From: Allomyces arbusculus
Lineage: Eukaryota > Blastocladiomycota > Blastocladiomycetes > Blastocladiales > Blastocladiaceae
Assembly: GCA_027604705.1 (NCBI GenBank)
Contig: JADHYV010000045.1
Span: forward strand, 123,955 to 187,954
Length of the DNA stretch: 64,000 nucleotides
Direction of reading: 5' to 3'
The translations under genes and the position numbers were made by a program. The notes below the pieces were generated by a model that was not told the origin of the DNA, searched no databases, and saw only the letters and a program-made list of their open reading frames with translations. Shown piece by piece: positions 1-64,000 of this stretch (position 1 is the first letter of the stretch; the number at the start of each line of letters is the position of its first letter).

Positions 1-218
1 GACATCCTAACCCAACGCGGCTGGGTGGAGAGCGTTGCACGCTCTATTGTCGTAGCATGTAGTGAAAATCAGATCAGGACGTTTGCTCTCTGCTGCTCAC
101 TTTACGAGAGCGGAACAGGCTTAGACTCAAACCACGAATTGCAAAGAAAAAAAATGCATTTCTGTCGCATCCAACCAAAGAGAGAACACCAAACGCGAAG
201 AATCAAACCGGATCGCAA

Positions 219-2220
219 TCAAAGATCGACGACGCCAACCGGGTTACCAACACCATCGAATCGGAGCGCATCATGATAGGTCGCACTGAGATCCATTGCC
301 GTTTTCATAGCCAAGACCCAGTTTTCACTCTGGTCAGCCCCAATACAGACCATCTCTAACAACTTCATCCTCTTCCCTTCGTGCTTGTCATCACCAAGAC
401 CCACTCCAGTCCCAAACAGACGCGCCAATCGTGGAACAATCCAACGCAGGTTCGCGGACGCGTCCAAGTGCCTCACCATCACTTCCCGTGTTTCACAGTG
501 CTTGAGGCCGAATGGACCCGCTTGGCACACGAGCGACACACTCGCTGGGCCCATCAACACGTACAAGTGTGCCAAGAAGGTAGCCTGCGTGTAGCGTTTG
601 CGGCGCATCTTGCCAAAGTAGTCGGCCACGCCGGCAAACGCGACCGGGTCGAGTTCCTCGGCAACTTTGAACAGGTTCTCCTTGAGGCCCACGCCAGCAC
701 ATCCCAACGCGTCCTCGCTTCGTGATCCGAGCAGCACCATTTGCAGGATCTCGCTCGGCGTCAACTTGCGCTGACACTTTTTTGCATTGCTCCGGATGCG
801 TTTGTGGTACCACTTCACGTCGTTGAGCTCGAAATTGATGAGTCTCCTGAATTAGCGCAAGTATCGGTCAGAAAACGATGTACCAAAAGACCTGCGTCAA
901 GGAATCCATCAAGGCGGGGGGTACGCACTCTGCAAAACGCAACAAAAACAAGAAATCGGCTGTAATCACGGTCCGGTTTGCCAAACGAGTTGCAGCTCGA
1001 CCTTTTTGCACGGTTTCGGAGCAATGGCCAATCAGTTCGGACAGCGACGTGGACGTGGAAAATGCGGCAAGCAACGAGTCGAGCTGCTCTGACGGGACAA
1101 CGTCCTTGGACTCGAGATACTCCTTGACAATCAGCGGGAAGAGTGACGGCTCAAGTGCCCAGTCCACGAGCTGTTGCCAGTGATCCCAATCAGCGGGTGA
1201 GTGATCCAAGCACCATTTCAGTCGACGGCCGGGTTGCTGAAGACGTACAAGAACGGGTCGACTATGGTGTGTCGGCTCATGCGACACGGCTTGTGGATCC
1301 ACACGAGCCCGCTTCGGTGCCGGACCGAGTTGGTCAGCATCGTCACGATCTTCCTCACATTCGCGATCGCGATAGCCGTGAGAGACGAGCAGCGGCGTGG
1401 GTGAACGGGACGAGGAATGGTCAAAGTCGAGCTGGAAAAATGGTGTTGGCGTCGACGAGCCCGCGTGCGGCGACAGCGGCTGCATCACGTCACAGTCCAC
1501 AACCAGCTCCAAGCCCGCGCGCGGCGGCAGCGGTGCAGGCGCCGAGATTAATTCCTCGGCTTCATCAAGAGCGTCCTCCAATTCGGAGAGCAGGCTTGAG
1601 TCATCGTTGTCAGACTCAGCCGTGTCATCGTCGTCACTGCACGTCGCACTGGCCTGCACCGTGTCGCTGCACGTCACGCCGGCCTGCGCATACAGTGACG
1701 CTGTAGCCCCCTGCGACGACGACTGGTTGATCACCTTGACAATCTGTTGTGCATTCACGCCATCCGTGGAATCGACGAGGGCGTGGTTCACAACGACGGG
1801 GTCGATCACAGTCGTAACCATGGGCGCGGCTGAAATCGAAGCAGTTGGTGGTGCGGGCTGCGTCGGGAAGAGGGCCAAGCCACGCAAAATGCTGCGCGTG
1901 AGAAACATATGATCGAATCGAGCGAGCTGCATCACGATCTTGTCGAGGAGGTCGTCGATAAGCTTCCCGAGGGCTGGATGGCTGTGGAACTCGGCCCAGC
2001 GGTCCAGTTGCCGCGCGACCACGGCCACGGCGTCGTCCATGTCGAGGTGCGCCCATTCTAAATTTTGCAGTGCAAGCGGCGTGGATGTTGGTGCCGATGT
2101 TGCAGCAGGTCCGGCAGCAACGAAAGTTAATGTCGCCAAGAAGTCGCTCGAAATCGTTGGACTTGGTGACGGCAGGTGCAGAAATGCGTCGCACGAATCG
2201 TGTCGCAGCTCTGTGAACAT
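219..2220 (-). CDS. Unrecognised two-exon protein, head to head with the Fanzor gene
   Basis: I do not recognise this protein. Proposed CDS is complement(219..846, 884..2220), 654 residues. The exon phases close (GT at 883-882, AG at 848-847), but the 37-nt intron is unusually short. The start is uncertain: 2220 is the first in-frame ATG, yet the frame stays open to about 2326, where a possible splice acceptor ends at 2323, so an upstream exon may exist. The N-terminal half is Ser/Pro/Ala-rich with an acidic run (SDDDDTAESDNDDSS in one stretch) and a basic PKRAR motif that could be nuclear. The C-terminal 200 residues are better ordered, beginning near KWYHKRIRSNAKK and predicted mostly helical by eye. 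It shares an intergenic region of about 0.8 kb with the Fanzor gene, which suggests, without proving, co-regulation or a common mobile unit. No transposase motif is visible. Confidence 0.5.
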
Positions 2221-2457
2221 CGTCTTCACAGAGGTTTTCGCCAAATGCTCGCAGGATGCTGGCGCACAATGGGAGGCTGTCGCCGTATTTTTAATAGCCG
2301 CAAGCGTCTGATGCCGGAGTGCCTGTCATGTCAGTTCAACGCCAGGTCAGACTCGCGCGACAGTGAGATTGGAGCCAAGTCAACGACCACTCCATGTCAT
2401 GTCCCTGATCCCTCCCCTCAAAAATAGATCCCTTTGATGCGCCTGATCGCTCCCTTC

Positions 2458-2500
2458 GATGTGCCGTCGCGGCGCTTCGAGGGGAGCGATCTTTGGGTGC
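2458..2500. repeat. 43-bp direct repeat, copy 1, with internal palindrome
   Basis: This copy is nearly identical to 2579-2621 (two mismatches by eye). The centre is an inverted repeat around a TCG loop (GCGCCG/CGGCGC arms in copy 2, one arm mismatch here). A further partial match to the left part of the unit lies at 2427-2443. The repeats sit between the two divergent genes, so they could be regulatory sites or part of a mobile-element end. Confidence 0.85.
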
Positions 2501-2578
2501 GAATCACTTTCTCGCTCGCGCACTTGAAGCGCAAAGCGAGGGGAGAAGAATGGAATCGTTGTGCAAATCGATCCCCTT

Positions 2579-2621
2579 GATGCGCCGTCGCGGCGCTTCG
2601 AGGGGAGCGATCTTTGCGTGC
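2579..2621. repeat. 43-bp direct repeat, copy 2, with perfect 6-bp-arm palindrome
   Basis: This is the second copy of the 2458-2500 unit, 121 bp downstream in the same orientation. It contains GCGCCG-TCG-CGGCGC and ends in GGGGAGCGATCTTTGCGTGC. It lies upstream of the TATA box at 2761. Confidence 0.85.
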
Positions 2622-2757
2622 AAAAACGTCGCAAGGGGCAAAGTGTGAGGCAAGGGACGACGTGCAAGACACGTCCCACTGCCGCACACAGACAGCCAGC
2701 ACACAATGATCAAACCTGGCATCAAGTCATGGTGCACACGGACATGGGCCACTTAGC

Positions 2758-2771
2758 GAGTATATATACTC
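2758..2771 (+). promoter_or_regulatory. TATA box of the Fanzor gene
   Basis: GAGTATATATACTC is a perfect palindrome holding TATATATA at 2761-2768. It lies about 250 bp upstream of the proposed Fanzor start, which would give a 5' UTR of roughly 220 nt. Because it is palindromic it could also serve the divergent minus-strand gene, although it is about 540 bp from that start. Confidence 0.5.
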
Positions 2772-3016
2772 GGGCATGCCCACGTCCACCACATCCGTCT
2801 TCATCTGGCTGCTCAGCAACCAATGTGGCTCAACTTCACCCTCCTCGCCTTCTTTCAGCTTCTCTGCGCCTGCTCGTGTCTCTTGCTTGTGCCTCTCATT
2901 CCTGTCGGCTCGCTCCTTTTCTACTCGACCGAGCAACTCGATCACCACCTTCTCCACCCGCAACTCTCTGCGGTGCGGTCTTGGTGCTCCATCAGGCGGC
3001 CTGTACGTCTCTCAAG

Positions 3017-6000
3017 ATGGCAAGCAGTGGGCCAGTTGGTGTCGTCTCCATGCGATTACGCCAGCTGCTCGACAATCGGCTGTGCACACCTCTTGTGCTC
3101 ACGCGTATCAACAATTGCGTCGTGTTTGCGTCGTTCTTCCACGCGCTGGGGTCACCATTTTTGCTGTGGTTTGTGCTCGATCATCACGAACGGTTATTAC
3201 GGCATCCGCTCAAGCTGAATGGCGAGTTACAAGATGTTGAGGAGTTGGAAGATGGTGACTATGACCGTGTCGAGATTGACCTGATCGAACAGGGGTCCAA
3301 CTACATGCAAAAGGTACGTCTGAATTGGTAGCTATTCAAAAAAAAATTGTTGTGATCAAATAACTGATTCTGGTGTTGCATTTTTCAATTTTCTGATAAC
3401 AGCTTGCCAACACGATTTCAGTTCCGCAAGGCACGACTCAACCAGTGCTTGGTTTTGCAGGCGCTGACATGAGTAAACGTGGGCTCAACAAGGAGTTTTT
3501 TCGGCCATACCACAACAGCCGTGTTGCCGCAGAACCAGTCTTGAATCGCTCGGGGGGATATGTGCATGTGCAGAATGGTGTTGCTGACAAGTGGTTCACT
3601 GATTTGAGCAACTACTTCAAGGAAGTGGGCAGTTTTCCTGAACTTCAAGCTGACCCGGACTCGGACGATGGTGCAGCAGCGATTGTGCAGCTTGTGGATG
3701 TGATTCTGGGCACAAGTCCTAGCCGGCGCAACATCCAGCAGCGCTTTGTTGTGCAAGCAGCGACTCTTTTCGCCAAGTACAGGGTTTTTGTTGCACAGCG
3801 TGAGCAGGATCCGCAGTACCAGGTCCAGGAAATGGGGGAACAGGATGTGGGCTCGCTCAATGACATGGGCATGATTGACAAGGAACGATATGACCAACTT
3901 GAACTTGACAAGGCCATGGATGATGACGACGACCAGCAGGAGCAGGTGGTACCAGCTGTGTTTCCGATTCCTCGGGTCATCCCAATCCCAACAAGTGATA
4001 ACCCTGTCTTGACCAAGGAGGAACGGCATGCTCACCGCAATGTCGTGCACAACAAGCGGGTGGAAGCGCGTCGTGCAGAAGGGCCAGGAAAGCCAAGTCG
4101 CAAGCGTGGGCGAAAGCGCAATCAGCATGATCAAGGACCAGCAGCTAGAACTGGTGGCTCCAGTTCAGGTCTCAACACGTCGCAAGGAGTGCAGCAGCAG
4201 TACTCGTGCAAGGGCGACACGAAGGAGCGGCTGTTGTCACCACATTTTGACTTAGAAAGTGGATCGGATTCCAATCAACCAAGATTGGTGCGCATGCCCA
4301 AGGAACAGCTCAATGAGCTTGTGCATGATTGGCTCGTCCGGATCTACACAGAGATTGCGCGTCTCCGGCGTGATGACGTGCGGCAACGTTTCATGGCACC
4401 AATCAATAATTGGATCCAGCTGGTCAAGGTGGTCAAGTCACTGGATGATGCAGCGCATGACTTGGCTGCACTGGACTGTGGGGTTCAGCCCAAGCCACAT
4501 GTCGCATTGGACCGTGATCATGTTGTGCTTTATCTGGTGCACACGCCAACGATTGTGCCCAATTTTGCAGCACATCGTGTGTTTGTGGACATCACGACAA
4601 CGATCACGGACCTTTGCATCCTGGCAAACACGATTGTCAATGGTGAAAAGGAGCATGCCATGGAAGAAGTCGAGGCCCAGAACCAGATGCATGGCACAGC
4701 AACGACATGGGATGACGTTCTGGCGGATTTCCAGGCGTTGCGGCAAGATTTTGCACGGGATCGAAGCACCATGCCACTGTTGCACAAGCAGTACCGAAAC
4801 CTCGACTATGTCCCGAAGACAAGGGGCAAAAAGGGCGAGAAGGCCAAGGTTTCGAGGGACAAGAAGTTGCAGGACGACAACGAGTTGATTCTTGATTGGA
4901 ATGGCAAGATTGACCACAAGTCGTTCAAGACTGATGGATACACGGCACAACTGTTGCGTTTGCACACCAACGACGCGGTTGCACATGCAAAGGCACTTGG
5001 TGGCGAGCTCAAGATTGATAAGTGGACCAAGCATGGGTCACGCACCAAGAACCGACGCAATGCAGCCCGTGGTTCGCTCAAGGCGGGTGGGTTTGACGAG
5101 TTTGCGCCATTTACGCTCAAGAACGTGAATCTCGCACATTATTCCGGAATACGTGTTATTGACCCGGGTCACCGCAGCTTCCTGACTTGTTTCGAGGCCA
5201 GCTGTGCTGAAGTGGAGGATTTTCTCGACCCCAATTTGGACATTGATGTGAACCTGGTGCTCGAAACGTGGGACAAGCAGTCGGGACCAAATTTGATCGG
5301 TTCCATGTTTTGGGACTTGTCGGGCTCACGTGCGCGGTATTGGAAGGGCGACGCAGCGCACAGCAAGGCCTTGACTGAGTTTTTTGCCAATGATGCAATC
5401 CTTGCCGCCTACATGCGCAACAAGCCGACGCTCAAGACATGCAATATTGACGATGCGCATGCGGCTATTTCGTACATGAGCGCGAACTTGTACAAGGTCA
5501 TGACGCGTGTGCTCGATAACCGTTTGGCCAAGCTCAAGTTTCGCAGGACCAATCGCGAGCGTGCGTTTTGGGACTCACTTGTTGACCGGATTGGACGCCC
5601 ACTCGACAACTCGGGCTTGCCACCTCTCATCATGCTCGGAAATGCAGGCTCGTGCAACCCGTTTGGGATCACCATGCCTGTCAAGCAGTTTGCACGCCGA
5701 CTCATCCATGCTGGTCTACATGTGATGCTTGTTGACGAGTATTGGACCAGCAAGACGTGTGCCAAGTGCGGCCACAACATGGAGCAGATCAAGAAGGCCT
5801 GGGGGTCGAAGCGCTGCCACTATTGCAAGCGCATCCGTGCACGCGATCGGTCGGCTGCATTCAATATTTTTCGGAGTGGAGTGCGGGATGGCTTGACAGT
5901 TGAGGTGCCTCCGCACTGGCTGCACCACCCGCTTGCGCGCGCAACGTGGCGCGTGCAGGACGAGGACCAACAGGATGACGATGACATAGCCGTCGCCCCT

Positions 6001-7401
6001 GGCGACGGGGGTGGAGATGGCGATGATGGACATGGTGATGAAAGTGATCATGACCAAGGCCCTGGTGGTGGAGGCGGTACTGACGGCGACACGGACGATG
6101 GCGCCAACGACGACGATCTCGCTGAGCAAGGGGATACCAAGGAAGAGAAGGGGGACGAGGGCGGGGAAGAGGAAGAGGACAACGGCGAGGATTCCGACAA
6201 CGGCGGGAGCAGCGGGAGTGGCGACACTCAAGACGATGACAATTCCGACGATTCTGAGGTGGATGCAAGTGCGACGGCCATCGCTTTGAAAAGCACGAAA
6301 TCGGCATATGTACCTCGGCAACGCGCGCAGCCACTGCCACCGACGAGGAGAACTTCCACGCGCTCGGCAAGCACCGGCACTCGGCACTTTACACATGGCA
6401 CGACGACTCGACACGCGACAACGGGGGCCATGCCGCGCAGTGCTCGGTTTCGAGCTATGACCGGTGTCGCGACATCAGGGCCACCACTACCTCCGCCTGG
6501 GCCTGCGAAGCCAGCCACGGCCCCGACACCGAAATTGAAGCCAGCCGGCTTGCATGCGCGGCTGAAACGGCCCAAACGGTGGCTACCAGAACCGACTGAG
6601 TCGCCTGCACCCAAGGTTGACCATGGTCATGACGCGCTGACTTGGGCTCGCCCGCGCGGTCAAGGTCACACCAAGACGGCAGCTCGGCCGCCGCCACGGA
6701 TCGCCCCACTGGCACTGGCCGTGGACGAGGCACCAGCTCGGTCCAGGAAAAGCACCCGTGACACGCAGACAGTGGTTGCAATCAAGTCGACCAAGCCGTT
6801 GGTCACGGCAGCTGCACGCGCGAGTACCCGCGCAGTGGCAGCAGCGGCCTCAGCAGCGATTACGCTGCAATACGGACCACTAGAACCACGCCCGAGTCGC
6901 ACCGCCCCCGTTCTTTCACCACCCCCGAAGCCGTCAGGCGCGACGCCCGCACGCGCAAGTAGCCGTGCAGCGGCAGCTGCGGCCTCAGCGGCGATTACGC
7001 TGCAATACGGACCGCCGATCCCGATTCTCCAAGAACGTTCTGGCTCGAGTCGCGGCGCGTTGCAAACCCTCTCTGGTCGCCGTCGGCAAGGTTCCGAAGA
7101 TTCGGCAAGCCCAAGCCCGAGCAATACGGCAGTGCCATCAGCGCGCGCGACTGGGAACCCGGTGACAACCGCACGGACGGCACGGAAACGGACAAGGGCA
7201 GCAGCCACGTCGTCGGATCGCGACAATAACGGCAGCATGGAAATGGAAACCGATCCGTCTTTTCATGCTGCTTCCCGCCGTCGCACGCACACTCAGGCCG
7301 CATCGTCATCGAGTAGCAGCATGAGGATGTCGTCGCAGCATGCTCGCCGCCACACGTACGACGACGACTTTGACGTCTTCGCCATGGACGTAGACCGCTA
7401 G
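3017..7401 (+). CDS. Fanzor (eukaryotic TnpB-like) RNA-guided nuclease, very long form
   Basis: Proposed CDS join(3017..3313,3403..7401), 1431 residues; the 89-nt GT-AG intron closes in phase 0. Known family role: Fanzors bind a guide RNA made from their own 3' region and cut DNA, often inside transposons. Visible motifs: RuvC-I VIDPGH with Asp686; a RuvC-II strand (LIMLGNAG) without its usual Glu; an alternative Glu878 in VDEYWTSKTC; a C4 zinc ribbon Cys885/888/904/907; RuvC-III RDRSAAFNI with Asp914. A basic cluster RKRGRKR near 333 could be a nuclear signal. After the nuclease comes a long tail: a Gly/Asp/Glu-rich block (about 950-1050), then Pro/Arg/Ala-rich sequence with a duplicated AAITLQYGP segment. 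The tail is unusual; Fanzors commonly end soon after RuvC-III. An alternative start is ATG 3469. I call it Fanzor1-like from the zinc-ribbon style. Confidence 0.9.
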
Positions 7402-7415
7402 TCGGACAGCGACTA
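7399..7415 (+). other. Perfect hairpin overlapping the Fanzor stop codon
   Basis: TAGTCG-GACAG-CGACTA forms a 6-bp stem with a 5-nt loop, starting at the TAG stop. Fanzor and TnpB guide RNAs are made from the 3' end of the gene and its flank, so this is a candidate piece of guide-RNA scaffold. A short hairpin can also arise by chance, and no element boundary was identified to place a guide segment. Confidence 0.35.
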
Positions 7416-7828
7416 CCGCGGTGGCGACAAGGAGTGATGATGAGAGTGACGACAGGAGCAGTGAAGCGGATTGACGAGAGCATCGCCATCGACCATGGCT
7501 GGCGAGCCACTCCGATCAATGGTACTGGTCGCGAAGGTTGATGGCAAGGGCGCGGACCCAAGTGCCCAGGTTGGGACAGCAGCGGTGTCGCGTCTTTTGG
7601 TGTTTGTGATTGTTTGAGGTGCGCCGTGGCTTGGTTCTAAGTTCGCGGTCATCACCATATGCATTTTGATGCAAGACAGATGCTCCCTGCTCTTCTGTTT
7701 TGAATACAAGTATGTTTCGTGAAGATGTATATTCTGAAATGTAAAAGTGTGAATCTGATTTGAGCGCGGAAAAAAGGGGGGCATGCACGACAGCGCAAAA
7801 CAGAGTAAAAACTTTGGAGTTCAATTAG

Positions 7829-7900
7829 TGCCGCAGCCGTGGATCGAACACGGGACATCCCGCTTACAAGGCGGGCGCTCTGCCACTGAGCTACAACGGC
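7829..7900 (-). tRNA. tRNA-Thr: tRNA-Thr, anticodon TGT
   Basis: Read on the minus strand, a full 72-nt cloverleaf starts GCCGTTGTAGCTCAG. It has a D stem GCTC/GAGC, an anticodon stem CCCGC/GCGGG with loop CTTGTAA, and a T arm CCGTG-TTCGATC-CACGG. The acceptor stem has one T-T mismatch and one G-T pair. The anticodon TGT reads ACA (Thr). There is no intron. A T run follows on the minus strand about 20 nt downstream (complement of 7807-7811), suitable as a Pol III terminator. Confidence 0.95.
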
Positions 7901-8808
7901 TTGATAACAAGATATCAAATACAAAATATCAAACTTGAAAAAGTGATAACGTTTGATCTGGAGTACTGCAATTAACGCCGCGCTGCGCCTCCTCTATTGT
8001 AAACAAACTCATTGATTTCAGTTCCACTATGATAATCGCAAGCGAAGCGTGCGATGCGGCCCAGGTCGCCCCAGGGGGACAGGGACATGGACATTGGATC
8101 TGGCAGATATAACTCAGGCAGTGGATCTCTCGTGGATCCACCACTCAAACAGGGCCCAATTTCAGCGGATGAGTTTTCCTGTCGGTCTCCATCTATTCTG
8201 TCGGTTAGTCTTGGGGGAACAGCCTTGGTGCCCTTGTGGGGTGGGGTGACTTGTAATGTCTGCCCACCAGCAAGGCCGCCCAACACACCACTTCTCATCT
8301 GTTCGCGCCGCCCAGCACCTCCCAAAAAAGGAAACAGGCTTCGTCGGCCGAAAGGGAGCAGGGGAGCCGCGAAGATGACGGCAGGAATAAGGATCAGGAG
8401 GTCGTCAGTGGCTGGATGGACGACACAATGGAGTGGAGAAGAGAGAGTCCATTCTTACAACTTGATATAAAATCAGTAAGGAGAGGAGGAGGTGAAAGCT
8501 GTCCGCTTTTGCATTAAGAGACTGGACGCGCGCCGTCCTGGTTCCTGGCTGATTGCTCTTCATGGCCTATGGTTGCCTTTGTCTGTGATTTCATCTTGAA
8601 CAATGGAAAGTGCTTTAGTGACAGGCGAGATGCTTGGCGATCGTTGCTTCATCGTTTGGCTTCAGTGCACCATTCTCCCTCTTCTTTGCAAGCGCAGACC
8701 GGCGAATCAAGCCCGAATGAATATCTACTGCAGTTGCGTTGTGGGGACCAAAATATACAAGCACGCTGCTCTCCTCTTCTCTTGTCTGCACCTGCCGCTC
8801 AAGCGGTC
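7901..8808. other. Intergenic, no supported gene
   Basis: Only short open frames without recognisable motifs are present. There is a small inverted repeat around 8119-8145 (AGTGGATC and GATCCACCACT arms). The right end is presumably the 3' UTR of UBC12. Confidence 0.5.
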
Positions 8809-9506
8809 TTACATGACCTTGTCGTACTGGATGCCGTCGTGCGACCCGCCGCGCAACGTGCGCGATACAATCTGGGCAAAGGTCTGGCGGTTGGCGCGGA
8901 GCGAGGCGGCAGCGGCTAGATAGATCATCCAGTTCGAGTTCGTCGCGTCAGTCTCAACCCACCCCATTCCGCATCACGTCGCCCAAATGAACACGGTACC
9001 CTTGTTGAGCGGATCATCGGCATTCGGTTCCAGGAACAGGTACTGCAACCCAACGAGCACGGCGTTCAGGTTGAGCACGGGCTTCCAGTCCTCGCGCAAG
9101 ATGTTCAAGCAAATCTTGCCGTCGACGTCAATGTTTGGGTGGTAGATCTTGTGCGTGCAGAGCACCTTGGGCGGGTCGTGCGGGTAGTTGGCGTTGATGT
9201 CGAACGTGAACGTGAAGGAGGCGCCCGTGTAGAACCCTTCGTCGGGCGTGATGGTCACGGTGAAATGCAGAAGGTCGTTTGGGTCCGGGTGGTGCATCGA
9301 CATGGTCTTGGGCAGGTCGAGCTCGTCGAGGTCTATCGCGGCGTGGGTAGATGGGTTGGTCGTCAGCCGCGGTGTCGACGATGCGTGCTGCGCGCGGTCA
9401 AGCGGCACGCACCCTTTTGCACGCGGATCTGCGCGGCGGAGACGGCCGATTTCTTCTTGTCGGCGTTTTCGTGTTTTTGCTTGCGCAGCGAGCTGATCTT
9501 GATCAT
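8809..9506 (-). CDS. UBC12: NEDD8-conjugating enzyme Ubc12 (UBE2M)
   Basis: E2 enzyme that takes NEDD8 from the E1 and passes it to cullins. Proposed CDS complement(8809..8915, 9000..9332, 9413..9506), 177 residues; human UBE2M has 183. All phases close with GT-AG introns of 80 and 84 nt. The N terminus [11 protein letters not shown] matches the conserved Met-Ile-Lys docking peptide that binds the E1. The UBC core follows with the HPN motif (YHPNI at 95-99) and catalytic Cys106 in [11 protein letters not shown]. The C-terminal exon supplies [11 protein letters not shown], matching the last helices of the family. It lies tail to tail with the tRNA-Thr and divergent from the next plus-strand gene, whose start is about 0.7 kb away. 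Nothing looks broken. Confidence 0.96.
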
Positions 9507-10240
9507 GGTGGGCGGGGTGGGGTGGGGTGGGTTGCGACGGTTGGCAGGCCGAGGTCGGGTGTGGTGCGTGTTGACGCCGGGGGGTTTGCGCGATCGGGCG
9601 GGTCGAAAACGCGGGAAGCGGGTCGCAGCGGCGGTCGGTTGGGTCGGCAGGCGGATGCAGCGGGTCTTGGTCCAAGTCGCGGATGGGTGCGGACGGAGAG
9701 AGCGTCGCTCGCGGCTTCAGGTCGCCGACGGGTCCGCGCGGTCTGGTGGTGGACCAGCTGCAGACCCGGGAGAACACGTCACTCGCGCGTGCCGGCAGGG
9801 GGCGCATGCAGCGCGTCACCCCATCGCGCGCGCACCTGACGAAGGAGCGCCGGGGCGAGTCTGGGCGCGAGCGATCACGAGCCACCACACGCGACCGACC
9901 CGAAAAAAGACGCGCCACTGCCAACGCCGCCGTCGGCGGCCGCGGCGCACGGGCGCACCCACCGCGCGCCGGCCCGTCGTCGACGCCGACCCCCACGCCG
10001 CCGCACCCGCGCGCCCCCACGCCCACCACTCGGCGCAGTGCGCCGCCCGCCACGCCCGCCGACTCCTCCCCCGCGCGCACGCCGCGGTGCCGTCGCGCCA
10101 GCCGTCCCTTTCAGACCGGCCCCGGTGCCGCCGTTCGGCCCCACGCGCACCGTCACCCCATTGCTTGCCGCCGCTTCCATTGCCTGCGCGTCCGCGTCCG
10201 CGTCCGTGGGCCGCGCGCACGCCGTCGTTCTCGAGAGTGC

Positions 10241-13200
10241 ATGGCCTCGTCCGCCGCCGTCGGCTTCGGCAGCAGCAGCGGCAGTCTGCCAGTCAGCCGC
10301 GGTGCTGGCCCGAGTCTCGACGCCGACGTGCTGCACCATGTCAACTCGCCGCGCCTGCTGCCCACGAACATCTCCACCACCACGCTCACCACCGACAAGC
10401 TCCCCGCCGTCCTCGACGCGCTGCCGCACCCGCGCGTCGACGCGCCCAACCACCGCAAGCTCACGGCCTCGCCGCCAACGCACTCGCCCTCGCCGCGCCT
10501 GCCGGCCCTTGCGCTCCGAACCGATCTCAACGCTCCACGGTCCCCGTCGCGCCACCGCACCGCCTCCACCGCGTCGACCTCGCGCCGAGCACGCATCTCA
10601 GCAACTGCCAACGCGCCCGCTCACCTCTGGTCGCCGCGGCTGCTGAATGCCGCCGCGGCCGATATGGGCCACCCGGACGACGTGCCTGTCGGTCCCTCCG
10701 CCTCGTCGTCGTCGACCCACGCGCGCCGCCGGTCCCTGCGCATCGTCCCGACCACGCCTACCGCATCTGCACGATCGCACTCGCGCGCACCGCCCGCCCC
10801 ACATCCAAGAACACGCACCCCGTCGGCATGGCGCCGCGCGTCCGCGTCGTCGACATCCACCACCGCATCCACCGCGTCCTCGTCGTCATCGCATGCCGCG
10901 GGCACTGCCGCCGCCCGCGCAGGCGCCGCGGCTGCGTCCACCTTGACCGCCGCGATCCGCGCGAACCGCATGCTCGCGGCCGACGACGACGACGGCGCGC
11001 CCTTCTCGCACCATGCGGCACTCGCCTCGATTTCCGCGCGCCAGCCGTTGCCGTTCGTCTCGCTCGTCCCGCCCGCCGCCATCAACACCGACGCGTTTGC
11101 CCCGCCGCCACCGCCCAGAACCGTGCGCCGCAGGGACCCGTCAAGGCGCGGATCGACGCACGCGTCCCGCCCGCCACCAACCGTGCGCGCACGGTCGGTC
11201 CGGCGCACGCCAACGACGGCGGTAGTGGCCTCGGTGGCAGCGGCAGCTCCATGGCCTGCAGCCGCATTGTGGCGGCACTTGGTCGTGCAGGCCCGGCGCG
11301 CGCAGGCGGACGTGCCGCAGTGGGTGGATGCGGTACTGGTCCAGCCGTCACGCGCGGCGCTGCAGCGTGTCGCCGAGCTGGCGACGGGCCAGGTCGCGAC
11401 GGCCGCGCAGCGGATCTTGGATCAGGATGAACGGGTGCCGGGGTTGATTGCCTCGATTCGGTACGGTTTCTTGTCCCCGTTTGTGAAGAGGGCGAGCTAG
11501 TTTCCTGACCGAGCTGATTTTGGTGCTGTAGTCGCGAAGTCCGCGCTCGTCGCGACGCACGGACCTCCGCCTTCCGCCGCCGCGGGGACTCGGTCGCCCC
11601 CACGATCTCTCGACGGCGCGTGCGTGCGCGGTCCCGCGCACCTGGTGCTTCTTCTTCGTCAAGGGGTACCAGCACGCGCACGACGTCCGTCGCCAATACC
11701 GCTCCCGCATCGACCGCTGGCGACCTGGACGACGTCGACGACGAAGTCCCCACGTTACGTGCGGCCGGACGCATGGCAAGGCGCATCGTCGCCGCGCTCG
11801 CGGACCGCGCGACCGTCCGGTGGCGCGCACTGCCGACGACCGTCGCGAATGGGCCGTTTGAGGCGCTGGCCGCGGCACTCGCGGACGCGATGGCGATTGA
11901 TGAGCCGCCGCCGTTGGCGGTACCCGCGGTCGTGGAACCGGTGAGGCCGGATCGCCGTGTACAAGAGAGTGGGACGCCGCCGGTCGCGAGTGCGGCGGAG
12001 GGGGGAGATGCGCGACGGCTTGCGGTGCCGCAGGTGGTGATGAACGGGGACGGGTACATGACCGTGGACGACAGCGAGGAGGACGATTTAACGATGATAC
12101 CCGCCGTGGTCGTCGTGGCCGCGTCGGACGTCGGGCGCGTACACGAGGCTGGCACACCGACCAGTTCGCGTCTTGCGTCGCTGGCAGGGTCCCGTGCCGG
12201 ATCGCCCGCCCCACCGCCGCCGTCACCGTTGCCGACCCTCGCTTCGCCACCGACGGCCCCGCGCGCACGGACGTTGTCGAACACGTCGACCACGTCCGTG
12301 GCACCCGCGCCCACCATTCCGCGCACCGCATCCCCCGCACCCGCACCCGCACCCGCACCCGCACCCGCACCCGCACCCGCACCCGCACCCGCACCCGCAC
12401 CCGCACCCACGCTCCTCGCCCCACCCCCCGCCGCCCCACGCGCACGGACGCTCTCCAACACCTCGTCCACTGGCGCGACCATCGGCGGCGGCGGCCACCA
12501 CGCCGCCGCTCCGTCCTCTTCCCCACCACCGGCCATGCCCAACCCGGACCCCGACGCCATGTCCGACCTCGCCATCGAGGACGAGCACGGCACGCACCCG
12601 GTCCCGGACCGACGCACGTCCCTCGCTCCCGCGCCGGGCCCGTTGGCGATGATGGGCGCCGTGCGCGACGCGCCGATGGCCATGGACCCGGCCGCCGTGC
12701 ACCGGTGGTTGGCGGGGGTCGCGGCGCCGCCGGCCGCGGTTGTGTCGGCGGTTTCGGCGCCGGTGGGGGGGAGCGGTGGGAGGTCCCGGCGGCGCGGGGC
12801 GGGGATGATGCCGACGATCGCCGAGCACTCGGACTCCTCCGATACCGACTCGACCGCGTCGAGTTCCGCCGGATCCATCACCACCACCACCGCCACCACC
12901 ACGCGCTCGCCGACGGCCAAGTCCACGACGACCGCGACGACGACCGCGTGGGCGGCCGACCTGGCCGCGCTCGTCGATGCCGCACGCGCCGCGTTGCAGG
13001 ACGCACGCCGTGCGCAGGATGCGGAATTGGCCGCGCATTTCGCGCTCGGGCTGCGGCTGGGGAGGTGCGAAAGGCTGGTTGCGGAACTGGCGGCGGCTGC
13101 CGACGCCGCGGATGCCGCCCTGGCGAGGGTCGGCGGGTGGCGGGACAGGTTTGCGGCGCTGGTCGACGAGATTCCGGGGCCGCGTGAGGCCGGGGAGGAC

Positions 13201-13263
13201 GAGGAGGATCGAGAGTGTGGGGAAAATGAGGAGGAGTTGGAGGACGAGTGCGATGACGGGTAA
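10241..13263 (+). CDS. Pro/Ala/Ser-rich protein with C-terminal acidic tail, unknown function
   Basis: I do not recognise a family. Proposed CDS join(10241..11460,11532..13263), 983 residues. The intron has donor GTACGG, a CTGAT-type branch and CTGTAG acceptor, and the phases close (CG|T). Start ATG 10241 follows GC-rich leader sequence. Most of the protein is low complexity. A helical patch (about 355-405) contains RAALQRVAELATGQVATAAQ, and a second one (about 420-460) contains MARRIVAALADRATVRWRA. Then come an Ala-Pro hexanucleotide-encoded run (12333-12409), a His/Thr/Ser region and a final Ala/Leu-rich helix, probably coiled coil (about 880-950), before an acidic end EDEEDREC...EEELEDEC. 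A structural or scaffolding role is possible but not shown. Long opposite-strand frames over this gene are GC-driven shadows. Confidence 0.65.
12333..12409 (+). repeat. (CACCCG)n microsatellite coding for Ala-Pro repeat
   Basis: About a dozen uninterrupted hexamer units in frame inside the 10241-13263 gene, translated as alternating Ala-Pro. It is likely length-variable between strains. Confidence 0.95.
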
Positions 13264-14513
13264 GGCGGCCCGACGGCCCACGCGCGTGCCGTGGCCGTGG
13301 CCGTGACCGGCGCTGGCGCCGGCCAGACGGGTTCGAGGCACGAAGGCCGAATCCGAGGCATGCGCCGGCACGACGACACGACGACGACGGGATCGCGACC
13401 TGCGTCACGCGTTGGATCCAGCGCCCGGCCTTCGCCGGGTCATCATCATCATCGTCATCATCAACGGGAAGGAACGGAAACCAAGGAACGGGCGCCAGCG
13501 CATGGCGCGTTGCGCGCGGCCCGCAGACCAGGCGGTGCGATGCATGCACGGCGGCGGGCCAGGCCACGTGCGTGCCGTGCGCCGTGCGGTGCGACTCAGT
13601 GGATCGCGTGTGGTTGCGCCAGCCGGCCGCGGCCTCCCCGGCCGCGACCACGGCGGAGCTGTGGCACGGCGTGGCGCAGTTTCGCGGTCCGGGCCTGGCG
13701 GACGCGCCACGGCCAGCGCGCGCGGATCCGGTGCATGCGGCGTGACGCGCTTGATGCCCTCAAGATCGCGTCGCGCCGCGTGGGTTGTATCGACCGGCCC
13801 GTGTGTGCGGGAGCGTCGCGTCAAGCTCATGTATCTGTCTCATACAAGCGGCCACAGGCCTGTTTGTCCACATCGTCGCGTAGTTATCAAGCAATATATC
13901 CATAGACACTTGGGGTGCCTCATATCATCATTCGCGCGCCGTCCATCAGCGTCGGCCGTCAAATTCATGAAGCGCGGCGCGTTTCCTTGGGCTCAGCGTC
14001 AGGGTCGGCCGGGATGGGTCAAGATCGTATCGGGCAGCGTTCACCTCGTCGCGACCGCCGATCCTTCGAGGTCGTGCACGGCTGCCACCGGTCGCAACCG
14101 GCTCGCGCGGGCGACCGCCGATCATGCTCGCGCGCATTCGCTTCTGCTGGTTGTCCGATGGGGTGGCCTCGCGCCGGAGCCCGAAAACGACGAGGGCAGT
14201 GAGGGAGGGAGATGGGTGGAGAGGAGGTGCCGGCCTCTCGCCTCGTGGGAGGGCCCCACCGACCGGTGCCGAGGGCCGGCCGGCAGCCGGCCGCGCCCGC
14301 CTGCTGCACGCACACGCACGCGCGGCCGGCGCTCGCCATCGAAAACCGGCCGCGAGGCGCCGCCGCCGGCCGGCCCCGCGCGGCAGCGCAAGCCGAATGG
14401 GACCGCATGCCGGCACCGCACGCAGAGTCTGCGACCAGCTCGCGCGTTGTCTCTCTCGCCCCACGCGCCCGGCCTGCAAGTTTGGACTGCACGACATCAA
14501 CACGATGGACCAG

Positions 14514-14586
14514 GGCCTTGCAGCACGACCAGCCTTGCTGCGCGACCGGCCTTGCAGCGCGAGCCGGCCTTGCAGCACGACCGGCC
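14514..14586. repeat. Imperfect tandem repeat of about 24 bp, three units
   Basis: The unit resembles GGCCTTGCAGCACGACC with small variations, repeated three times and followed by CCGGCC. It lies in non-coding GC-rich DNA. Confidence 0.75.
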
Positions 14587-14973
14587 GCTCTCCACCCGGC
14601 CTGCGCACAGCCGGCCACCGCGCCCGAGGCGCGCCCGCGGCCGCGCCGTCGCCCGCTCGCCACGTCCCAGACGAGGCGAGCCATGCCGACCCTAACTGGC
14701 CCGATGCGACAGCGGCACGTGAACACGCCCGGGTCCGACCGAGCACGACGCGCGCGGGCCGCATCGACCGTGCCGCCGCCGCGCACGATCCACTCGCCTC
14801 GGTCTTTGCGCACTCCTGCACGCTCGTTTGACGCCGCTCGTCGGCCACGCCAAGGACCCTGACCGGCGCCAGCCGCGGCTGCAGCATCGAGTCGAGGTTC
14901 AGGTCCGTCAAGGCCAACGGCGCCGCAGCGCGGCGGCGGCACGAGCGTCCTGGCCCGTCACCGACAACGCACG

Positions 14974-15000
14974 CCCGGCCGGCCGGCCGGCCGGTCGGCC
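14974..15000. repeat. (GGCC)n tract
   Basis: About five tandem GGCC units, interrupted once by GGTC. It is self-complementary and so could fold or show polymerase slippage. Confidence 0.85.
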
Positions 15001-15379
15001 CCACGCGGCGCACGACCATGTCCGTGGCGACAAGGAACGGTGGCGCGCGTCTTGGCATCCGAGCGACGGTGGTGCACCGACCGGGGTTTCCCCGTCAGAT
15101 CGACCGACCGGCCGACCGCCGCAGCAGGACTCAACGTCGTGGCCGAATGCATGGACGAGAAGTCACGACCGGGGCAGCAGCATGGCGGCGGGCGCGCGCA
15201 CCGTCGATTCGAACCCGCGGTGTTGTGGCGGGTCCGGGTCGCAAGGGCTCGCCGCCGCGCGAGGGACGAGCGCGAGGTCCTTTTCGCTCGCGCGACGTGC
15301 GTGGGTGCCGTCGAGGAGCTTGGTGACGGCGTCGTGCTTGAGTGGTTGTGTTCGCTCACGCTGCTGCAGTCCTGGTCCT

Positions 15380-15470
15380 GATGCTCGTTGGTCGATGCTC
15401 GTTGGTCGATGCTCGTTGGTCGGTGCTCGTTGGTCGAGGCTCGTTGGTCGCTGCTCGCTGGTCGCTGGTC
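15380..15470. repeat. 14-bp tandem repeat array, about six units
   Basis: The unit is GATGCTCGTTGGTC. The first three copies are essentially perfect and the later ones diverge (GGTGCTCG, GAGGCTCG, GCTGCTCG). The array ends in CATGGTCCATGGTC. No gene is supported here. Confidence 0.9.
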
Positions 15471-16583
15471 CATGGTCCATGGTCGGCGTCGTGAAGCTTT
15501 GTGGAGAGGAGAGCGCGTGGGGGCACTCCACCGGGCGTGGACGACGACGCGACGACGACGCGACGACGATGCGCGGTGGCGACGAAGCGCATCGCCACGC
15601 CAGCGGCGGTGTCGGCCGGTGTGGATCGCGGTTTGGCGGGCGACGGGCAGCGCTTCGTCTCGCAGTGTGTCGCCCAGTCCGATCGCAGCGAGGCGCCCAG
15701 CGCCGATGCGCGCCGTCGCGATCGGACCGCCGTCGCAACCTCCAACGGCCAACCACCACCAACCACCACCACCAACCACCACCGCGGCCGATGCGCACCG
15801 ACCGACCAGCCCACGGCCAGCGGTGCGCCACGCATCGCGTTCCCCGCCGGCTCAACCACGCCACGCGTTTTCCGAGGGCACAAGGCCATCGCCCCTTGGC
15901 GAGCACGATGCGCGGCGACGGCCTGCTGGCTCGAGCGCGATGCGCTCTGCTCCATCGGCGGCCGCCGCGTTCTTCGATCTGTTGCGCCTCGCGCGCCGCC
16001 GTCACCACGGCAGCCTTGCCACCACCGCGGCCGCGCGCATCGCGCACCATCGCGCGAGCCGCGGCGGCCGACGACGGGCACAAGGCCGCGCCGGCTCAGC
16101 CCTGCCCTTTGCTTCCTCTCTGCATCTCCGCACGCACGCGCCCACCCGCCGCGACAACACCGCCGATTCGGCGAAGACGACGCGCCCACCCCCAACGTCG
16201 CGCCGGCACGGACACCTACGCTCACCATCTCCCCCACGAAGCGCCCCGCCACGGAGGCCCCCCCCCCATGCCCATGATGGCGCCTGACCGCGCCGCCGCT
16301 GCCGCTGCCGTGGCGCGCGAGGTGCGTTGCTGCCGACTGCCCGCTCGCTCGTTTTCGCCTTGCACGCGTACTGCTGGAGGCGGTGGAGAGTGGAGGTGTG
16401 TGTGCAAGTCGGAGTCGGAGTCCGCTCCCGGGCCACACGCAGCGTGCACTCCGTTCTTCACTGCACTCCTGCCCTGCCCTGCCCTGCCCGCACCCACGCG
16501 GCGCGCACGCTGCCGTTGCCGGCCCCGGCGTCCGAGCGCGCGACTCACGCTGGTGCTGCTGCCGCCTCTCTCTTTCTGTGTCG

Positions 16584-17516
16584 ATGCTGCAGTCGCCGCC
16601 CGCCGCCGCCGCCGCCGCGCCCACGTCGCGCGCGGCCACACCGCCGCCAACAACTTCGCCACGGGACGTGGCCTCTTCTCCATCAGCTTCTTCGTCGGCT
16701 CCGACATCAGCACCACAACCACCAACCACCACCGCGCGCCGGAAACGTCACAAAGATTCGACCGCGCCGCGCTACGACTCGGCAAGCCCCGCCACGAACC
16801 CGACAACCCGGCGCACCTCCTCGGCCACCGACGGGTCGTCGCGCGGCCCGGTGCACCCCACGTCCGCTGCGGGCTCGTCCTCGTCTGACGCCGACGGCGC
16901 CGGCCCAAGCGCCGCCGATTCGGGCCACGGCGCCTCGATCGACGACGCCGCGCACGTCGCTGGTGGCCAGTCGTCGACTTCGTCGTCTTCCACCTCGTCG
17001 AGTACCGGCACCGGTGGGGGCGCCACGAATGACGCGGCTGCTGCTGCTACGCCAGCCGCGCCAGGCGACAGGGCGGCGCTGGTCCCGAACCACGCGCCGC
17101 TGCTGCACCCGAACCAGGTGCACGCGCGCGCATCCACGCCCACGGCATCATCGACGACCGCCTTGCTCGCGGCGGTCGCGGCGGCCGCGGCCGAACAGCA
17201 ACAGCAGCCGCAGCCGCAGGCATCCACCTCGCCACGACTCGGGGCGGCGGCCGCGGATCGTGACAGTCCTGCTGAGCCTGCGGCCACCAACGACGCGGCC
17301 GGTCCCGGCGAGGCTGACATGGACGCTGACGCCGATGCGGATGCGGAGGTGGATGCGGATACCAATGCCAACACGACTACGACCACGACGACGGCGGGGA
17401 GTTCGACCGGTGGGACCGACGAGCGCGCACGGCCGTACGTGTGTGGCACGTGTGGGCGCGCATTTACGCGGTACCAGAACCTGCGCGTATGTATACTGTT
17501 GTTTCCGTGCTCGTTC

Positions 17517-17558
<42 letters not shown>

Positions 17559-19666
17559 GCTGGCCTTTGGTCGACGACATGGTAGAGCCACGAACACTTG
17601 CATACGGGCGTCAAGCCGTTTGTCTGCGAAGTGTGCAACGCCGCCTTCTCGCGCGTGCACGACCTGACGCGGTACGGATTGGACGTTTCTCCGTGACCGA
17701 CACGAACGAGAGAAGCTGACCGGCCGCCATTGCGAATAGCCACAAGCGCCTGCACACGGGCGACCGGCCCTACGCATGCGACCAGTGCTTCCGGTCATTT
17801 GCACGGCTCGACGCGCTCAACCGCCACCGGTTCTCGGCCAGCTGCCAGGCCGTCGCGCTCAACCTGCCGTCGTCGCTCGGCAAAGAGATTGCGACATCAA
17901 ACTGCGGAACCGGTAACGGCAATTCCTCCTCTTCGCGTCGTCCATCGGCCGACGCCACACCCGCGTCCGCGACGAGCGAAGTGGCCATCCCGCTCCCACC
18001 GGCACCGGCAGCGGCGCACCCTGCCGCAAGCTCTTCGCGGGACCGCCGCCCGAGCGGCTCCTTCCCCAACGACCTCGACGCGCGCGACTACCCGTACCGC
18101 ACGGCCCCGATACCGCCGCGATCCGATGGGGACGCGTCGCCCGACCTGGGACCGGCGTCTCCAACGATGGCACTCGGCACCGTGGACGTGGCTCGTCTCG
18201 TCGCCGAGAACGAGCGGCTGCGCGCACGTGTGCGCCGGCTCGAGGACATGGTCCGGTGGGAACATGCGGTCGCAGCCGACCGCGAAGCCTACCTGCGCGC
18301 AGTCGAGCGACAGGTGCGCCTGTCGGCGCCGACCAGTTCAGCGACATTGGACCCGGAGGCGACCGAGTCGCCGCGCCGGGCCAGTTTACTGGGTCCGCCG
18401 GCGCGCGTGAGGCTACCGCCGCCACCGGCGTACCTGGCCGAGTGGACGGCGATGGACGATGGTATGGACGCGGTGTCGCTGCCGGCAAGACACACGGCAC
18501 GCCTGCCACCACCGCGCGCCGCCGCGGGCTGGGCCGCTGATCGTGACATGCCGCCACCACCGCCGCCCAGCTTCGCCGCACCACCACATGTCGGTACGCC
18601 ACCGTCGCGCTCGCGCGTCCTGCCGTCCGCGGCTGCCGGATACCCACCACCCTCGGCGCCCGTGGCGCCTCCCACGTCGCGGCACGCCGCCGCGCGCCCG
18701 CCGTCGTACGATATGGACATGGATGTCGACGGCATCTCGCCCCCGTCGCATCCGTACCCGGCTCCGTTCGCGCGCCCCGCTCGCGCTCCACCCACGGGCC
18801 CGCCGGAATGGACCGCGACGGCCGCGGACGGGTGGTGGACCGCGACGGCCGCGGACGGGTGGCGCGACCGCGACCGCCGGTGGGACGCATCGGCCACGGC
18901 GGGGATCGCGCGGCCCCCGTCGATCCCGGCGTCGCAGTCGCACTCGTCGAGTCCCGAATGGGCGCCGCCGCCTGGGGCGCGGTCCGCGTATCCCCCTCCG
19001 CCACCGCCACCAGCGGCGGGACCGGCGGGACCGGTGTCGCGCAGCGGATGGCCGCGCGCTCCTCCACCCCCTGCAGCCACGACTCCAGCAGCGGCATCGG
19101 CGCGCCCGCAAAAGCGCGCGTGGCGCGACGTGCCCGATGGGGTCGACGATCCCAGTGCCGCGCGCCGCGCACGGCATGCCGCGGCTGGCGGTGCGCCGGC
19201 GGCGACGGCGTGGCGCGACCACCACCACAACCATTACGCGGCCGAGTACGACGTCGACGGCCCGCCGTCGGCCGGAGCACGCGGGGTGCAACCACCGGCG
19301 CCACCGGCGCCGTCTGCGCGCGCGTGGTCGCAGACGTGGACCGGCGACTGGACGGGCATTCCTCCCCCGCCACCGCCGCCCGTGCCGCCGGCGGTGGTGG
19401 TGCCACGGCACGACCCGATGATGCCGTCGATGCGGCACGAAACTGCGTACCCGCCCCCGCAGGTCGACCAAACAAGCGGTGGACCTGCGGCGGCGAGTGG
19501 TGGTGGTGGTGGTGGTGCGTGGGGCGCGACCGACGCGTGGGTGTGGCGCGAACGGCGTGCGGCCCTGTCCCAGCTCGGAGGTGAGGCGCGGCATGGGGTC
19601 GCGTCGTCGCCGACGTCAGCCGCGGCAGGGGGCGGCGGGTCGACGTCGTCGCCGCCACGGCGGTAA
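16584..19666 (+). CDS. Three-finger C2H2 transcription factor
   Basis: Likely sequence-specific nuclear DNA-binding protein. Proposed CDS join(16584..17486,17586..17671,17740..19666), 971 residues; both GT-AG introns (99 and 68 nt) close in phase and restore finger spacing. Finger 1: Cys287/Cys290, His303/His307. Finger 2: Cys315/Cys318, His331/His335. Finger 3 is C2HC: Cys343/Cys346, His359, Cys365. Linkers HTGVKPF and HTGDRPY are the TGEKP type. Both introns cut just before the zinc-binding histidines. Upstream is Ala/Ser/Thr-rich with poly-Gln and an Asp-Ala repeat. Downstream there is a short heptad segment (VARLVAENERLRARVRRLED) and a long Pro-rich tail with a duplicated TATAADGW unit. 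Pro/Gln/acidic composition would suit an activator. Start ATG 16584 is the first in-frame ATG with low-complexity sequence typical of such N termini; an upstream exon cannot be excluded. Confidence 0.85.
17519..17554 (+). repeat. (GA)18 microsatellite inside intron 1 of the zinc-finger gene
   Basis: A pure GA dinucleotide run lies within the 99-nt intron between fingers 1 and 2. Length changes here would alter the intron but not the protein. Confidence 0.98.
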
Positions 19667-19735
19667 GGAGGAGGAGGAGGAGGAGGAGGAGGAAGAGGAG
19701 GAGGAGGACGACGGGAGGAGGGAGGAAGTTTGGGG
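19667..19735 (+). repeat. Polypurine GGA-rich tract directly after the zinc-finger stop codon
   Basis: A GAG/GGA-rich, nearly pure purine strand begins right after the TAA. It presumably lies in the 3' UTR and could form triplex or G-rich RNA structures. Confidence 0.9.
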
Positions 19736-20605
19736 TTGGAGTTGGGATTCCCGAGGGCGTGATTTCCGTTGGTGCCATGGTGCAGTGCAATGGACACCGA
19801 GGTAAGAGCAACATCTATCATTCAAATACAAGGTGATGGAGAAAAAAACCAAACCCATGCAACTGACTGGATGGGGTGGGCAGGATTGTCTTGGACAGAT
19901 CCTTGACGGCGTTGTTCAACCTGCCCGACGACGCGACGGTCCTCTGCACCCGTGTACAGTCGCCACACGGTGGAGAAGATGAGTGTGCGCGTGACAGACA
20001 CAGTACTTTTGATGGTTGGTGTGGGGGCAGAGGTGGATGGGGGAGCGGGGAGCGGACAAGGCCAAACCTGATCGACCTCCGGCTTGGCATCTCAGTACGC
20101 ATATACAGGTCTTGCGAGCAAAGGGCGCCTGGGACTGGAACTCAGGTGGCCGGCCTGCTGCTGCACCCTTTCCTCAAAGACACGCGCCCACATACAGCCC
20201 AGATCAACGTCGAGCGTCGTGATCCGCGAATTGTCAGCCGGACGCGCCATGTGACTGTCAGTCTACGAACGCGTGTGCGGGGATATCCAAATCGAGTCCT
20301 GGATTTCTGTCGCTTTGAATCGCATCAGTCGCAGTTCCAGACGAATAAGGCGTCGGCGCGATCGCATGACACTAAGACGTGTGTGCAAGATCAGCACGTG
20401 CGCGGCCAAGACGACTGGCCGTCAGGCGTGACGTACCGGCCTTGTGTCGGTGGATGAGAACAATCGGCCGGTCATGCTCTCCGAGCCCCACTCTCCTATC
20501 CTCCACCCCGTGTCATCCAACTGCGCTTCTATTATCTCCTTTCACACTCATCTCCCAGCCCGTGTCCTCCGCATCCGCGACTCGTGCGTGCGTGCGTGCG
20601 GCAGC
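19736..20605. other. Intergenic, converging 3' ends
   Basis: Lies between the 3' ends of the zinc-finger gene (plus) and the SMG-like gene (minus). A 193-codon plus-strand frame at 19876-20457 has no domain I recognise; I see nothing else. Confidence 0.45.
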
Positions 20606-23037
20606 CTACCCCGCGCGCACCGTTGCCGCGTCCGCACCCGCACTTTCCCGGTCCACACTCCCCACATCCGCCGCCAACACCGCAACTTGCTCGACGACCG
20701 CCGCAATCATCTCCGCGTCCCCCGCGGCAATCCCAAGCGCGGCTCCGACCCGCGCTGCACGTGGGTCTCTTGAGACCACGGCCACCGCGACCTCGGGCGT
20801 GGCCAGGGCGCGCGCGGTCGCGAGAACCGCGGCGAGGTGCGCCAATGTCTCCTCCTCGTTCTCGTCGTGGGCGGCGTCCTCAGAGATCTCGGCAAGGTCA
20901 TTCTCGGTCGCCGACGCGAGTAACAGCGCGCGCACGGCCTCCACCTCTGCGGCATCCGGCGCCGGCACGACGCGCACCGTCGCCCTCGCGTGGCGCACTG
21001 CCCGCTCGAGTGCACGTGTCGCGGCACGTGCGGCCTTGGACGTCTTTTTACGCGCGTCGAGTTCGTCGAGCACTATCACACGAAGCCAATCCGCGTTAGT
21101 TCACCGCGTTTCCGTCGCCGACGTCGGAAATAGGTTCACATACCTGCGGCGGGCACGACCACCTGACACACCACACTCCGTGCACTCACCCACGTCTCGA
21201 CCACACCCCATTCGCGCGCGTCGGTCACCGCCTCGACCGTGACGACGGCTAGAATCCGTGGCGGCGCGTCCGGGACCGACCCCACCGCCGGGTCGCTGCT
21301 GGTCGCGGGACCGACGACGGTCCGACCGCGACCACGGCCACGGCCACGGCCACGGCCACGACCGCGCGCTCCACCACGCGCGCGACTTGCCGGCGACACG
21401 CGCAACGCGCGCGTCGCTCGTACAGCGGTAGCCACCGCGGGACTCGCGGCATCCGCGTCAAGCACCGCGCGGGCCGCCAGGACACGGTCCGCCGGCTGGT
21501 CGTCGTCGGTCGCGTAGTACGCCGCGAGCGCTGCGACCGCACACCAGTCCTCATCTTCTTCCTCCTCCTCCTCCTCCTCCTCCTCTTCTCCGCCCTCTCC
21601 CTCTTCGGCATCCGCACACCAGTCCCGGACCACCGCCTCCACGTCCACATTCCCCTTCAGGTGCACCATAATCTCATGTGCGCGCGCCGCACTGCGCACG
21701 GATCGTGCAACGGCCGGGTTGGCGAGCATCCAGGTCGCGGCCAGTCGTGCCGGGGCGATGCGCAGGAACAGGGCGAAGGTGAGTGCGCGCGCGACGTGGC
21801 CCGCGACGAGGTCCAAGGTCGTGGGGTTGGTCGTGGTCGGGGTGAGCAAGGTCGCGAGGATCAGGCCGGCGCGGGTGCGGTCATCGGTGGGGAGGTCGAC
21901 GGCGAGGTAGCTGGTGACGAGCGCGGATGGAGTTGCAGGACTGTGCAGCGGGTAGGGTCAATGCGCGCCGTGGAGATGGGCATGATAGAAGAGAGTAACA
22001 GACCCGTCAAGCGCAAGGCCCGCGACGCGCGCGATAAACTGCAACCACGGAGTGCATCGCGTCCAGTGCGTGCGGAACAATGTGCGTAGGTTGTCAAGCG
22101 ACACGGGGAACGGGTGCACAGCGCCGGCACTGTGAATCCAAAGTTGGTCAGTTGGCGGTCGTGAACGTGGGAGATGTACGTGCGTGGTGGCGCACCTGCG
22201 CAGGTAATTGGCCACGGCGCTGAACAAGTCGCCGCGCTGTACGTCGACCATTGCAAGTTGCCCGTAGGCGCGGCCGCGCGTGCGGTCGAGCGCGATCGCT
22301 TGCTGGTAGTAGGCCGCGGGCGCCGACCAGGTGCGGCGGTCGAGCGCAGCTTCGCGGTACCGTGCTGGAGGGTGGGTGTTGGTGAAAAAATTGTGCAGGA
22401 TGAAAACGAACAAAGGATCGTGCGTGCGTACCGAGATCGCCGAGGTAGATCAAGCACCGCCGCACGGTCTGGATCGCCGCGTCGCTGGAACGGGCATTCT
22501 CCTCGTCCTCGTCGTCATTGGTGTTCAGCTGCGTCGCGCGAATGTGGGCAATGACGAGCGCAAAGAACCCGCTCGCGTGGTCGAGCCTGCGGAGCAGTGG
22601 CGTACGGTCGGTGCCCGGGCGCTACGTCGCGTCTCAAGAGGGTCAGCGTCACTCATTTATCATGTCCTGCGACCATGCTGGATGCGGACCTTGGCAGTCG
22701 CACGTAGCGTCTCAATCTGTGGATAAAAGACAAGCCGCCACACACGCTCATCGAGCGGGCGCGCACCCTCGCTCTCCTCGTCGCCCGCATCAGCCGGACC
22801 ACGCAACAGCCGCGCCTCGACGGCGTCACGGTACTGCGCGCGCAACGTCGCGAGCTCGTCAACTTGATCGGTCCCAGCCGGAGTGGGCGACCGACGCATG
22901 GACCTCAGTGCGCGCGCAAGCTGCACCTCGAGATCCAGTAAAGCGGCATCGGCATCGCTGGCGGTATCGGTGGTGATGGGGTCGCTTGGCGGCGGTGGCG
23001 GGGCCGCGCGGGTCGAAGTGGGGCGCGGCGCCGTCAT
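20606..23037 (-). CDS. SMG5/SMG6/EST1-family protein with PIN domain (NMD factor)
   Basis: Family role: nonsense-mediated decay. The 14-3-3-like EST1 region binds phospho-UPF1, and the PIN is a nuclease in SMG6 but inactive in SMG5. Proposed CDS complement(20606..21072, 21144..21940, 22004..22129, 22196..22364, 22432..22621, 22690..23037), 698 residues; all phases close. EST1 hallmarks appear in order across the joins: VWRLVFYPQIETLR, RCLIYLGDLARYRE, YYQQAIALDRTRGRAYGQLA, then SAGAVHPFPVSLDNL. A middle spacer holds a poly-Glu run and an (RG)n run. The PIN (about 515-698) starts near VVVPAAVLDELDARKK, closer to SMG5 than SMG6. I do not see the first catalytic Asp in place, and only one Asp (VVSRDP) fits later, so activity is doubtful. 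It is about half the length of human SMG6. Donor GTCCGC at exon 1 is weak. Confidence 0.85.
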
Positions 23038-23599
23038 GACGCGGCGGAGGCGGCAGTGGAGCGCAGCGTGGTGGCAGCGCAGGATCGAGTCGGGATGCGC
23101 GCGCCGGGCATGATGCGCGACGCGGCGCGGACTAGACAGCGGCAAAGGCCCGCACGGGCAGGAACGGTCGAGACGTGCAGGGCCAACGGCAGTCGAGGCA
23201 GTAGGTCCTGGGCGATGAGTGCAGCAAGTCGTGGAGCGCGTCGTGCCGCAGCGTCGCGCCGTCGTCGCCGTCGTCGACGTGTCGGTGCGTGTTGGTTGAG
23301 AGGGTGGTTGTTGCGCGATGGCGGCAGTCTGCGTCAGATGCGCGCGGAGGCACGCGCGTGCGGTGGATCGGCCGCTGCGCCACACGGAACGCTTGCTCCA
23401 CGTCGATCGCCTCACCACCACGGCGGACCGCGACGACCATGCCAAAGACCCGCCAACGGCCTCCACGACCAGCTGCACGCCGACCAACAACCGCGCACCA
23501 ACCACGCGCAAAGAAACTGCACGAAAGCGCTCACACCGGCAGCGCGTCTGATCGATCTCTCAAGCGCACCCCCCGACCCGACCGCACCCAACGCCAACC

Positions 23600-24151
23600 A
23601 TGGTTTTTCTCGGCCTCGCCCTGACCGCCGACCTCGAGCACGTCGCCTCGGCGATTCTCAGCAAGGACGCCGACGTGCACGTCACCGTCCAATGCAGTTC
23701 CTGCCGCGAGACGCATCCGACCATCGTGACTGTCTCGCCCAGCACGACCATGCCCCTGTCCGGGTCGCGCGGCGACGCGAACCTCGTCATGAAGTGCAAG
23801 TTTTGCCGCCGTGAGGGATCCATCTGTACGCGTCGTCGTCGTCGTCGCTCTCTCTCTCTCTCTCTCTCTCTCTCGGTTTTCGTTGCGAGCGGCTCACCGT
23901 CTGGATGGGATCCGGTAGCCTACGTCGACACGTTTACGGCACCCGACGCGCATTTCTCCACAGTCAAGGTCGAGTGCCGTGGGCTCGATATCACCGCGTG
24001 GCACCCGCGCGCCGGGTGGACCGTGACCGCCTCGGAATCGTCGACCGTCTGGAAGGACGTGGATCTCAGTGAAGACTGGTTCGAGTACGACGACAAGGGC
24101 GGCGTGCCCGTGTCGATTGCCGAGCTGCAGCCCACCGTGACGCGGCTGTGA
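23600..24151 (+). CDS. CXXC-motif zinc-binding protein (CZIB / C1orf123 / DUF866 family)
   Basis: Small conserved eukaryotic protein of poorly defined function. Proposed CDS join(23600..23825,23919..24151), 152 residues; the human homologue has about 160. ATG 23600 lies in AACCATGG. Two CXXC pairs, Cys32/Cys35 and Cys66/Cys69, form the expected zinc site. Family motifs GSRGDANLVMKCKFCRREGS, VECRGLDITAWHPRAGW and a WFEYDDK C-terminal segment are clear. The 93-nt intron (GTACGC...GGTAG) removes Arg- and Ser/Leu-encoding simple sequence, including a (TC)n run. Without splicing the frame stays open, so the unspliced reading is a trap for gene callers. It diverges from the SMG-like gene with about 560 bp between starts. 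Confidence 0.93.
   Translation: MVFLGLALTADLEHVASAILSKDADVHVTVQCSSCRETHPTIVTVSPSTTMPLSGSRGDANLVMKCKFCRREGSICTRRRRRRSLSLSLSLSVFVASGSPSGWDPVAYVDTFTAPDAHFSTVKVECRGLDITAWHPRAGWTVTASESSTVWKDVDLSEDWFEYDDKGGVPVSIAELQPTVTRL
23847..23874 (+). repeat. (TC)n microsatellite inside the CZIB intron
   Basis: A pure TC run follows (CGT)n in the intron. It is in an open frame, so it would be read as Ser-Leu repeats if unspliced. Confidence 0.95.
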
Positions 24152-25080
24152 TTTGTTTTTGTTTGTTTGGAAACAAGCGGGTTGGCTTTGAATCGACACA
24201 ATGGTGGCCGAGGCTCGCAGCGGGCTGATTGAAGCGCAAGCAACACCCCACCAAGGACGCGCAACAACGGGTCCATCGAGGATTTGAATATGGTACAGAC
24301 AGTAAGCTATCAAGACACGGCACGAACGACGATGCACCGGCACAACGACTTACCTAGGCACGCGCGCGCACCGGCGCGCGACAAAGTGGATGGGAAAGAG
24401 CGAGAAGACAGCACAGCACCAAAAAGACAGCGAGCGATGAGGTGGCGCGATACAGGCATAAGAACGGGACCAGACAGAGAGAGGCGAGAGTACAGACGGA
24501 GTGACCAGGAACAGACGAGCGAGGTGGAGAACGGAACAGAGCAGAGCACAAACGCAGTGGCGAGGAACTGAAAGAAGAGTAAACGACACCGAAAACACAC
24601 CGCCAACCAACCAACCAACAGGCAAACGATGGGCGAAAATCGAAACCAAAATCAGCACAACTCAAAACAGCAACGAACACGACGGACATGACACAAATCG
24701 GCAAGCGGCGCGCAGCAGCGGGCGGCGGGCGGTGAGCGAGGGCCAAGGCGCCCAAGACAAGGGCGCGCGCACCAAGGGCCGTTGTGCGACGTCCTTTCAC
24801 CGGCCAGGGACGCGCAAAACCACCCACAAAAAGGAAATCCACCACCCATGCAAGAAACGCCGCGGCCCACCGTGATCGGGCGAGTGTGCACGAGTCATTC
24901 CATTTGGCACGAAAGTGGCACGCGTCATTTGGGCCGCGATGGGCGGGTGGTGAGGTCGGTCGGAAAGACGAAACACAACGTGGCAAAAGCGGCAACGACG
25001 AGGACAACGACCATACGTCCAGGACGAGGCGGCGGGCGCAGTGCAGCGAGTGCAGCACGCGCACGTGTGGTCCGCCGCGA
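24152..25080. other. Intergenic, no supported gene
   Basis: Holds the 3' flank of the CZIB gene and AAC/GAG-rich simple sequence. Long minus-strand frames here have hydrophobic, Cys/Leu-rich translations typical of anti-sense artefacts. Confidence 0.45.
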
Positions 25081-25617
25081 TCATGCCATGGACGGCGACG
25101 CCGCGGGCGACGGCGGCAACAACGGCGGCGGCCGCTCAGCACGCGGCGAAGCTGTCTCTAGCGGCGGCGGCAGGAGTGCATTCGCGGCCGCTCCCAGCGC
25201 TCCCACGGCCACCGTCCCGGGCACCGGGACGGGTCCAAGTGCCTGGACCGCATGCCACTCGGCGGGTAGCGGTCCGACGGCGGTGGCATCTGGTGCGACG
25301 TTGTGTACCGCTGCCGCTACCGCCACTGCTGCCACCGCCGTGGGGGGCATCGATAATGGCATGACCGTGGCTGGCAGCGTGAGCCCTACGGCCGTGCTCG
25401 GATTTGGGGGCGGCGGCGGAAACACGACGACGGCTGGCGGGTGCGCGAGCGCGGTCCTGCGGCTCGCGGCAACGGGGTCGTGCAACCACCGCGCGTGCGG
25501 GTCGTGCGCGAGTTCGCGCGCGCGGTCGGCGGCTATCGTCGCGGCAGTGCGCGCGCGGCGCGCGCCGAGTCGTGGGGCCGGTGGGGCGGCCGCGGGCGGC
25601 GAGTTGTGCGGCATCAT
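25081..25617 (-). CDS. Possible Ala/Pro-rich hypothetical protein
   Basis: An open frame of 178 codons begins with two ATGs at 25617 and 25614. It is Ala/Pro/Val-rich, with a possible helical start (RTAATIAADRARELA) and no known domain. The opposite strand over the same bases is an equally long Gly/Ala-rich frame. Orientation was chosen because codon third positions look better on the minus strand. Introns and further exons cannot be excluded. Weak call. Confidence 0.3.
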   Translation of the reverse strand: MMPHNSPPAAAPPAPRLGARRARTAATIAADRARELAHDPHARWLHDPVAASRRTALAHPPAVVVFPPPPPNPSTAVGLTLPATVMPLSMPPTAVAAVAVAAAVHNVAPDATAVGPLPAEWHAVQALGPVPVPGTVAVGALGAAANALLPPPLETASPRAERPPPLLPPSPAASPSMA

Positions 25618-26529
25618 GGCGTGTGCAGCGGGAGCGAGCCTTGGCCGGGTGGACGAGGACGGCGTGTGAGCGAAGTGGAGGGTGGAGAGGACGCGCGGAG
25701 GTCGCGCGAGGCGGGTGTGTGGGCAGCAAACGTGGGGGGAGCCAGGCGGGTGGGTGGACCGGGGCCGACCCTTGGACCGACCAAGTGCACCGAGCCAAGT
25801 TGCGCGCGAGGCAAGTCGAGAAGCCGGACGCTGCACAACCGAGGGCGTGCGTGCGTGAGGGAGGAGGAGCAAATTGGCGGCACGTCCAGCTTTTTGTCGT
25901 GGTGGTGGTCGCTCAAGGGGCGGCTGTCGTCGTGGCCATCACGGCCGCGCTGCGTCGTCGTCGCCGTCGTCGTCGTCGTCGTCGTAGTTCGATGCTCGTG
26001 TCGGTTGGACGGAGGTGTGACCGCGGTCCCAAATGCATGGAAGCGGCAGCCCATCGGCGCAACTGGAGCCGGGCCGATAGGTCCACCCAGCCGTCGCGCG
26101 CGCGTCGACCGGCCGGTGGAGCCACCGCAAACGCAAGCAGGCTGCGCGCGTGCGCGTGGAGTAAAGCGCGTGAAGCGTGTGCACACTCGCATATGAGGAG
26201 CGACCCAAGCACGCAGCCCCGACCCGCCGGCGCGCGGCTTGACCTCTCTCCACTGGCCGGCGGAAGCCAGAAGAACTGGACGCGAACAGGGCCTTCGCAC
26301 GGAGGCGCCACATCGGCGGGCACGTGGCGTCCTGCTCGCGATCGGGGGGCGCCTCAGCCCTGAGTCGCGAAGACCTTGGCAGCGGTCACCATTTTGGACA
26401 ACACGTACACCACGTTGGCGTTGGCAAGCATGTCTGACTATTGATCGAACCATGAATCAACTCACAGCTGGTCGCCTGGCGCCTTTGGCACCCTCCTCCG
26501 CATCCCCATGCGCTCGTTCCCCACGCCCC
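25618..26529. other. Intergenic, no supported gene
   Basis: Contains a (CGT)n run near 25956-25987 and otherwise only GC-driven frames. The right end is probably the 3' UTR of the large minus-strand gene that stops at 26530. Confidence 0.45.
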
Positions 26530-29500
26530 TCAATACGTCGTCGCGCCGTCCTCATCGTCATCCTCGTCCTCCTGCCCGACCCCATACTCATCCCCAATGT
26601 ACTCGCTGCCATACCCCATCCCATCCTGCTCCACTCCACCACGCGTGCGCGGCGTCCCGGCCACCGCATGCCCCCCCGCCGCGCCCCCGCCGCGCTGGTA
26701 ATACGACGACAGCCGGTTATAGAACTTCTGCTGCGCGATCGCGCGGTCGCCGAGCCCCAACGTCCCCGCTGGAATAAACGGCGGCGGCCCGTCCCACCCC
26801 GCGCCGGCTGCGGGGTCCGCCACGGGGTCCGCCATCAACCGCTCCTGCGACGCGACCCGCCGCGCCGCCGCCGTGACGGGCGCGCGCGCGGGGGAGACCC
26901 CCATCGCGGGCCGCATCTGCGCCATCGAGACGGGCCGGCGCATCGCCGGCGTTGCGAGCGGCGGCGACCGCGCCGTAACGGGTGCAGGGGCGCGGCCGCG
27001 CGAGACACCGCGCGGGTCGGTCGTGGTCGGACGCGCGGGCACGGCAGTGCGCGTTGGGGCCGATCCAACGACGCCGCCGCCGCGCACCGTGCGTGGGCGG
27101 TTCGAGACGGTGCCCAAGGACCCCATGGGCTTATCGGGCCCGCGCTGCAGCGGCACGTCGGCGCGCGAAATTGGGCGCGCGCTCGGTGCCCGTGCACCCA
27201 TACCCCCGCCACGAACCGCCGCCGGCGCGCGACCACGGATCGGTGCCGCCGTGGGCACTGGCGCGGTGGCGCCGGGCCACCCATAGTCGTCACTGATGCG
27301 CGACCTCCGGTCATCCTCCTCGTCCTCGTCGTCGTGCGACCGCGACGAGTGCGTGCGCGACGACGCCGACCGCGCCGTCATCGGCGGCGTGCGCGGATCA
27401 CTGCGCAGCATCCGCGCGCCGGCCGACTGCGGCCGCGCATACACGGGGATCCGCGACACGAATTCGCCATTCACCTGCATCGACGGCACGCGCAGTTGCG
27501 CTTGCTGCATCGGCGGCGAAGTCGGGGGTGCGGCCGCCCCCGCGGGGGAAAAAAAATCGGGCCGTGCCGTCTGCGGGCGTGCGGGCACGTCGAGTGCGCC
27601 GACGAGGTACTCGTCCGGCACGCCCATCAGCGCGGCCGGTGTGCCGCCAGGGCGCCGCGCATCCCACCCATCGTACCCGCCAGCGCTCGCCGCGGTGATC
27701 GGCGCAGGCACACGCGCGTACGGGTTCCCACCGCCCGGGCTGCCATACACGTTCCCGTTCCCGCCACCTCCGGCGCCATACACGTTCCCCATCCCCGCGG
27801 CAGCACTCCCCGGCCCGAACCCCGCGGGCACTGCACCGTACCCACTGTACCCACCCTCTGCGGCGGCAGCCGCAATCGGCCGCGCCTGCGTCGTGTACAC
27901 GTGCCACAGCACATCCTCGAGCCGGTGCCGGTACCGCTCCACGTCCAAGGTCGCACGCAACGCTGTCGGAGGTTTCTGGTGCGCGCGCGCCGCGGCCTGC
28001 GCGATCGCCGCGTAAAGCGTGTAGAGGCACACAGCAGCGGCCGCGAGCGCGCGGTCGTGAGCGACGAGTTTGCCGTGCAGCGTGCGCGCGCGGGACGCGG
28101 CGGCCGCGGCCGCTGCGACGGCGCTCGATTCTTGCGCGAGAGCGGGAGCGGGCGCCGCCGGCGTCGGAGTCGCGGTGGGTGGCGTGGCGTTGGCTGCAGG
28201 GGGTTGCGACGGCTGTGTCGGAATCACGGTGCCGCGGCCGGGCGCTGCCGTCGTCCCGACAACCATGGCGCCCGTCGTCGAGGTCAGGGCCGGGTCAGCT
28301 GGTGCGGGGGTCGGGACCGGTGTCGGGACAGGCGCGGCAGCGATCGGCGCCGGTGCGTCGTCGTGCGGCACGTCCGCGGTGCCCTCGGCCGCGGGCGCGA
28401 CGACGGGCGCGGCATCGGCGTGCTCCGACGCTGCGACCGACTTGGTCTCGGACGGGACCGAGCGCGTCGGTGCGGGCACGGGCAGTGCCGTGGCCCAGTC
28501 GGCAAATGACATGGCAGGCGCGGCCGGGGGCGCGTCAGTGTTCGTGACCGACGTCTGGGTATCTTCGTCATTGTCCTGCTCTTCTTCTTCATGGTTGCTG
28601 GTGGTTTCGTCATGGGTCTCCTCCGCATCATGCGGCTCCTCGTCGTGCTCGTGCTCGGCGTCCGATGCGTCCTCGACGGTCGCCTCGCGCTCGACTTGAT
28701 CGTCGTTAGTCTGTGGCGCGCCCGTCGCGACCACTGGATCGGCCGCGGCCGCCGGGGAAGGGGTAGCCGGAGCGGCGTCCGCAGCACCGACGTCACCACC
28801 CGGAGTGGGAACGACACCATTCGCGACGGTAGGCGGCGTCGTGGTGGTAGGTGCTGCCGCGGTTACCGTACTCGTCGCGGTCGGTGGCGCCGCCAGTTGC
28901 TGCTGCTGCTGCGCTTGTTGCTGCTGCTGCATCGCCATCATCCACGCCTGCTGCTTTTCAAACTGCTCTTTCACTAACTGCTCGACCAACGCGCGCTGCG
29001 CATTCTCGCCCTGCGTCTCCTGCGTTCGGATCCACGCCTCGTGCTCTTTCGCGCGCTGGCCCGCAGCGACCGCGCGCGCCACTTCCTTGGCGGCCGCGTG
29101 CGCACGTCTCAGCGTCTGGTGCCGGACGAGGTCGAGCACGTGCAGGTCGACCGCGACACGGCGCATCAGTTCGGCCAGGGCCGCGTGGTAGGCTTGCTCA
29201 ATGTCTGTCCACGCGAGCGCGCGGTACTGCGCGGTCGTTAGCGCGTATTCGGCCGGGGACCAGCCCGCGGGCGCGTGTGCGGCGGCCGAGCGGAGCCGGG
29301 ACCACGGCGCGGGTGCCACGAGCGCGGCCATATCGCGTGCGGGTACGGGCGGGGTGGGCGGGTCGGTCCATGTGCGCGACGCGCGTAAAGCGGGGTTCGA
29401 CCAGTCGAGCACGAGGTGCGCAAAGTCGTCCGTGTCGTTGGCGTCGGGGTCGTCGTCGCCCGCGACGGTGGCCAGGAGCGCGGCGGTCAGCGCGGCACGG

Positions 29501-29976
29501 ACGCTGTCGAGGACGGGCACAATGTCGTTGGCGAGGTAGGCGGGCAGGTCGCCGACGTCGGCACGGACCAGGTCGCTGAGCGCCGTCGCCGGATCGACTT
29601 GTACGAGTTGCTGGTTGTGCCGCGTGCTGCGCCGCGACCCGGCGACCGACGGCGGCGCGCGCCCGGCGGACGCGGCGGACGTCGACGAGACGTACTCGGC
29701 GTCGCGCACGTCTTCGTCGGGCAGCGACGAGTAGGCAAGGTCGGCGTCCGGGTCGATCGGGAGCAACTCGCCGCGGCGCACGGCCGGGAGTGACGAAGTC
29801 GTGGCGGTACGGCGCGTTGTCGAGTAGGCCGACGAGGCCCGGTCCATGATGGCGCGTGCGGCCGCGGCGCGGTGCGGGGCCGGCGAGGCCGTGCGGCCCC
29901 ACGCCGAGGGGGTCGACGCGAGCGAGGCGCGCGCGAGCGGGTCGGTCATGGCGTAAGAGGTTGGGGGCGGGTACAT
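26530..29976 (-). CDS. Large single-exon Gln/Ala/Pro-rich protein, unknown function
   Basis: A single 1148-codon frame with ATG at 29976; no intron is needed. I recognise no family. The N-terminal third looks folded and helical, including LVLDWSNPALRASRTW and DIEQAYHAALAELMRRVAVD. A coiled-coil segment then leads into a poly-Gln run (about residues 350-362). Next come a long acidic/His-rich region (HEHDEEPHDAEETHDET), Pro-Thr-Ala repeats, a second helical island (about 645-710, VCLYTLYAAIAQAAARA), and a Gly/Tyr-rich then Arg/Pro/Ser-rich tail ending in acidic DEDDDEDGATTY. This layout, ordered helices separated by disorder, suits a scaffold or RNP component, which is inference. It is divergent from the PH-like gene with 850 bp between starts. 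Confidence 0.75.
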   Translation of the reverse strand: MYPPPTSYAMTDPLARASLASTPSAWGRTASPAPHRAAAARAIMDRASSAYSTTRRTATTSSLPAVRRGELLPIDPDADLAYSSLPDEDVRDAEYVSSTSAASAGRAPPSVAGSRRSTRHNQQLVQVDPATALSDLVRADVGDLPAYLANDIVPVLDSVRAALTAALLATVAGDDDPDANDTDDFAHLVLDWSNPALRASRTWTDPPTPPVPARDMAALVAPAPWSRLRSAAAHAPAGWSPAEYALTTAQYRALAWTDIEQAYHAALAELMRRVAVDLHVLDLVRHQTLRRAHAAAKEVARAVAAGQRAKEHEAWIRTQETQGENAQRALVEQLVKEQFEKQQAWMMAMQQQQQAQQQQQLAAPPTATSTVTAAAPTTTTPPTVANGVVPTPGGDVGAADAAPATPSPAAAADPVVATGAPQTNDDQVEREATVEDASDAEHEHDEEPHDAEETHDETTSNHEEEEQDNDEDTQTSVTNTDAPPAAPAMSFADWATALPVPAPTRSVPSETKSVAASEHADAAPVVAPAAEGTADVPHDDAPAPIAAAPVPTPVPTPAPADPALTSTTGAMVVGTTAAPGRGTVIPTQPSQPPAANATPPTATPTPAAPAPALAQESSAVAAAAAAASRARTLHGKLVAHDRALAAAAVCLYTLYAAIAQAAARAHQKPPTALRATLDVERYRHRLEDVLWHVYTTQARPIAAAAAEGGYSGYGAVPAGFGPGSAAAGMGNVYGAGGGGNGNVYGSPGGGNPYARVPAPITAASAGGYDGWDARRPGGTPAALMGVPDEYLVGALDVPARPQTARPDFFSPAGAAAPPTSPPMQQAQLRVPSMQVNGEFVSRIPVYARPQSAGARMLRSDPRTPPMTARSASSRTHSSRSHDDEDEEDDRRSRISDDYGWPGATAPVPTAAPIRGRAPAAVRGGGMGARAPSARPISRADVPLQRGPDKPMGSLGTVSNRPRTVRGGGVVGSAPTRTAVPARPTTTDPRGVSRGRAPAPVTARSPPLATPAMRRPVSMAQMRPAMGVSPARAPVTAAARRVASQERLMADPVADPAAGAGWDGPPPFIPAGTLGLGDRAIAQQKFYNRLSSYYQRGGGAAGGHAVAGTPRTRGGVEQDGMGYGSEYIGDEYGVGQEDEDDDEDGATTY

Positions 29977-30827
29977 GGTGCTGGTGCGGGGAGCGGGAGC
30001 AAGGGCGGATCGCGCGCGTTCACCGCGTATTTATTGTCGGACAGGTTGGTGGTGGCGGCGGCGGTGCAGGTGGCGACCGACCGACTGGCGTGGGGCAGCG
30101 CACGCGTGCGTGCCAGCTGTGGGAAGACGTCGCGGCCCGCCGGTGCGGCGTGAAATGCACGTCATGAAGCGCGTCGAGTGGTGGGTTCATGGTCGCAAAT
30201 GGCCGTCCGACGAGCCGCGCGGGAACGGAGAGAGGACCGGAGCCAAGATCGCCGCGCCGCCGGTTGCCCGAACTGGGCGCTGGCGTCTCACGGTGTCGGC
30301 GTCCTCGGCGCAACGAGGGAAGGACGTGGCGCCGCGCACGTTCTTTCCGCGGACGAATAACGCAAGCGCCCCCCCGATCTGTTGCAAGCGGTGACGTGGT
30401 GCGCACGCCGATGCGGAGATGGCGTGCGGTGGATCCGTGGCGCTTTGCGGTAATTCCGTGGCGCTGTGCGGTGGATCCAAGGCCCGTGCGCTTCAGCTGC
30501 GGATGCGATGTGTGCGACAGGTGGCTCCGCTTCACGTCCCTGCGCCACATCTCTGCACACGCGCTTGCGCTCGACGCTTGCAGCCAGCCTGCGCGACTTG
30601 CACCTTTTCGTCCACTTCGTCGTCTCGTCCCGTACGCCGAAGTCAACGACGACGGCGACGACGACGCGACGCCGACCAAAGGTTGACCACCACGACCTGG
30701 AAGCCCGTGCGTCTACCAGCGCGCAATCAATCCCCGCCAGCAACGCGTCTGTGAAGACCAGCACCAAGAAAACATCGTCCCTTGGATCACGCATCGCAGC
30801 CCACCAAGCAAGCATCAGACCATCTCC
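29977..30827. other. Divergent promoter region
   Basis: Lies between the starts of two divergent genes. Around 30422-30480 there is a short imperfect repeat series (GCGGTGGATCC / TTCCGTGGCGCT). No TATA box is obvious. Confidence 0.4.
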
Positions 30828-33561
30828 ATGGCAACGGGCCCGTCGTGCTGCCCTGTCGGCCTCGCGGCTGGCATGCCCGACACGATCCCCCGGTCGTGGG
30901 GACCGTCATCCTCGTCCTCGTCCGCATCGGGGAACAATACCGCTGCCCTCGTGCAGGCTGCCAATACCGCTGCCAACGCCGCCAATGGCCTGTTCGCCAT
31001 CACCAACCCCGTGCTCGCAACCGACGTCTACGTGCTCGCCGCGTCGCACGCCTTTTTGACGGGCGCTAAGACCAAGAAATGGGTCAAGCGCGAGTTACGG
31101 TTCGATGGCGCCTTGCTCGTGTGCCTCGACGACCACAAGTTCCCGGCTGATCATGCCCCTGCGCTCTGGGTCGACCCACCGCACGCGGTACCTGCGCACT
31201 GGAACACGGTCCCGAACGCGTCAGACAAAAACGAGCACGTCCCCATGCCGTCGAAGCGCGCTGGTGCGTTGCCACGCGTCATGCCACCCATTTCGTCGCC
31301 GTTGCTCGCGACACCCGACAACTGGGTCGCCTACTGGACGGCAGCGCAGGCCGAACCCGCTGCGCGCGCCGTACCACCGCCCGACAATGCGCAAAACGCC
31401 GCGTACCGCCTCGACGATGTCGATGACGAGGGACCCTCGTCGCTGCGCCGCCGCCGCACCATCGCGCAACAGATCGCAGTGCCCGACTCACCCGACGTGC
31501 CTCCCATGGCGCGTCGCGCACGGCATTACCAGCTGCCGCTCTGGTGCGTTTTGTCTTGGTTGATATGTTGTTCTCGCGCTGATCGTGCAGCGAACCCAGA
31601 ACAAAATGCGACTGCAGCGCGTTCTTGTTCCCTGGCGATGCCAGCGCCACCCGATCTGGATCCTGATGCAAACTCAGTGCTCACTGTGCATCGCAACCTT
31701 CTCTGACGTGCTTCGGACCTTATCCACCCCGTCTAGGACCGTGCCCATTCCTGCACTCGCATCCGTCTCGGCACCGACCCCACCCCCTGCGGCAGGCCCC
31801 GCTGCCTTCCGCCGGTGGCGCAACCCGCTGATCCTCGTGCTCGCCACGACCGACGGGCACCACTACTACATCAGGACCAAGAACGATGCCGAATTTGCGC
31901 TTTGGTCGTTTGTCCTGCACATGGCCGTGCAGGCGCACGCGCAGATTGCCGACAAGGACCGCGCACTACGCGCTGCAAAAGAAGCTGCCGCTGCTGTCGC
32001 GGCTGCTGCACCACCGCCACCGCGCCGCACCTCGTCCGCAGTCCCTCCACCGCCTGTCGCCGGCCCGTTACGGCCAGCATCCGCCCCGCGTTTGCCGACT
32101 GTCGCTGAAGAACCAACAGCGCCGACGGCAGGCGGAGGTGGCGTCGACATTGAGCCGGCCTCGCGCACGGCCGGCCCCGAAACGGGCGACTCGAACCGTA
32201 CGCTCTATCAGCCGCACCATCGTCCCGTCGGCCGGCGACCGAGTGGACCCACGGCAACCGTTCTCGCGCCACCTGCGTCAAATCTGTCGGACGTCGGTGT
32301 CGCACCTGATGTGCCGGTGCTGGCCGGGATCAAGTCGCCGGATCCGACCGCGGTGGCGGCTCCGCTCCTCGCGCCAGCACCGCCACCACCCGGCACGGTC
32401 CCACGCCTGCGCGCGTTCGCTCCCGCGGCCATGGTCGCAGCCGCCGCCGCGAACCGCACTTCGCTCGCGTGGGCCACCTCCTCGGCCCCACGTCTCGCCC
32501 CGATCCCCACCGCCGCCGCGCCTGCGCCCGCACTGAGCATCCGCCCGCGAATCTGGCACTGGGCATCGACCTCTGTCGCTGTCCACCCAGCTGCCGCGCA
32601 CCTGTTCTTCCCGATATGCACAGAACACTTTCCAACGCGCCCGCTCGCGGACCGCCGCATGTGGCCGCGCGGCCAACAGCTTCGCATCCGTGTCCCGCCG
32701 CCACCGCGTACACCGTACAAGCCGACCCAGATCGTCCCCGCGCACGCGGCGGCGAACGCGGCCGCACAAGTTCCGCGGATCATGTCGGTCGCGACCACGC
32801 TCAGCCCTCAACCTGTCGCGCCGCGCGCGGCCGCCGCGCCGATACACCCGCGCGCGAACGCCGCCGATGCGAGCGCGTCCGATCGCACCCGGCGCCCAAC
32901 GATTCCCGCCGCAGCCGCATCTCACGCAGCCGCCGTCTCCGCCGCGGCGACCGACCCAGCAATGCAACCACCTCCACGGTCCGAATCCCTGCGCACCTTG
33001 TCGAACTCGCGGCAAACGACCTCGTCCGGCGCGACCCTCTCCATCGACCGCAGTACTCCGCGGCGCCCGACCCCCGTTGCGCCCGTCCCGGCGCTGCGCC
33101 TCCTCCCACCCGTCGCGTACTCGCGCCCCATGTCGACCGTCTCGCTCGGCAGCTTACTTGGCGGACTGGGCCTGTCGTCCCTGAACCGGCGCGAGTCGAT
33201 GCTCGTGACTGCGGTCCCACCACGCGTGGCCGCCGCTGCGGCTGCGCCCTTGGCCGCACCGGCACCGCACGTCCCACGTCCCGCCGCGGCGGAACCGCGC
33301 CGAGCGCCTACTCCCGCAGCTTCTGCGGTTGCCCCAGCGCGCGGGCTTACGCGGACGCCGTCGATTCGCGGCAAAGTGTTGCGCAAACCGTCGCCTCTGG
33401 CGACGAGGCCGGCAACGGTGGCTCCGGCTCAGGCGCCGCCCGTGGTCCCACCCGTGGCGGTGGACGAGCCCGTGCACGAGTTGATCAAGGAGCGCGAGGA
33501 GGAGTTGGACCCGGGGGAAGTGAGTATTATGCGCATGTGGGAGGCGGTCGGGCTCGCGTAG
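30828..33561 (+). CDS. PH-domain-like, Pro/Ala-rich protein; one exon junction unresolved
   Basis: The first exon starts at ATG 30828. It contains FLTGAKTKKWVKRELRFDG followed by LLVCLDDHK, which looks like the first strands of a PH domain. The last strands and helix appear after a long insertion: NPLILVLATTDGHHYYIRTK then FALWSFVLHMAVQ, around 31830-31925. A likely intron is 31544-31590 (GTGCGT...CGTGCAG, branch CTGAT). A second acceptor is likely at 31736 (CTGAC branch, GTCTAG). I could not close the frame between 31591 and 31736, so the coordinates give the gene span only. The remaining 550 residues are Pro/Ala/Arg-rich with a final helix HELIKEREEELDPGEVS. PH domains bind phosphoinositides, so a membrane-periphery role is inferred. 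Confidence 0.6.
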
Positions 33562-35021
33562 TACGAAAGCTGATAATGAGAATCATTTTGAGCGCTCGAG
33601 TCATTTTAGGCGTTGATGCTTAGTAATATGACAACCACGACGAGAGGAGCCTGAACAGAGTGATCTGCGGCACTACAGGGTGGCCACAAATGAAAAAAGG
33701 ATGGACAGAGGACGGATGCAAGCCAAACAATTTTGGTCGCACGTTACAAACGTTCATGGGACCATGTGCATGCACAAACTTGACCCAGGGTGGCCGTTTT
33801 GGCTGCTGCACGACTGCAGCCTAAGAAGGGTTTGAACCATGCCAGGGAATGACTTGTTCGACTTTTCACTATTTAATGTTTTCTTCAGGGCGCCGATAGA
33901 GTGGAGAGGAAAGAACGGCAACAGCCCCAGGAAACTGGGCTTTGGCATTGAGTAAACAAAGTCAATGGATCTGCGCCATCCAAGCCCATTGTCAGCGTGT
34001 CTGCACGAGTGGTCGACATGTGGAGCAAGGCACGCGACGTTGTTCCAACGCGTCAGTCAAGGAATGGCACGACAAGATGGAGGTTGACCGATGCAAGCCA
34101 GAGGCTGACACGAAACCCATTGCCGACAGTTCGATAACTTTGAGTCGTTGATCTGAAACCCCACCCGCTGAGCTGAAATCTAAGCTCCGTGGCCATTTTC
34201 CCAGCACGGAACTTGGCGGATGCCGCCTCTTTGGAGCGTTCAATGCGCACAGCATTGGACAACGGCTTGACAGACACACCGACCACAGCAGTGGCTCGGG
34301 GCATGCAATCCGACATGATAAATCACGGGTTGATGCACGAGCTCGTGCTTGGTGATCGTAATTGGTTGCGCTTTTTTAAGCAGGGACGAAAATGGCCCAG
34401 CGAGCTAAGCGGCGCAATTAGTATTGAAATAGAGCGCCGATCTCGAGGAAAACGTGGGCTGGGATCATCCCGCGAAGCGGGCGTTCCAGAGGAGTGCGCT
34501 AGCTGGTGGAGAGAGATGGCGGAAGCCAGCAAACGGCCTTATTTTGATGGAAACGGCCCTGTCTGATGCCAGTTACTGACTCGACTCAGTTTCCCAAGTC
34601 ATCAAATCGGCCCTCAGCCAAAAACTCTCCGCTCAATTCTCTGGAACAAAAGCAGTAGGAAACCAGGTAGCAAACGCTCAAAGCGCTAAGGCATGACGCG
34701 GATTAAGTTGAGGCGTGGAAGGAGGCGGGAGCACGAAAGGTGACTTGCTACTCTGTTTTACAACTCCCGCCCTCGCTCTATCTCTCCAACGCCGGATCAT
34801 CCACTCAAATCACCGCTCCCTCTTGACCCGTGGGGAACAGAACATTGAGATTCATTCCAATCGCCCATGTTCGTCTCGTGTCGCCTTCTTCATTTTCGTC
34901 GAGCGCCTGCAAATCGTTGGTCTTCCACTTAGAGCGCCCTTGCAGTTGTGCTAACCCGTTCTGTGCGACCGGTCGCGGTCCTCGCCCATTACGCTTTTTA
35001 TTTGTTTCAAAAAATCTTGTC
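33562..35021. other. Gene-poor region, lower GC than its neighbours
   Basis: A 125-codon plus-strand frame at 34189-34566 and a shorter minus-strand frame over it have no recognisable motifs. Composition is visibly more AT-rich than in the gene blocks. It may be decayed mobile DNA, but no element signature was found. Confidence 0.4.
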
Positions 35022-35627
35022 ATGTTGGCAGGACTTGAGGCCAGCGTCATTGTTGGCGGTTTGAAGTTTGCGTACGACGCGGTGCGTGATAAGCGCACGA
35101 GCAACGAGTCGTCGGTCATGCAGTTCATAGATCTGATGAGATTCGAACTCGAGGCGCTGCTCGCGGCCACGCCCAGCGTCACTGGCAATCGCAGCTACGA
35201 CTGCTCCAAGGTGGAGGCGATGAAATTGATCAGTGGGGGCATCGTTGGGACCTGGACGCACACGGGCTACATTGGGCGCGCGACCGCGGTTGCCATTCTG
35301 GAACCGGGCGTGCATGTGTGCAGCTGCGGCCACAAGGTCGGATGGGGCAAGCGCATTCGCCCGTCAGGCTACCACGCGCCGACTCAGAAGAGCTCTCTGT
35401 CGGGCTGTTTCACCCTCTCGCGCCGTGGTGATTACGTGTTCACGGACCACGAAGACGTTAACATTGCCAAGGCCCTGCGCGACTGTCTCGACCACAGCAG
35501 CAAGAGCAACAAGGGGAAGCCTGGGGTTATCCTCCAGTACATGGTGCTGCTCTGGGTGCGCGACAGAGTATGCGCGCGAAATGGATATTCGTTATGTCGT
35601 GTCCTGAAGCATTCATTCACCACATGA
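35022..35627 (+). CDS. Hypothetical protein, 3' exon(s) uncertain
   Basis: ATG 35022 opens a natural-looking frame: MLAGLEASVIVGGLKFAYDAV, then VMQFIDLMRFELEALLAATP, and a Cys/His/Gly patch CSCGHKVGWGKRIRPSGYH. I do not recognise it. A good donor GTATGC begins at 35568, so the coding exon may end at 35567. The remaining codons to 35627 would then be intron, with further exons not located. The amphipathic N-terminal helix resembles N-terminal leader helices of some fungal signalling proteins, but that is only an impression. Confidence 0.4.
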   Translation: MLAGLEASVIVGGLKFAYDAVRDKRTSNESSVMQFIDLMRFELEALLAATPSVTGNRSYDCSKVEAMKLISGGIVGTWTHTGYIGRATAVAILEPGVHVCSCGHKVGWGKRIRPSGYHAPTQKSSLSGCFTLSRRGDYVFTDHEDVNIAKALRDCLDHSSKSNKGKPGVILQYMVLLWVRDRVCARNGYSLCRVLKHSFTT

Positions 35628-37038
35628 TTAAGTAGTCACGACATTAGTCGGTTGCATGAGCATGAGCGGCATCAGATTCTTTCCAGTCATTTTCATTCCA
35701 CACCGTTTGCACTTCGATGCCTCTACAACGAATTTCAACATTACCAAGGCCATTTAGGTTCGATATGATATGGGCGCTCTTGCACTATTTGGCCATTACA
35801 TTGGAGTAGTCCAATGACCATGTCATTGAACTAGAGTTGGTCTAGATCAGGTCCTCCACTATACCCTAGGGTTTCACACTCGCACAGGTTCTTGCCGTGG
35901 CGAGGCTGTGACAAACAAAACAAAGGGGGCGCACTCACGTCAATGAAGAACATAAAACAGACGCGGTTTGCAGTGACACGCTTCTGAGTGCTCTTACCAC
36001 CCTCTGAAATGAGATACAAAGCTCCTTGCCCTCTTGTCACTTGGGAGTGCATGTGCGCATTGTTACTTAACATGAAAAGAACGTATTTTCACGCCAGGTC
36101 AACTTGTTGATCTTAAACAATCCGTGTGGCCTGAGCAAAAGTCGATGGGCCCCAAAAGACCAGCACAGAGCAACAGCCTAACTGTACTGCCAGACGGTAT
36201 TCTCGCATCCAGAGCTCCTTCTTACACTCCACTGGAGAGTCGGTGAGGAGATATTCACCAGATGGAGCCGCAACGACAGTGCGGACCATGACCACCAAGC
36301 CTGGCTCACTTGATAATCCTGATAGAATTGAGATTTTTCAGAAACAATACCTCTTTGCGCCATGCAGGTGATCCATGCAGAGGACGTTCTCTGGCTTGCT
36401 GCCGTGAATGTTGTTAGTGGAGCTGGCCGAGGCCAAATCGAGGAGGTACTTGAGGCATGTGGGGAAAGGCTACATTCGTGGAAACGGCTCCTCAGATCTC
36501 ATGCCTCAAACATGTCATGCCTCACATTTCATGCAAGCCTCACCACAAATCAAACACTAAGTGTAGTCCAACCTTCTCGTCGTACATCCATCAAGGTCAG
36601 GCAGAAATCAATTACCTAACAACGCACAAATTGCATCGACTTTTTTTGCACCTCAGATGATGCTCACCCTTCAGTGTGACCAAGCGTGTTATCTTGCCAT
36701 TCCGGGTCACAGGTCAAGCAAATGCTTTGCTTTGCCTCTGACCAAGGAAGTGCGTCTGTACATCCCTCAACAATCTGTTCAGCTTGTTGAAAGGTCTGGT
36801 GAAGGCATCAATTCGGAGCTCATCATATTGATGACGGTAAATGTTGGCTGACAAAGGTCTGAGACAAATGTTTTGTACCTCGCACGCACCGGCCAGCGCA
36901 TTCAAAGCAGCATCGCAAGGAAGCTGAGTGAACGCTCTGTTACGAGCTGACCCGAGATAAGGCACGTTGAATCAGAATACAGTGTATTGCCCAAAATTGC
37001 ACGATGCTTCTCAAACATCAAAACAAGACCATTGCGGT
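35628..37038. other. Gene-poor, AT-richer region
   Basis: Only short frames. A minus-strand frame near 36714-36965 vaguely recalls Ty3-type reverse transcriptase, but too weakly to call. The right end abuts the stop codon of the PACT-domain gene. Confidence 0.4.
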
Positions 37039-40000
37039 TCACGAATCCAACATGCTCGATTGCCGCCGCGTCCCATTTGATGCTCCCAGCGCCACGCTCC
37101 CGGCCATTCCCCGTGCTGCCGTACGCGCTGCTGCCGTCGCCGATGCAGAGCTTGCCGCCGATCCAAAACTCGCGCGATGCGACGAAACAGTTGGGGACGG
37201 CGCCGTTGGCGGTTTACTCGTGGTCGTCGCATACGGCCCATCGAGCACGAGCCGCGGGCGAGTCGACGACGGACGCGCGGGGGACACGAGTGCGTTTGGA
37301 GTTCCGCTTGGGACATGCGGTGAGAGAGCGAGGGCCGGATGCGTCGACGACGACCGGGCCCGCGTCGCGTGCGCGGCAAGCCGTTGGAGCCGCACGGTCG
37401 CGAGCACAACACGGAACGTCGTTGTGAGCGCCTGCCGCGGCGTCTTGACCGTTTGTCTGGAGGGCCGCGGGATCCCGAGTTCCTGAACTAGCCGCCACGA
37501 AGTTTCCTCGCTAAATATGTAAAGTGAAAAGTCAGAAATAATGGGTGAATCACGAGTTTGCGAAAAGAAGAGTTGCGCGTACCCTTGCTTGTACTTGGCC
37601 ACGACCGCCGTCAGGTACCGCTTCTGCTGCACGAGCGCCGCGCGGAACGTTGCCTCCTTGGCGTACCGCGCCTTGTACTGCTTGGTCCTCATCTCGAGCG
37701 CAGCCACCTCGCGCGTCGTCGCCGCCTGCCGGTCGAGCGCCTGCTGCTGCTCGGCTTGCCACTTGGCTTGCAACTTCGCAAAATACTTGCGCTCCTTGGC
37801 AATCTTGCGCGCCAGCTCGTCGCGCTCGCGCTCACGGCCAGCGTACTGCTCCTTGAGCGCCAACATGGCCTGCGCGAGATGGTGCAGCGATCGGCCGTCG
37901 TCCTCGGCGATGGGCGCAGCGGCAGCCTGTGTGACTCGCGCGGCCTCGAGTTGTGCAATCCGGTCCTGCGCGGCATCAAGTTGCCGGCGCACATTGGCAA
38001 GCGCCGCATCGAGACTGTCGCGTGCGCGTTCGTGGTCAAACTGTTGGCACAGCAGCTCCGTGCGTAGCTTTTCAATAGCCGTTTCACGCTCCATGAGCAG
38101 CAAATCCCTGTCATGCACGGCGTCGCGCAGCTGCTCCAGGGCCCGCTGGTGGTCGGTCAGCGACACCAAATCGGCCGGGTGGCCCGTGGATGTGGGCTCG
38201 TCGCCGTCGCGCGTCGTGTTGGCGGCCGCAGCCGCCGCGACCAGAGCCGACACGTCGATCGATCGCGAGGACACGTCGCCGTCAATGCCTGGGAGCGCAA
38301 GCCTTGTCGTCGCGGTCAGGGGCGAGCGCGCGTGTTGCGGCGGCGTGCGCGGGGAGTAGTGGCTGCGCTGCGACATCCTCGGTGAGCCCAAAGTCTGCCG
38401 GCCGTCGGAGTGCTCGTCTTCGACCATGGGCGCAGGCAGCGACGAGCGCGGCCGTCCACCGCGCGGCATCGTCGGCGTCACGTCTGCTGACGGCCCACGT
38501 GGACTTGTTGCCGCGGCGGCTGCCGACGCGGCGGAGCGGACGGCCCGTACTTCGTCTTCCATTTCTGCGAGCGCGCGATCCTGGTCGGCAATCACTTGCT
38601 CGTGGTGCGTGCGGGCCGCGACCAGTTCCTCGACCTCTTGCTTGAGCCCTTCAATCTGGTGCAGGTAGTCGCGCTCGAGCTGGACAAACTGCGCATGCTC
38701 GTGGTCGTAGGCACGCTCGCGGTGTGCAAGCTCATTGATCTTTTCCGTGACGGCCTGCTTGAGCTGCGCCGACTTGGACGTAATCGTGTGGAACTGCGAG
38801 ACGAGCGCCTGGTATTGCGCACGCAGCTCGGCAATCTGCTGGTCGCGAGCTGCCAGGTCCTGCTGCAACTTGGCCTTGGACGGGCCAGTCGACTCGGATG
38901 CGGCCTGCGCCGCGACCATGGCCTTGGCACGCTCGAGCTGCCGCTGCACGCCCGCGAGCTGCGTGCGAGTCTCGTGCAGCTGCGACTGCGCGAGGATCAA
39001 GTCGTGATCCTTGACCGCGAGCGCCTTGGTCGACTCGTCGACATCGACCTGCGCGCGCATCAGCTGCTCCGACTTGGCTGTCACCTCGGCCGCCGTCGCC
39101 TCCACCTCGCGCGTGAGGGCCTCGCGCAACGCCTCGCCGCGCGCGAGTTCCGCGCGAACCGTCGAGAGCTCGTCCTCGAGCCGCGTCACCTTCTCGGCCG
39201 CCGTGTCGCGGTCGTGCGTGAGTTGCTCGACCTGGTCGGCGAGCTGGTCGTGCGCGGCCGTCAGCGACGCGACACGGCCCATGGCCTCGACAAACTCGGC
39301 CTCAGCGCGCTTCCGCTCCACGGCGGCCGCATCGGCAGCCGTCTTCCACCGTGACGCTTCCTCGCGAGCCACATCGAGGTCCTTGTGCAGATCGGCAACG
39401 TCGGCGTCGCCCGCAGCCATTTGCAGCTGCTCTTGCAGGTGGATAAGCTCGTTCGTGAGCTTCTGCTTCTCCTGCTCGAGCCGGTCGCCGCGCGCCTGCG
39501 CGCGCTCGGCGGTCCTCTTCCAATCAGCGAGCTGCCCGGCCGTCTGGTCGAGTTCTTGGTTGAGTAGCCGGACCTCCTCCGTCTGTGCATGCAATGCCTC
39601 GCGCAGATCCGACGCTTCCGACCGCCCATCCTCGTCGTCCTCGCCGCGCGCCTCGAGCTCGGCGCGGGCCTCGTGCAGCAATGCGCGCGTCGCCTCGAGT
39701 TCCTTCTGTGCCGCAACCAAATCGGCGCGCATCGCGTCACGCGCCTGGTTGGCCACCTCAATCTGGTCAAGCAATTGCTCCTCGCGGTCGCGCAATTCCG
39801 CAACTTCCTGGTCCCATTGCGCCTCGACGTGCTTGACCTGCTCCTGCCACTTGGCAACATCGGCCTCGGCCGCCATTTGCTTGGTCAGCGCGTCCTCGAG
39901 CTGGTCCTGGACCGACGCGGCCAAATCGCGCAACTGCGCGGCCGCACGCGCCTGCTCGTCGCGGTCCTTTGCGAGGGCATCGAGTCGCTCGAGATTGGCG

Positions 40001-42753
40001 TTCGACTGGCCAGCAAGGACCTGGAACCGGTCCTCAGCGAGCTGCTTGGCGGCCTCGAGCTCGTTGAGTGCGCGCTGCGCGTCGTCGCGGTCGCGGGTCG
40101 CCTCTTGGAGGTCCTCAAGCAAGTTGACGCGCTCGCCGTCCAACTCGTCGCGGTGCCGCTGCACCTCCGTGAGTTCAGCCAAGGTTTGGTCGCGCTCGGC
40201 TGTGGCCATGGTGATTTGCGCGGCCTGGTCGTCGACGAGCGCAACGAGCCGCGCGTGCTCGGTCGCTGTGCGGTCCTGGATCCGGTCGAGCTCCGCGTGC
40301 AAGTGCTCCAAATCCTTTTCGAGATGCTCGAGTTCGGCACAACGCGTGCGGACACTCTCAAGCTCGCCCTCGAGTTCGTGCACGGTCCGTTCGGCCTTGG
40401 CGCGTGCCGCCTGCGCCGTCGCAAGGTCGTCCTGCAAGTGCTCAATCTCAATCGCATGCGCATGCACGTCCTGCCGGGCCGTATCCGCCACAAACTGCAG
40501 GTCCTGCAGGTCGAGACGCAATGCGGTCCGGTCAGCTTCCACGGCAGCGAGCTCCTGCTTGGCCTGATCCCGTTCCGACTCGGCGGTCACGATCGCGTCG
40601 CGCGCGGCGTCGCGGTCTTGCTCGGCCGCGAGCAATGCCTCCTCGACGTGCGCAAGCTTTTCCTGCGCGGCGTCCCGCGTCTGCTGTGCGGACTCGAGCG
40701 CGGCTTCGACATGCACGAGCTTCTCGTTGGCCGCGTCCCGTTCCTGCTGCGCGATTTCGAGCGCGCGCTCGACCTGCGCGCACTGCTCACGCAGCGCATC
40801 GCGGTCTGACTCAGCAGAATCCCGCGCCGCAGCGAGCCCTTCGACCTGCGCGGCAACTGTGGCGCACTGCTCGCGCGCCTCGTCAATCTGCACCTGCCAG
40901 TCGAGCTGCGCGTCAGTCGCAGCCGCACGTGCCGCATCGAGAGCGTGCTCGTGCTCAATGACGGTAGCCTTGGCCTGCTCGAGTTCCTGCGTCATTTGCT
41001 CCACCAAGTCGGTTGCCTGCGCTGCACGCGCCTCGGCTTCGGCCAAATGCGCTTCCTGTTCCGAGAAGGCCGCTGTCGCGGCGGCCAAATCGGCCTTGAT
41101 CTGGTTGAGTTCTGCTGTGACCGCAACCAGGCTCGTCTCGAACTGGTCGCGTTCAGCGCCCGCCGTCTCTAATCTGGCACGAACCGACTCGAGCTCGGCC
41201 ATCATGCCGGGAACCGAATCTTCAACGAGTAATGCGCGTGGGATCGCCTCCAAGTCGCGCTCCACGGCACGCGCCACCTCGACCTCGACCGCGAACTGGT
41301 TAGCCTTGGCTTCCAGCTCCTCGAGGACCGACCGCTGCTCGGCCAACTGCTGGTCGCACGTGACCTGGATCTGGTTGGCCAAGTCAATTGCATTCTCCTT
41401 TTCGGCATGCAATTCCACGAGCTGGTGGTCGCGTGAGACGATCTGGTGCTGCAGGTCGGCGATTTGCGCGCGTGCCGCGTCGAGATTGGTCTGTAAGTCG
41501 GCCACAGCCTCTTCGTGCTCGAGCGACTTGGAGACGGCCGCGGTCTCGGCCGCGAGTTGCGCATCGGCGAGCTGTTGTTGCAGTTCGGCACGCTCGATCG
41601 CAGCAGCTTCTTGCGCAGCGGCGAGCGCGGCCGCATGCTCGTCTCGCAACCGCTCGAGTTCCGTGGCATGCTCTTCACGCACCGCTGCGAGCGCCACCTC
41701 GTGTTCCGTCCGTACTTGCGCCATCGCCGCCTCCATAGCCACCGCATGTTCCTCGGCGACGCGCGCACGATGCTCATTCGCCGCGGCCCGCTCCTCGGCA
41801 GCCGACAATGCCACATGGTGCATGTCGGCCTTGGTCTGCAACGCGAGCTGCAGCTGGTCACGCTCGGCCTCGACCGCCGCCACCTGCGCGGTCGTGACAC
41901 CCAACTCCGACTTGACCGCGGCCAAATCCTGCGCGAGCCCATTCGCCTCGGCACGTGCAACGTGCAATGCGCTCTCAAGTTCGTGCCGCTGGTGCCGCGA
42001 GTGCCGGCGCTCGTTCTCGAGTTCTGCGCGTAGAGCCTCCACTTCTTCCTTGACCCCCGCAGACGCCGTCGCCGCAGCCAACTCATCCAGCGCCGTCCCG
42101 AGCCGTGACTCGAGTGTCTGCACTTCGGCCGCCATAGCGTCGCGCGCGGTTGCGACCTCGGCAATTTCGCGCTTCAGATCCCCGATCGTCTCCTCCAGCC
42201 GCATATCGCGCGAGTCGCGGTCGGCCATATCCGCCTGCACCGCCGCAAGGTCGCGCTCGACTGCAGCAACGTGACTGCGCGCATCGTTCACCTCGTTTCG
42301 CATCGCTTCAATCACCGACTCGCGGTGCGCGACGGTCGTGCGCATCGCGGCCAGTTGCGCGCTCAGCTGGTCCCGTTCCGCGGCCATGGCCGTACACGCG
42401 TCCCGTAAGCCGCGGATCCGGTCGAGGAACGTCGATAGGCCCTCGGGGCTCGCGAGGTCGAGGCCGTCGACCATGTTGCCAGCCGTGAGTGCCGCAGAAG
42501 CATCGCCCGAGGGAGGGGACCCAGGTAACCGCGGCGTGGAGCGGTGTGCGAGCGGGGCTGGGCTGTGGTCCGACAGGGACGACGCTGATCGGCGCTGGTA
42601 CTTTTCGAGTTTGCGGCGACCGCGCTCGATCAAGTCTGGGCGCATGGCGCGTGGCGAAATGGGTGGCGAGCCGGTGGCCGAGAGGGCGGCGTGGCTCGGC
42701 GTCGGGCTGCCGAGGGCCGCGGTCGAGGTGGAGGGGGACGGTGGTGCGTCCAT
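37039..42753 (-). CDS. PACT-domain coiled-coil protein (pericentrin/AKAP9/Spc110 type)
   Basis: Large scaffold expected at the centrosome or spindle pole body. Proposed CDS complement(37039..37510, 37583..42753), 1880 residues. The intron (GTACGC...ATATTTAG) is 72 nt and stop-free, so both spliced and unspliced forms stay in frame. The N terminus is Ser/Pro-rich, then ERGRRKLEKYQRR, like the basic KLxxFxQR motif near the start of AKAP9 and pericentrin. Residues of about 110-1720 are almost continuous heptad coiled coil rich in Glu, Ala, Gln and Leu. Near the C terminus, ATFRAALVQQKRYL followed after the splice by TTTFRVVLATVRLQRLAAHA matches the two halves of the PACT domain, which anchors such proteins to centrioles or the pole body via calmodulin. 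A Ser/Thr-rich tail ends the protein. Centriole-bearing zoosporic fungi are expected to have one. ATG 42753 is the first in-frame ATG. Confidence 0.88.
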   Translation of the reverse strand: MDAPPSPSTSTAALGSPTPSHAALSATGSPPISPRAMRPDLIERGRRKLEKYQRRSASSLSDHSPAPLAHRSTPRLPGSPPSGDASAALTAGNMVDGLDLASPEGLSTFLDRIRGLRDACTAMAAERDQLSAQLAAMRTTVAHRESVIEAMRNEVNDARSHVAAVERDLAAVQADMADRDSRDMRLEETIGDLKREIAEVATARDAMAAEVQTLESRLGTALDELAAATASAGVKEEVEALRAELENERRHSRHQRHELESALHVARAEANGLAQDLAAVKSELGVTTAQVAAVEAERDQLQLALQTKADMHHVALSAAEERAAANEHRARVAEEHAVAMEAAMAQVRTEHEVALAAVREEHATELERLRDEHAAALAAAQEAAAIERAELQQQLADAQLAAETAAVSKSLEHEEAVADLQTNLDAARAQIADLQHQIVSRDHQLVELHAEKENAIDLANQIQVTCDQQLAEQRSVLEELEAKANQFAVEVEVARAVERDLEAIPRALLVEDSVPGMMAELESVRARLETAGAERDQFETSLVAVTAELNQIKADLAAATAAFSEQEAHLAEAEARAAQATDLVEQMTQELEQAKATVIEHEHALDAARAAATDAQLDWQVQIDEAREQCATVAAQVEGLAAARDSAESDRDALREQCAQVERALEIAQQERDAANEKLVHVEAALESAQQTRDAAQEKLAHVEEALLAAEQDRDAARDAIVTAESERDQAKQELAAVEADRTALRLDLQDLQFVADTARQDVHAHAIEIEHLQDDLATAQAARAKAERTVHELEGELESVRTRCAELEHLEKDLEHLHAELDRIQDRTATEHARLVALVDDQAAQITMATAERDQTLAELTEVQRHRDELDGERVNLLEDLQEATRDRDDAQRALNELEAAKQLAEDRFQVLAGQSNANLERLDALAKDRDEQARAAAQLRDLAASVQDQLEDALTKQMAAEADVAKWQEQVKHVEAQWDQEVAELRDREEQLLDQIEVANQARDAMRADLVAAQKELEATRALLHEARAELEARGEDDEDGRSEASDLREALHAQTEEVRLLNQELDQTAGQLADWKRTAERAQARGDRLEQEKQKLTNELIHLQEQLQMAAGDADVADLHKDLDVAREEASRWKTAADAAAVERKRAEAEFVEAMGRVASLTAAHDQLADQVEQLTHDRDTAAEKVTRLEDELSTVRAELARGEALREALTREVEATAAEVTAKSEQLMRAQVDVDESTKALAVKDHDLILAQSQLHETRTQLAGVQRQLERAKAMVAAQAASESTGPSKAKLQQDLAARDQQIAELRAQYQALVSQFHTITSKSAQLKQAVTEKINELAHRERAYDHEHAQFVQLERDYLHQIEGLKQEVEELVAARTHHEQVIADQDRALAEMEDEVRAVRSAASAAAAATSPRGPSADVTPTMPRGGRPRSSLPAPMVEDEHSDGRQTLGSPRMSQRSHYSPRTPPQHARSPLTATTRLALPGIDGDVSSRSIDVSALVAAAAAANTTRDGDEPTSTGHPADLVSLTDHQRALEQLRDAVHDRDLLLMERETAIEKLRTELLCQQFDHERARDSLDAALANVRRQLDAAQDRIAQLEAARVTQAAAAPIAEDDGRSLHHLAQAMLALKEQYAGRERERDELARKIAKERKYFAKLQAKWQAEQQQALDRQAATTREVAALEMRTKQYKARYAKEATFRAALVQQKRYLTAVVAKYKQGYAQLFFSQTRDSPIISDFSLYIFSEETSWRLVQELGIPRPSRQTVKTPRQALTTTFRVVLATVRLQRLAAHATRARSSSTHPALALSPHVPSGTPNALVSPARPSSTRPRLVLDGPYATTTSKPPTAPSPTVSSHRASFGSAASSASATAAARTAARGMAGSVALGASNGTRRQSSMLDS

Positions 42754-44500
42754 GGTGGTGCTGGTGCTACGCGAACAGGAGGGACCATGGCGTCATATGA
42801 GCCGCACGGTCCTGAAAGATCGACGGTCGAAAGGTGCCAAGTGGTTTGCAGGCATTTTACCTTGGCCGAAAACGGTGGCGGCAATGTGGGGGAGGATGGC
42901 TGGGCCGCAGCGTCGGCCGTCGCAAACCGAACCAAACGGTCCCTTGCCGAATAACTCTGGTTCGCGTAAATCCAGCGCGGACCGAGTTCGCGTTTGCTGG
43001 TCAACGAGCCAGGTTTGGGAGCAGCCCGTAGACTGCTGTCTGTTCGGTGCCCGTGCGAGGTAGTTGGCGTGCTTGAGACGGTTAGGACGAGCGGCACGGC
43101 CCCGCTCAGTGTTGGTGGTAGCCCACGCGCTTGTCGGTTCGATTGCGCGCAGTCGCGGTGCTGGTGGACCTCGGCAACGGCGAGAAAGCTGTCGGTCGAT
43201 GACGACGATGCAGCTGATGCTGGCACGACGTGGGGCAGAGGTGAGCAAAAAACGACGCCAAAAGTTGTGCGGTGGCCAGGCACGTGCAGCCTGCACAAGC
43301 ATCCGCTGCCTCACACAACGCCACATCGCCGCTCTGCCGGGCAGTGAAATGGCCTGGGAGAGCGCCGGCAGCCGAAATGCTGCCAACCCGACACACAACG
43401 CAGGACGACCACGACCGACACCGAATTCCCACCACCGATCCGGCCACGCGAAAATGATTTCGAGGACCACGAGACTCGATTTTGGCGGTCGCCACCGCCG
43501 CGCCGGCCCGGGTCGTGAGCCGGACCACGCGCAATGTGGAGCCAGGTCGTGACCGCTGACGACCAAAGACGTCGCCACCAACGCACCTGAGCGACCAGAA
43601 ACAGATTCCACATGATGCGCCACATCACGCCGTACCCGACGGTGCTGGTGTCGTCCCAGCGCGCGGTCGGGTCGTGATCCTGGACCTGCATGCACATGGC
43701 ATATCTGTCGCTTGCCACGACCACCGACCTGGACCAACTTCCTCACCGCGACAATGCCAAAATTGCATGAAATCATGCCGAAAATCACCCGGTACCTGGA
43801 TCCCGACCGCGACCGGTCGCTCGGGATCGCCTCGACGCGCCCAAGACTGAGAACTGGCTGTTCATCGGATCGTGGCAGCGCGGCGCCCATGCTCGCAGTC
43901 CAGCCGGTGGAGAGTGCTGGGCACGAGGCCAAGGATGAGGAGCCGCAATTCGGTTGCCGGAAGTAGAGTTGGTGGCCGCGCCTGCATTCTTGGTTGAGTC
44001 CCATGGTTTGCCTCAACCTCAAGTGGGCGACACCTGCCTGCTGCATGCACACTGACCGTGCTGCGCGTCTTTCGGTTATTTGCAGCCCGTTGCGTTGCGC
44101 ATCACCGTATGCAACTGGCCGTGCGTAGCGTGTGACGACGCATACAAGGCCAATGATGTGACCCAATGTTTGTGCATGCACACGTCTCAAGCGCATGCTC
44201 CCAGTCGTTCTCAGCCACACTGACAACAGGAGACGCGTCACGCACCGACTCGTGTCCGCTGGACCACGCTGCAGGCTTTTTGGCATCAGGCGATATGGGA
44301 GCATGGTGACCCACACATTGGGCCATGGCTGATCGACAGCATGTCCATAGTCGTGCTCCCAGCTCTTGGCGAGCAGCTGGTCCCAGTAGGGTGGGGATGG
44401 CGGTTCTTCCAATTTGTTATCCGACTGCACCACACGCAGACCTCGCATCGCTGGTCCAGCATTTTTAGCCTAACCCCCTGCTGCTCACCGTCGCCAGCCA
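42754..44500. other. Upstream region of the PACT gene, no supported gene
   Basis: A 551-codon minus-strand frame (42793-44448) lacks domains and has Arg/Trp/Cys-rich, unnatural composition, so I treat it as chance. The part next to 42754 is the likely promoter. Confidence 0.45.
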
Positions 44501-47084
44501 TTCAGATGCTGAAAGCAGTCACAACAGGTGTGGTTCAGTTCTAGCAGATGTGCTTTCAGTTGCTACATTTCTGTGAATCACACATCTGCAACTGTACCTC
44601 TGGCAGCTTGAAAAGTCGCCCTGGCTTACAATTCCTCTGATGTGTTCATGGAAAATCATTCATTGCAAACGGAGACCCACTCTGGACAGCAGCCTTGCCA
44701 ATTGCAAATTTGTGAGTGCACTCCATAGCCGCCCCCATCATGATCATGAGGAGACAACCATATAGGTATTTTCCCATTTTTTCCTTTCGTTTTTCTCGCC
44801 GCTTGTCACCTCAGTGACATGGGGGCGGCGTTCAATCAATACAAATGACATGGCGATAAACACTACAACTTTCCCACAAATTGTCATTGGTATCAAGGGC
44901 GCGAATACGAAATTCATAATCGAGGAGACAGTAAAATTGGCTATGAGAGCGTTGCGCAGACGCGTCACAAGAACACCATGATAGGCAAATATAATTGCTC
45001 CAGGCCATTGCAATGCTCCTCATCAGAGAGCTGAGTCTCCAAGCCAAACTGAACTGTATACCCCAGCTCCTCCATTAGATAGATGTACGAATGATGATGC
45101 CCATCCCGCTAAATTTCGCCCCTCTCTCCACCCCCTGAGGTAAGAAACTAACTGCCCTCGAAATTCAGAGGGTTATAATAGCAGACACAACAACCGACCA
45201 GGCAGCTTAACAACAAGAGCAGCCTGGCAGCAAGAACAGCACAATCACAAGAATAGCAATCCAGTTGAACTTGTTGATTGTGGAAGAGAGCAAACAGCCC
45301 ACTGACTGGCCTATGGCATGAGCGCACTCAGCATGAGTGCAACGACCAATTCTCTCTAGTTTCATCGTCTTCTTTTGACAGCATTGTCTGGAAAATGTTC
45401 TTTTTGTATCATTTCCACCTTCTCCACTGATTTTTGTTGTTTCCATGTGCCCTGATCCATCAGACAAGCACTGCTGCTGTGACCCAGTCATACCGTCATG
45501 TTGCTCATGGCGACCATCAGCATTGAGTCCAGCACAGTCGCTGAGAGCGCGGAAATGGCCTGAATTGGTCGTCATGGATCACCTCTGCCACCCACCAACT
45601 GTTCCCCCCTCAAATCATTTGATCTCCAACACAAAAATTTTTCAATTTGCCAGAGGATATTAGGTTTGGATCCATTTTGAGTGCATATACAAGTATGGAG
45701 CTCATTCAAGTGTGGGCTGGCAAGCAACCAGTTGGAACACTGTTGCATCCAAGTTCTCTGTATGCTGACCAATGTGGACCAGGACTGTGCCCTTGCTCCT
45801 ACTCATGTTTAAAAACCAGGCTCTCCATTTCAGTGAGAGACGGCTGGTGTTGTTGCTTATGCAAATCACTTTCTCTGACTTACCAAAACACAAATCAAAA
45901 CAAACGATTGCACAACAACCTTAACTTGCTGGTAATTCTCCACCTTGCATGCTGAACACCATGCACAAACCACTCCCCCCGCCTGGGCATCAATGCTCCC
46001 TGCCCAGGCGCTCAAGCATCCTGATCATTGATGTGGTCTATATCAGGGTCTAAGTTTGCATTTTTGCTGACTGACATAGCCTTCGTTTTGAATCCGACCA
46101 TCGCCATTTGTCGCGGACAGTTTCTGCTCTTGACAAAGCCATGCCAAGGCACAATCCTGATCGTCACCAAACACGAATAGAAACCTTTAGCTAAGTCCTG
46201 AGATGAGATTTTTCCCGAGGTTTACACATTCCCTGCCTCAAATCAAATTTACACGAAAAAACATGGAATTTCGCGAGAGCCCCCACAAAATTCACACAAG
46301 AGTGATAGTGACATGAATCGCTCCAGGTGCAATCAATCCACACCAATGCGCACTGACGCTGCCCTGGCCGCACCGCCATCTTGCATGTGTCGCTCAGTGA
46401 GTTGTGCGGACCAAGACCAGCACAGTGACTGGTGGCATGAGCAAGTAGAGCACAGACTGCCATTACGCTCAATTGCCACAGCTGGAGCAAATTCGCCAAC
46501 TGCAAGCCCCAGCATATAGCGCACATGTTGCGCAACTTGTTGCACTTGCTCTGGCGACGCCATTATCTTGCTCTCAACCACGGTGAAGATCTAGCAGTCA
46601 GCGACAACATGGACATTGCATGCTGCGTGGAGGGCCTTGGTACGCCAGTCACAATGGCGGCAAAGTGGATCCATCAAGTTGTGCCGCAAAAACCTCAGGT
46701 CGGCCCTTCCGCAGCCCAAGAGATACCTCAGGTCCTGTGTTGACGTTCCTGAGAAAAAAAATTCTCTGCGAGACGTCTCGCGCAGAAATGGCCATAACAT
46801 TGGTCCTAACTGGCCACACAAAAACCTTGGGTCAAGACTTTGCTAAAGGTCTCTAATGCCTTGACGATCAGTTCAGTCGAATCGAACCTAACGGGTGTTG
46901 TGATTGAATCGCTTCGTCACATTCACAATCGCAGTCGACGCTAATATCTATTAACATGTACGGGTGTGGTTGCGCTGCTGACGTGTATTTTGGCCGATTG
47001 CAAATGGTTCGGCCGCAAGCATGCTCACCTCCATTCATGAAGACCAAAACTCACAGAATCTCCCCCGCTCGTTTCTCTCGCTCG
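44501..47084. other. AT-richer, gene-poor region
   Basis: Stop-rich in all frames, with many short open frames. A minus-strand stretch near 46560 (MASPEQVQQVAQHVRYMLG) looks protein-like but is isolated. Base composition resembles the retroelement cluster at the right end of the window, so decayed transposon DNA is possible. Confidence 0.4.
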
Positions 47085-48806
47085 TCACTCCAAGAACGCG
47101 TTATACGACACGAGCGCCGGCGCCTTATTCTCGGCACTGCTGCCACCGTGACTCCCAAACGAATCGCCACCTTCAGCAGACGGCGCGAGCCCCGTTGCTG
47201 CTGCCGCTGCCGTCACAGCAGCACTCGGTGGCCTACCCCTTGCGACGCGTGGTGGGGACCCGGACGCCGAAGACGACGACAGCGGCGAGCCGGCCGCAGC
47301 GGGACCCGTCGCGACGGCGGGCGGCAATGGTAAGAGCCGCGGGGTCGTCGGCGTGGTCGGACTCGGGGACCGGCGCGTAGATCGGCGACCCGGCCCTGAC
47401 GTCGGTGCCGAGGCCGTGACGACCGAGAGCGATCGGTGCGGCAATGGCGGGGCGAGCGGTTGCGACTGGAGTCGTTGGGTTGCGGGCGCGACGGGTGGGT
47501 CATATGCGGTAATGAAGGTCAGGGATGCCATGGCTTCCTCGATCGCGGCCGGGTCCGTGGGTGCGGCCGAGGCCGCGGGCTCGGGTGCGGATGCAGCGCG
47601 GCCGAGCGCGCGTGGATTCCGGCGCGACGACTGCGACGTATGCCGCACAGTGTGCATGGACGAGGCCGAACCAGACTGGTGCATGGAGAGCGTGGGCGTA
47701 CTGGGCGTGTCGGACGTGGAGTGCGTTGTGAGGGTCGACGCAACCCCCATCGGGTCGAAATCGACGAGCACGACGTCGCGAATCAGGTCGAGGAAGAACG
47801 CGTAGAGCGTTTCCGAGTACGAGTAGTCGAGCGGCGTCCACTGCTTCTTGTTGCGCACCATGAAGTTGGCACCGCGCGCGACCAAGACCGAGACGATGCC
47901 AAAATGACCATAGGCGGCCGCAAAGTGCAGTGCCGTGTTTCCGTCGTGGTCGGCCGACGTGAGCGACGCGCCGCGGTCAAGAAAGAGGGCCACGAGCCAC
48001 TCGGACCCGGCCCGGCACGCGGCCAGAAGCGGCGTCTCGCCACGCACATTGGCCGTGTGGAGCATGGGCGGCCACCGCTCAAGAATGGCCTCGCACATAT
48101 CGTGGTTCTTGGCGCGCGTCGCCACGAGCAGTGGCGTCTCGCCGTCAAAGTCGCGAATCGGCGACTGAAACGGGCGCGTCGCGTCATTGTCGAGCTCATC
48201 GTCGTCGCGGTCTGGGTAGGCCTCGAGCAGGTACCGTGCAAACTGGTTGCGGTGCAGGTCGAGCGCATGGTAGAGCAGTGGGCGGCCCGTGCGCGGGTCG
48301 GCGAGCGTCGCGTCGTGCGGCGAGGCCGTCAGATGCTCAAGAAATGGGACCCACTTGTCATCGGAAATGTCGCAGGCCAGCTGCGCAAATGCGGTCGCCG
48401 TGCTCAGCGGCGGGACGCCCGAGCTGCCGCTCTCGTGGTGCGGATGGTGCGCTTGCGTTGGGCATGCCGAGGAATGGCGTGCGTTCCGCGTGCGACGCCG
48501 GCGACGAGACACCTCCGAGCTACTTGTTGAAGGCGACAGTGGCAGGTGCGTGCACTCGCACCCGACGAGCGCCGGGTCGTTGCCGCGCGAGGACGTGAGC
48601 ATGGTTTTCGTTGCGGCCGCAAGCAGTTGCTGGCCGGGCGTCGGCCCGATAAACCACGTTGCGGTCCTTGCTGCGGCGGCTGCTTCGGCCGCGGCCATGG
48701 ACCCGGCCGAACGCGACCGTGCGCGGCGATGGCGGCGTGCATGGTGGTGTGCCGACGCGGAGGGTGCTGTTGGTGCGGTTGGCGGGAACAGCGACGCGGC
48801 CGACAT
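47085..48806 (-). CDS. Ankyrin-repeat protein
   Basis: Single-exon gene, 573 residues from ATG 48806; the frame is open further upstream but has no ATG there. Ankyrin repeats lie in the middle, visible as DFDGETPLLVATRAKNHDM, VRGETPLLAACRAGSEWLV, and HDGNTALHFAAAYGHFGIVS followed by a WTPLDYSYSETLYAFFLDL cap. Upstream are Ala-rich and Arg/Ser-rich disordered segments, downstream a Ser/Pro/Thr-rich tail with many possible phosphosites. The array, its cap and the Ser-rich tail recall fungal Avo2 (a TORC2 subunit), but I cannot verify this and ankyrin folds are common. The gene is divergent from the GDSL enzyme, with a 16-base G run in the shared 0.6-kb promoter. Confidence 0.85.
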   Translation of the reverse strand: MSAASLFPPTAPTAPSASAHHHARRHRRARSRSAGSMAAAEAAAAARTATWFIGPTPGQQLLAAATKTMLTSSRGNDPALVGCECTHLPLSPSTSSSEVSRRRRRTRNARHSSACPTQAHHPHHESGSSGVPPLSTATAFAQLACDISDDKWVPFLEHLTASPHDATLADPRTGRPLLYHALDLHRNQFARYLLEAYPDRDDDELDNDATRPFQSPIRDFDGETPLLVATRAKNHDMCEAILERWPPMLHTANVRGETPLLAACRAGSEWLVALFLDRGASLTSADHDGNTALHFAAAYGHFGIVSVLVARGANFMVRNKKQWTPLDYSYSETLYAFFLDLIRDVVLVDFDPMGVASTLTTHSTSDTPSTPTLSMHQSGSASSMHTVRHTSQSSRRNPRALGRAASAPEPAASAAPTDPAAIEEAMASLTFITAYDPPVAPATQRLQSQPLAPPLPHRSLSVVTASAPTSGPGRRSTRRSPSPTTPTTPRLLPLPPAVATGPAAAGSPLSSSSASGSPPRVARGRPPSAAVTAAAAATGLAPSAEGGDSFGSHGGSSAENKAPALVSYNAFLE

Positions 48807-49012
48807 CTTGGTGCGTGCAATATCCGGTGCGCGTGGGGTCCTCGAGCGGCCAGCGCCGAGTCGATGCGAGTGCGGGGGGTCGCGAATGGCGGTGCTGGCG
48901 CTTGTTGTGCCGGTGTGTCGCGGAGCGCTGTTGTGGCCGACAGCAGGCGCGCCTTCGACGGCGACGGCGCCGGGGTTGGGTGGCGAGTGGCGGCAGTGGG
49001 CGAGTGGCGGCA

Positions 49013-49028
49013 GGGGGGGGGGGGGGGG
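49013..49028 (+). repeat. G16 homopolymer in a divergent promoter
   Basis: Sixteen consecutive G, followed by CGGGCGGGG. It lies between the starts of the ankyrin and GDSL genes and could form a G-quadruplex. Confidence 0.95.
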
Positions 49029-49399
49029 CGGGCGGGGCAAGGGCAGGCAGCGTGGCTCGACGATGACTCACTGGAGGCGACGCAAGGCTCCCTCCGGCAT
49101 GCGCTGGAAACAGTGTCCGGCGGAGCGTGTGCCGTGCCTGCCGGCCCGCTGCTGGCCTGTGGCCCTTGCGCTCGACAGCCTCTGCCGCTTGGGTCTGGTT
49201 TGTCGGTCGCATCGCGGTCACGCTTGGCTGCGTCATGCTCGCAAGACCCTCGATGCAGCACCACCGCGAACTCGTCCTCGACCATCGAAAATGGCCTGGT
49301 GCGGCAAGGACACGTCGCCGTCAAAAGGCCACAGCAACGCAACAGACAAGAACGATTGCACACCGGCTGCCAAGAATATCCCCAACTCTCTGCAACACG

Positions 49400-50922
49400 A
49401 TGCGCCCCTCGACGCCGTCCTGGCGCGGGATGGCGCCTCTCATCATTGCGACGCTCCTCGCTGCTGCCACCGCCGCGACGCTCGCAACCCCCGTCGGCCC
49501 TCTTGTGACAGTGTCAACCCATCAGCATCCGGTACCCGCATCCGACTCGAGTGCCAACTCGACGTATGCCAACTGGACCGAGCCGTGGACGGCGCCCTGG
49601 CTCCACGATTGGACCGAATTTCTGCGGCACGAGGCCTCGAAATGGGCACATTGGGGAGTCAACGACACCTGTTCGCACCCGGTCCCGCCGTTCCCTTGCG
49701 CGTCGCTCGAGAACCAAGAGGACGACGACGGGATTGCCTACAAGGCGCGCACCGCCGATCAGGTGCGGCACCGCGACGTGCGCATCGTCGCCGTCCTGGG
49801 CGATTCGATTTCGGCCGGATTCGGTGCGTGGTAAACCATTGTCGCCGCTGATCTATCTTCTCTGTAGTTCGAATTGCTGACCATCAGCCGTTAACTATTC
49901 ATGAAGGCATGATCTCGGACAAGCTCCCGAGCACGCGCGTCCTCGAGTACCGAGGCAAAGTCTTTAGTATTGGCGGCGACAGGCACGAGCTCACGCTGCC
50001 CAACCTGCTCGCGCGCGTCGCCTCGACCGGCAAGCACCACCGTAAGCCCCTCGGCGCGCCGAAACTCGTCACGGTCCCGCTCTCGCTCGGCAAGGACCTT
50101 GACCGCGCCGTCTCTGGTGCCTTTGCGCAGGACCTGCCCAAGCAGGCGGCGGGTCTGCTCTCGCTTCTCGCTCTCCCGCCCTATTTGCCGCATTACCGCG
50201 ACTGGAAACTTGTGACGGTCCTGATTGGTGCCAACAACCTGTGCCGCGTATGTTTTGACGCGCATACCGTGAACCCGGTCGTGATCAAGACGCAGTTGCG
50301 CAACGTGCTCTTGCGGCTGCGTCGTGCCGCACCGCGGTGGATTGTGAATCTGATGGGGCTGTTCAAGGTCGCGCAAGTGTTTGATGCCGCACAGCCTGTG
50401 CCGTACTGCAAAACGGTATTTGAGCGGTTTCATTTCTGCCCATGCGTCGGCGACGCGGCGAGTCGGGAGCGTACGTGTACCGCTTGCCTTGCAGTTTGTA
50501 GCGATCGCGACAACCTAACGCTGTTCATTTGCACGACCCAGGCATGGACCAGCTCGTCGACGCCTATAATGCCGCTTTCGCCGACCTCGCGCGCGAGTTC
50601 CAGGGCGACGACAAGTTCAAGGTCGTTTACCAGCCCGGGTTCACGGGCACCGACATTGTTCAGTACGGGCAAGAGTTTCTGTCCAAGCTCGACTGTACGC
50701 ACATCTCGATTCTGTGTACTCCCGCATCACGACCGACGCTGACCACCCTGTCTCCACCCGGTCCCGAATCCAGGCTTCCACCCGAACCTGTGCGCGAACC
50801 AGGTCATGGCGCACGTGCTGTGGAACAACATGCTCGAGCCCGCGGGCGCCAAGACGACCGTGTTCGACCCGTACAACTTGACGTGGACGTGCCCGAGCCG
50901 CGAACGCTTGTATATTTCGTAA
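49400..50922 (+). CDS. Secreted GDSL esterase, phospholipase-B1 type
   Basis: Predicted lipid acyl-hydrolase of the PLB1 branch of the GDSL family, secreted or membrane-associated. Proposed CDS join(49400..49823,49907..50470,50542..50694,50774..50922), 429 residues; all phases close. The start gives a signal peptide (APLIIATLLAAATAA). Block I is AVLGDSISAGFG with nucleophile Ser136. SIGGD follows, then WKLVTVLIGANNLC, the family block with GxN(D/N), CPCV, and the C-terminal DCFHPNL with the catalytic His. The DCFHPNL join is created by splicing exon 3 to exon 4 and matches the PLB1 consensus. Asn replaces the usual Asp in GGND. The stop at 50920-50922 overlaps a perfect donor GTAAGT at 50919, so an extra 3' exon is possible. 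Several N-glycosylation sequons (NST, NWT, NDT) lie after the signal. Confidence 0.9.
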
Positions 50923-51432
50923 GTCCTGGTGAGCAGATCGACCGGTCGGGATCCGTGGGGTCTCTGGCGCATCGAGGTGAGCGACGTTGTCGCGTTGCCT
51001 ATGTTTAATCCTTTCTCCATCATGATCATGATATTTTGCCGCTGTCTGTGCCGGTACTCACCACGGTTTGTCATGCGCTTTCTGGCGACAGTTGTGCGCG
51101 TCTCCCCCTCTGTCTTGGACGCATCGTTTTAAATTGATCCAGTTGAATAGCGTGGCGTGAGCAAGGCGAAGTGAGCAGGGTCGTCAAGAGATTGCTTGCA
51201 ACAGAAACTATCAACAGACTCCACCAACCGCTCGTCTATAACTCGATCAAGTCGTTCACCTCGCGGGTGCTGCTGGCCGCGACCGGCACGAATCCAATGC
51301 CCGACGCTTTTGCACTTGCTGGAGTCTATGCACATCAACTTCAGTCAGTACTACATGCACCTTGCAAACCTGCATCGCACGCGGCGACGGTGACGGCGTT
51401 CCAGCGTGTCCACATCGAACGAACTTCACCAA

Positions 51433-52520
51433 TCATATTCCAATACGCACCATTTGCCGCGCATGGTACGCGGCCACCGTCTTGGCCGGCACAATCACTT
51501 TATCTGCCAGATCCATCAAGTCGCCGATATGCTGCACGCCCGCGACCACCTGGACGGCCCCGCGCCCGCGCGCATTCTCGGCGACGCGCATGTACTCGTC
51601 GGCTAGTTCTGAGTAGAGCGACTTTGGGACGGCGTGGAACATAGCGCGCGTCATGGCGTCCATGCCGGGGGCGACAGGCCGGTGCAGGATCGGGACCGAA
51701 ATGAGCGTGCGTGTCGGGGTGTAGGTTTGGAACGCGACAAGACGTTGTTTCTGGGTCTGGCGGAGTGAGTGTGCCGTGGGGTGAGCGAGATGTGTGCGGG
51801 TGGGAATGGGGTGTGGCGAGGACGGACCCGGTCGGCTTCAGCGTGGAAGCAGGAGACGATGAGGCCAAAGAAGCGGTCGTCCATGAGCTGTTGCGTCTCC
51901 TGGGTGCCGAGGTCTGGTCGGTGCGAGGCGTGGGGATAAGCCTAGGTGTTGGAATCGATTTGCGGAAGCGGATGGCGTTTGGGAAAACGGACCAACATGC
52001 GACGGGTTGACGGTGATGCCCGGATGGCTGTGGTACTGGGGGAAACAGTTAGCGAACGGGGTCTTCGACTGGAGCAAGGTGCACAGTACATACCCATCCA
52101 ATCACGCGTACGGTCCTACTTGTTTTCTTGGACCACATCTACGGGGAGCAGACCGTCACTCTCCACCCGGTCTCGTGCAACCAGCGCATTGCAAACTATC
52201 CCAACCTCGGCCTCGGCCGTGGCCTCGATCAACTGCTCGGGCGCCAATTCCACGCGATCCGGGCGCTTGTCCAATCGCCGTTGCACGAGCAAACACGCCA
52301 CCTCAGCGACATACTCTTCGGCCCCCAACGCATCGGCGGATTCAATCGAGACAAACGAGTCGCGGTGCGGTTTGGGCGGGAGCGGTTTCCAATCGCCGAG
52401 GATCAGACCCATGACTTCTTCTTGCGCGGTGGTCGCTACGTGCATAAGGTACCCGTGCATCGCCGACGAGGGTAGAATGATGCACGCGAGTCGACGCGGC
52501 GTGTGGTGCGGTGGCGACAT
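51433..52520 (-). CDS. BRCC3: BRCC36-like JAMM deubiquitinase
   Basis: Family role: zinc metalloprotease that cleaves Lys63-linked ubiquitin in the BRCA1-A and BRISC complexes. Proposed CDS complement(51433..51756, 51828..51913, 51993..52035, 52094..52138, 52206..52520), 270 residues; human BRCC36 has 316. All phases close and the joins recreate family motifs. The MPN+ site is complete: Glu35 in TAQEEVMGLILG and HSHP-x7-S-x2-D as His122, His124, Ser132, Asp135. RRLDKRPDRVELAPEQL and RFFGLIVSCF are further BRCC36-specific segments. The final exon holds a Leu/Ala helical region (SLYSELADEYMRVAENA) shorter than the human C terminus. Exons 2 and 3 are tiny (45 and 43 nt). Two donors are non-standard in context (GTTGGG, GTCCGT). 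ATG 52520 is the nearest Met upstream of the MPN fold. It is tail to tail with the GDSL gene. Confidence 0.93.
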
Positions 52521-53552
52521 GGAGGTGAAGATGCTGGCAGGAGCTGGATGGTGCGGTAAAGCCGCGGGTGGCGCGCTGTATTGGCCTTGAAAGTGTCTGG
52601 TGGCTCGATGCCGTGTTGCGCGCTGAAAACGCGTCGAGTTGCAGGCTGGTAATACCGGCAGCTCGTCGTGCGCGGGAATGCCGATCAGTGACGATGAGAA
52701 TGATGGTCGTGTTGCTGGGGCAGTCGTTGTGCTGGCGAGGAGTGCAAAGAGAATCGAAGTGGCGCTCCGCATGTCGCGTCTTGCGGACGGACGGATGTGG
52801 CAGGCCGCCGCATCACCTGAACTGGCTGGTAGCCGCCACTGCTTCAACGTGAGCGCTTCCGAAGCGTCCCACGCCTGGCCCGGCCCGTACGTGTACATGG
52901 GCAGGGACCACCTTCTGTATCAGGACCAGCCCCCATGGCGAATAGATTGTATACGCCTACCTCGGCCCCTGGCCAAGAACAGCAATATGAATAAACATCG
53001 TGATTTCCACATTTCCACTGGGCAATCTCCATCGGGGGAGCTACTTCCCGAGGAATGGCCTGCTGGGCGCAGAGGCCATGCGGAAGCCGATGAGGGCTTG
53101 GTCGAGAGCTCGATGACGACGAGAGCGGATGGCGGGCAAGCCCCGGTTGTATTCGCGTCGCTGGCCGCTATGGCGGCCGACGTGGGTGCACCAGATCGTA
53201 GACCCCGAAACTCTGCAACGTTGTCGTCGTCGTGGGAGTGCTGGCGACGCTGCGGGTGGCAGACAGTGCGGCGAGCATGGAAGGCCAAGGATCGGCAGGG
53301 GTCGGTGTTTTCACTGCCAGGACAAGGCCAGGGGCTCGTCAAATGGTGGACAAGGAAGCACGGGGCGAGGAGAGCGGGGACGTTGGGTGCTCCACTGTGG
53401 GGTCGTAAAGTTTCGTATGCTTGCTTCGTACGCATTCTCTTCGTTGTAAGTGTGGCCTGGTTCAGGTCGCAACATTGAACGTCAGCTTGACTGGCGCGGA
53501 CCACTACTTCACGTCCATTTCCACGCGTGTGATCGTCTCCAACTCGCTGCAA
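52521..53552. other. Divergent promoter between BRCC36 and PIG-T
   Basis: Open frames on both strands here lack motifs. One minus-strand stretch (MRSATSILFALLAS) resembles a signal peptide, but it has no credible downstream exon because BRCC36 starts at 52520. I see no gene. Confidence 0.4.
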
Positions 53553-55765
53553 ATGAACCGAAGCCTCGCGTTCGTCGCGCTGGCCGCGCTCCACCTCGTG
53601 GCCGTTACCCACGGCGTCCATGCCGACCCTGTCCAACCAAGTTCATCCAGCGCAACCGACGTGTTTACCGAGCATCTCGCCGTCGACATGCTGCCTGACG
53701 GCAAAGTCCTCTTGGCATTTGATTTCGTCACGAAACGGCCATGGACCAGCCCAGAATCACGAGCAAACGGTGGCGATTCGCTCATTTGATGTGATATCTC
53801 GCTGCATTGCTTCTGACCCGGCTGCTGAACGATCAGAAAACTACGATCTGTTCCCGCGCACGCTCGGCCAGGTGCTCGACCGGTTCGGCGTCGAAGCGCT
53901 CGACCTGACCATGACTCAGGGCCGTTGGATGCACGACGCATGGGGGTGGCCCGTCGACGGTTATACTGCACCGCCTGGATTCGACGTGCGCGCATGGCTC
54001 AGGACCGAGAGCAGGAATGCGACCACGTATGCATGACTGTTCGTGTAAAGGACCGAGGGTGACCTGTCCACTCATTTGGGTTTTGCCATGGTCAGATTGG
54101 ACAAGGATTGGGTCGGGTTAACCAATGCGCTCTCGGGTCTCTTTTGCGGGTCGTTGAATTTCCTTGACGCGACCAACATTGCGACACCGGCACTCGCCTA
54201 CAAGGATCGGCAAGGTTTGCCTCTCTTCTCGATTGAGCTGTCGATTCGCGGCTCTGGCAACTGACGACTTGCTGTCGCTCAACTCCAGTATCCCGCGTCG
54301 CCACTGAGCTGCGGCACGGCCGGCTTGCTCGCGAAGCTGTTTGCACCGAGAACTTGACCCCATGGGGCAAGTTGCTGCCCTGCTCTGCCAAAGCCGGACT
54401 GGCCGCGACGCTCAACGGGTACCGGCTCTTTGACGCCGACTATCACTCAATCCAGACGCTCATCTCGATTACCTGCACGCCCACGAACGGCTCCTGCACG
54501 CAGCAGCTGACGCAGCGTGTCGTTGCCGTGTTCAACCCGCTCCGACATTCCAACAAGCCAGGTTCTTTTTCACCCTTGCGCCTCATTTCTGTAGTTCAAC
54601 CACGCTGACAAATTGAGCTGTATCCCCCAGATTGGTCATTCACATCCCTCATGGATCGTCCATTGAGCCGCCCAGCGTGCGCGCTCGCTGCGTCGAGCAC
54701 GCTCCACGTCACAGTCTCGGATCTGTCCGCCGGCACGTTTCAGCTCCACCCAGCCGATTACACGATGGTCCTGATCAACGACAAGCAGGTGGCCACGTTT
54801 GATCTCAAGAGTATGATCTTTTTCTCGTTCGAGCGAGTTGCCGATTCCATTGCTGACAAAAACGATTTTTTTCAGCGTGGTCCGATATGAGCGACTTGCG
54901 TATCGAGTATCTGGACCCGGCCCCGCTTTTGAACTCGGGTATGCCTACATTTTCGACCATGTTGTCGGTTGCACATCCCTCTCATTTCACTTCCGCACCT
55001 AGTCTTTGCCCACCAACCCCCCACCGACTTCTCCGTCTCGCGGTACCTGACCGACGCCGGCCAAGAGCGTGGTATTCTCGCTGTCGACTTGACCAACCAC
55101 CGGCATGTGGGCGACCGCACCGCGCAGTACACAGACGTGCTCCCGTGGTTCGTCCGCGCGTACTTGCACACGGTCGCATACACGTGCTATCCGCAAGGCC
55201 ACGCGACGCCGGTCGATGGGCAAGTGGAGGGCGTATGGTTTCAACACGGGATCGACCGCCAGCGGCCGACCGTAATGGAAGTGCAGATGACGGTCCCGGC
55301 GTCGCACTTGTGCACGTTGCAAGTCGAGTACGAGCTGGCGAATCTGCAGTATGCCGAGTTCCGCCCAGATGCGGAGCGCGGGTTTGAAGTCGGGTATGTT
55401 CCTGCTTGCCGTGATGCGAGGCACTCAACGCCGTCGTCTCATGCCACGAATCAATTACACTTAGATCGGGTCTGGTCACACTCTTCCTCAACGGCACGCG
55501 ACCGGCACGGCTCCCGACCGCGGTCGATGCCCAGGCCAGTGACGTGGTCCGGATCCACGCCGACATTGTCCAGGTGCAGCTGCCCGTGCCGGACTTCAGC
55601 ATGCCGTACAACGTGATCACGTTCACATGCACGGTGCTCGCGTTCTACTTTGGCACCATGTTCTCGCTGACGCTGTCGCGCGCCGTGTCGTATCGCATCG
55701 ACAAGAAGACCAAACAACCCGTGGTGGTCAAGATTGACGAGCCGATGCGGCACAAGGACGAGTAG
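53553..55765 (+). CDS. GPI16: GPI transamidase subunit PIG-T / Gpi16
   Basis: ER membrane subunit of the complex that replaces a C-terminal peptide with a GPI anchor; PIG-T holds the complex together and is disulfide-linked to the catalytic PIG-K. Proposed CDS join(53553..53769,53837..54026,54096..54214,54289..54561,54631..54810,54876..54938,55003..55393,55465..55765), 577 residues; human PIG-T has 578. All seven introns (64-74 nt) are GT-AG and close in phase. A signal peptide lies at 1-24 (SLAFVALAALHLVAV). Conserved motifs in order: DLFPRTLGQVL, ALSGLFCGSLNFLDATN, AVCTENLTPWGKLLPCSAKAG, DVLPWFVRAYLHTV, then PVPDFSMPYNVI leading into the single C-terminal transmembrane helix (TCTVLAFYFGTMFSLTL) and a Lys-rich cytosolic tail. 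The gene is intact. Confidence 0.97.
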
Positions 55766-56598
55766 GCTCGTGGGTGAGCGGGGAATATACGGACGGAATT
55801 GTTTGCAGTGACGTCTTGCCGGACGAGTGGATTCAAGAAAACCGCATTCATTTCAACTCAAGCCTGTCGCTGCATGGGAGAGAACACCGTTGCATATTCA
55901 AGTCAACCACGATGGCAACATACCCACCACCGAACCAACAGACTTACCCGTCACTCAACACCCACCTCTTCACACACAACCGGATCAAACACGTGCTCAG
56001 ACTGCCGCATCTTGACAGGCGACTGACCCATCATCCGTTATTACACATGGCCTCCATCCCCACGAACGCCCGGACCAAACACGCGCTCATACTGCTGCAC
56101 CTCGCGTCGCGTGCGCGATATCCAATCAACTCCTCGTAAACGCGCACGCATTGGCGGGGATTGTGCCCAACGCCGTCGCAACCACGGCGGCGTCTTGGCG
56201 ACATGCGGGTGGGGCGACCACAAATGATGGAGGCGATCCGTATGGAAGCGACTTATGAGTGAAATTGACTGCGTCCTTGTGCGCGTCAGTCACGCCGCCT
56301 TGCATGAGGTACATGGCCACGACATGGCGGTTCTGGGAAATGTGGGAAAGGTATACACTTTATGAAACATAGTGTCATTCTCTGTACTTCAAGTGTGAAT
56401 CATTTTCACGGAATGGCTGAAATGTAGAACATTCAATGAAACGTCGACAGTCTATGTCACGAAAGTGGAACAACATCTGTGAAAAGCAGCACGTAATAGC
56501 TCCAGGTGCAGTAATCTAAAAGCAAATCGTCACAAACTGACATTCATGTGTCCAAAAATAATTGGACACTGACCTGTAATCCATGTCTTACCCTGACA
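55766..56598. other. Intergenic between PIG-T and the retroelement cluster
   Basis: No gene is supported. Composition drops to more AT-rich after about 56330, which marks entry into transposon-derived DNA. Confidence 0.45.
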
Positions 56599-56830
56599 TG
56601 TTGAAGTGTTTGGCTCACATTTGTTTCTTTCCTTTGCCATTTTCCTTTGTTGTGTCCTTGTTAGAGCTGTTTGAGTCGGATCCATGTGTACATGATGGTG
56701 GCAACCTAGGTTATGGTTGCCATCACTGCTTAAGAGCAGAGTGCACACACCAAATGCATTCTTCCTCCTGCTGAACCTTGCGAAAATGCTGCTGAACAAC
56801 TCATTGTGGACTCACTGCTGCTGCCTCCGC
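56599..56830 (+). repeat. Copia LTR of element 1 (left boundary clear, right approximate)
   Basis: Homologous to 61520 onward (plus) and 63078-62888 (minus). Shared blocks include GAGTCGGATCCATGTG, GGCAACCTAGG and GTGCACACACCAAATGCAT. The left end TGTTGAAGTG is defined by all three copies. The right end could not be fixed because similarity continues into the leader. Confidence 0.7.
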
Positions 56831-57027
56831 CGATTTTGGGCGCACCTCGACCTGTTCTGCTGACCAACCAAGGGGTGCCATGCTGATCCATCCATTTCGA
56901 CCATGACAACAATGGAAACTGAAACTCGCCCCACCACCACCTGAAACATGCTGCATCTGCTTGTGGAAACACAACACTGCAGTTTTCTGAATTGTTTGGA
57001 CGATTTTACCGATTTTCGAGCTGCACC

Positions 57028-58234
57028 ATGACTGTCACCACCACCTCATCTGTGTCAGTCAAGACACCAATTTCTGGCCAACCAGCAACAATTGAAATGC
57101 TCAAGGCTGATGGAAGCAACTGGCCCAACTTTGCAGACCATTTCATCAGCTTTTTGATGGCCGACCAGCTCAAAGGCCTGCTCAAGCTCAAGTCCTACAA
57201 GATATTCATCAATGCCAAATTTGAGGTCGTGATGCCAAGAGGAAAGGACAGATGCACAATTCAAGAGGCTCATTGAAATTGACTTGGACGTCAAGTTTGT
57301 TGCTGATGCGATTTTTTGGAATAGCCCTGCCATGGCTGAGTGCAAGAAGTACATGGCCCACAACTGCTACAAGGCCAAGTCGTGCATCCAGACCATCAAG
57401 GTTGTTTTGCCATCTGCTGTTGCATCTGAACTGCTGCCAGTTTTTTCAGATGCCACCTGTGTTGCTGATGCGTGAGTGCTGCTGCATGCTTGATTTGATA
57501 AACGATCTGCCCAAGCTCATCTTGCAAATGTCAAGGGATTGTTCACAAAACCTATGTTGGGCTCTGGCGCTGCAGCAGTGCATGAACACATTGCTGATCT
57601 GCAGCATTGATTTGATGTTGTTTGGTGCCATGAGCATGCCAAGTCATTTGCACACCTACAGACCATGTTTGCAGACTCCTTCCTTGTACTGGTGCTGCTT
57701 GCACCCCTGCCACCCAACTACTTGCTGACTGTGCTCCCATTGGGTGAGTGTTATGAAGAGATGTCGCTCGTTGAGCACCAGACGATTCTTAAAGGTGCTG
57801 CAGACCAGCTCACCAGCAGTTCTGGGTCTGAGTTACAGGTGCTTGCCATGACCAAGTGCAAAGACACAAATGCGTGCTACAACTGTGGTAAAACTGGCCA
57901 TTATGCGTGTGGCTGCCTGCACCACAGCCAACAGCACAAGGGCAGTGCCGAAAATTCGAACTGGCACAAGAAGAAGGATGCAAACATTGCGGCCAAGGAT
58001 GGCAAGGAGCATGCAATGGTGCACCTGTCAGCCGATGAGTATGAGTGGTTGAGGGCATTCACCCATGGTGTGGACACTGCTGGTGTCATTTTTTGTGCAG
58101 GTGAATTTGACGGATTTGCGCACTACCAATGGTTGCCCTCTGCCCTGAGAATGTCAGACTTGAACGTCAAAGCCATCAGGGCATGGCGACACTGCCTGGC
58201 ACATATCCCACCATCATTCATGCTGATGCATTGA
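57028..58234 (+). pseudogene. Copia gag, frameshifted remnant
   Basis: Three frame pieces together match the intact gag at 61873: SVKTPISGQPATIEMLKADG, then AMAECKKYMAHNCYKAKS, then ECYEEMSLVEHQTILKGAAD. The last piece holds the CCHC zinc knuckle CYNCGKTGHYACGC. Compared with the 61873 copy there are frame breaks near 57235-57290 and 57470-57665, and part of the segment that follows VVMPR is lost. It encodes a nucleocapsid-type protein in intact elements. Confidence 0.85.
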
Positions 58235-58294
58235 ACTATGAAGAACCAGATCCTCGCCATCACCATGCACACACATTGATGCCTTCGTTGGCAT

Positions 58295-58803
58295 GTGCAC
58301 ATCCTGCACAGAGCCCCAAAGTCGACTCGGCCACTGGCATGCACACTTGCGGCAACAGGTCGCTGTTTGCAACGCTCGAAGACATGCATCCATCCAGGTG
58401 AAGGGTTCCTCGTCTCACTGGGCAATCACTGCATGTGCTGCCTGATTGGCAAGGGCACAATGCGCATCTGCACGCCATCGGGCGACGTTGTCCATCTTGA
58501 CCCAATCTGGTTTATTCCCAGATTCAAGATGCTCGTGTTGGTGTCTGAGCTGTACAATTGAACCACCGTGTGCATGATATTTGGAGAATGGGATGTCCAG
58601 TTCGTGTACTGCAAAACTGGCGATTCGATTGCCAAGGGTGTGCAGCATGGGGATATGTGGATCATTCCAGGCGTGTGCAAAAAGGGGCTGACCAAGGACG
58701 CACAAGTGCTCAACGTTTGGGGCAAGTGCCCTGTCAGTGCTCATGTTGCTGATGTGGTCAAGAAGGTAACGCTTGCTGAGCTTTGGCATGTGCGGCTGTT
58801 CAC
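58295..58803 (+). pseudogene. Copia protease-end and pre-integrase remnant
   Basis: Motifs appear in two frames: IGKGTMRICTPSGDVVHLDP and PRFKMLVLVSELYN, typical of the end of the copia protease region. DVQFVYCKTGDSIAKGVQHG and LAELWHVRL then follow, the start of the GAG-pre-integrase domain. The domain breaks off at 58803, where a foreign LTR begins after the 5-bp flank TTCAC. Confidence 0.8.
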
Positions 58804-58966
58804 TGATACAGTGTCGAGTGTGGAACAAGCCTGTCATACCCAGAGGTATGGTCGGGCAGGTTAATATGTGTATGACAAGCGGGAATCAACGATAACAACA
58901 AGGATGCAAACGGAATAGCAAGGGTAGCTTCTGCAACACATCAACAGGTAGCTCTCCTTCACATTA
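58804..58966 (-). repeat. 163-bp LTR copy A of a second LTR family
   Basis: Same sequence as copies B (59738-59900) and C (60818-60980) but inverted. On the minus strand it runs from TAATGTGAAGG to GACACTGTATCA, with the TATA-like CATACACATATTAA inside. Left flank TTCAC, right flank GCTCG. Confidence 0.9.
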
Positions 58967-59737
58967 GCTCGTCTCCATACCCGACCATGCACACTGCAAT
59001 GCCTGCCACAAATTTGGACACGCCTGGATGAACCTGCATTGTCAGAATGATGGCACCACCAAATGAGCCCCACACCTTGCATTTCGACATGTCAGGCGAT
59101 GTGCCAAACACAATCTGGTACAGCAAGCGACGTTCAAGCAATTCACTTGGCATACAGTTCTGTACATAGCATGCAGTGCACATACATTCTGGCCAGAGCA
59201 TGTCCAGCATCTTGGTGGCTGTCATGGCCGCACACACCATTGACTTGAGGACACCCTGCGTCTGCTCAGCAAGCCCATTCAACTCAGGCACGTTTGGTGA
59301 CATCGTCAACAGGTGCATGCCATGCGCAAGGAGAAAGCACAGATTGTTGCCAATGAACTCACCACTGTGGTCACTGTGCAGCCAGCCTGCCAAAACGCCA
59401 AAGAACGACTTGGCATGCTTGAGGAAATCGAGAAACCACAGCCCAAAGTTGTTTTTGTTGTGGAGAAGCAGCACAAAGCACCAGCATGAATACTCATCTA
59501 TGACCATGGCAAAGTAGTTAATGCCCTCAACACCAATTGTTCCTGATGAGGCCAAGTCAGCGTGGAGTACTCCAAAGAGTCGATTTGCATGCAGATGGCA
59601 CAGCAGATGCAGTTGGTTGTGCATGTTGGCCACAAGACACGTCATGCACTCGTGAGTCTGCTTGGCCATGCCCACATTGTCCTTGATTCCATGTTCGAGC
59701 ATACACATGGCTGAAACGCGATCATGACCAATGTGAA
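58967..59737 (-). pseudogene. Copia integrase core in inverted orientation
   Basis: On the minus strand the frame reads IGHDRVSAMCMLEHG, HECMTCLVANMHNQ, then the rve fold with the DDE residues: Asp in LHADLASSG, Asp in WLHSDHSGEF, Glu in NGLAEQTQG. It ends at VGYGDEL. It is the missing middle of copia element 1: the pre-integrase domain breaks off at 58803, while this piece begins at the other end next to LTR copy B. The open frame extends into both flanking LTRs only by chance. The DDE triad is visible, but the domain is no longer joined to the rest of pol. Confidence 0.85.
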
Positions 59738-59900
59738 TGATGTGAAGGAGAGCTACCCGTTGATGTGTTGCAGAAGCTACCTTTGCTATTCCATTTGCGT
59801 CCTTGTTGTTATCGTTGATTCCCACTTGTCATACACATATAAACACGCCTGACTGTACCTCTGGGGACGACAAGCTCGTTCCACACTCGACACCATGTCA
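59738..59900 (+). repeat. 163-bp LTR copy B
   Basis: Runs from TGATGTGAAGG to GACACCATGTCA; contains CATACACATATAAAC (TATA-like). Left flank GTGAA, the reverse complement of the flank left of copy A. Confidence 0.92.
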
Positions 59901-59924
59901 TTTTGGTAGCATCTGTCCATAACA

Positions 59925-60524
59925 ATGCCTTGTGCACGGCCGCTCAGTCCACACTTCGAGCTATCACTCTTTTCTGCCATCACGCACGCTTCCACATTTG
60001 CCAACACCGCCATCAAGGAAAAGTGCTATTGGCAAGTGTGGCTGGACGGATTGCTCATCAAGGCGCACGAATCTGTTGCAGTCATGGCTGAACAGTACAT
60101 TTGGACAAGCATGGGTGCCACCTCTGCTCGTGCTGCTGCCAACACTGCTGCAGCTGCTATTGCAGCGCAAGATCACTCGAACTCTGTCAACAAAGCCAAG
60201 AACAAGCCACCATTTGATGGGATCCATGACTCCAGTGCACATTCGGAAGATCGTTCAATGTCAATCAAATGGGCCATGAAAAAGGCGACAACTGTGTATC
60301 ACCTGCAGAGCAATGGCCAAGCTGAGGTGACCAAACACCAGCCCTCTTGCATTTTGAATATGGTGCGGAACGTTCCCAACAGTACCTGGTGGGAGGACAT
60401 GAATCCGATTGTGCAGTTGTCAAATGACACTGCAGATCATCATGCTCAGCATGTTGCCACTCCAAGCAGCTTTTGGCACTATTCCTCGACTTCTACCAGT
60501 TACATCGATGGCCATTTGTCTTGA
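59925..60524 (+). pseudogene. Chimeric gag-like / Ty3 integrase frame
   Basis: A 199-codon frame. The first part (KPPFDGIHDSS and Ala-rich helices) resembles a retroelement gag start. The second part TTVYHLQSNGQAEVTKHQ, with WWEDMNPIVQLSND after it, matches the end of the Ty3/gypsy integrase core (consensus YHPQTNGQxE, then W..LP). The join of the two implies an internal deletion of most of pol. The integrase piece keeps only the Glu region, so no catalysis is expected. Confidence 0.7.
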
Positions 60525-60796
60525 TCCACCCAAGTTCAATGACCTGGCCCCTCAACTTCTGCTCAATGACAGCACCAACTGGTACCAGCCACAGCGCATG
60601 CTGCAATGCACGCCTCAAAACCAAGTAGTTCTACTGTTATTGCTCAACATGTGTGGAAAATATGCTGCCACTGACCATGCCAACACTGCTCCAGAACCTG
60701 TCTCCCAAATGACAACTACAGGTTGCACCAGTTCCATTGACAAGTACTTGAGATCTAAGTACAGTTCGACACAGAACTGCATTGTCATCGCTAGCT

Positions 60797-60817
60797 AAGG
60801 GGGGGGGGGGGGAGAAA
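60797..60817 (+). other. Polypurine tract before LTR C, with G homopolymer
   Basis: AAGG followed by a long G run and AGAAA lies directly upstream of LTR C, as expected for the plus-strand primer of an LTR element. The G run has probably expanded. Confidence 0.75.
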
Positions 60818-60980
60818 TGATGTGAAGGAGAGCTACCCATTGATGTGTTGCAGAAGCTACCCTTGCTGTTCCATTTGCATCCTTGTTGTTATTGTTGATT
60901 CCCACTTGTCATATGCATATAAACATGCCCGGCCATACCTCTGGGTACAACAGGCTCGTTCCACACTTGACACCATATCA
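60818..60980 (+). repeat. 163-bp LTR copy C
   Basis: Direct copy of B, from TGATGTGAAGG to GACACCATATCA. Right flank CAAGC nearly matches CGAGC, the reverse complement of the right flank of copy A. Confidence 0.92.
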
Positions 60981-61512
60981 CAAGCTCCTGTGGGTCACAC
61001 GCAACAGCTACTGAGTGTGGGATGGAAAGAAGGTGTTCATTACATGTGATGTCAGGTTTGCCAAGCAGCTGTGTGTCTCAGAGTCTCATGTTGATGCTAG
61101 TGCTACTTGCACATTGCCATCAGCCAAAGTCAAGGTTGGGTCACTTGTGCAAGTCGATTTGGGAGTGCAGATGACACAATTGTCCATGGCTGGTGGTGTC
61201 GGAAAGGATGAAGATGCAGAAGATGACATCAAGTGTGATGCTCATCAAGATCATGTCCAAGGGCCTGCAGCAGCTCCTGATGAAGTTTCCATGGTTGACC
61301 CTGCTGCTGTGCTCCCACTGGCCAAGCCAGCATCGGAATGCGACTGTCTGCAGGTGGTCAGAGCACCGGCTCAGCTGCAAGTTCAAGGGGAACCTGTTGG
61401 GGTTGTTGCTGGCGTGGGGGAGCCCAATGGTCGCATTGGGGTGCCAGATGAGGATGTTCAAGGTGTTGCTGCTCATGAACCTGATGTTCAAGTGCCTGTC
61501 ACACGGCAATGA
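60981..61512 (+). pseudogene. Copia integrase C terminus and linker remnant
   Basis: Begins KLLWVTRNSY, then VWDGKKVFITCDVRF, the typical end of the copia integrase (consensus YDPxTKKVxISRDVxF). A linker rich in Val, Asp and Pro runs to the stop at 61510-61512. It continues where the inverted integrase piece ends (VGYGDEL). A stop lies between the two motifs. The element is cut 7 bp after the stop by the next copia LTR. Confidence 0.8.
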
Positions 61513-61519
61513 CGCCATT

Positions 61520-62887
61520 TGTTGAAGTGTTCGGCTCGTGCTTGTGATTTTTCCTTTGCTGTTTCCTTTGTTGTTTCACTGTTGGAGTTGTTTGCGTCGG
61601 ATCCATGTGTTTATGACAGTGGCAACCTAGGGCTTGGTTGCCACTGCAGTTGAAGTGCCGAGTGCACACACCAAATGCATCCACGCTCCCGTTTGAACGT
61701 TCTGATAGGTTATGAGCCCTGTCCGCCATCCGGCGCACAGGATCTGACCGAAACGCTGCTGATATCCTCGTCCTCAACTTGCTGCTACTGTCTCCGCTGA
61801 TTTTTGGGGTGAACGGACCGATTTCGCCAACTGACGAAGGGGTGCCATGCCGACCCATCCACTCTGACAACAATGACGACAACAATCAAAACTCACACCA
61901 CCACTGCCCAAAACTCGTTCCATCCGCTCAAGACAACACTGTGCCACTTTTCCAAACTCGATTTCGACGATTTAACCGATTTGGCGACCTGCACCATGAC
62001 CGTGACCACCACCACGTCAGTGACTGTCAAGACACTGATTTTGGGCCAAATGGCCACGATCGAGACACTGAAGGCCGATGGTTTAAACTGGCTGACGTTT
62101 TTGGACTGGTTTCTCGGATTTTTGACAGCCGACCAGCTTGAGGCACTGCTTGAAATCGAATCCCACACGATTCTTGTCAATGCTGAGTACCAGGAGGTGC
62201 CGCTCAAGGTGCTGCAGATGATGATGGCTGCTCGGCTGGCCAAATTGACCAATGTTGACATGGATGTGCTTCTCGTTGCCAATGCGATGTTCTGGAATGG
62301 GCCAGCTGCTGCCGAATGGACCAAGACAATGCAGCACTACGTCTACAAGGCCAAGTCATACATTCGGACCATTGTCAAGGTTGTTCTGTCGTCAGCAGTT
62401 GCCTCTGAGCTGTTGCCCCTTTTCTCGGCTGCTGATTGCGTCTTGGACGTGTGGGTACTGCTACATGCTCGCTTTGACAAACTCTTGCCACAGGCCCACC
62501 TGTCAAACATAAAATTGCTGTTCACGAAGCCAATGGCGGGGTCTGGTGCAGGTGCAGTGTATGAACACATTGCCAATTTGCAGCGCCATTTTGACGTCAT
62601 TCGGTGCCTTGAGCAAGCCAAGTCGTTGGTGCATCTGTGCACCAACTTTGCTGATTGGTTTTTGGTGCTTGCCTTGTTCTCGTTGCTGCCGCCTGAATAC
62701 TTGCAGACTGTTCTTTCGTTGGGCAAGTGTTATGAGGAGATGTCGCTTGTCGAGCTCCAGACGATTCTCAAAGGAGCTGCCGATCAGCTCGCTGGCAGTT
62801 CCAGGTCTGACGTACAGGCCCTCGCTGTCACAAAGCGCAAGGACATGAATGGCTGCTACAACTGTGGCAAGGTCGGCCATCATGCAC
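61520..62887 (+). mobile_element. Copia element 2, LTR plus gag, truncated
   Basis: LTR starts TGTTGAAGTG at 61520, in the same family as 56599. It carries a leader and an intact gag, then ends abruptly at 62887 just after the zinc knuckle, where an inverted copia LTR begins. No protease, integrase or reverse transcriptase remains. Confidence 0.85.
61873..62887 (+). CDS. Copia gag (nucleocapsid precursor), C-terminally truncated
   Basis: The retrotransposon capsid/nucleocapsid protein packages element RNA in cytoplasmic particles. Frame opens at ATG 61873; ATG 61997 (MTVTTTTSVTVK) is an alternative that matches the start of the element 1 copy. Conserved gag segments: ATIETLKADGLNWLTF, AMFWNGPAAAEWTKTMQ, KAKSYIRTIVKVVLSS, HARFDKLLPQAHLSNIK and KCYEEMSLVELQTILKGAAD. 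The CCHC knuckle is CYNCGKVGHHAR with its last Cys lost at the breakpoint. The frame continues by chance into the inverted LTR and beyond to 63288, making a hybrid that should not be annotated as one protein. Confidence 0.8.
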
Positions 62888-63078
62888 GTATTTTCGCAAG
62901 GTTGAGCGGGAGAGAGAATGCATTTGGTGTGTGCACTCTGCTCTTAAGCAGTGGTGGCAACCATAACCTAGGTTGCCACCATCATGTGCACATGGATCCG
63001 ACTCAAACTGCTCCAACAAAGAAACGACAAAGGAAAACGGCAAAGAAACGAAACAAACATGAGCCGAACACTTCGACA
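62888..63078 (-). repeat. Copia LTR of element 3, truncated
   Basis: Starts (minus strand) TGTCGAAGTGTTCGGCTCA and stops at CCTTGCGAAAAT, where the other LTR copies continue with GCTGCTGA. It has a perfect internal GGCAACCTAGG...GGTTGCC inverted repeat, shared with the other copies. Confidence 0.85.
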
Positions 63079-63099
63079 CTCCCCCACGGCGAGCGTTCC

Positions 63100-64000
63100 C
63101 TATGCACACGAGACAGGGACCTCAGCGATCCCAATCATGTCCCGCAACTTGCGAAACGCTGGGGCAGCGAGCGGCTTGGTCAAAATGTCGGCAATCTGGT
63201 TCTCCGTGTCCACACGCTGCAGGTCAATCGTCTTCTTGGCGACTTGGTCCTGCAACCAGTGCACATGGATCTCCACGTGCTTGGATGACAGCAGTGCATC
63301 CTTGACAACACCCTCTGCTGCCTCATTGTCCTCCATGGGCAGCATTGGTCCATCCTGCTTGAATCTGAGCTCCTCGAGCAGTACACGCACCATGAGAATC
63401 GTGTTGCCAGCCATGCTTGCCGACACGTACTCAGTGACCATGGCCGACTTGGCCACAAGCGTCTGCTTCTTTGAGGACCAGGCGACAGGGCTGCCCCCAA
63501 CCTGTACTACAAACCCAGATGTTGGCTTGCAGTCTCCAAGATCCTCAGCCCAATCAGCATCAGCGAACGCTTCAAGATTCATGTCCTTGCCCGAGAACTT
63601 GATGCCAAGGTTCGACGTACCCAACAGGTACCCAAGAAGCCGTTTTGCTGCTTCGAGATGCAGTGTCCAAGGTGCGTGCATGAAACAGCCAAGAATTGCA
63701 GTTGCAGCGGCAACATCAGGGCGTGCCTTGGTCGCAGCAAACAGCAGTGACCCGACAATGGTGAGGTACTCAGTCTTGATGGTTGGATTGACGACCGTGG
63801 GCAGGTTGAGCAGCTCCTTGAAGTCGTTGGGCCGCATCGGGATCAAGGGCCGCATCTTGTGTGGAATCTGGAACCGCTCGCCCATCGACTTGACGTACTG
63901 GCTCTGGTGGAGGTAAATTGCACCATTGTCGCCGTACGTGATCTTGCACCCAAGTAGCCATGCCGCGTCGCCCAAGTCGTGCACCTTGAACTCGGTCTTG
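63100..64000 (-). CDS. Copia reverse transcriptase C terminus and RNase H, partial
   Basis: Part of the pol polyprotein. The frame is open from the window edge (no start needed inside) to the stop at 63100. Motifs in order: VHDLGDAAWLLGCKITY (RT thumb), YLTIVGSLLFAATKARPDVA, HLEAAKRLLGYLLGT, ADADWAEDLGDCKPTSGF (first RNase H acidic residue), VAWSSKKQTLVAKSAMVTEY (Glu region), EDNEAAEGVVKD (Asp), KHVEIHVHWLQDQV, and the terminal ENQIADILTKPL. No stop or frameshift is seen, so this is the best-preserved copia piece here. RNA-templated DNA synthesis and template removal are the family functions. Confidence 0.93.
   Translation of the reverse strand, partial: KTEFKVHDLGDAAWLLGCKITYGDNGAIYLHQSQYVKSMGERFQIPHKMRPLIPMRPNDFKELLNLPTVVNPTIKTEYLTIVGSLLFAATKARPDVAAATAILGCFMHAPWTLHLEAAKRLLGYLLGTSNLGIKFSGKDMNLEAFADADWAEDLGDCKPTSGFVVQVGGSPVAWSSKKQTLVAKSAMVTEYVSASMAGNTILMVRVLLEELRFKQDGPMLPMEDNEAAEGVVKDALLSSKHVEIHVHWLQDQVAKKTIDLQRVDTENQIADILTKPLAAPAFRKLRDMIGIAEVPVSCA

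Follow-up and report, generated by a model that had tools for sequence, protein, structure and literature searches.

Gene model and surroundings

The window analysed here is a stretch of 64,000 nucleotides of Allomyces arbusculus DNA (contig JADHYV010000045.1), near the start of which lies a gene for a predicted Fanzor nuclease. The gene was modelled with two exons (3017-3313 and 3403-7401), and its spliced reading is open from ATG to TAG, yielding a product of 1431 residues (Table 1). Exon 1 has GC contents of 0.63, 0.31 and 0.63 at the first, second and third codon positions, respectively, and a search for significant homologues of residues 1-99 found none. Four acceptors of the form [CT]AG, all of them CAG, are present within 3341-3490; the frame is kept to 7401 only with the acceptor ending at 3402. 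Exon 2 by itself represents the longest ORF listed for positions 1-12000 (3445-7401, from GTG).

Table 1. Features of the Fanzor gene and the adjoining DNA, in positions of the window.
Feature	Position	Strand	Basis or remark
Exon 1, residues 1-99	3017-3313	+	open from ATG to GTACGT donor
Predicted intron, 89 nt	3314-3402	+	AAG/GTACGT ... AACAG
Fanzor nuclease body, residues 100-950	3403-5955	+	PF07282 and Fanzor motif D-X194-TSKT-C4-X5-RD
RuvC-I, predicted catalytic D686 within IDPG	5161-5163	+	motif position
RuvC-II, predicted alternative glutamate E878	5737-5739	+	six residues before zinc ribbon
C4 zinc ribbon, C885 C888 C904 C907	5758-5826	+	PF07282, motif
RuvC-III, predicted catalytic D914	5845-5847	+	motif position
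Acidic Gly/Asp/Glu block, residues 951-1053	5956-6264	+	44 D/E vs 2 K/R, net charge -0.41 per residue
Basic Pro/Ala/Arg/Ser/Thr block, residues 1054-1431	6265-7398	+	69% P/A/R/S/T/G; 58 K/R vs 22 D/E
Internal duplication, first copy (ARASTRAVAAAASAAITLQYGP module)	6793-6878	+	86 nt
Internal duplication, second copy	6928-7013	+	86 nt
Stop codon TAG	7399-7401	+	end of open frame
tRNA-Thr gene	7828-7900	-	adjoins Fanzor gene

Fanzors carry the sequence of their omega-RNA on the 3' flank of the ORF. Folding of five segments over 7402-7827 gave a best z of -2.1 at 7460-7600, with the others between -1.0 and 0.6, and no convincing omega-RNA scaffold was recognised 3' of the Fanzor ORF by this single-sequence folding. 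Long terminal inverted repeats flanking the gene were not found within 1-14000, where four flanking, imperfectly matched repeat pairs of 16-19 nt were put down to chance by judgement. The window contains a single Fanzor copy, placed between the tRNA-Thr gene and, upstream, a divergent two-exon gene without an assigned function. The lack of long repeats, the single copy, this placement and an intact catalytic triad (see below) would favour domestication, in which the nuclease parted from its transposon and acquired a nuclear tail from the host. Such an origin is nevertheless unlikely: a larger element, or one without inverted repeats, would escape detection, and the third-position GC content (GC3) of 0.61, against 0.77-0.82 in three long neighbouring ORFs, points more towards a gene that is mobile or of foreign origin.

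Identity of the nuclease

The proposal of the sequence-only reading, a Fanzor of about 1430 residues, was borne out by the domain and motif content of the spliced product. The body contains the Pfam TNB zinc-ribbon domain PF07282 (E 1.9e-8, 34.8 bits against a cut-off of 26.3). The motif given for Fanzor and TnpB in PMC3627910, D-X(125,275)-[TS][TS]XX-C4-X(5,50)-RD, was found as D686, 194 residues, T881 S882 K T, cysteines 885, 888, 904 and 907, a further 5 residues and R913 D914, and the zinc ribbon and RuvC-III lie where that reading had placed them. The Fanzor fingerprint described in PMC10711439 pairs DPG in RuvC-I with an alternative glutamate placed six residues ahead of the zinc ribbon, and is likewise present as IDPG at 685-688 and E878, six residues from C885; where TnpBs have their canonical glutamate in our alignment (A4), this Fanzor has no E. 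The same source names a TDG motif in the WED domain as a mark of Fanzor1, and TDG occurs here at residues 609-611, upstream of RuvC-I, in what may be the WED domain.

As a control, the spacing from the RuvC-I aspartate to the ribbon was 120-142 residues in all 24 viral-contig TnpBs chosen among those fetched. A screen of 78 TnpB-type ORFs with a rough pattern yielded a glutamate near the alternative position in 17 and DPG anywhere upstream of the ribbon in 2. In the single ORF having both (L055), the residues at RuvC-I spacing are DLG; in another (L053), DPG lies 126 residues ahead of the ribbon and the alternative glutamate is missing.

The best match in a search of PDB sequences was mimivirus Fanzor2 L79 (9b0l; E 1.4e-4), over 72 residues around the zinc ribbon that include EY-T-KTC; the likeness to L79 at IDPG-R-FLT is by itself not significant. 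Chains of bacterial TnpB and Cas12 ranked next, ahead of a weak match to Parasitella Fanzor1 (PpFz1; E 0.24). A structural model of the RuvC/TNB region (5092-5970) was of moderate quality, with a mean pLDDT of 62.7, and was used for a fold search in which ranks 1-39 of 70 were all Cas12, TnpB or Fanzor-type nucleases. An E value below 0.001 was reached by one of the 70 matches, a Cas12f, and the Fanzors among them were those of mimivirus (Fanzor2, 0.0099), Parasitella (0.022) and Spizellomyces (0.38). Because the underlying alignment consisted of TnpBs, the RuvC-I of which had been aligned to the wrong stretch, this moderate model was rejected as a core model for fold comparison and the matches are taken as supporting evidence only.

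Relatives were also sought by sequence in viral contigs and prokaryotic genomes. With the core alone as query, none of four candidates from viral contigs was a relative; with an alignment including phage TnpBs, at least 33 loci among at least 600 candidates were, most of them matching only around the zinc ribbon. An alignment including the mimivirus L79 segment yielded five of 98 candidates in viral contigs and one of 34 in prokaryotic genomes, a Thorarchaeotal TnpB. Taken together, the motifs and the domain support the assignment of the protein as a Fanzor of 1431 residues, probably of the Fanzor1 subtype. Its D-E-D catalytic site is intact, and RNA-guided cutting is predicted.

Reading frame and composition of the tail

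Beyond residue 950 the reading frame runs on for 481 residues (511 beyond the RuvC-III motif), and the protein is as a result about twice the usual Fanzor size. The resulting tail is divided by charge into blocks of 103 (acidic) and 378 (basic) residues and contains no cysteine. NLS-like basic clusters are found in it at residues 1154, 1325, 1360 and 1391, and the N-terminal part of the protein has a further one, near residue 332. Short tandem repeats occur within the acidic block, and the final residues (TYDDDFDVFAMDVDR) are acidic and aromatic. The two copies of the internal duplication are 84% identical and 135 nt apart, placing AAITLQYGP at residues 1250-1258 and 1295-1303, and KSTK is present at residues 1062 and 1227, with KSTR at 1215; the acidic block and both repeated motifs had been recognised in the sequence-only reading, as had the uninterrupted frame.

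No stop codon was encountered in the 481 codons of the tail. Of 2000 sequences simulated with a first-order Markov model to match its dinucleotide composition, none was free of stops, and the mean was 9.85. The other five frames of the 378-codon basic block contain 5-10 stops each; in the 103-codon acidic block, two frames on the minus strand are also stop-free. The suggestion that composition stays coding-like stood in part. GC3 was steady at 0.61, 0.59 and 0.60 in the body, acidic block and basic block, respectively, and second-position GC shifted from 0.40 to 0.69. Codon usage, by contrast, did not single out the frame: the synonymous-codon test gave a z of 4.4 in frame, within the range of 1.1 to 5.5 obtained for the other five frames. 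The third-position composition of one minus-strand frame is nearer to that of the body than is the composition of the real tail frame. Three long neighbouring ORFs, picked by choice, had GC3 values of 0.82 (26530-29976), 0.78 (37039-42753) and 0.77 (47085-49040), the last two containing Pfam domains. GC3 in the remaining window ORFs compared, whose gene status is not established, was 0.61-0.81, some being as low as the tail (0.61-0.67).

Comparison of the duplicated copies over 28 codons yielded 14 differences, 7 of them at third positions, with a dN of 0.13, a dS of 0.35 and a dN/dS of about 0.36. The module has thus kept its protein better than its DNA, which leans towards coding, weakly, given only 14 changes. 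The open frame through the tail is well supported by these data, and we infer that it is translated.

An alternative is that the tail is an artefact of the gene model, being either a separate host gene or sequence removed by an intron, in which case the Fanzor proper would end near residue 950. Composition shifts sharply at 5956, the frame is not proven by codon usage, and weak GTGNGN donors are present at 5757, 5766, 5881 and 6269 (5701-7000 searched). The same frame nevertheless continues across the join without a stop, and no in-frame stop that could end a shorter Fanzor lies between the RuvC-III helix and 7399. Strong donors (GTAAG, GTATG, GTACG, GTGAGT, GTACAT) were absent from 5501-7355, with one GTACG at 7356; the count in 5901-7398, one against 1.8 expected, is not a significant scarcity. 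The GC3 of the tail agrees with that of the Fanzor body and differs from that of the three long neighbours, though values equally low occur in some ORFs elsewhere in the window, and no second copy of the tail was found in the window by tblastn with low-complexity masking. An artefact of this kind is accordingly regarded as very unlikely.

The tail looks disordered, as had been predicted. In charge-hydropathy analysis by 50-residue steps starting at or beyond residue 951, 14 of 18 steps fell on the disordered side, most strongly in the acidic block. The other four, slightly below the disorder line, span residues 1201-1325 and contain both alanine-rich modules. Within the N-terminal body, too, some sequence (e.g. 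301-375) is above the line. A single-sequence AlphaFold2 model of the tail had a mean pLDDT of 41, and neither a helix as long as 4 residues nor a strand as long as 3 was formed; this fits disorder, but many folded proteins would also be modelled poorly in this way. Among six candidates from viral contigs none was a homologue of the tail, and PHROGs yielded no match at E 1. Two candidates for a separate tail domain, Nop14 (E 7.1), the only Pfam match at E 10, and one PDB match (E 1.6), were taken as chance.

In published accounts, Fanzor1 proteins are mostly of 600-700 aa (PMC11423790), some reaching about 800 aa through internal insertions (PMC10711439). Size is not a defining feature of Fanzor1, but the 1431 residues found here lie beyond both values. 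Disordered segments of 96 and 61 aa are described at the N-termini of NlovFz2 and MmeFz2, respectively (PMC10432273), and three Fanzor1 families have been reported in Allomyces macrogynus (PMC3627910). No description of a long disordered tail on a Fanzor or TnpB was found in the full-text literature searched, which was largely outside subscription journals. Of 81 fetched loci of prokaryotic or viral relatives, 78 yielded TnpB-type ORFs by pattern and 75 of these were closed by a stop within the locus, near-identical ORFs being retained. The residues following RuvC-III in these 75 ORFs had a median of 36, a 90th percentile of 52 and a maximum of 161, compared with 511 in this Fanzor as measured with a near-identical pattern. 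Four ORFs had at least 100 residues after RuvC-III, all from one Thorarchaeotal genome; the two longest (L043 and L047, 161 residues each) are apparently one gene. Low-complexity protein is also frequent in the long ORFs of the window, for example that at 26530-29976 (61% P/A/R/S/T/G). From these neighbours and the Thorarchaeotal TnpBs it follows that having a tail is not unique to this protein; what is unique is how long it runs.

The same observations bring forward the chief rival explanation, an idle low-complexity extension, in which the tail is translated but without function, having arisen through the loss of a stop or through 3' growth of low-complexity sequence by slippage and duplication. 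The folded nuclease does not need the extension to be complete, and would therefore tolerate it. The 86-nt duplication and the short tandem repeats of the acidic block are in keeping with such growth, as are the shorter, similar-looking tails of the Thorarchaeotal TnpBs, and the frequency of low-complexity protein in neighbouring ORFs makes an idle tail a plausible alternative, albeit one we would put below even odds. Against it, 481 stop-free codons and an ordered layout, acidic then basic, lacking cysteine and closing on an acidic-aromatic end, seem to exceed bare tolerance, and the changes in the duplicated module are mostly silent in its core, though they number 14 in all.

Possible role of the tail and comparison with known nucleases

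The frame, the motifs, the charge layout and the internal duplication can be read directly from the sequence. The explanation we prefer, with a rough probability of 0.4, is a real Fanzor variant, a single polypeptide in which the nuclease, extending to about residue 950, would be followed by a 481-residue disordered nuclear tail that binds nucleic acid or chromatin and is checked by an acidic linker; both the translation of the tail and this function are inferred. In favour of this explanation are the Fanzor fingerprints and PF07282, the fold matches, the stop-free tail, the lack of a strong donor, the body-like GC3, the charge-hydropathy and AlphaFold2 results, the dN/dS of the module and the precedent of the Parasitella FRI (see below). 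Counted against it are codon usage, the composition of the minus-strand frame, the non-significance of donor scarcity, the weak GTGNGN donors, the caveat attached to AlphaFold2, the four charge-hydropathy steps below the line, the disordered-looking part of the N-terminal body and the low GC3 found elsewhere.

Nucleic-acid or chromatin binding, or a masking of activity, had been put forward for the tail in the sequence-only reading, and these roles stay conjectural. Under the single-polypeptide reading, the basic Pro/Ala/Arg-rich half, with its NLS-like clusters, would keep the enzyme nuclear and could tether it loosely to DNA, to chromatin or to the guide RNA of the enzyme itself. Lying between the nuclease and the basic half, the acidic block may compete for the binding of the latter and act as an electrostatic spacer and brake, such that firm engagement would need a guide-matched target. 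Some DNA-binding proteins are restrained by acidic tails, with which the acidic block may be compared. The acidic-aromatic end might be a peptide through which the protein docks on a nuclear factor of the host; the final residues (DDDFDVFAMDVD) resemble acidic activation-type peptides. A bolder version is a naturally tethered nuclease, a natural fusion effector from a Fanzor lineage whose dedicated, regulated tail docks on chromatin or the transcription machinery and is switched via the acidic block; we hold this to be doubtful.

Fanzors have been studied as eukaryotic genome editors, and we know of no settled account of their action on the chromatin of native hosts. Whether nuclear retention, access to chromatin or specificity gains from the addition of a disordered region could readily be tested with a naturally occurring Fanzor whose long tail is split by charge. 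Should the tail be idle, the gene would still stand far above the published Fanzor sizes cited here.

Compared with the Fanzor1 proteins SpuFz1, PpFz1 and GtFz1, the protein shares a RuvC with DPG and the alternative glutamate, the C4 zinc ribbon, RD and TDG, but differs in its 1431 residues, 511 of them beyond the RuvC-III motif, and in an N-terminal part (to residue 565) that is unrecognisable by sequence. Mimivirus Fanzor2 L79, the best PDB sequence match around the zinc ribbon, is a chain of 520 residues in which the match ends at 514, whereas the protein described here is larger and has the Fanzor1-type TDG. The Thorarchaeotal TnpBs (L043, L047, L048 and L050, from one genome) also possess an extension after RuvC-III, of low complexity by eye, but of 117-161 residues, and L043 has DLG rather than DPG in RuvC-I. 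An extra, host-binding segment on a Fanzor has a precedent in the FRI of Parasitella Fanzor1, which was shown to bind the host protein cyclophilin (PMC11423790). The FRI is a small folded insertion of about 100 aa inside RuvC (PMC11423790), in contrast to the C-terminal, apparently disordered tail of 481 aa in the Allomyces protein.

Flanks of the Fanzor gene

The divergent neighbour of the Fanzor gene exhibited a GC3 of 0.65-0.67, closer to that of the Fanzor gene than to those of three other long ORFs in the window, and on this compositional ground the two genes may be parts of one element. A Pfam search with the predicted product of the neighbour yielded no matches at E 5. The intergenic hairpins are near-identical (58-nt direct repeat of 90% identity at a spacing of 121 nt), with folding z-scores of -6.5 and -5.0; they are possibly regulatory sites or element ends.

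Features in the window
Feature	Position	Strand	Basis or context
Divergent gene, ~654 residues	219-2220	minus	37-nt intron 883-847 (predicted)
Strong hairpin, first of pair	2446-2490		intergenic, Fanzor gene/divergent neighbour; repeat search and folding
Strong hairpin, second of pair	2567-2611		as for first
ORF with zinc-knuckle match	61873-63288		Pfam, sub-threshold

ORF with a sub-threshold zinc-knuckle match

The zinc-knuckle match scored 20.4 bits, slightly under the Pfam cut-off of 20.8. The ORF, which has a GC3 of 0.61, is perhaps a retroelement gag remnant.

Fanzor stop codon and TnpB tails

By eye, 11 mostly polar or charged codons continue the Fanzor frame past the TAG until the next stop (7402-7437), as if the current TAG were a recent shortening. 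The TnpBs L043, L047, L048 and L050 of one Thorarchaeotal genome extend 117-161 residues beyond RuvC-III, with a low-complexity appearance. The RuvC-I motif of L043 is DLG, yet a glutamate is present at the Fanzor-like alternative position.
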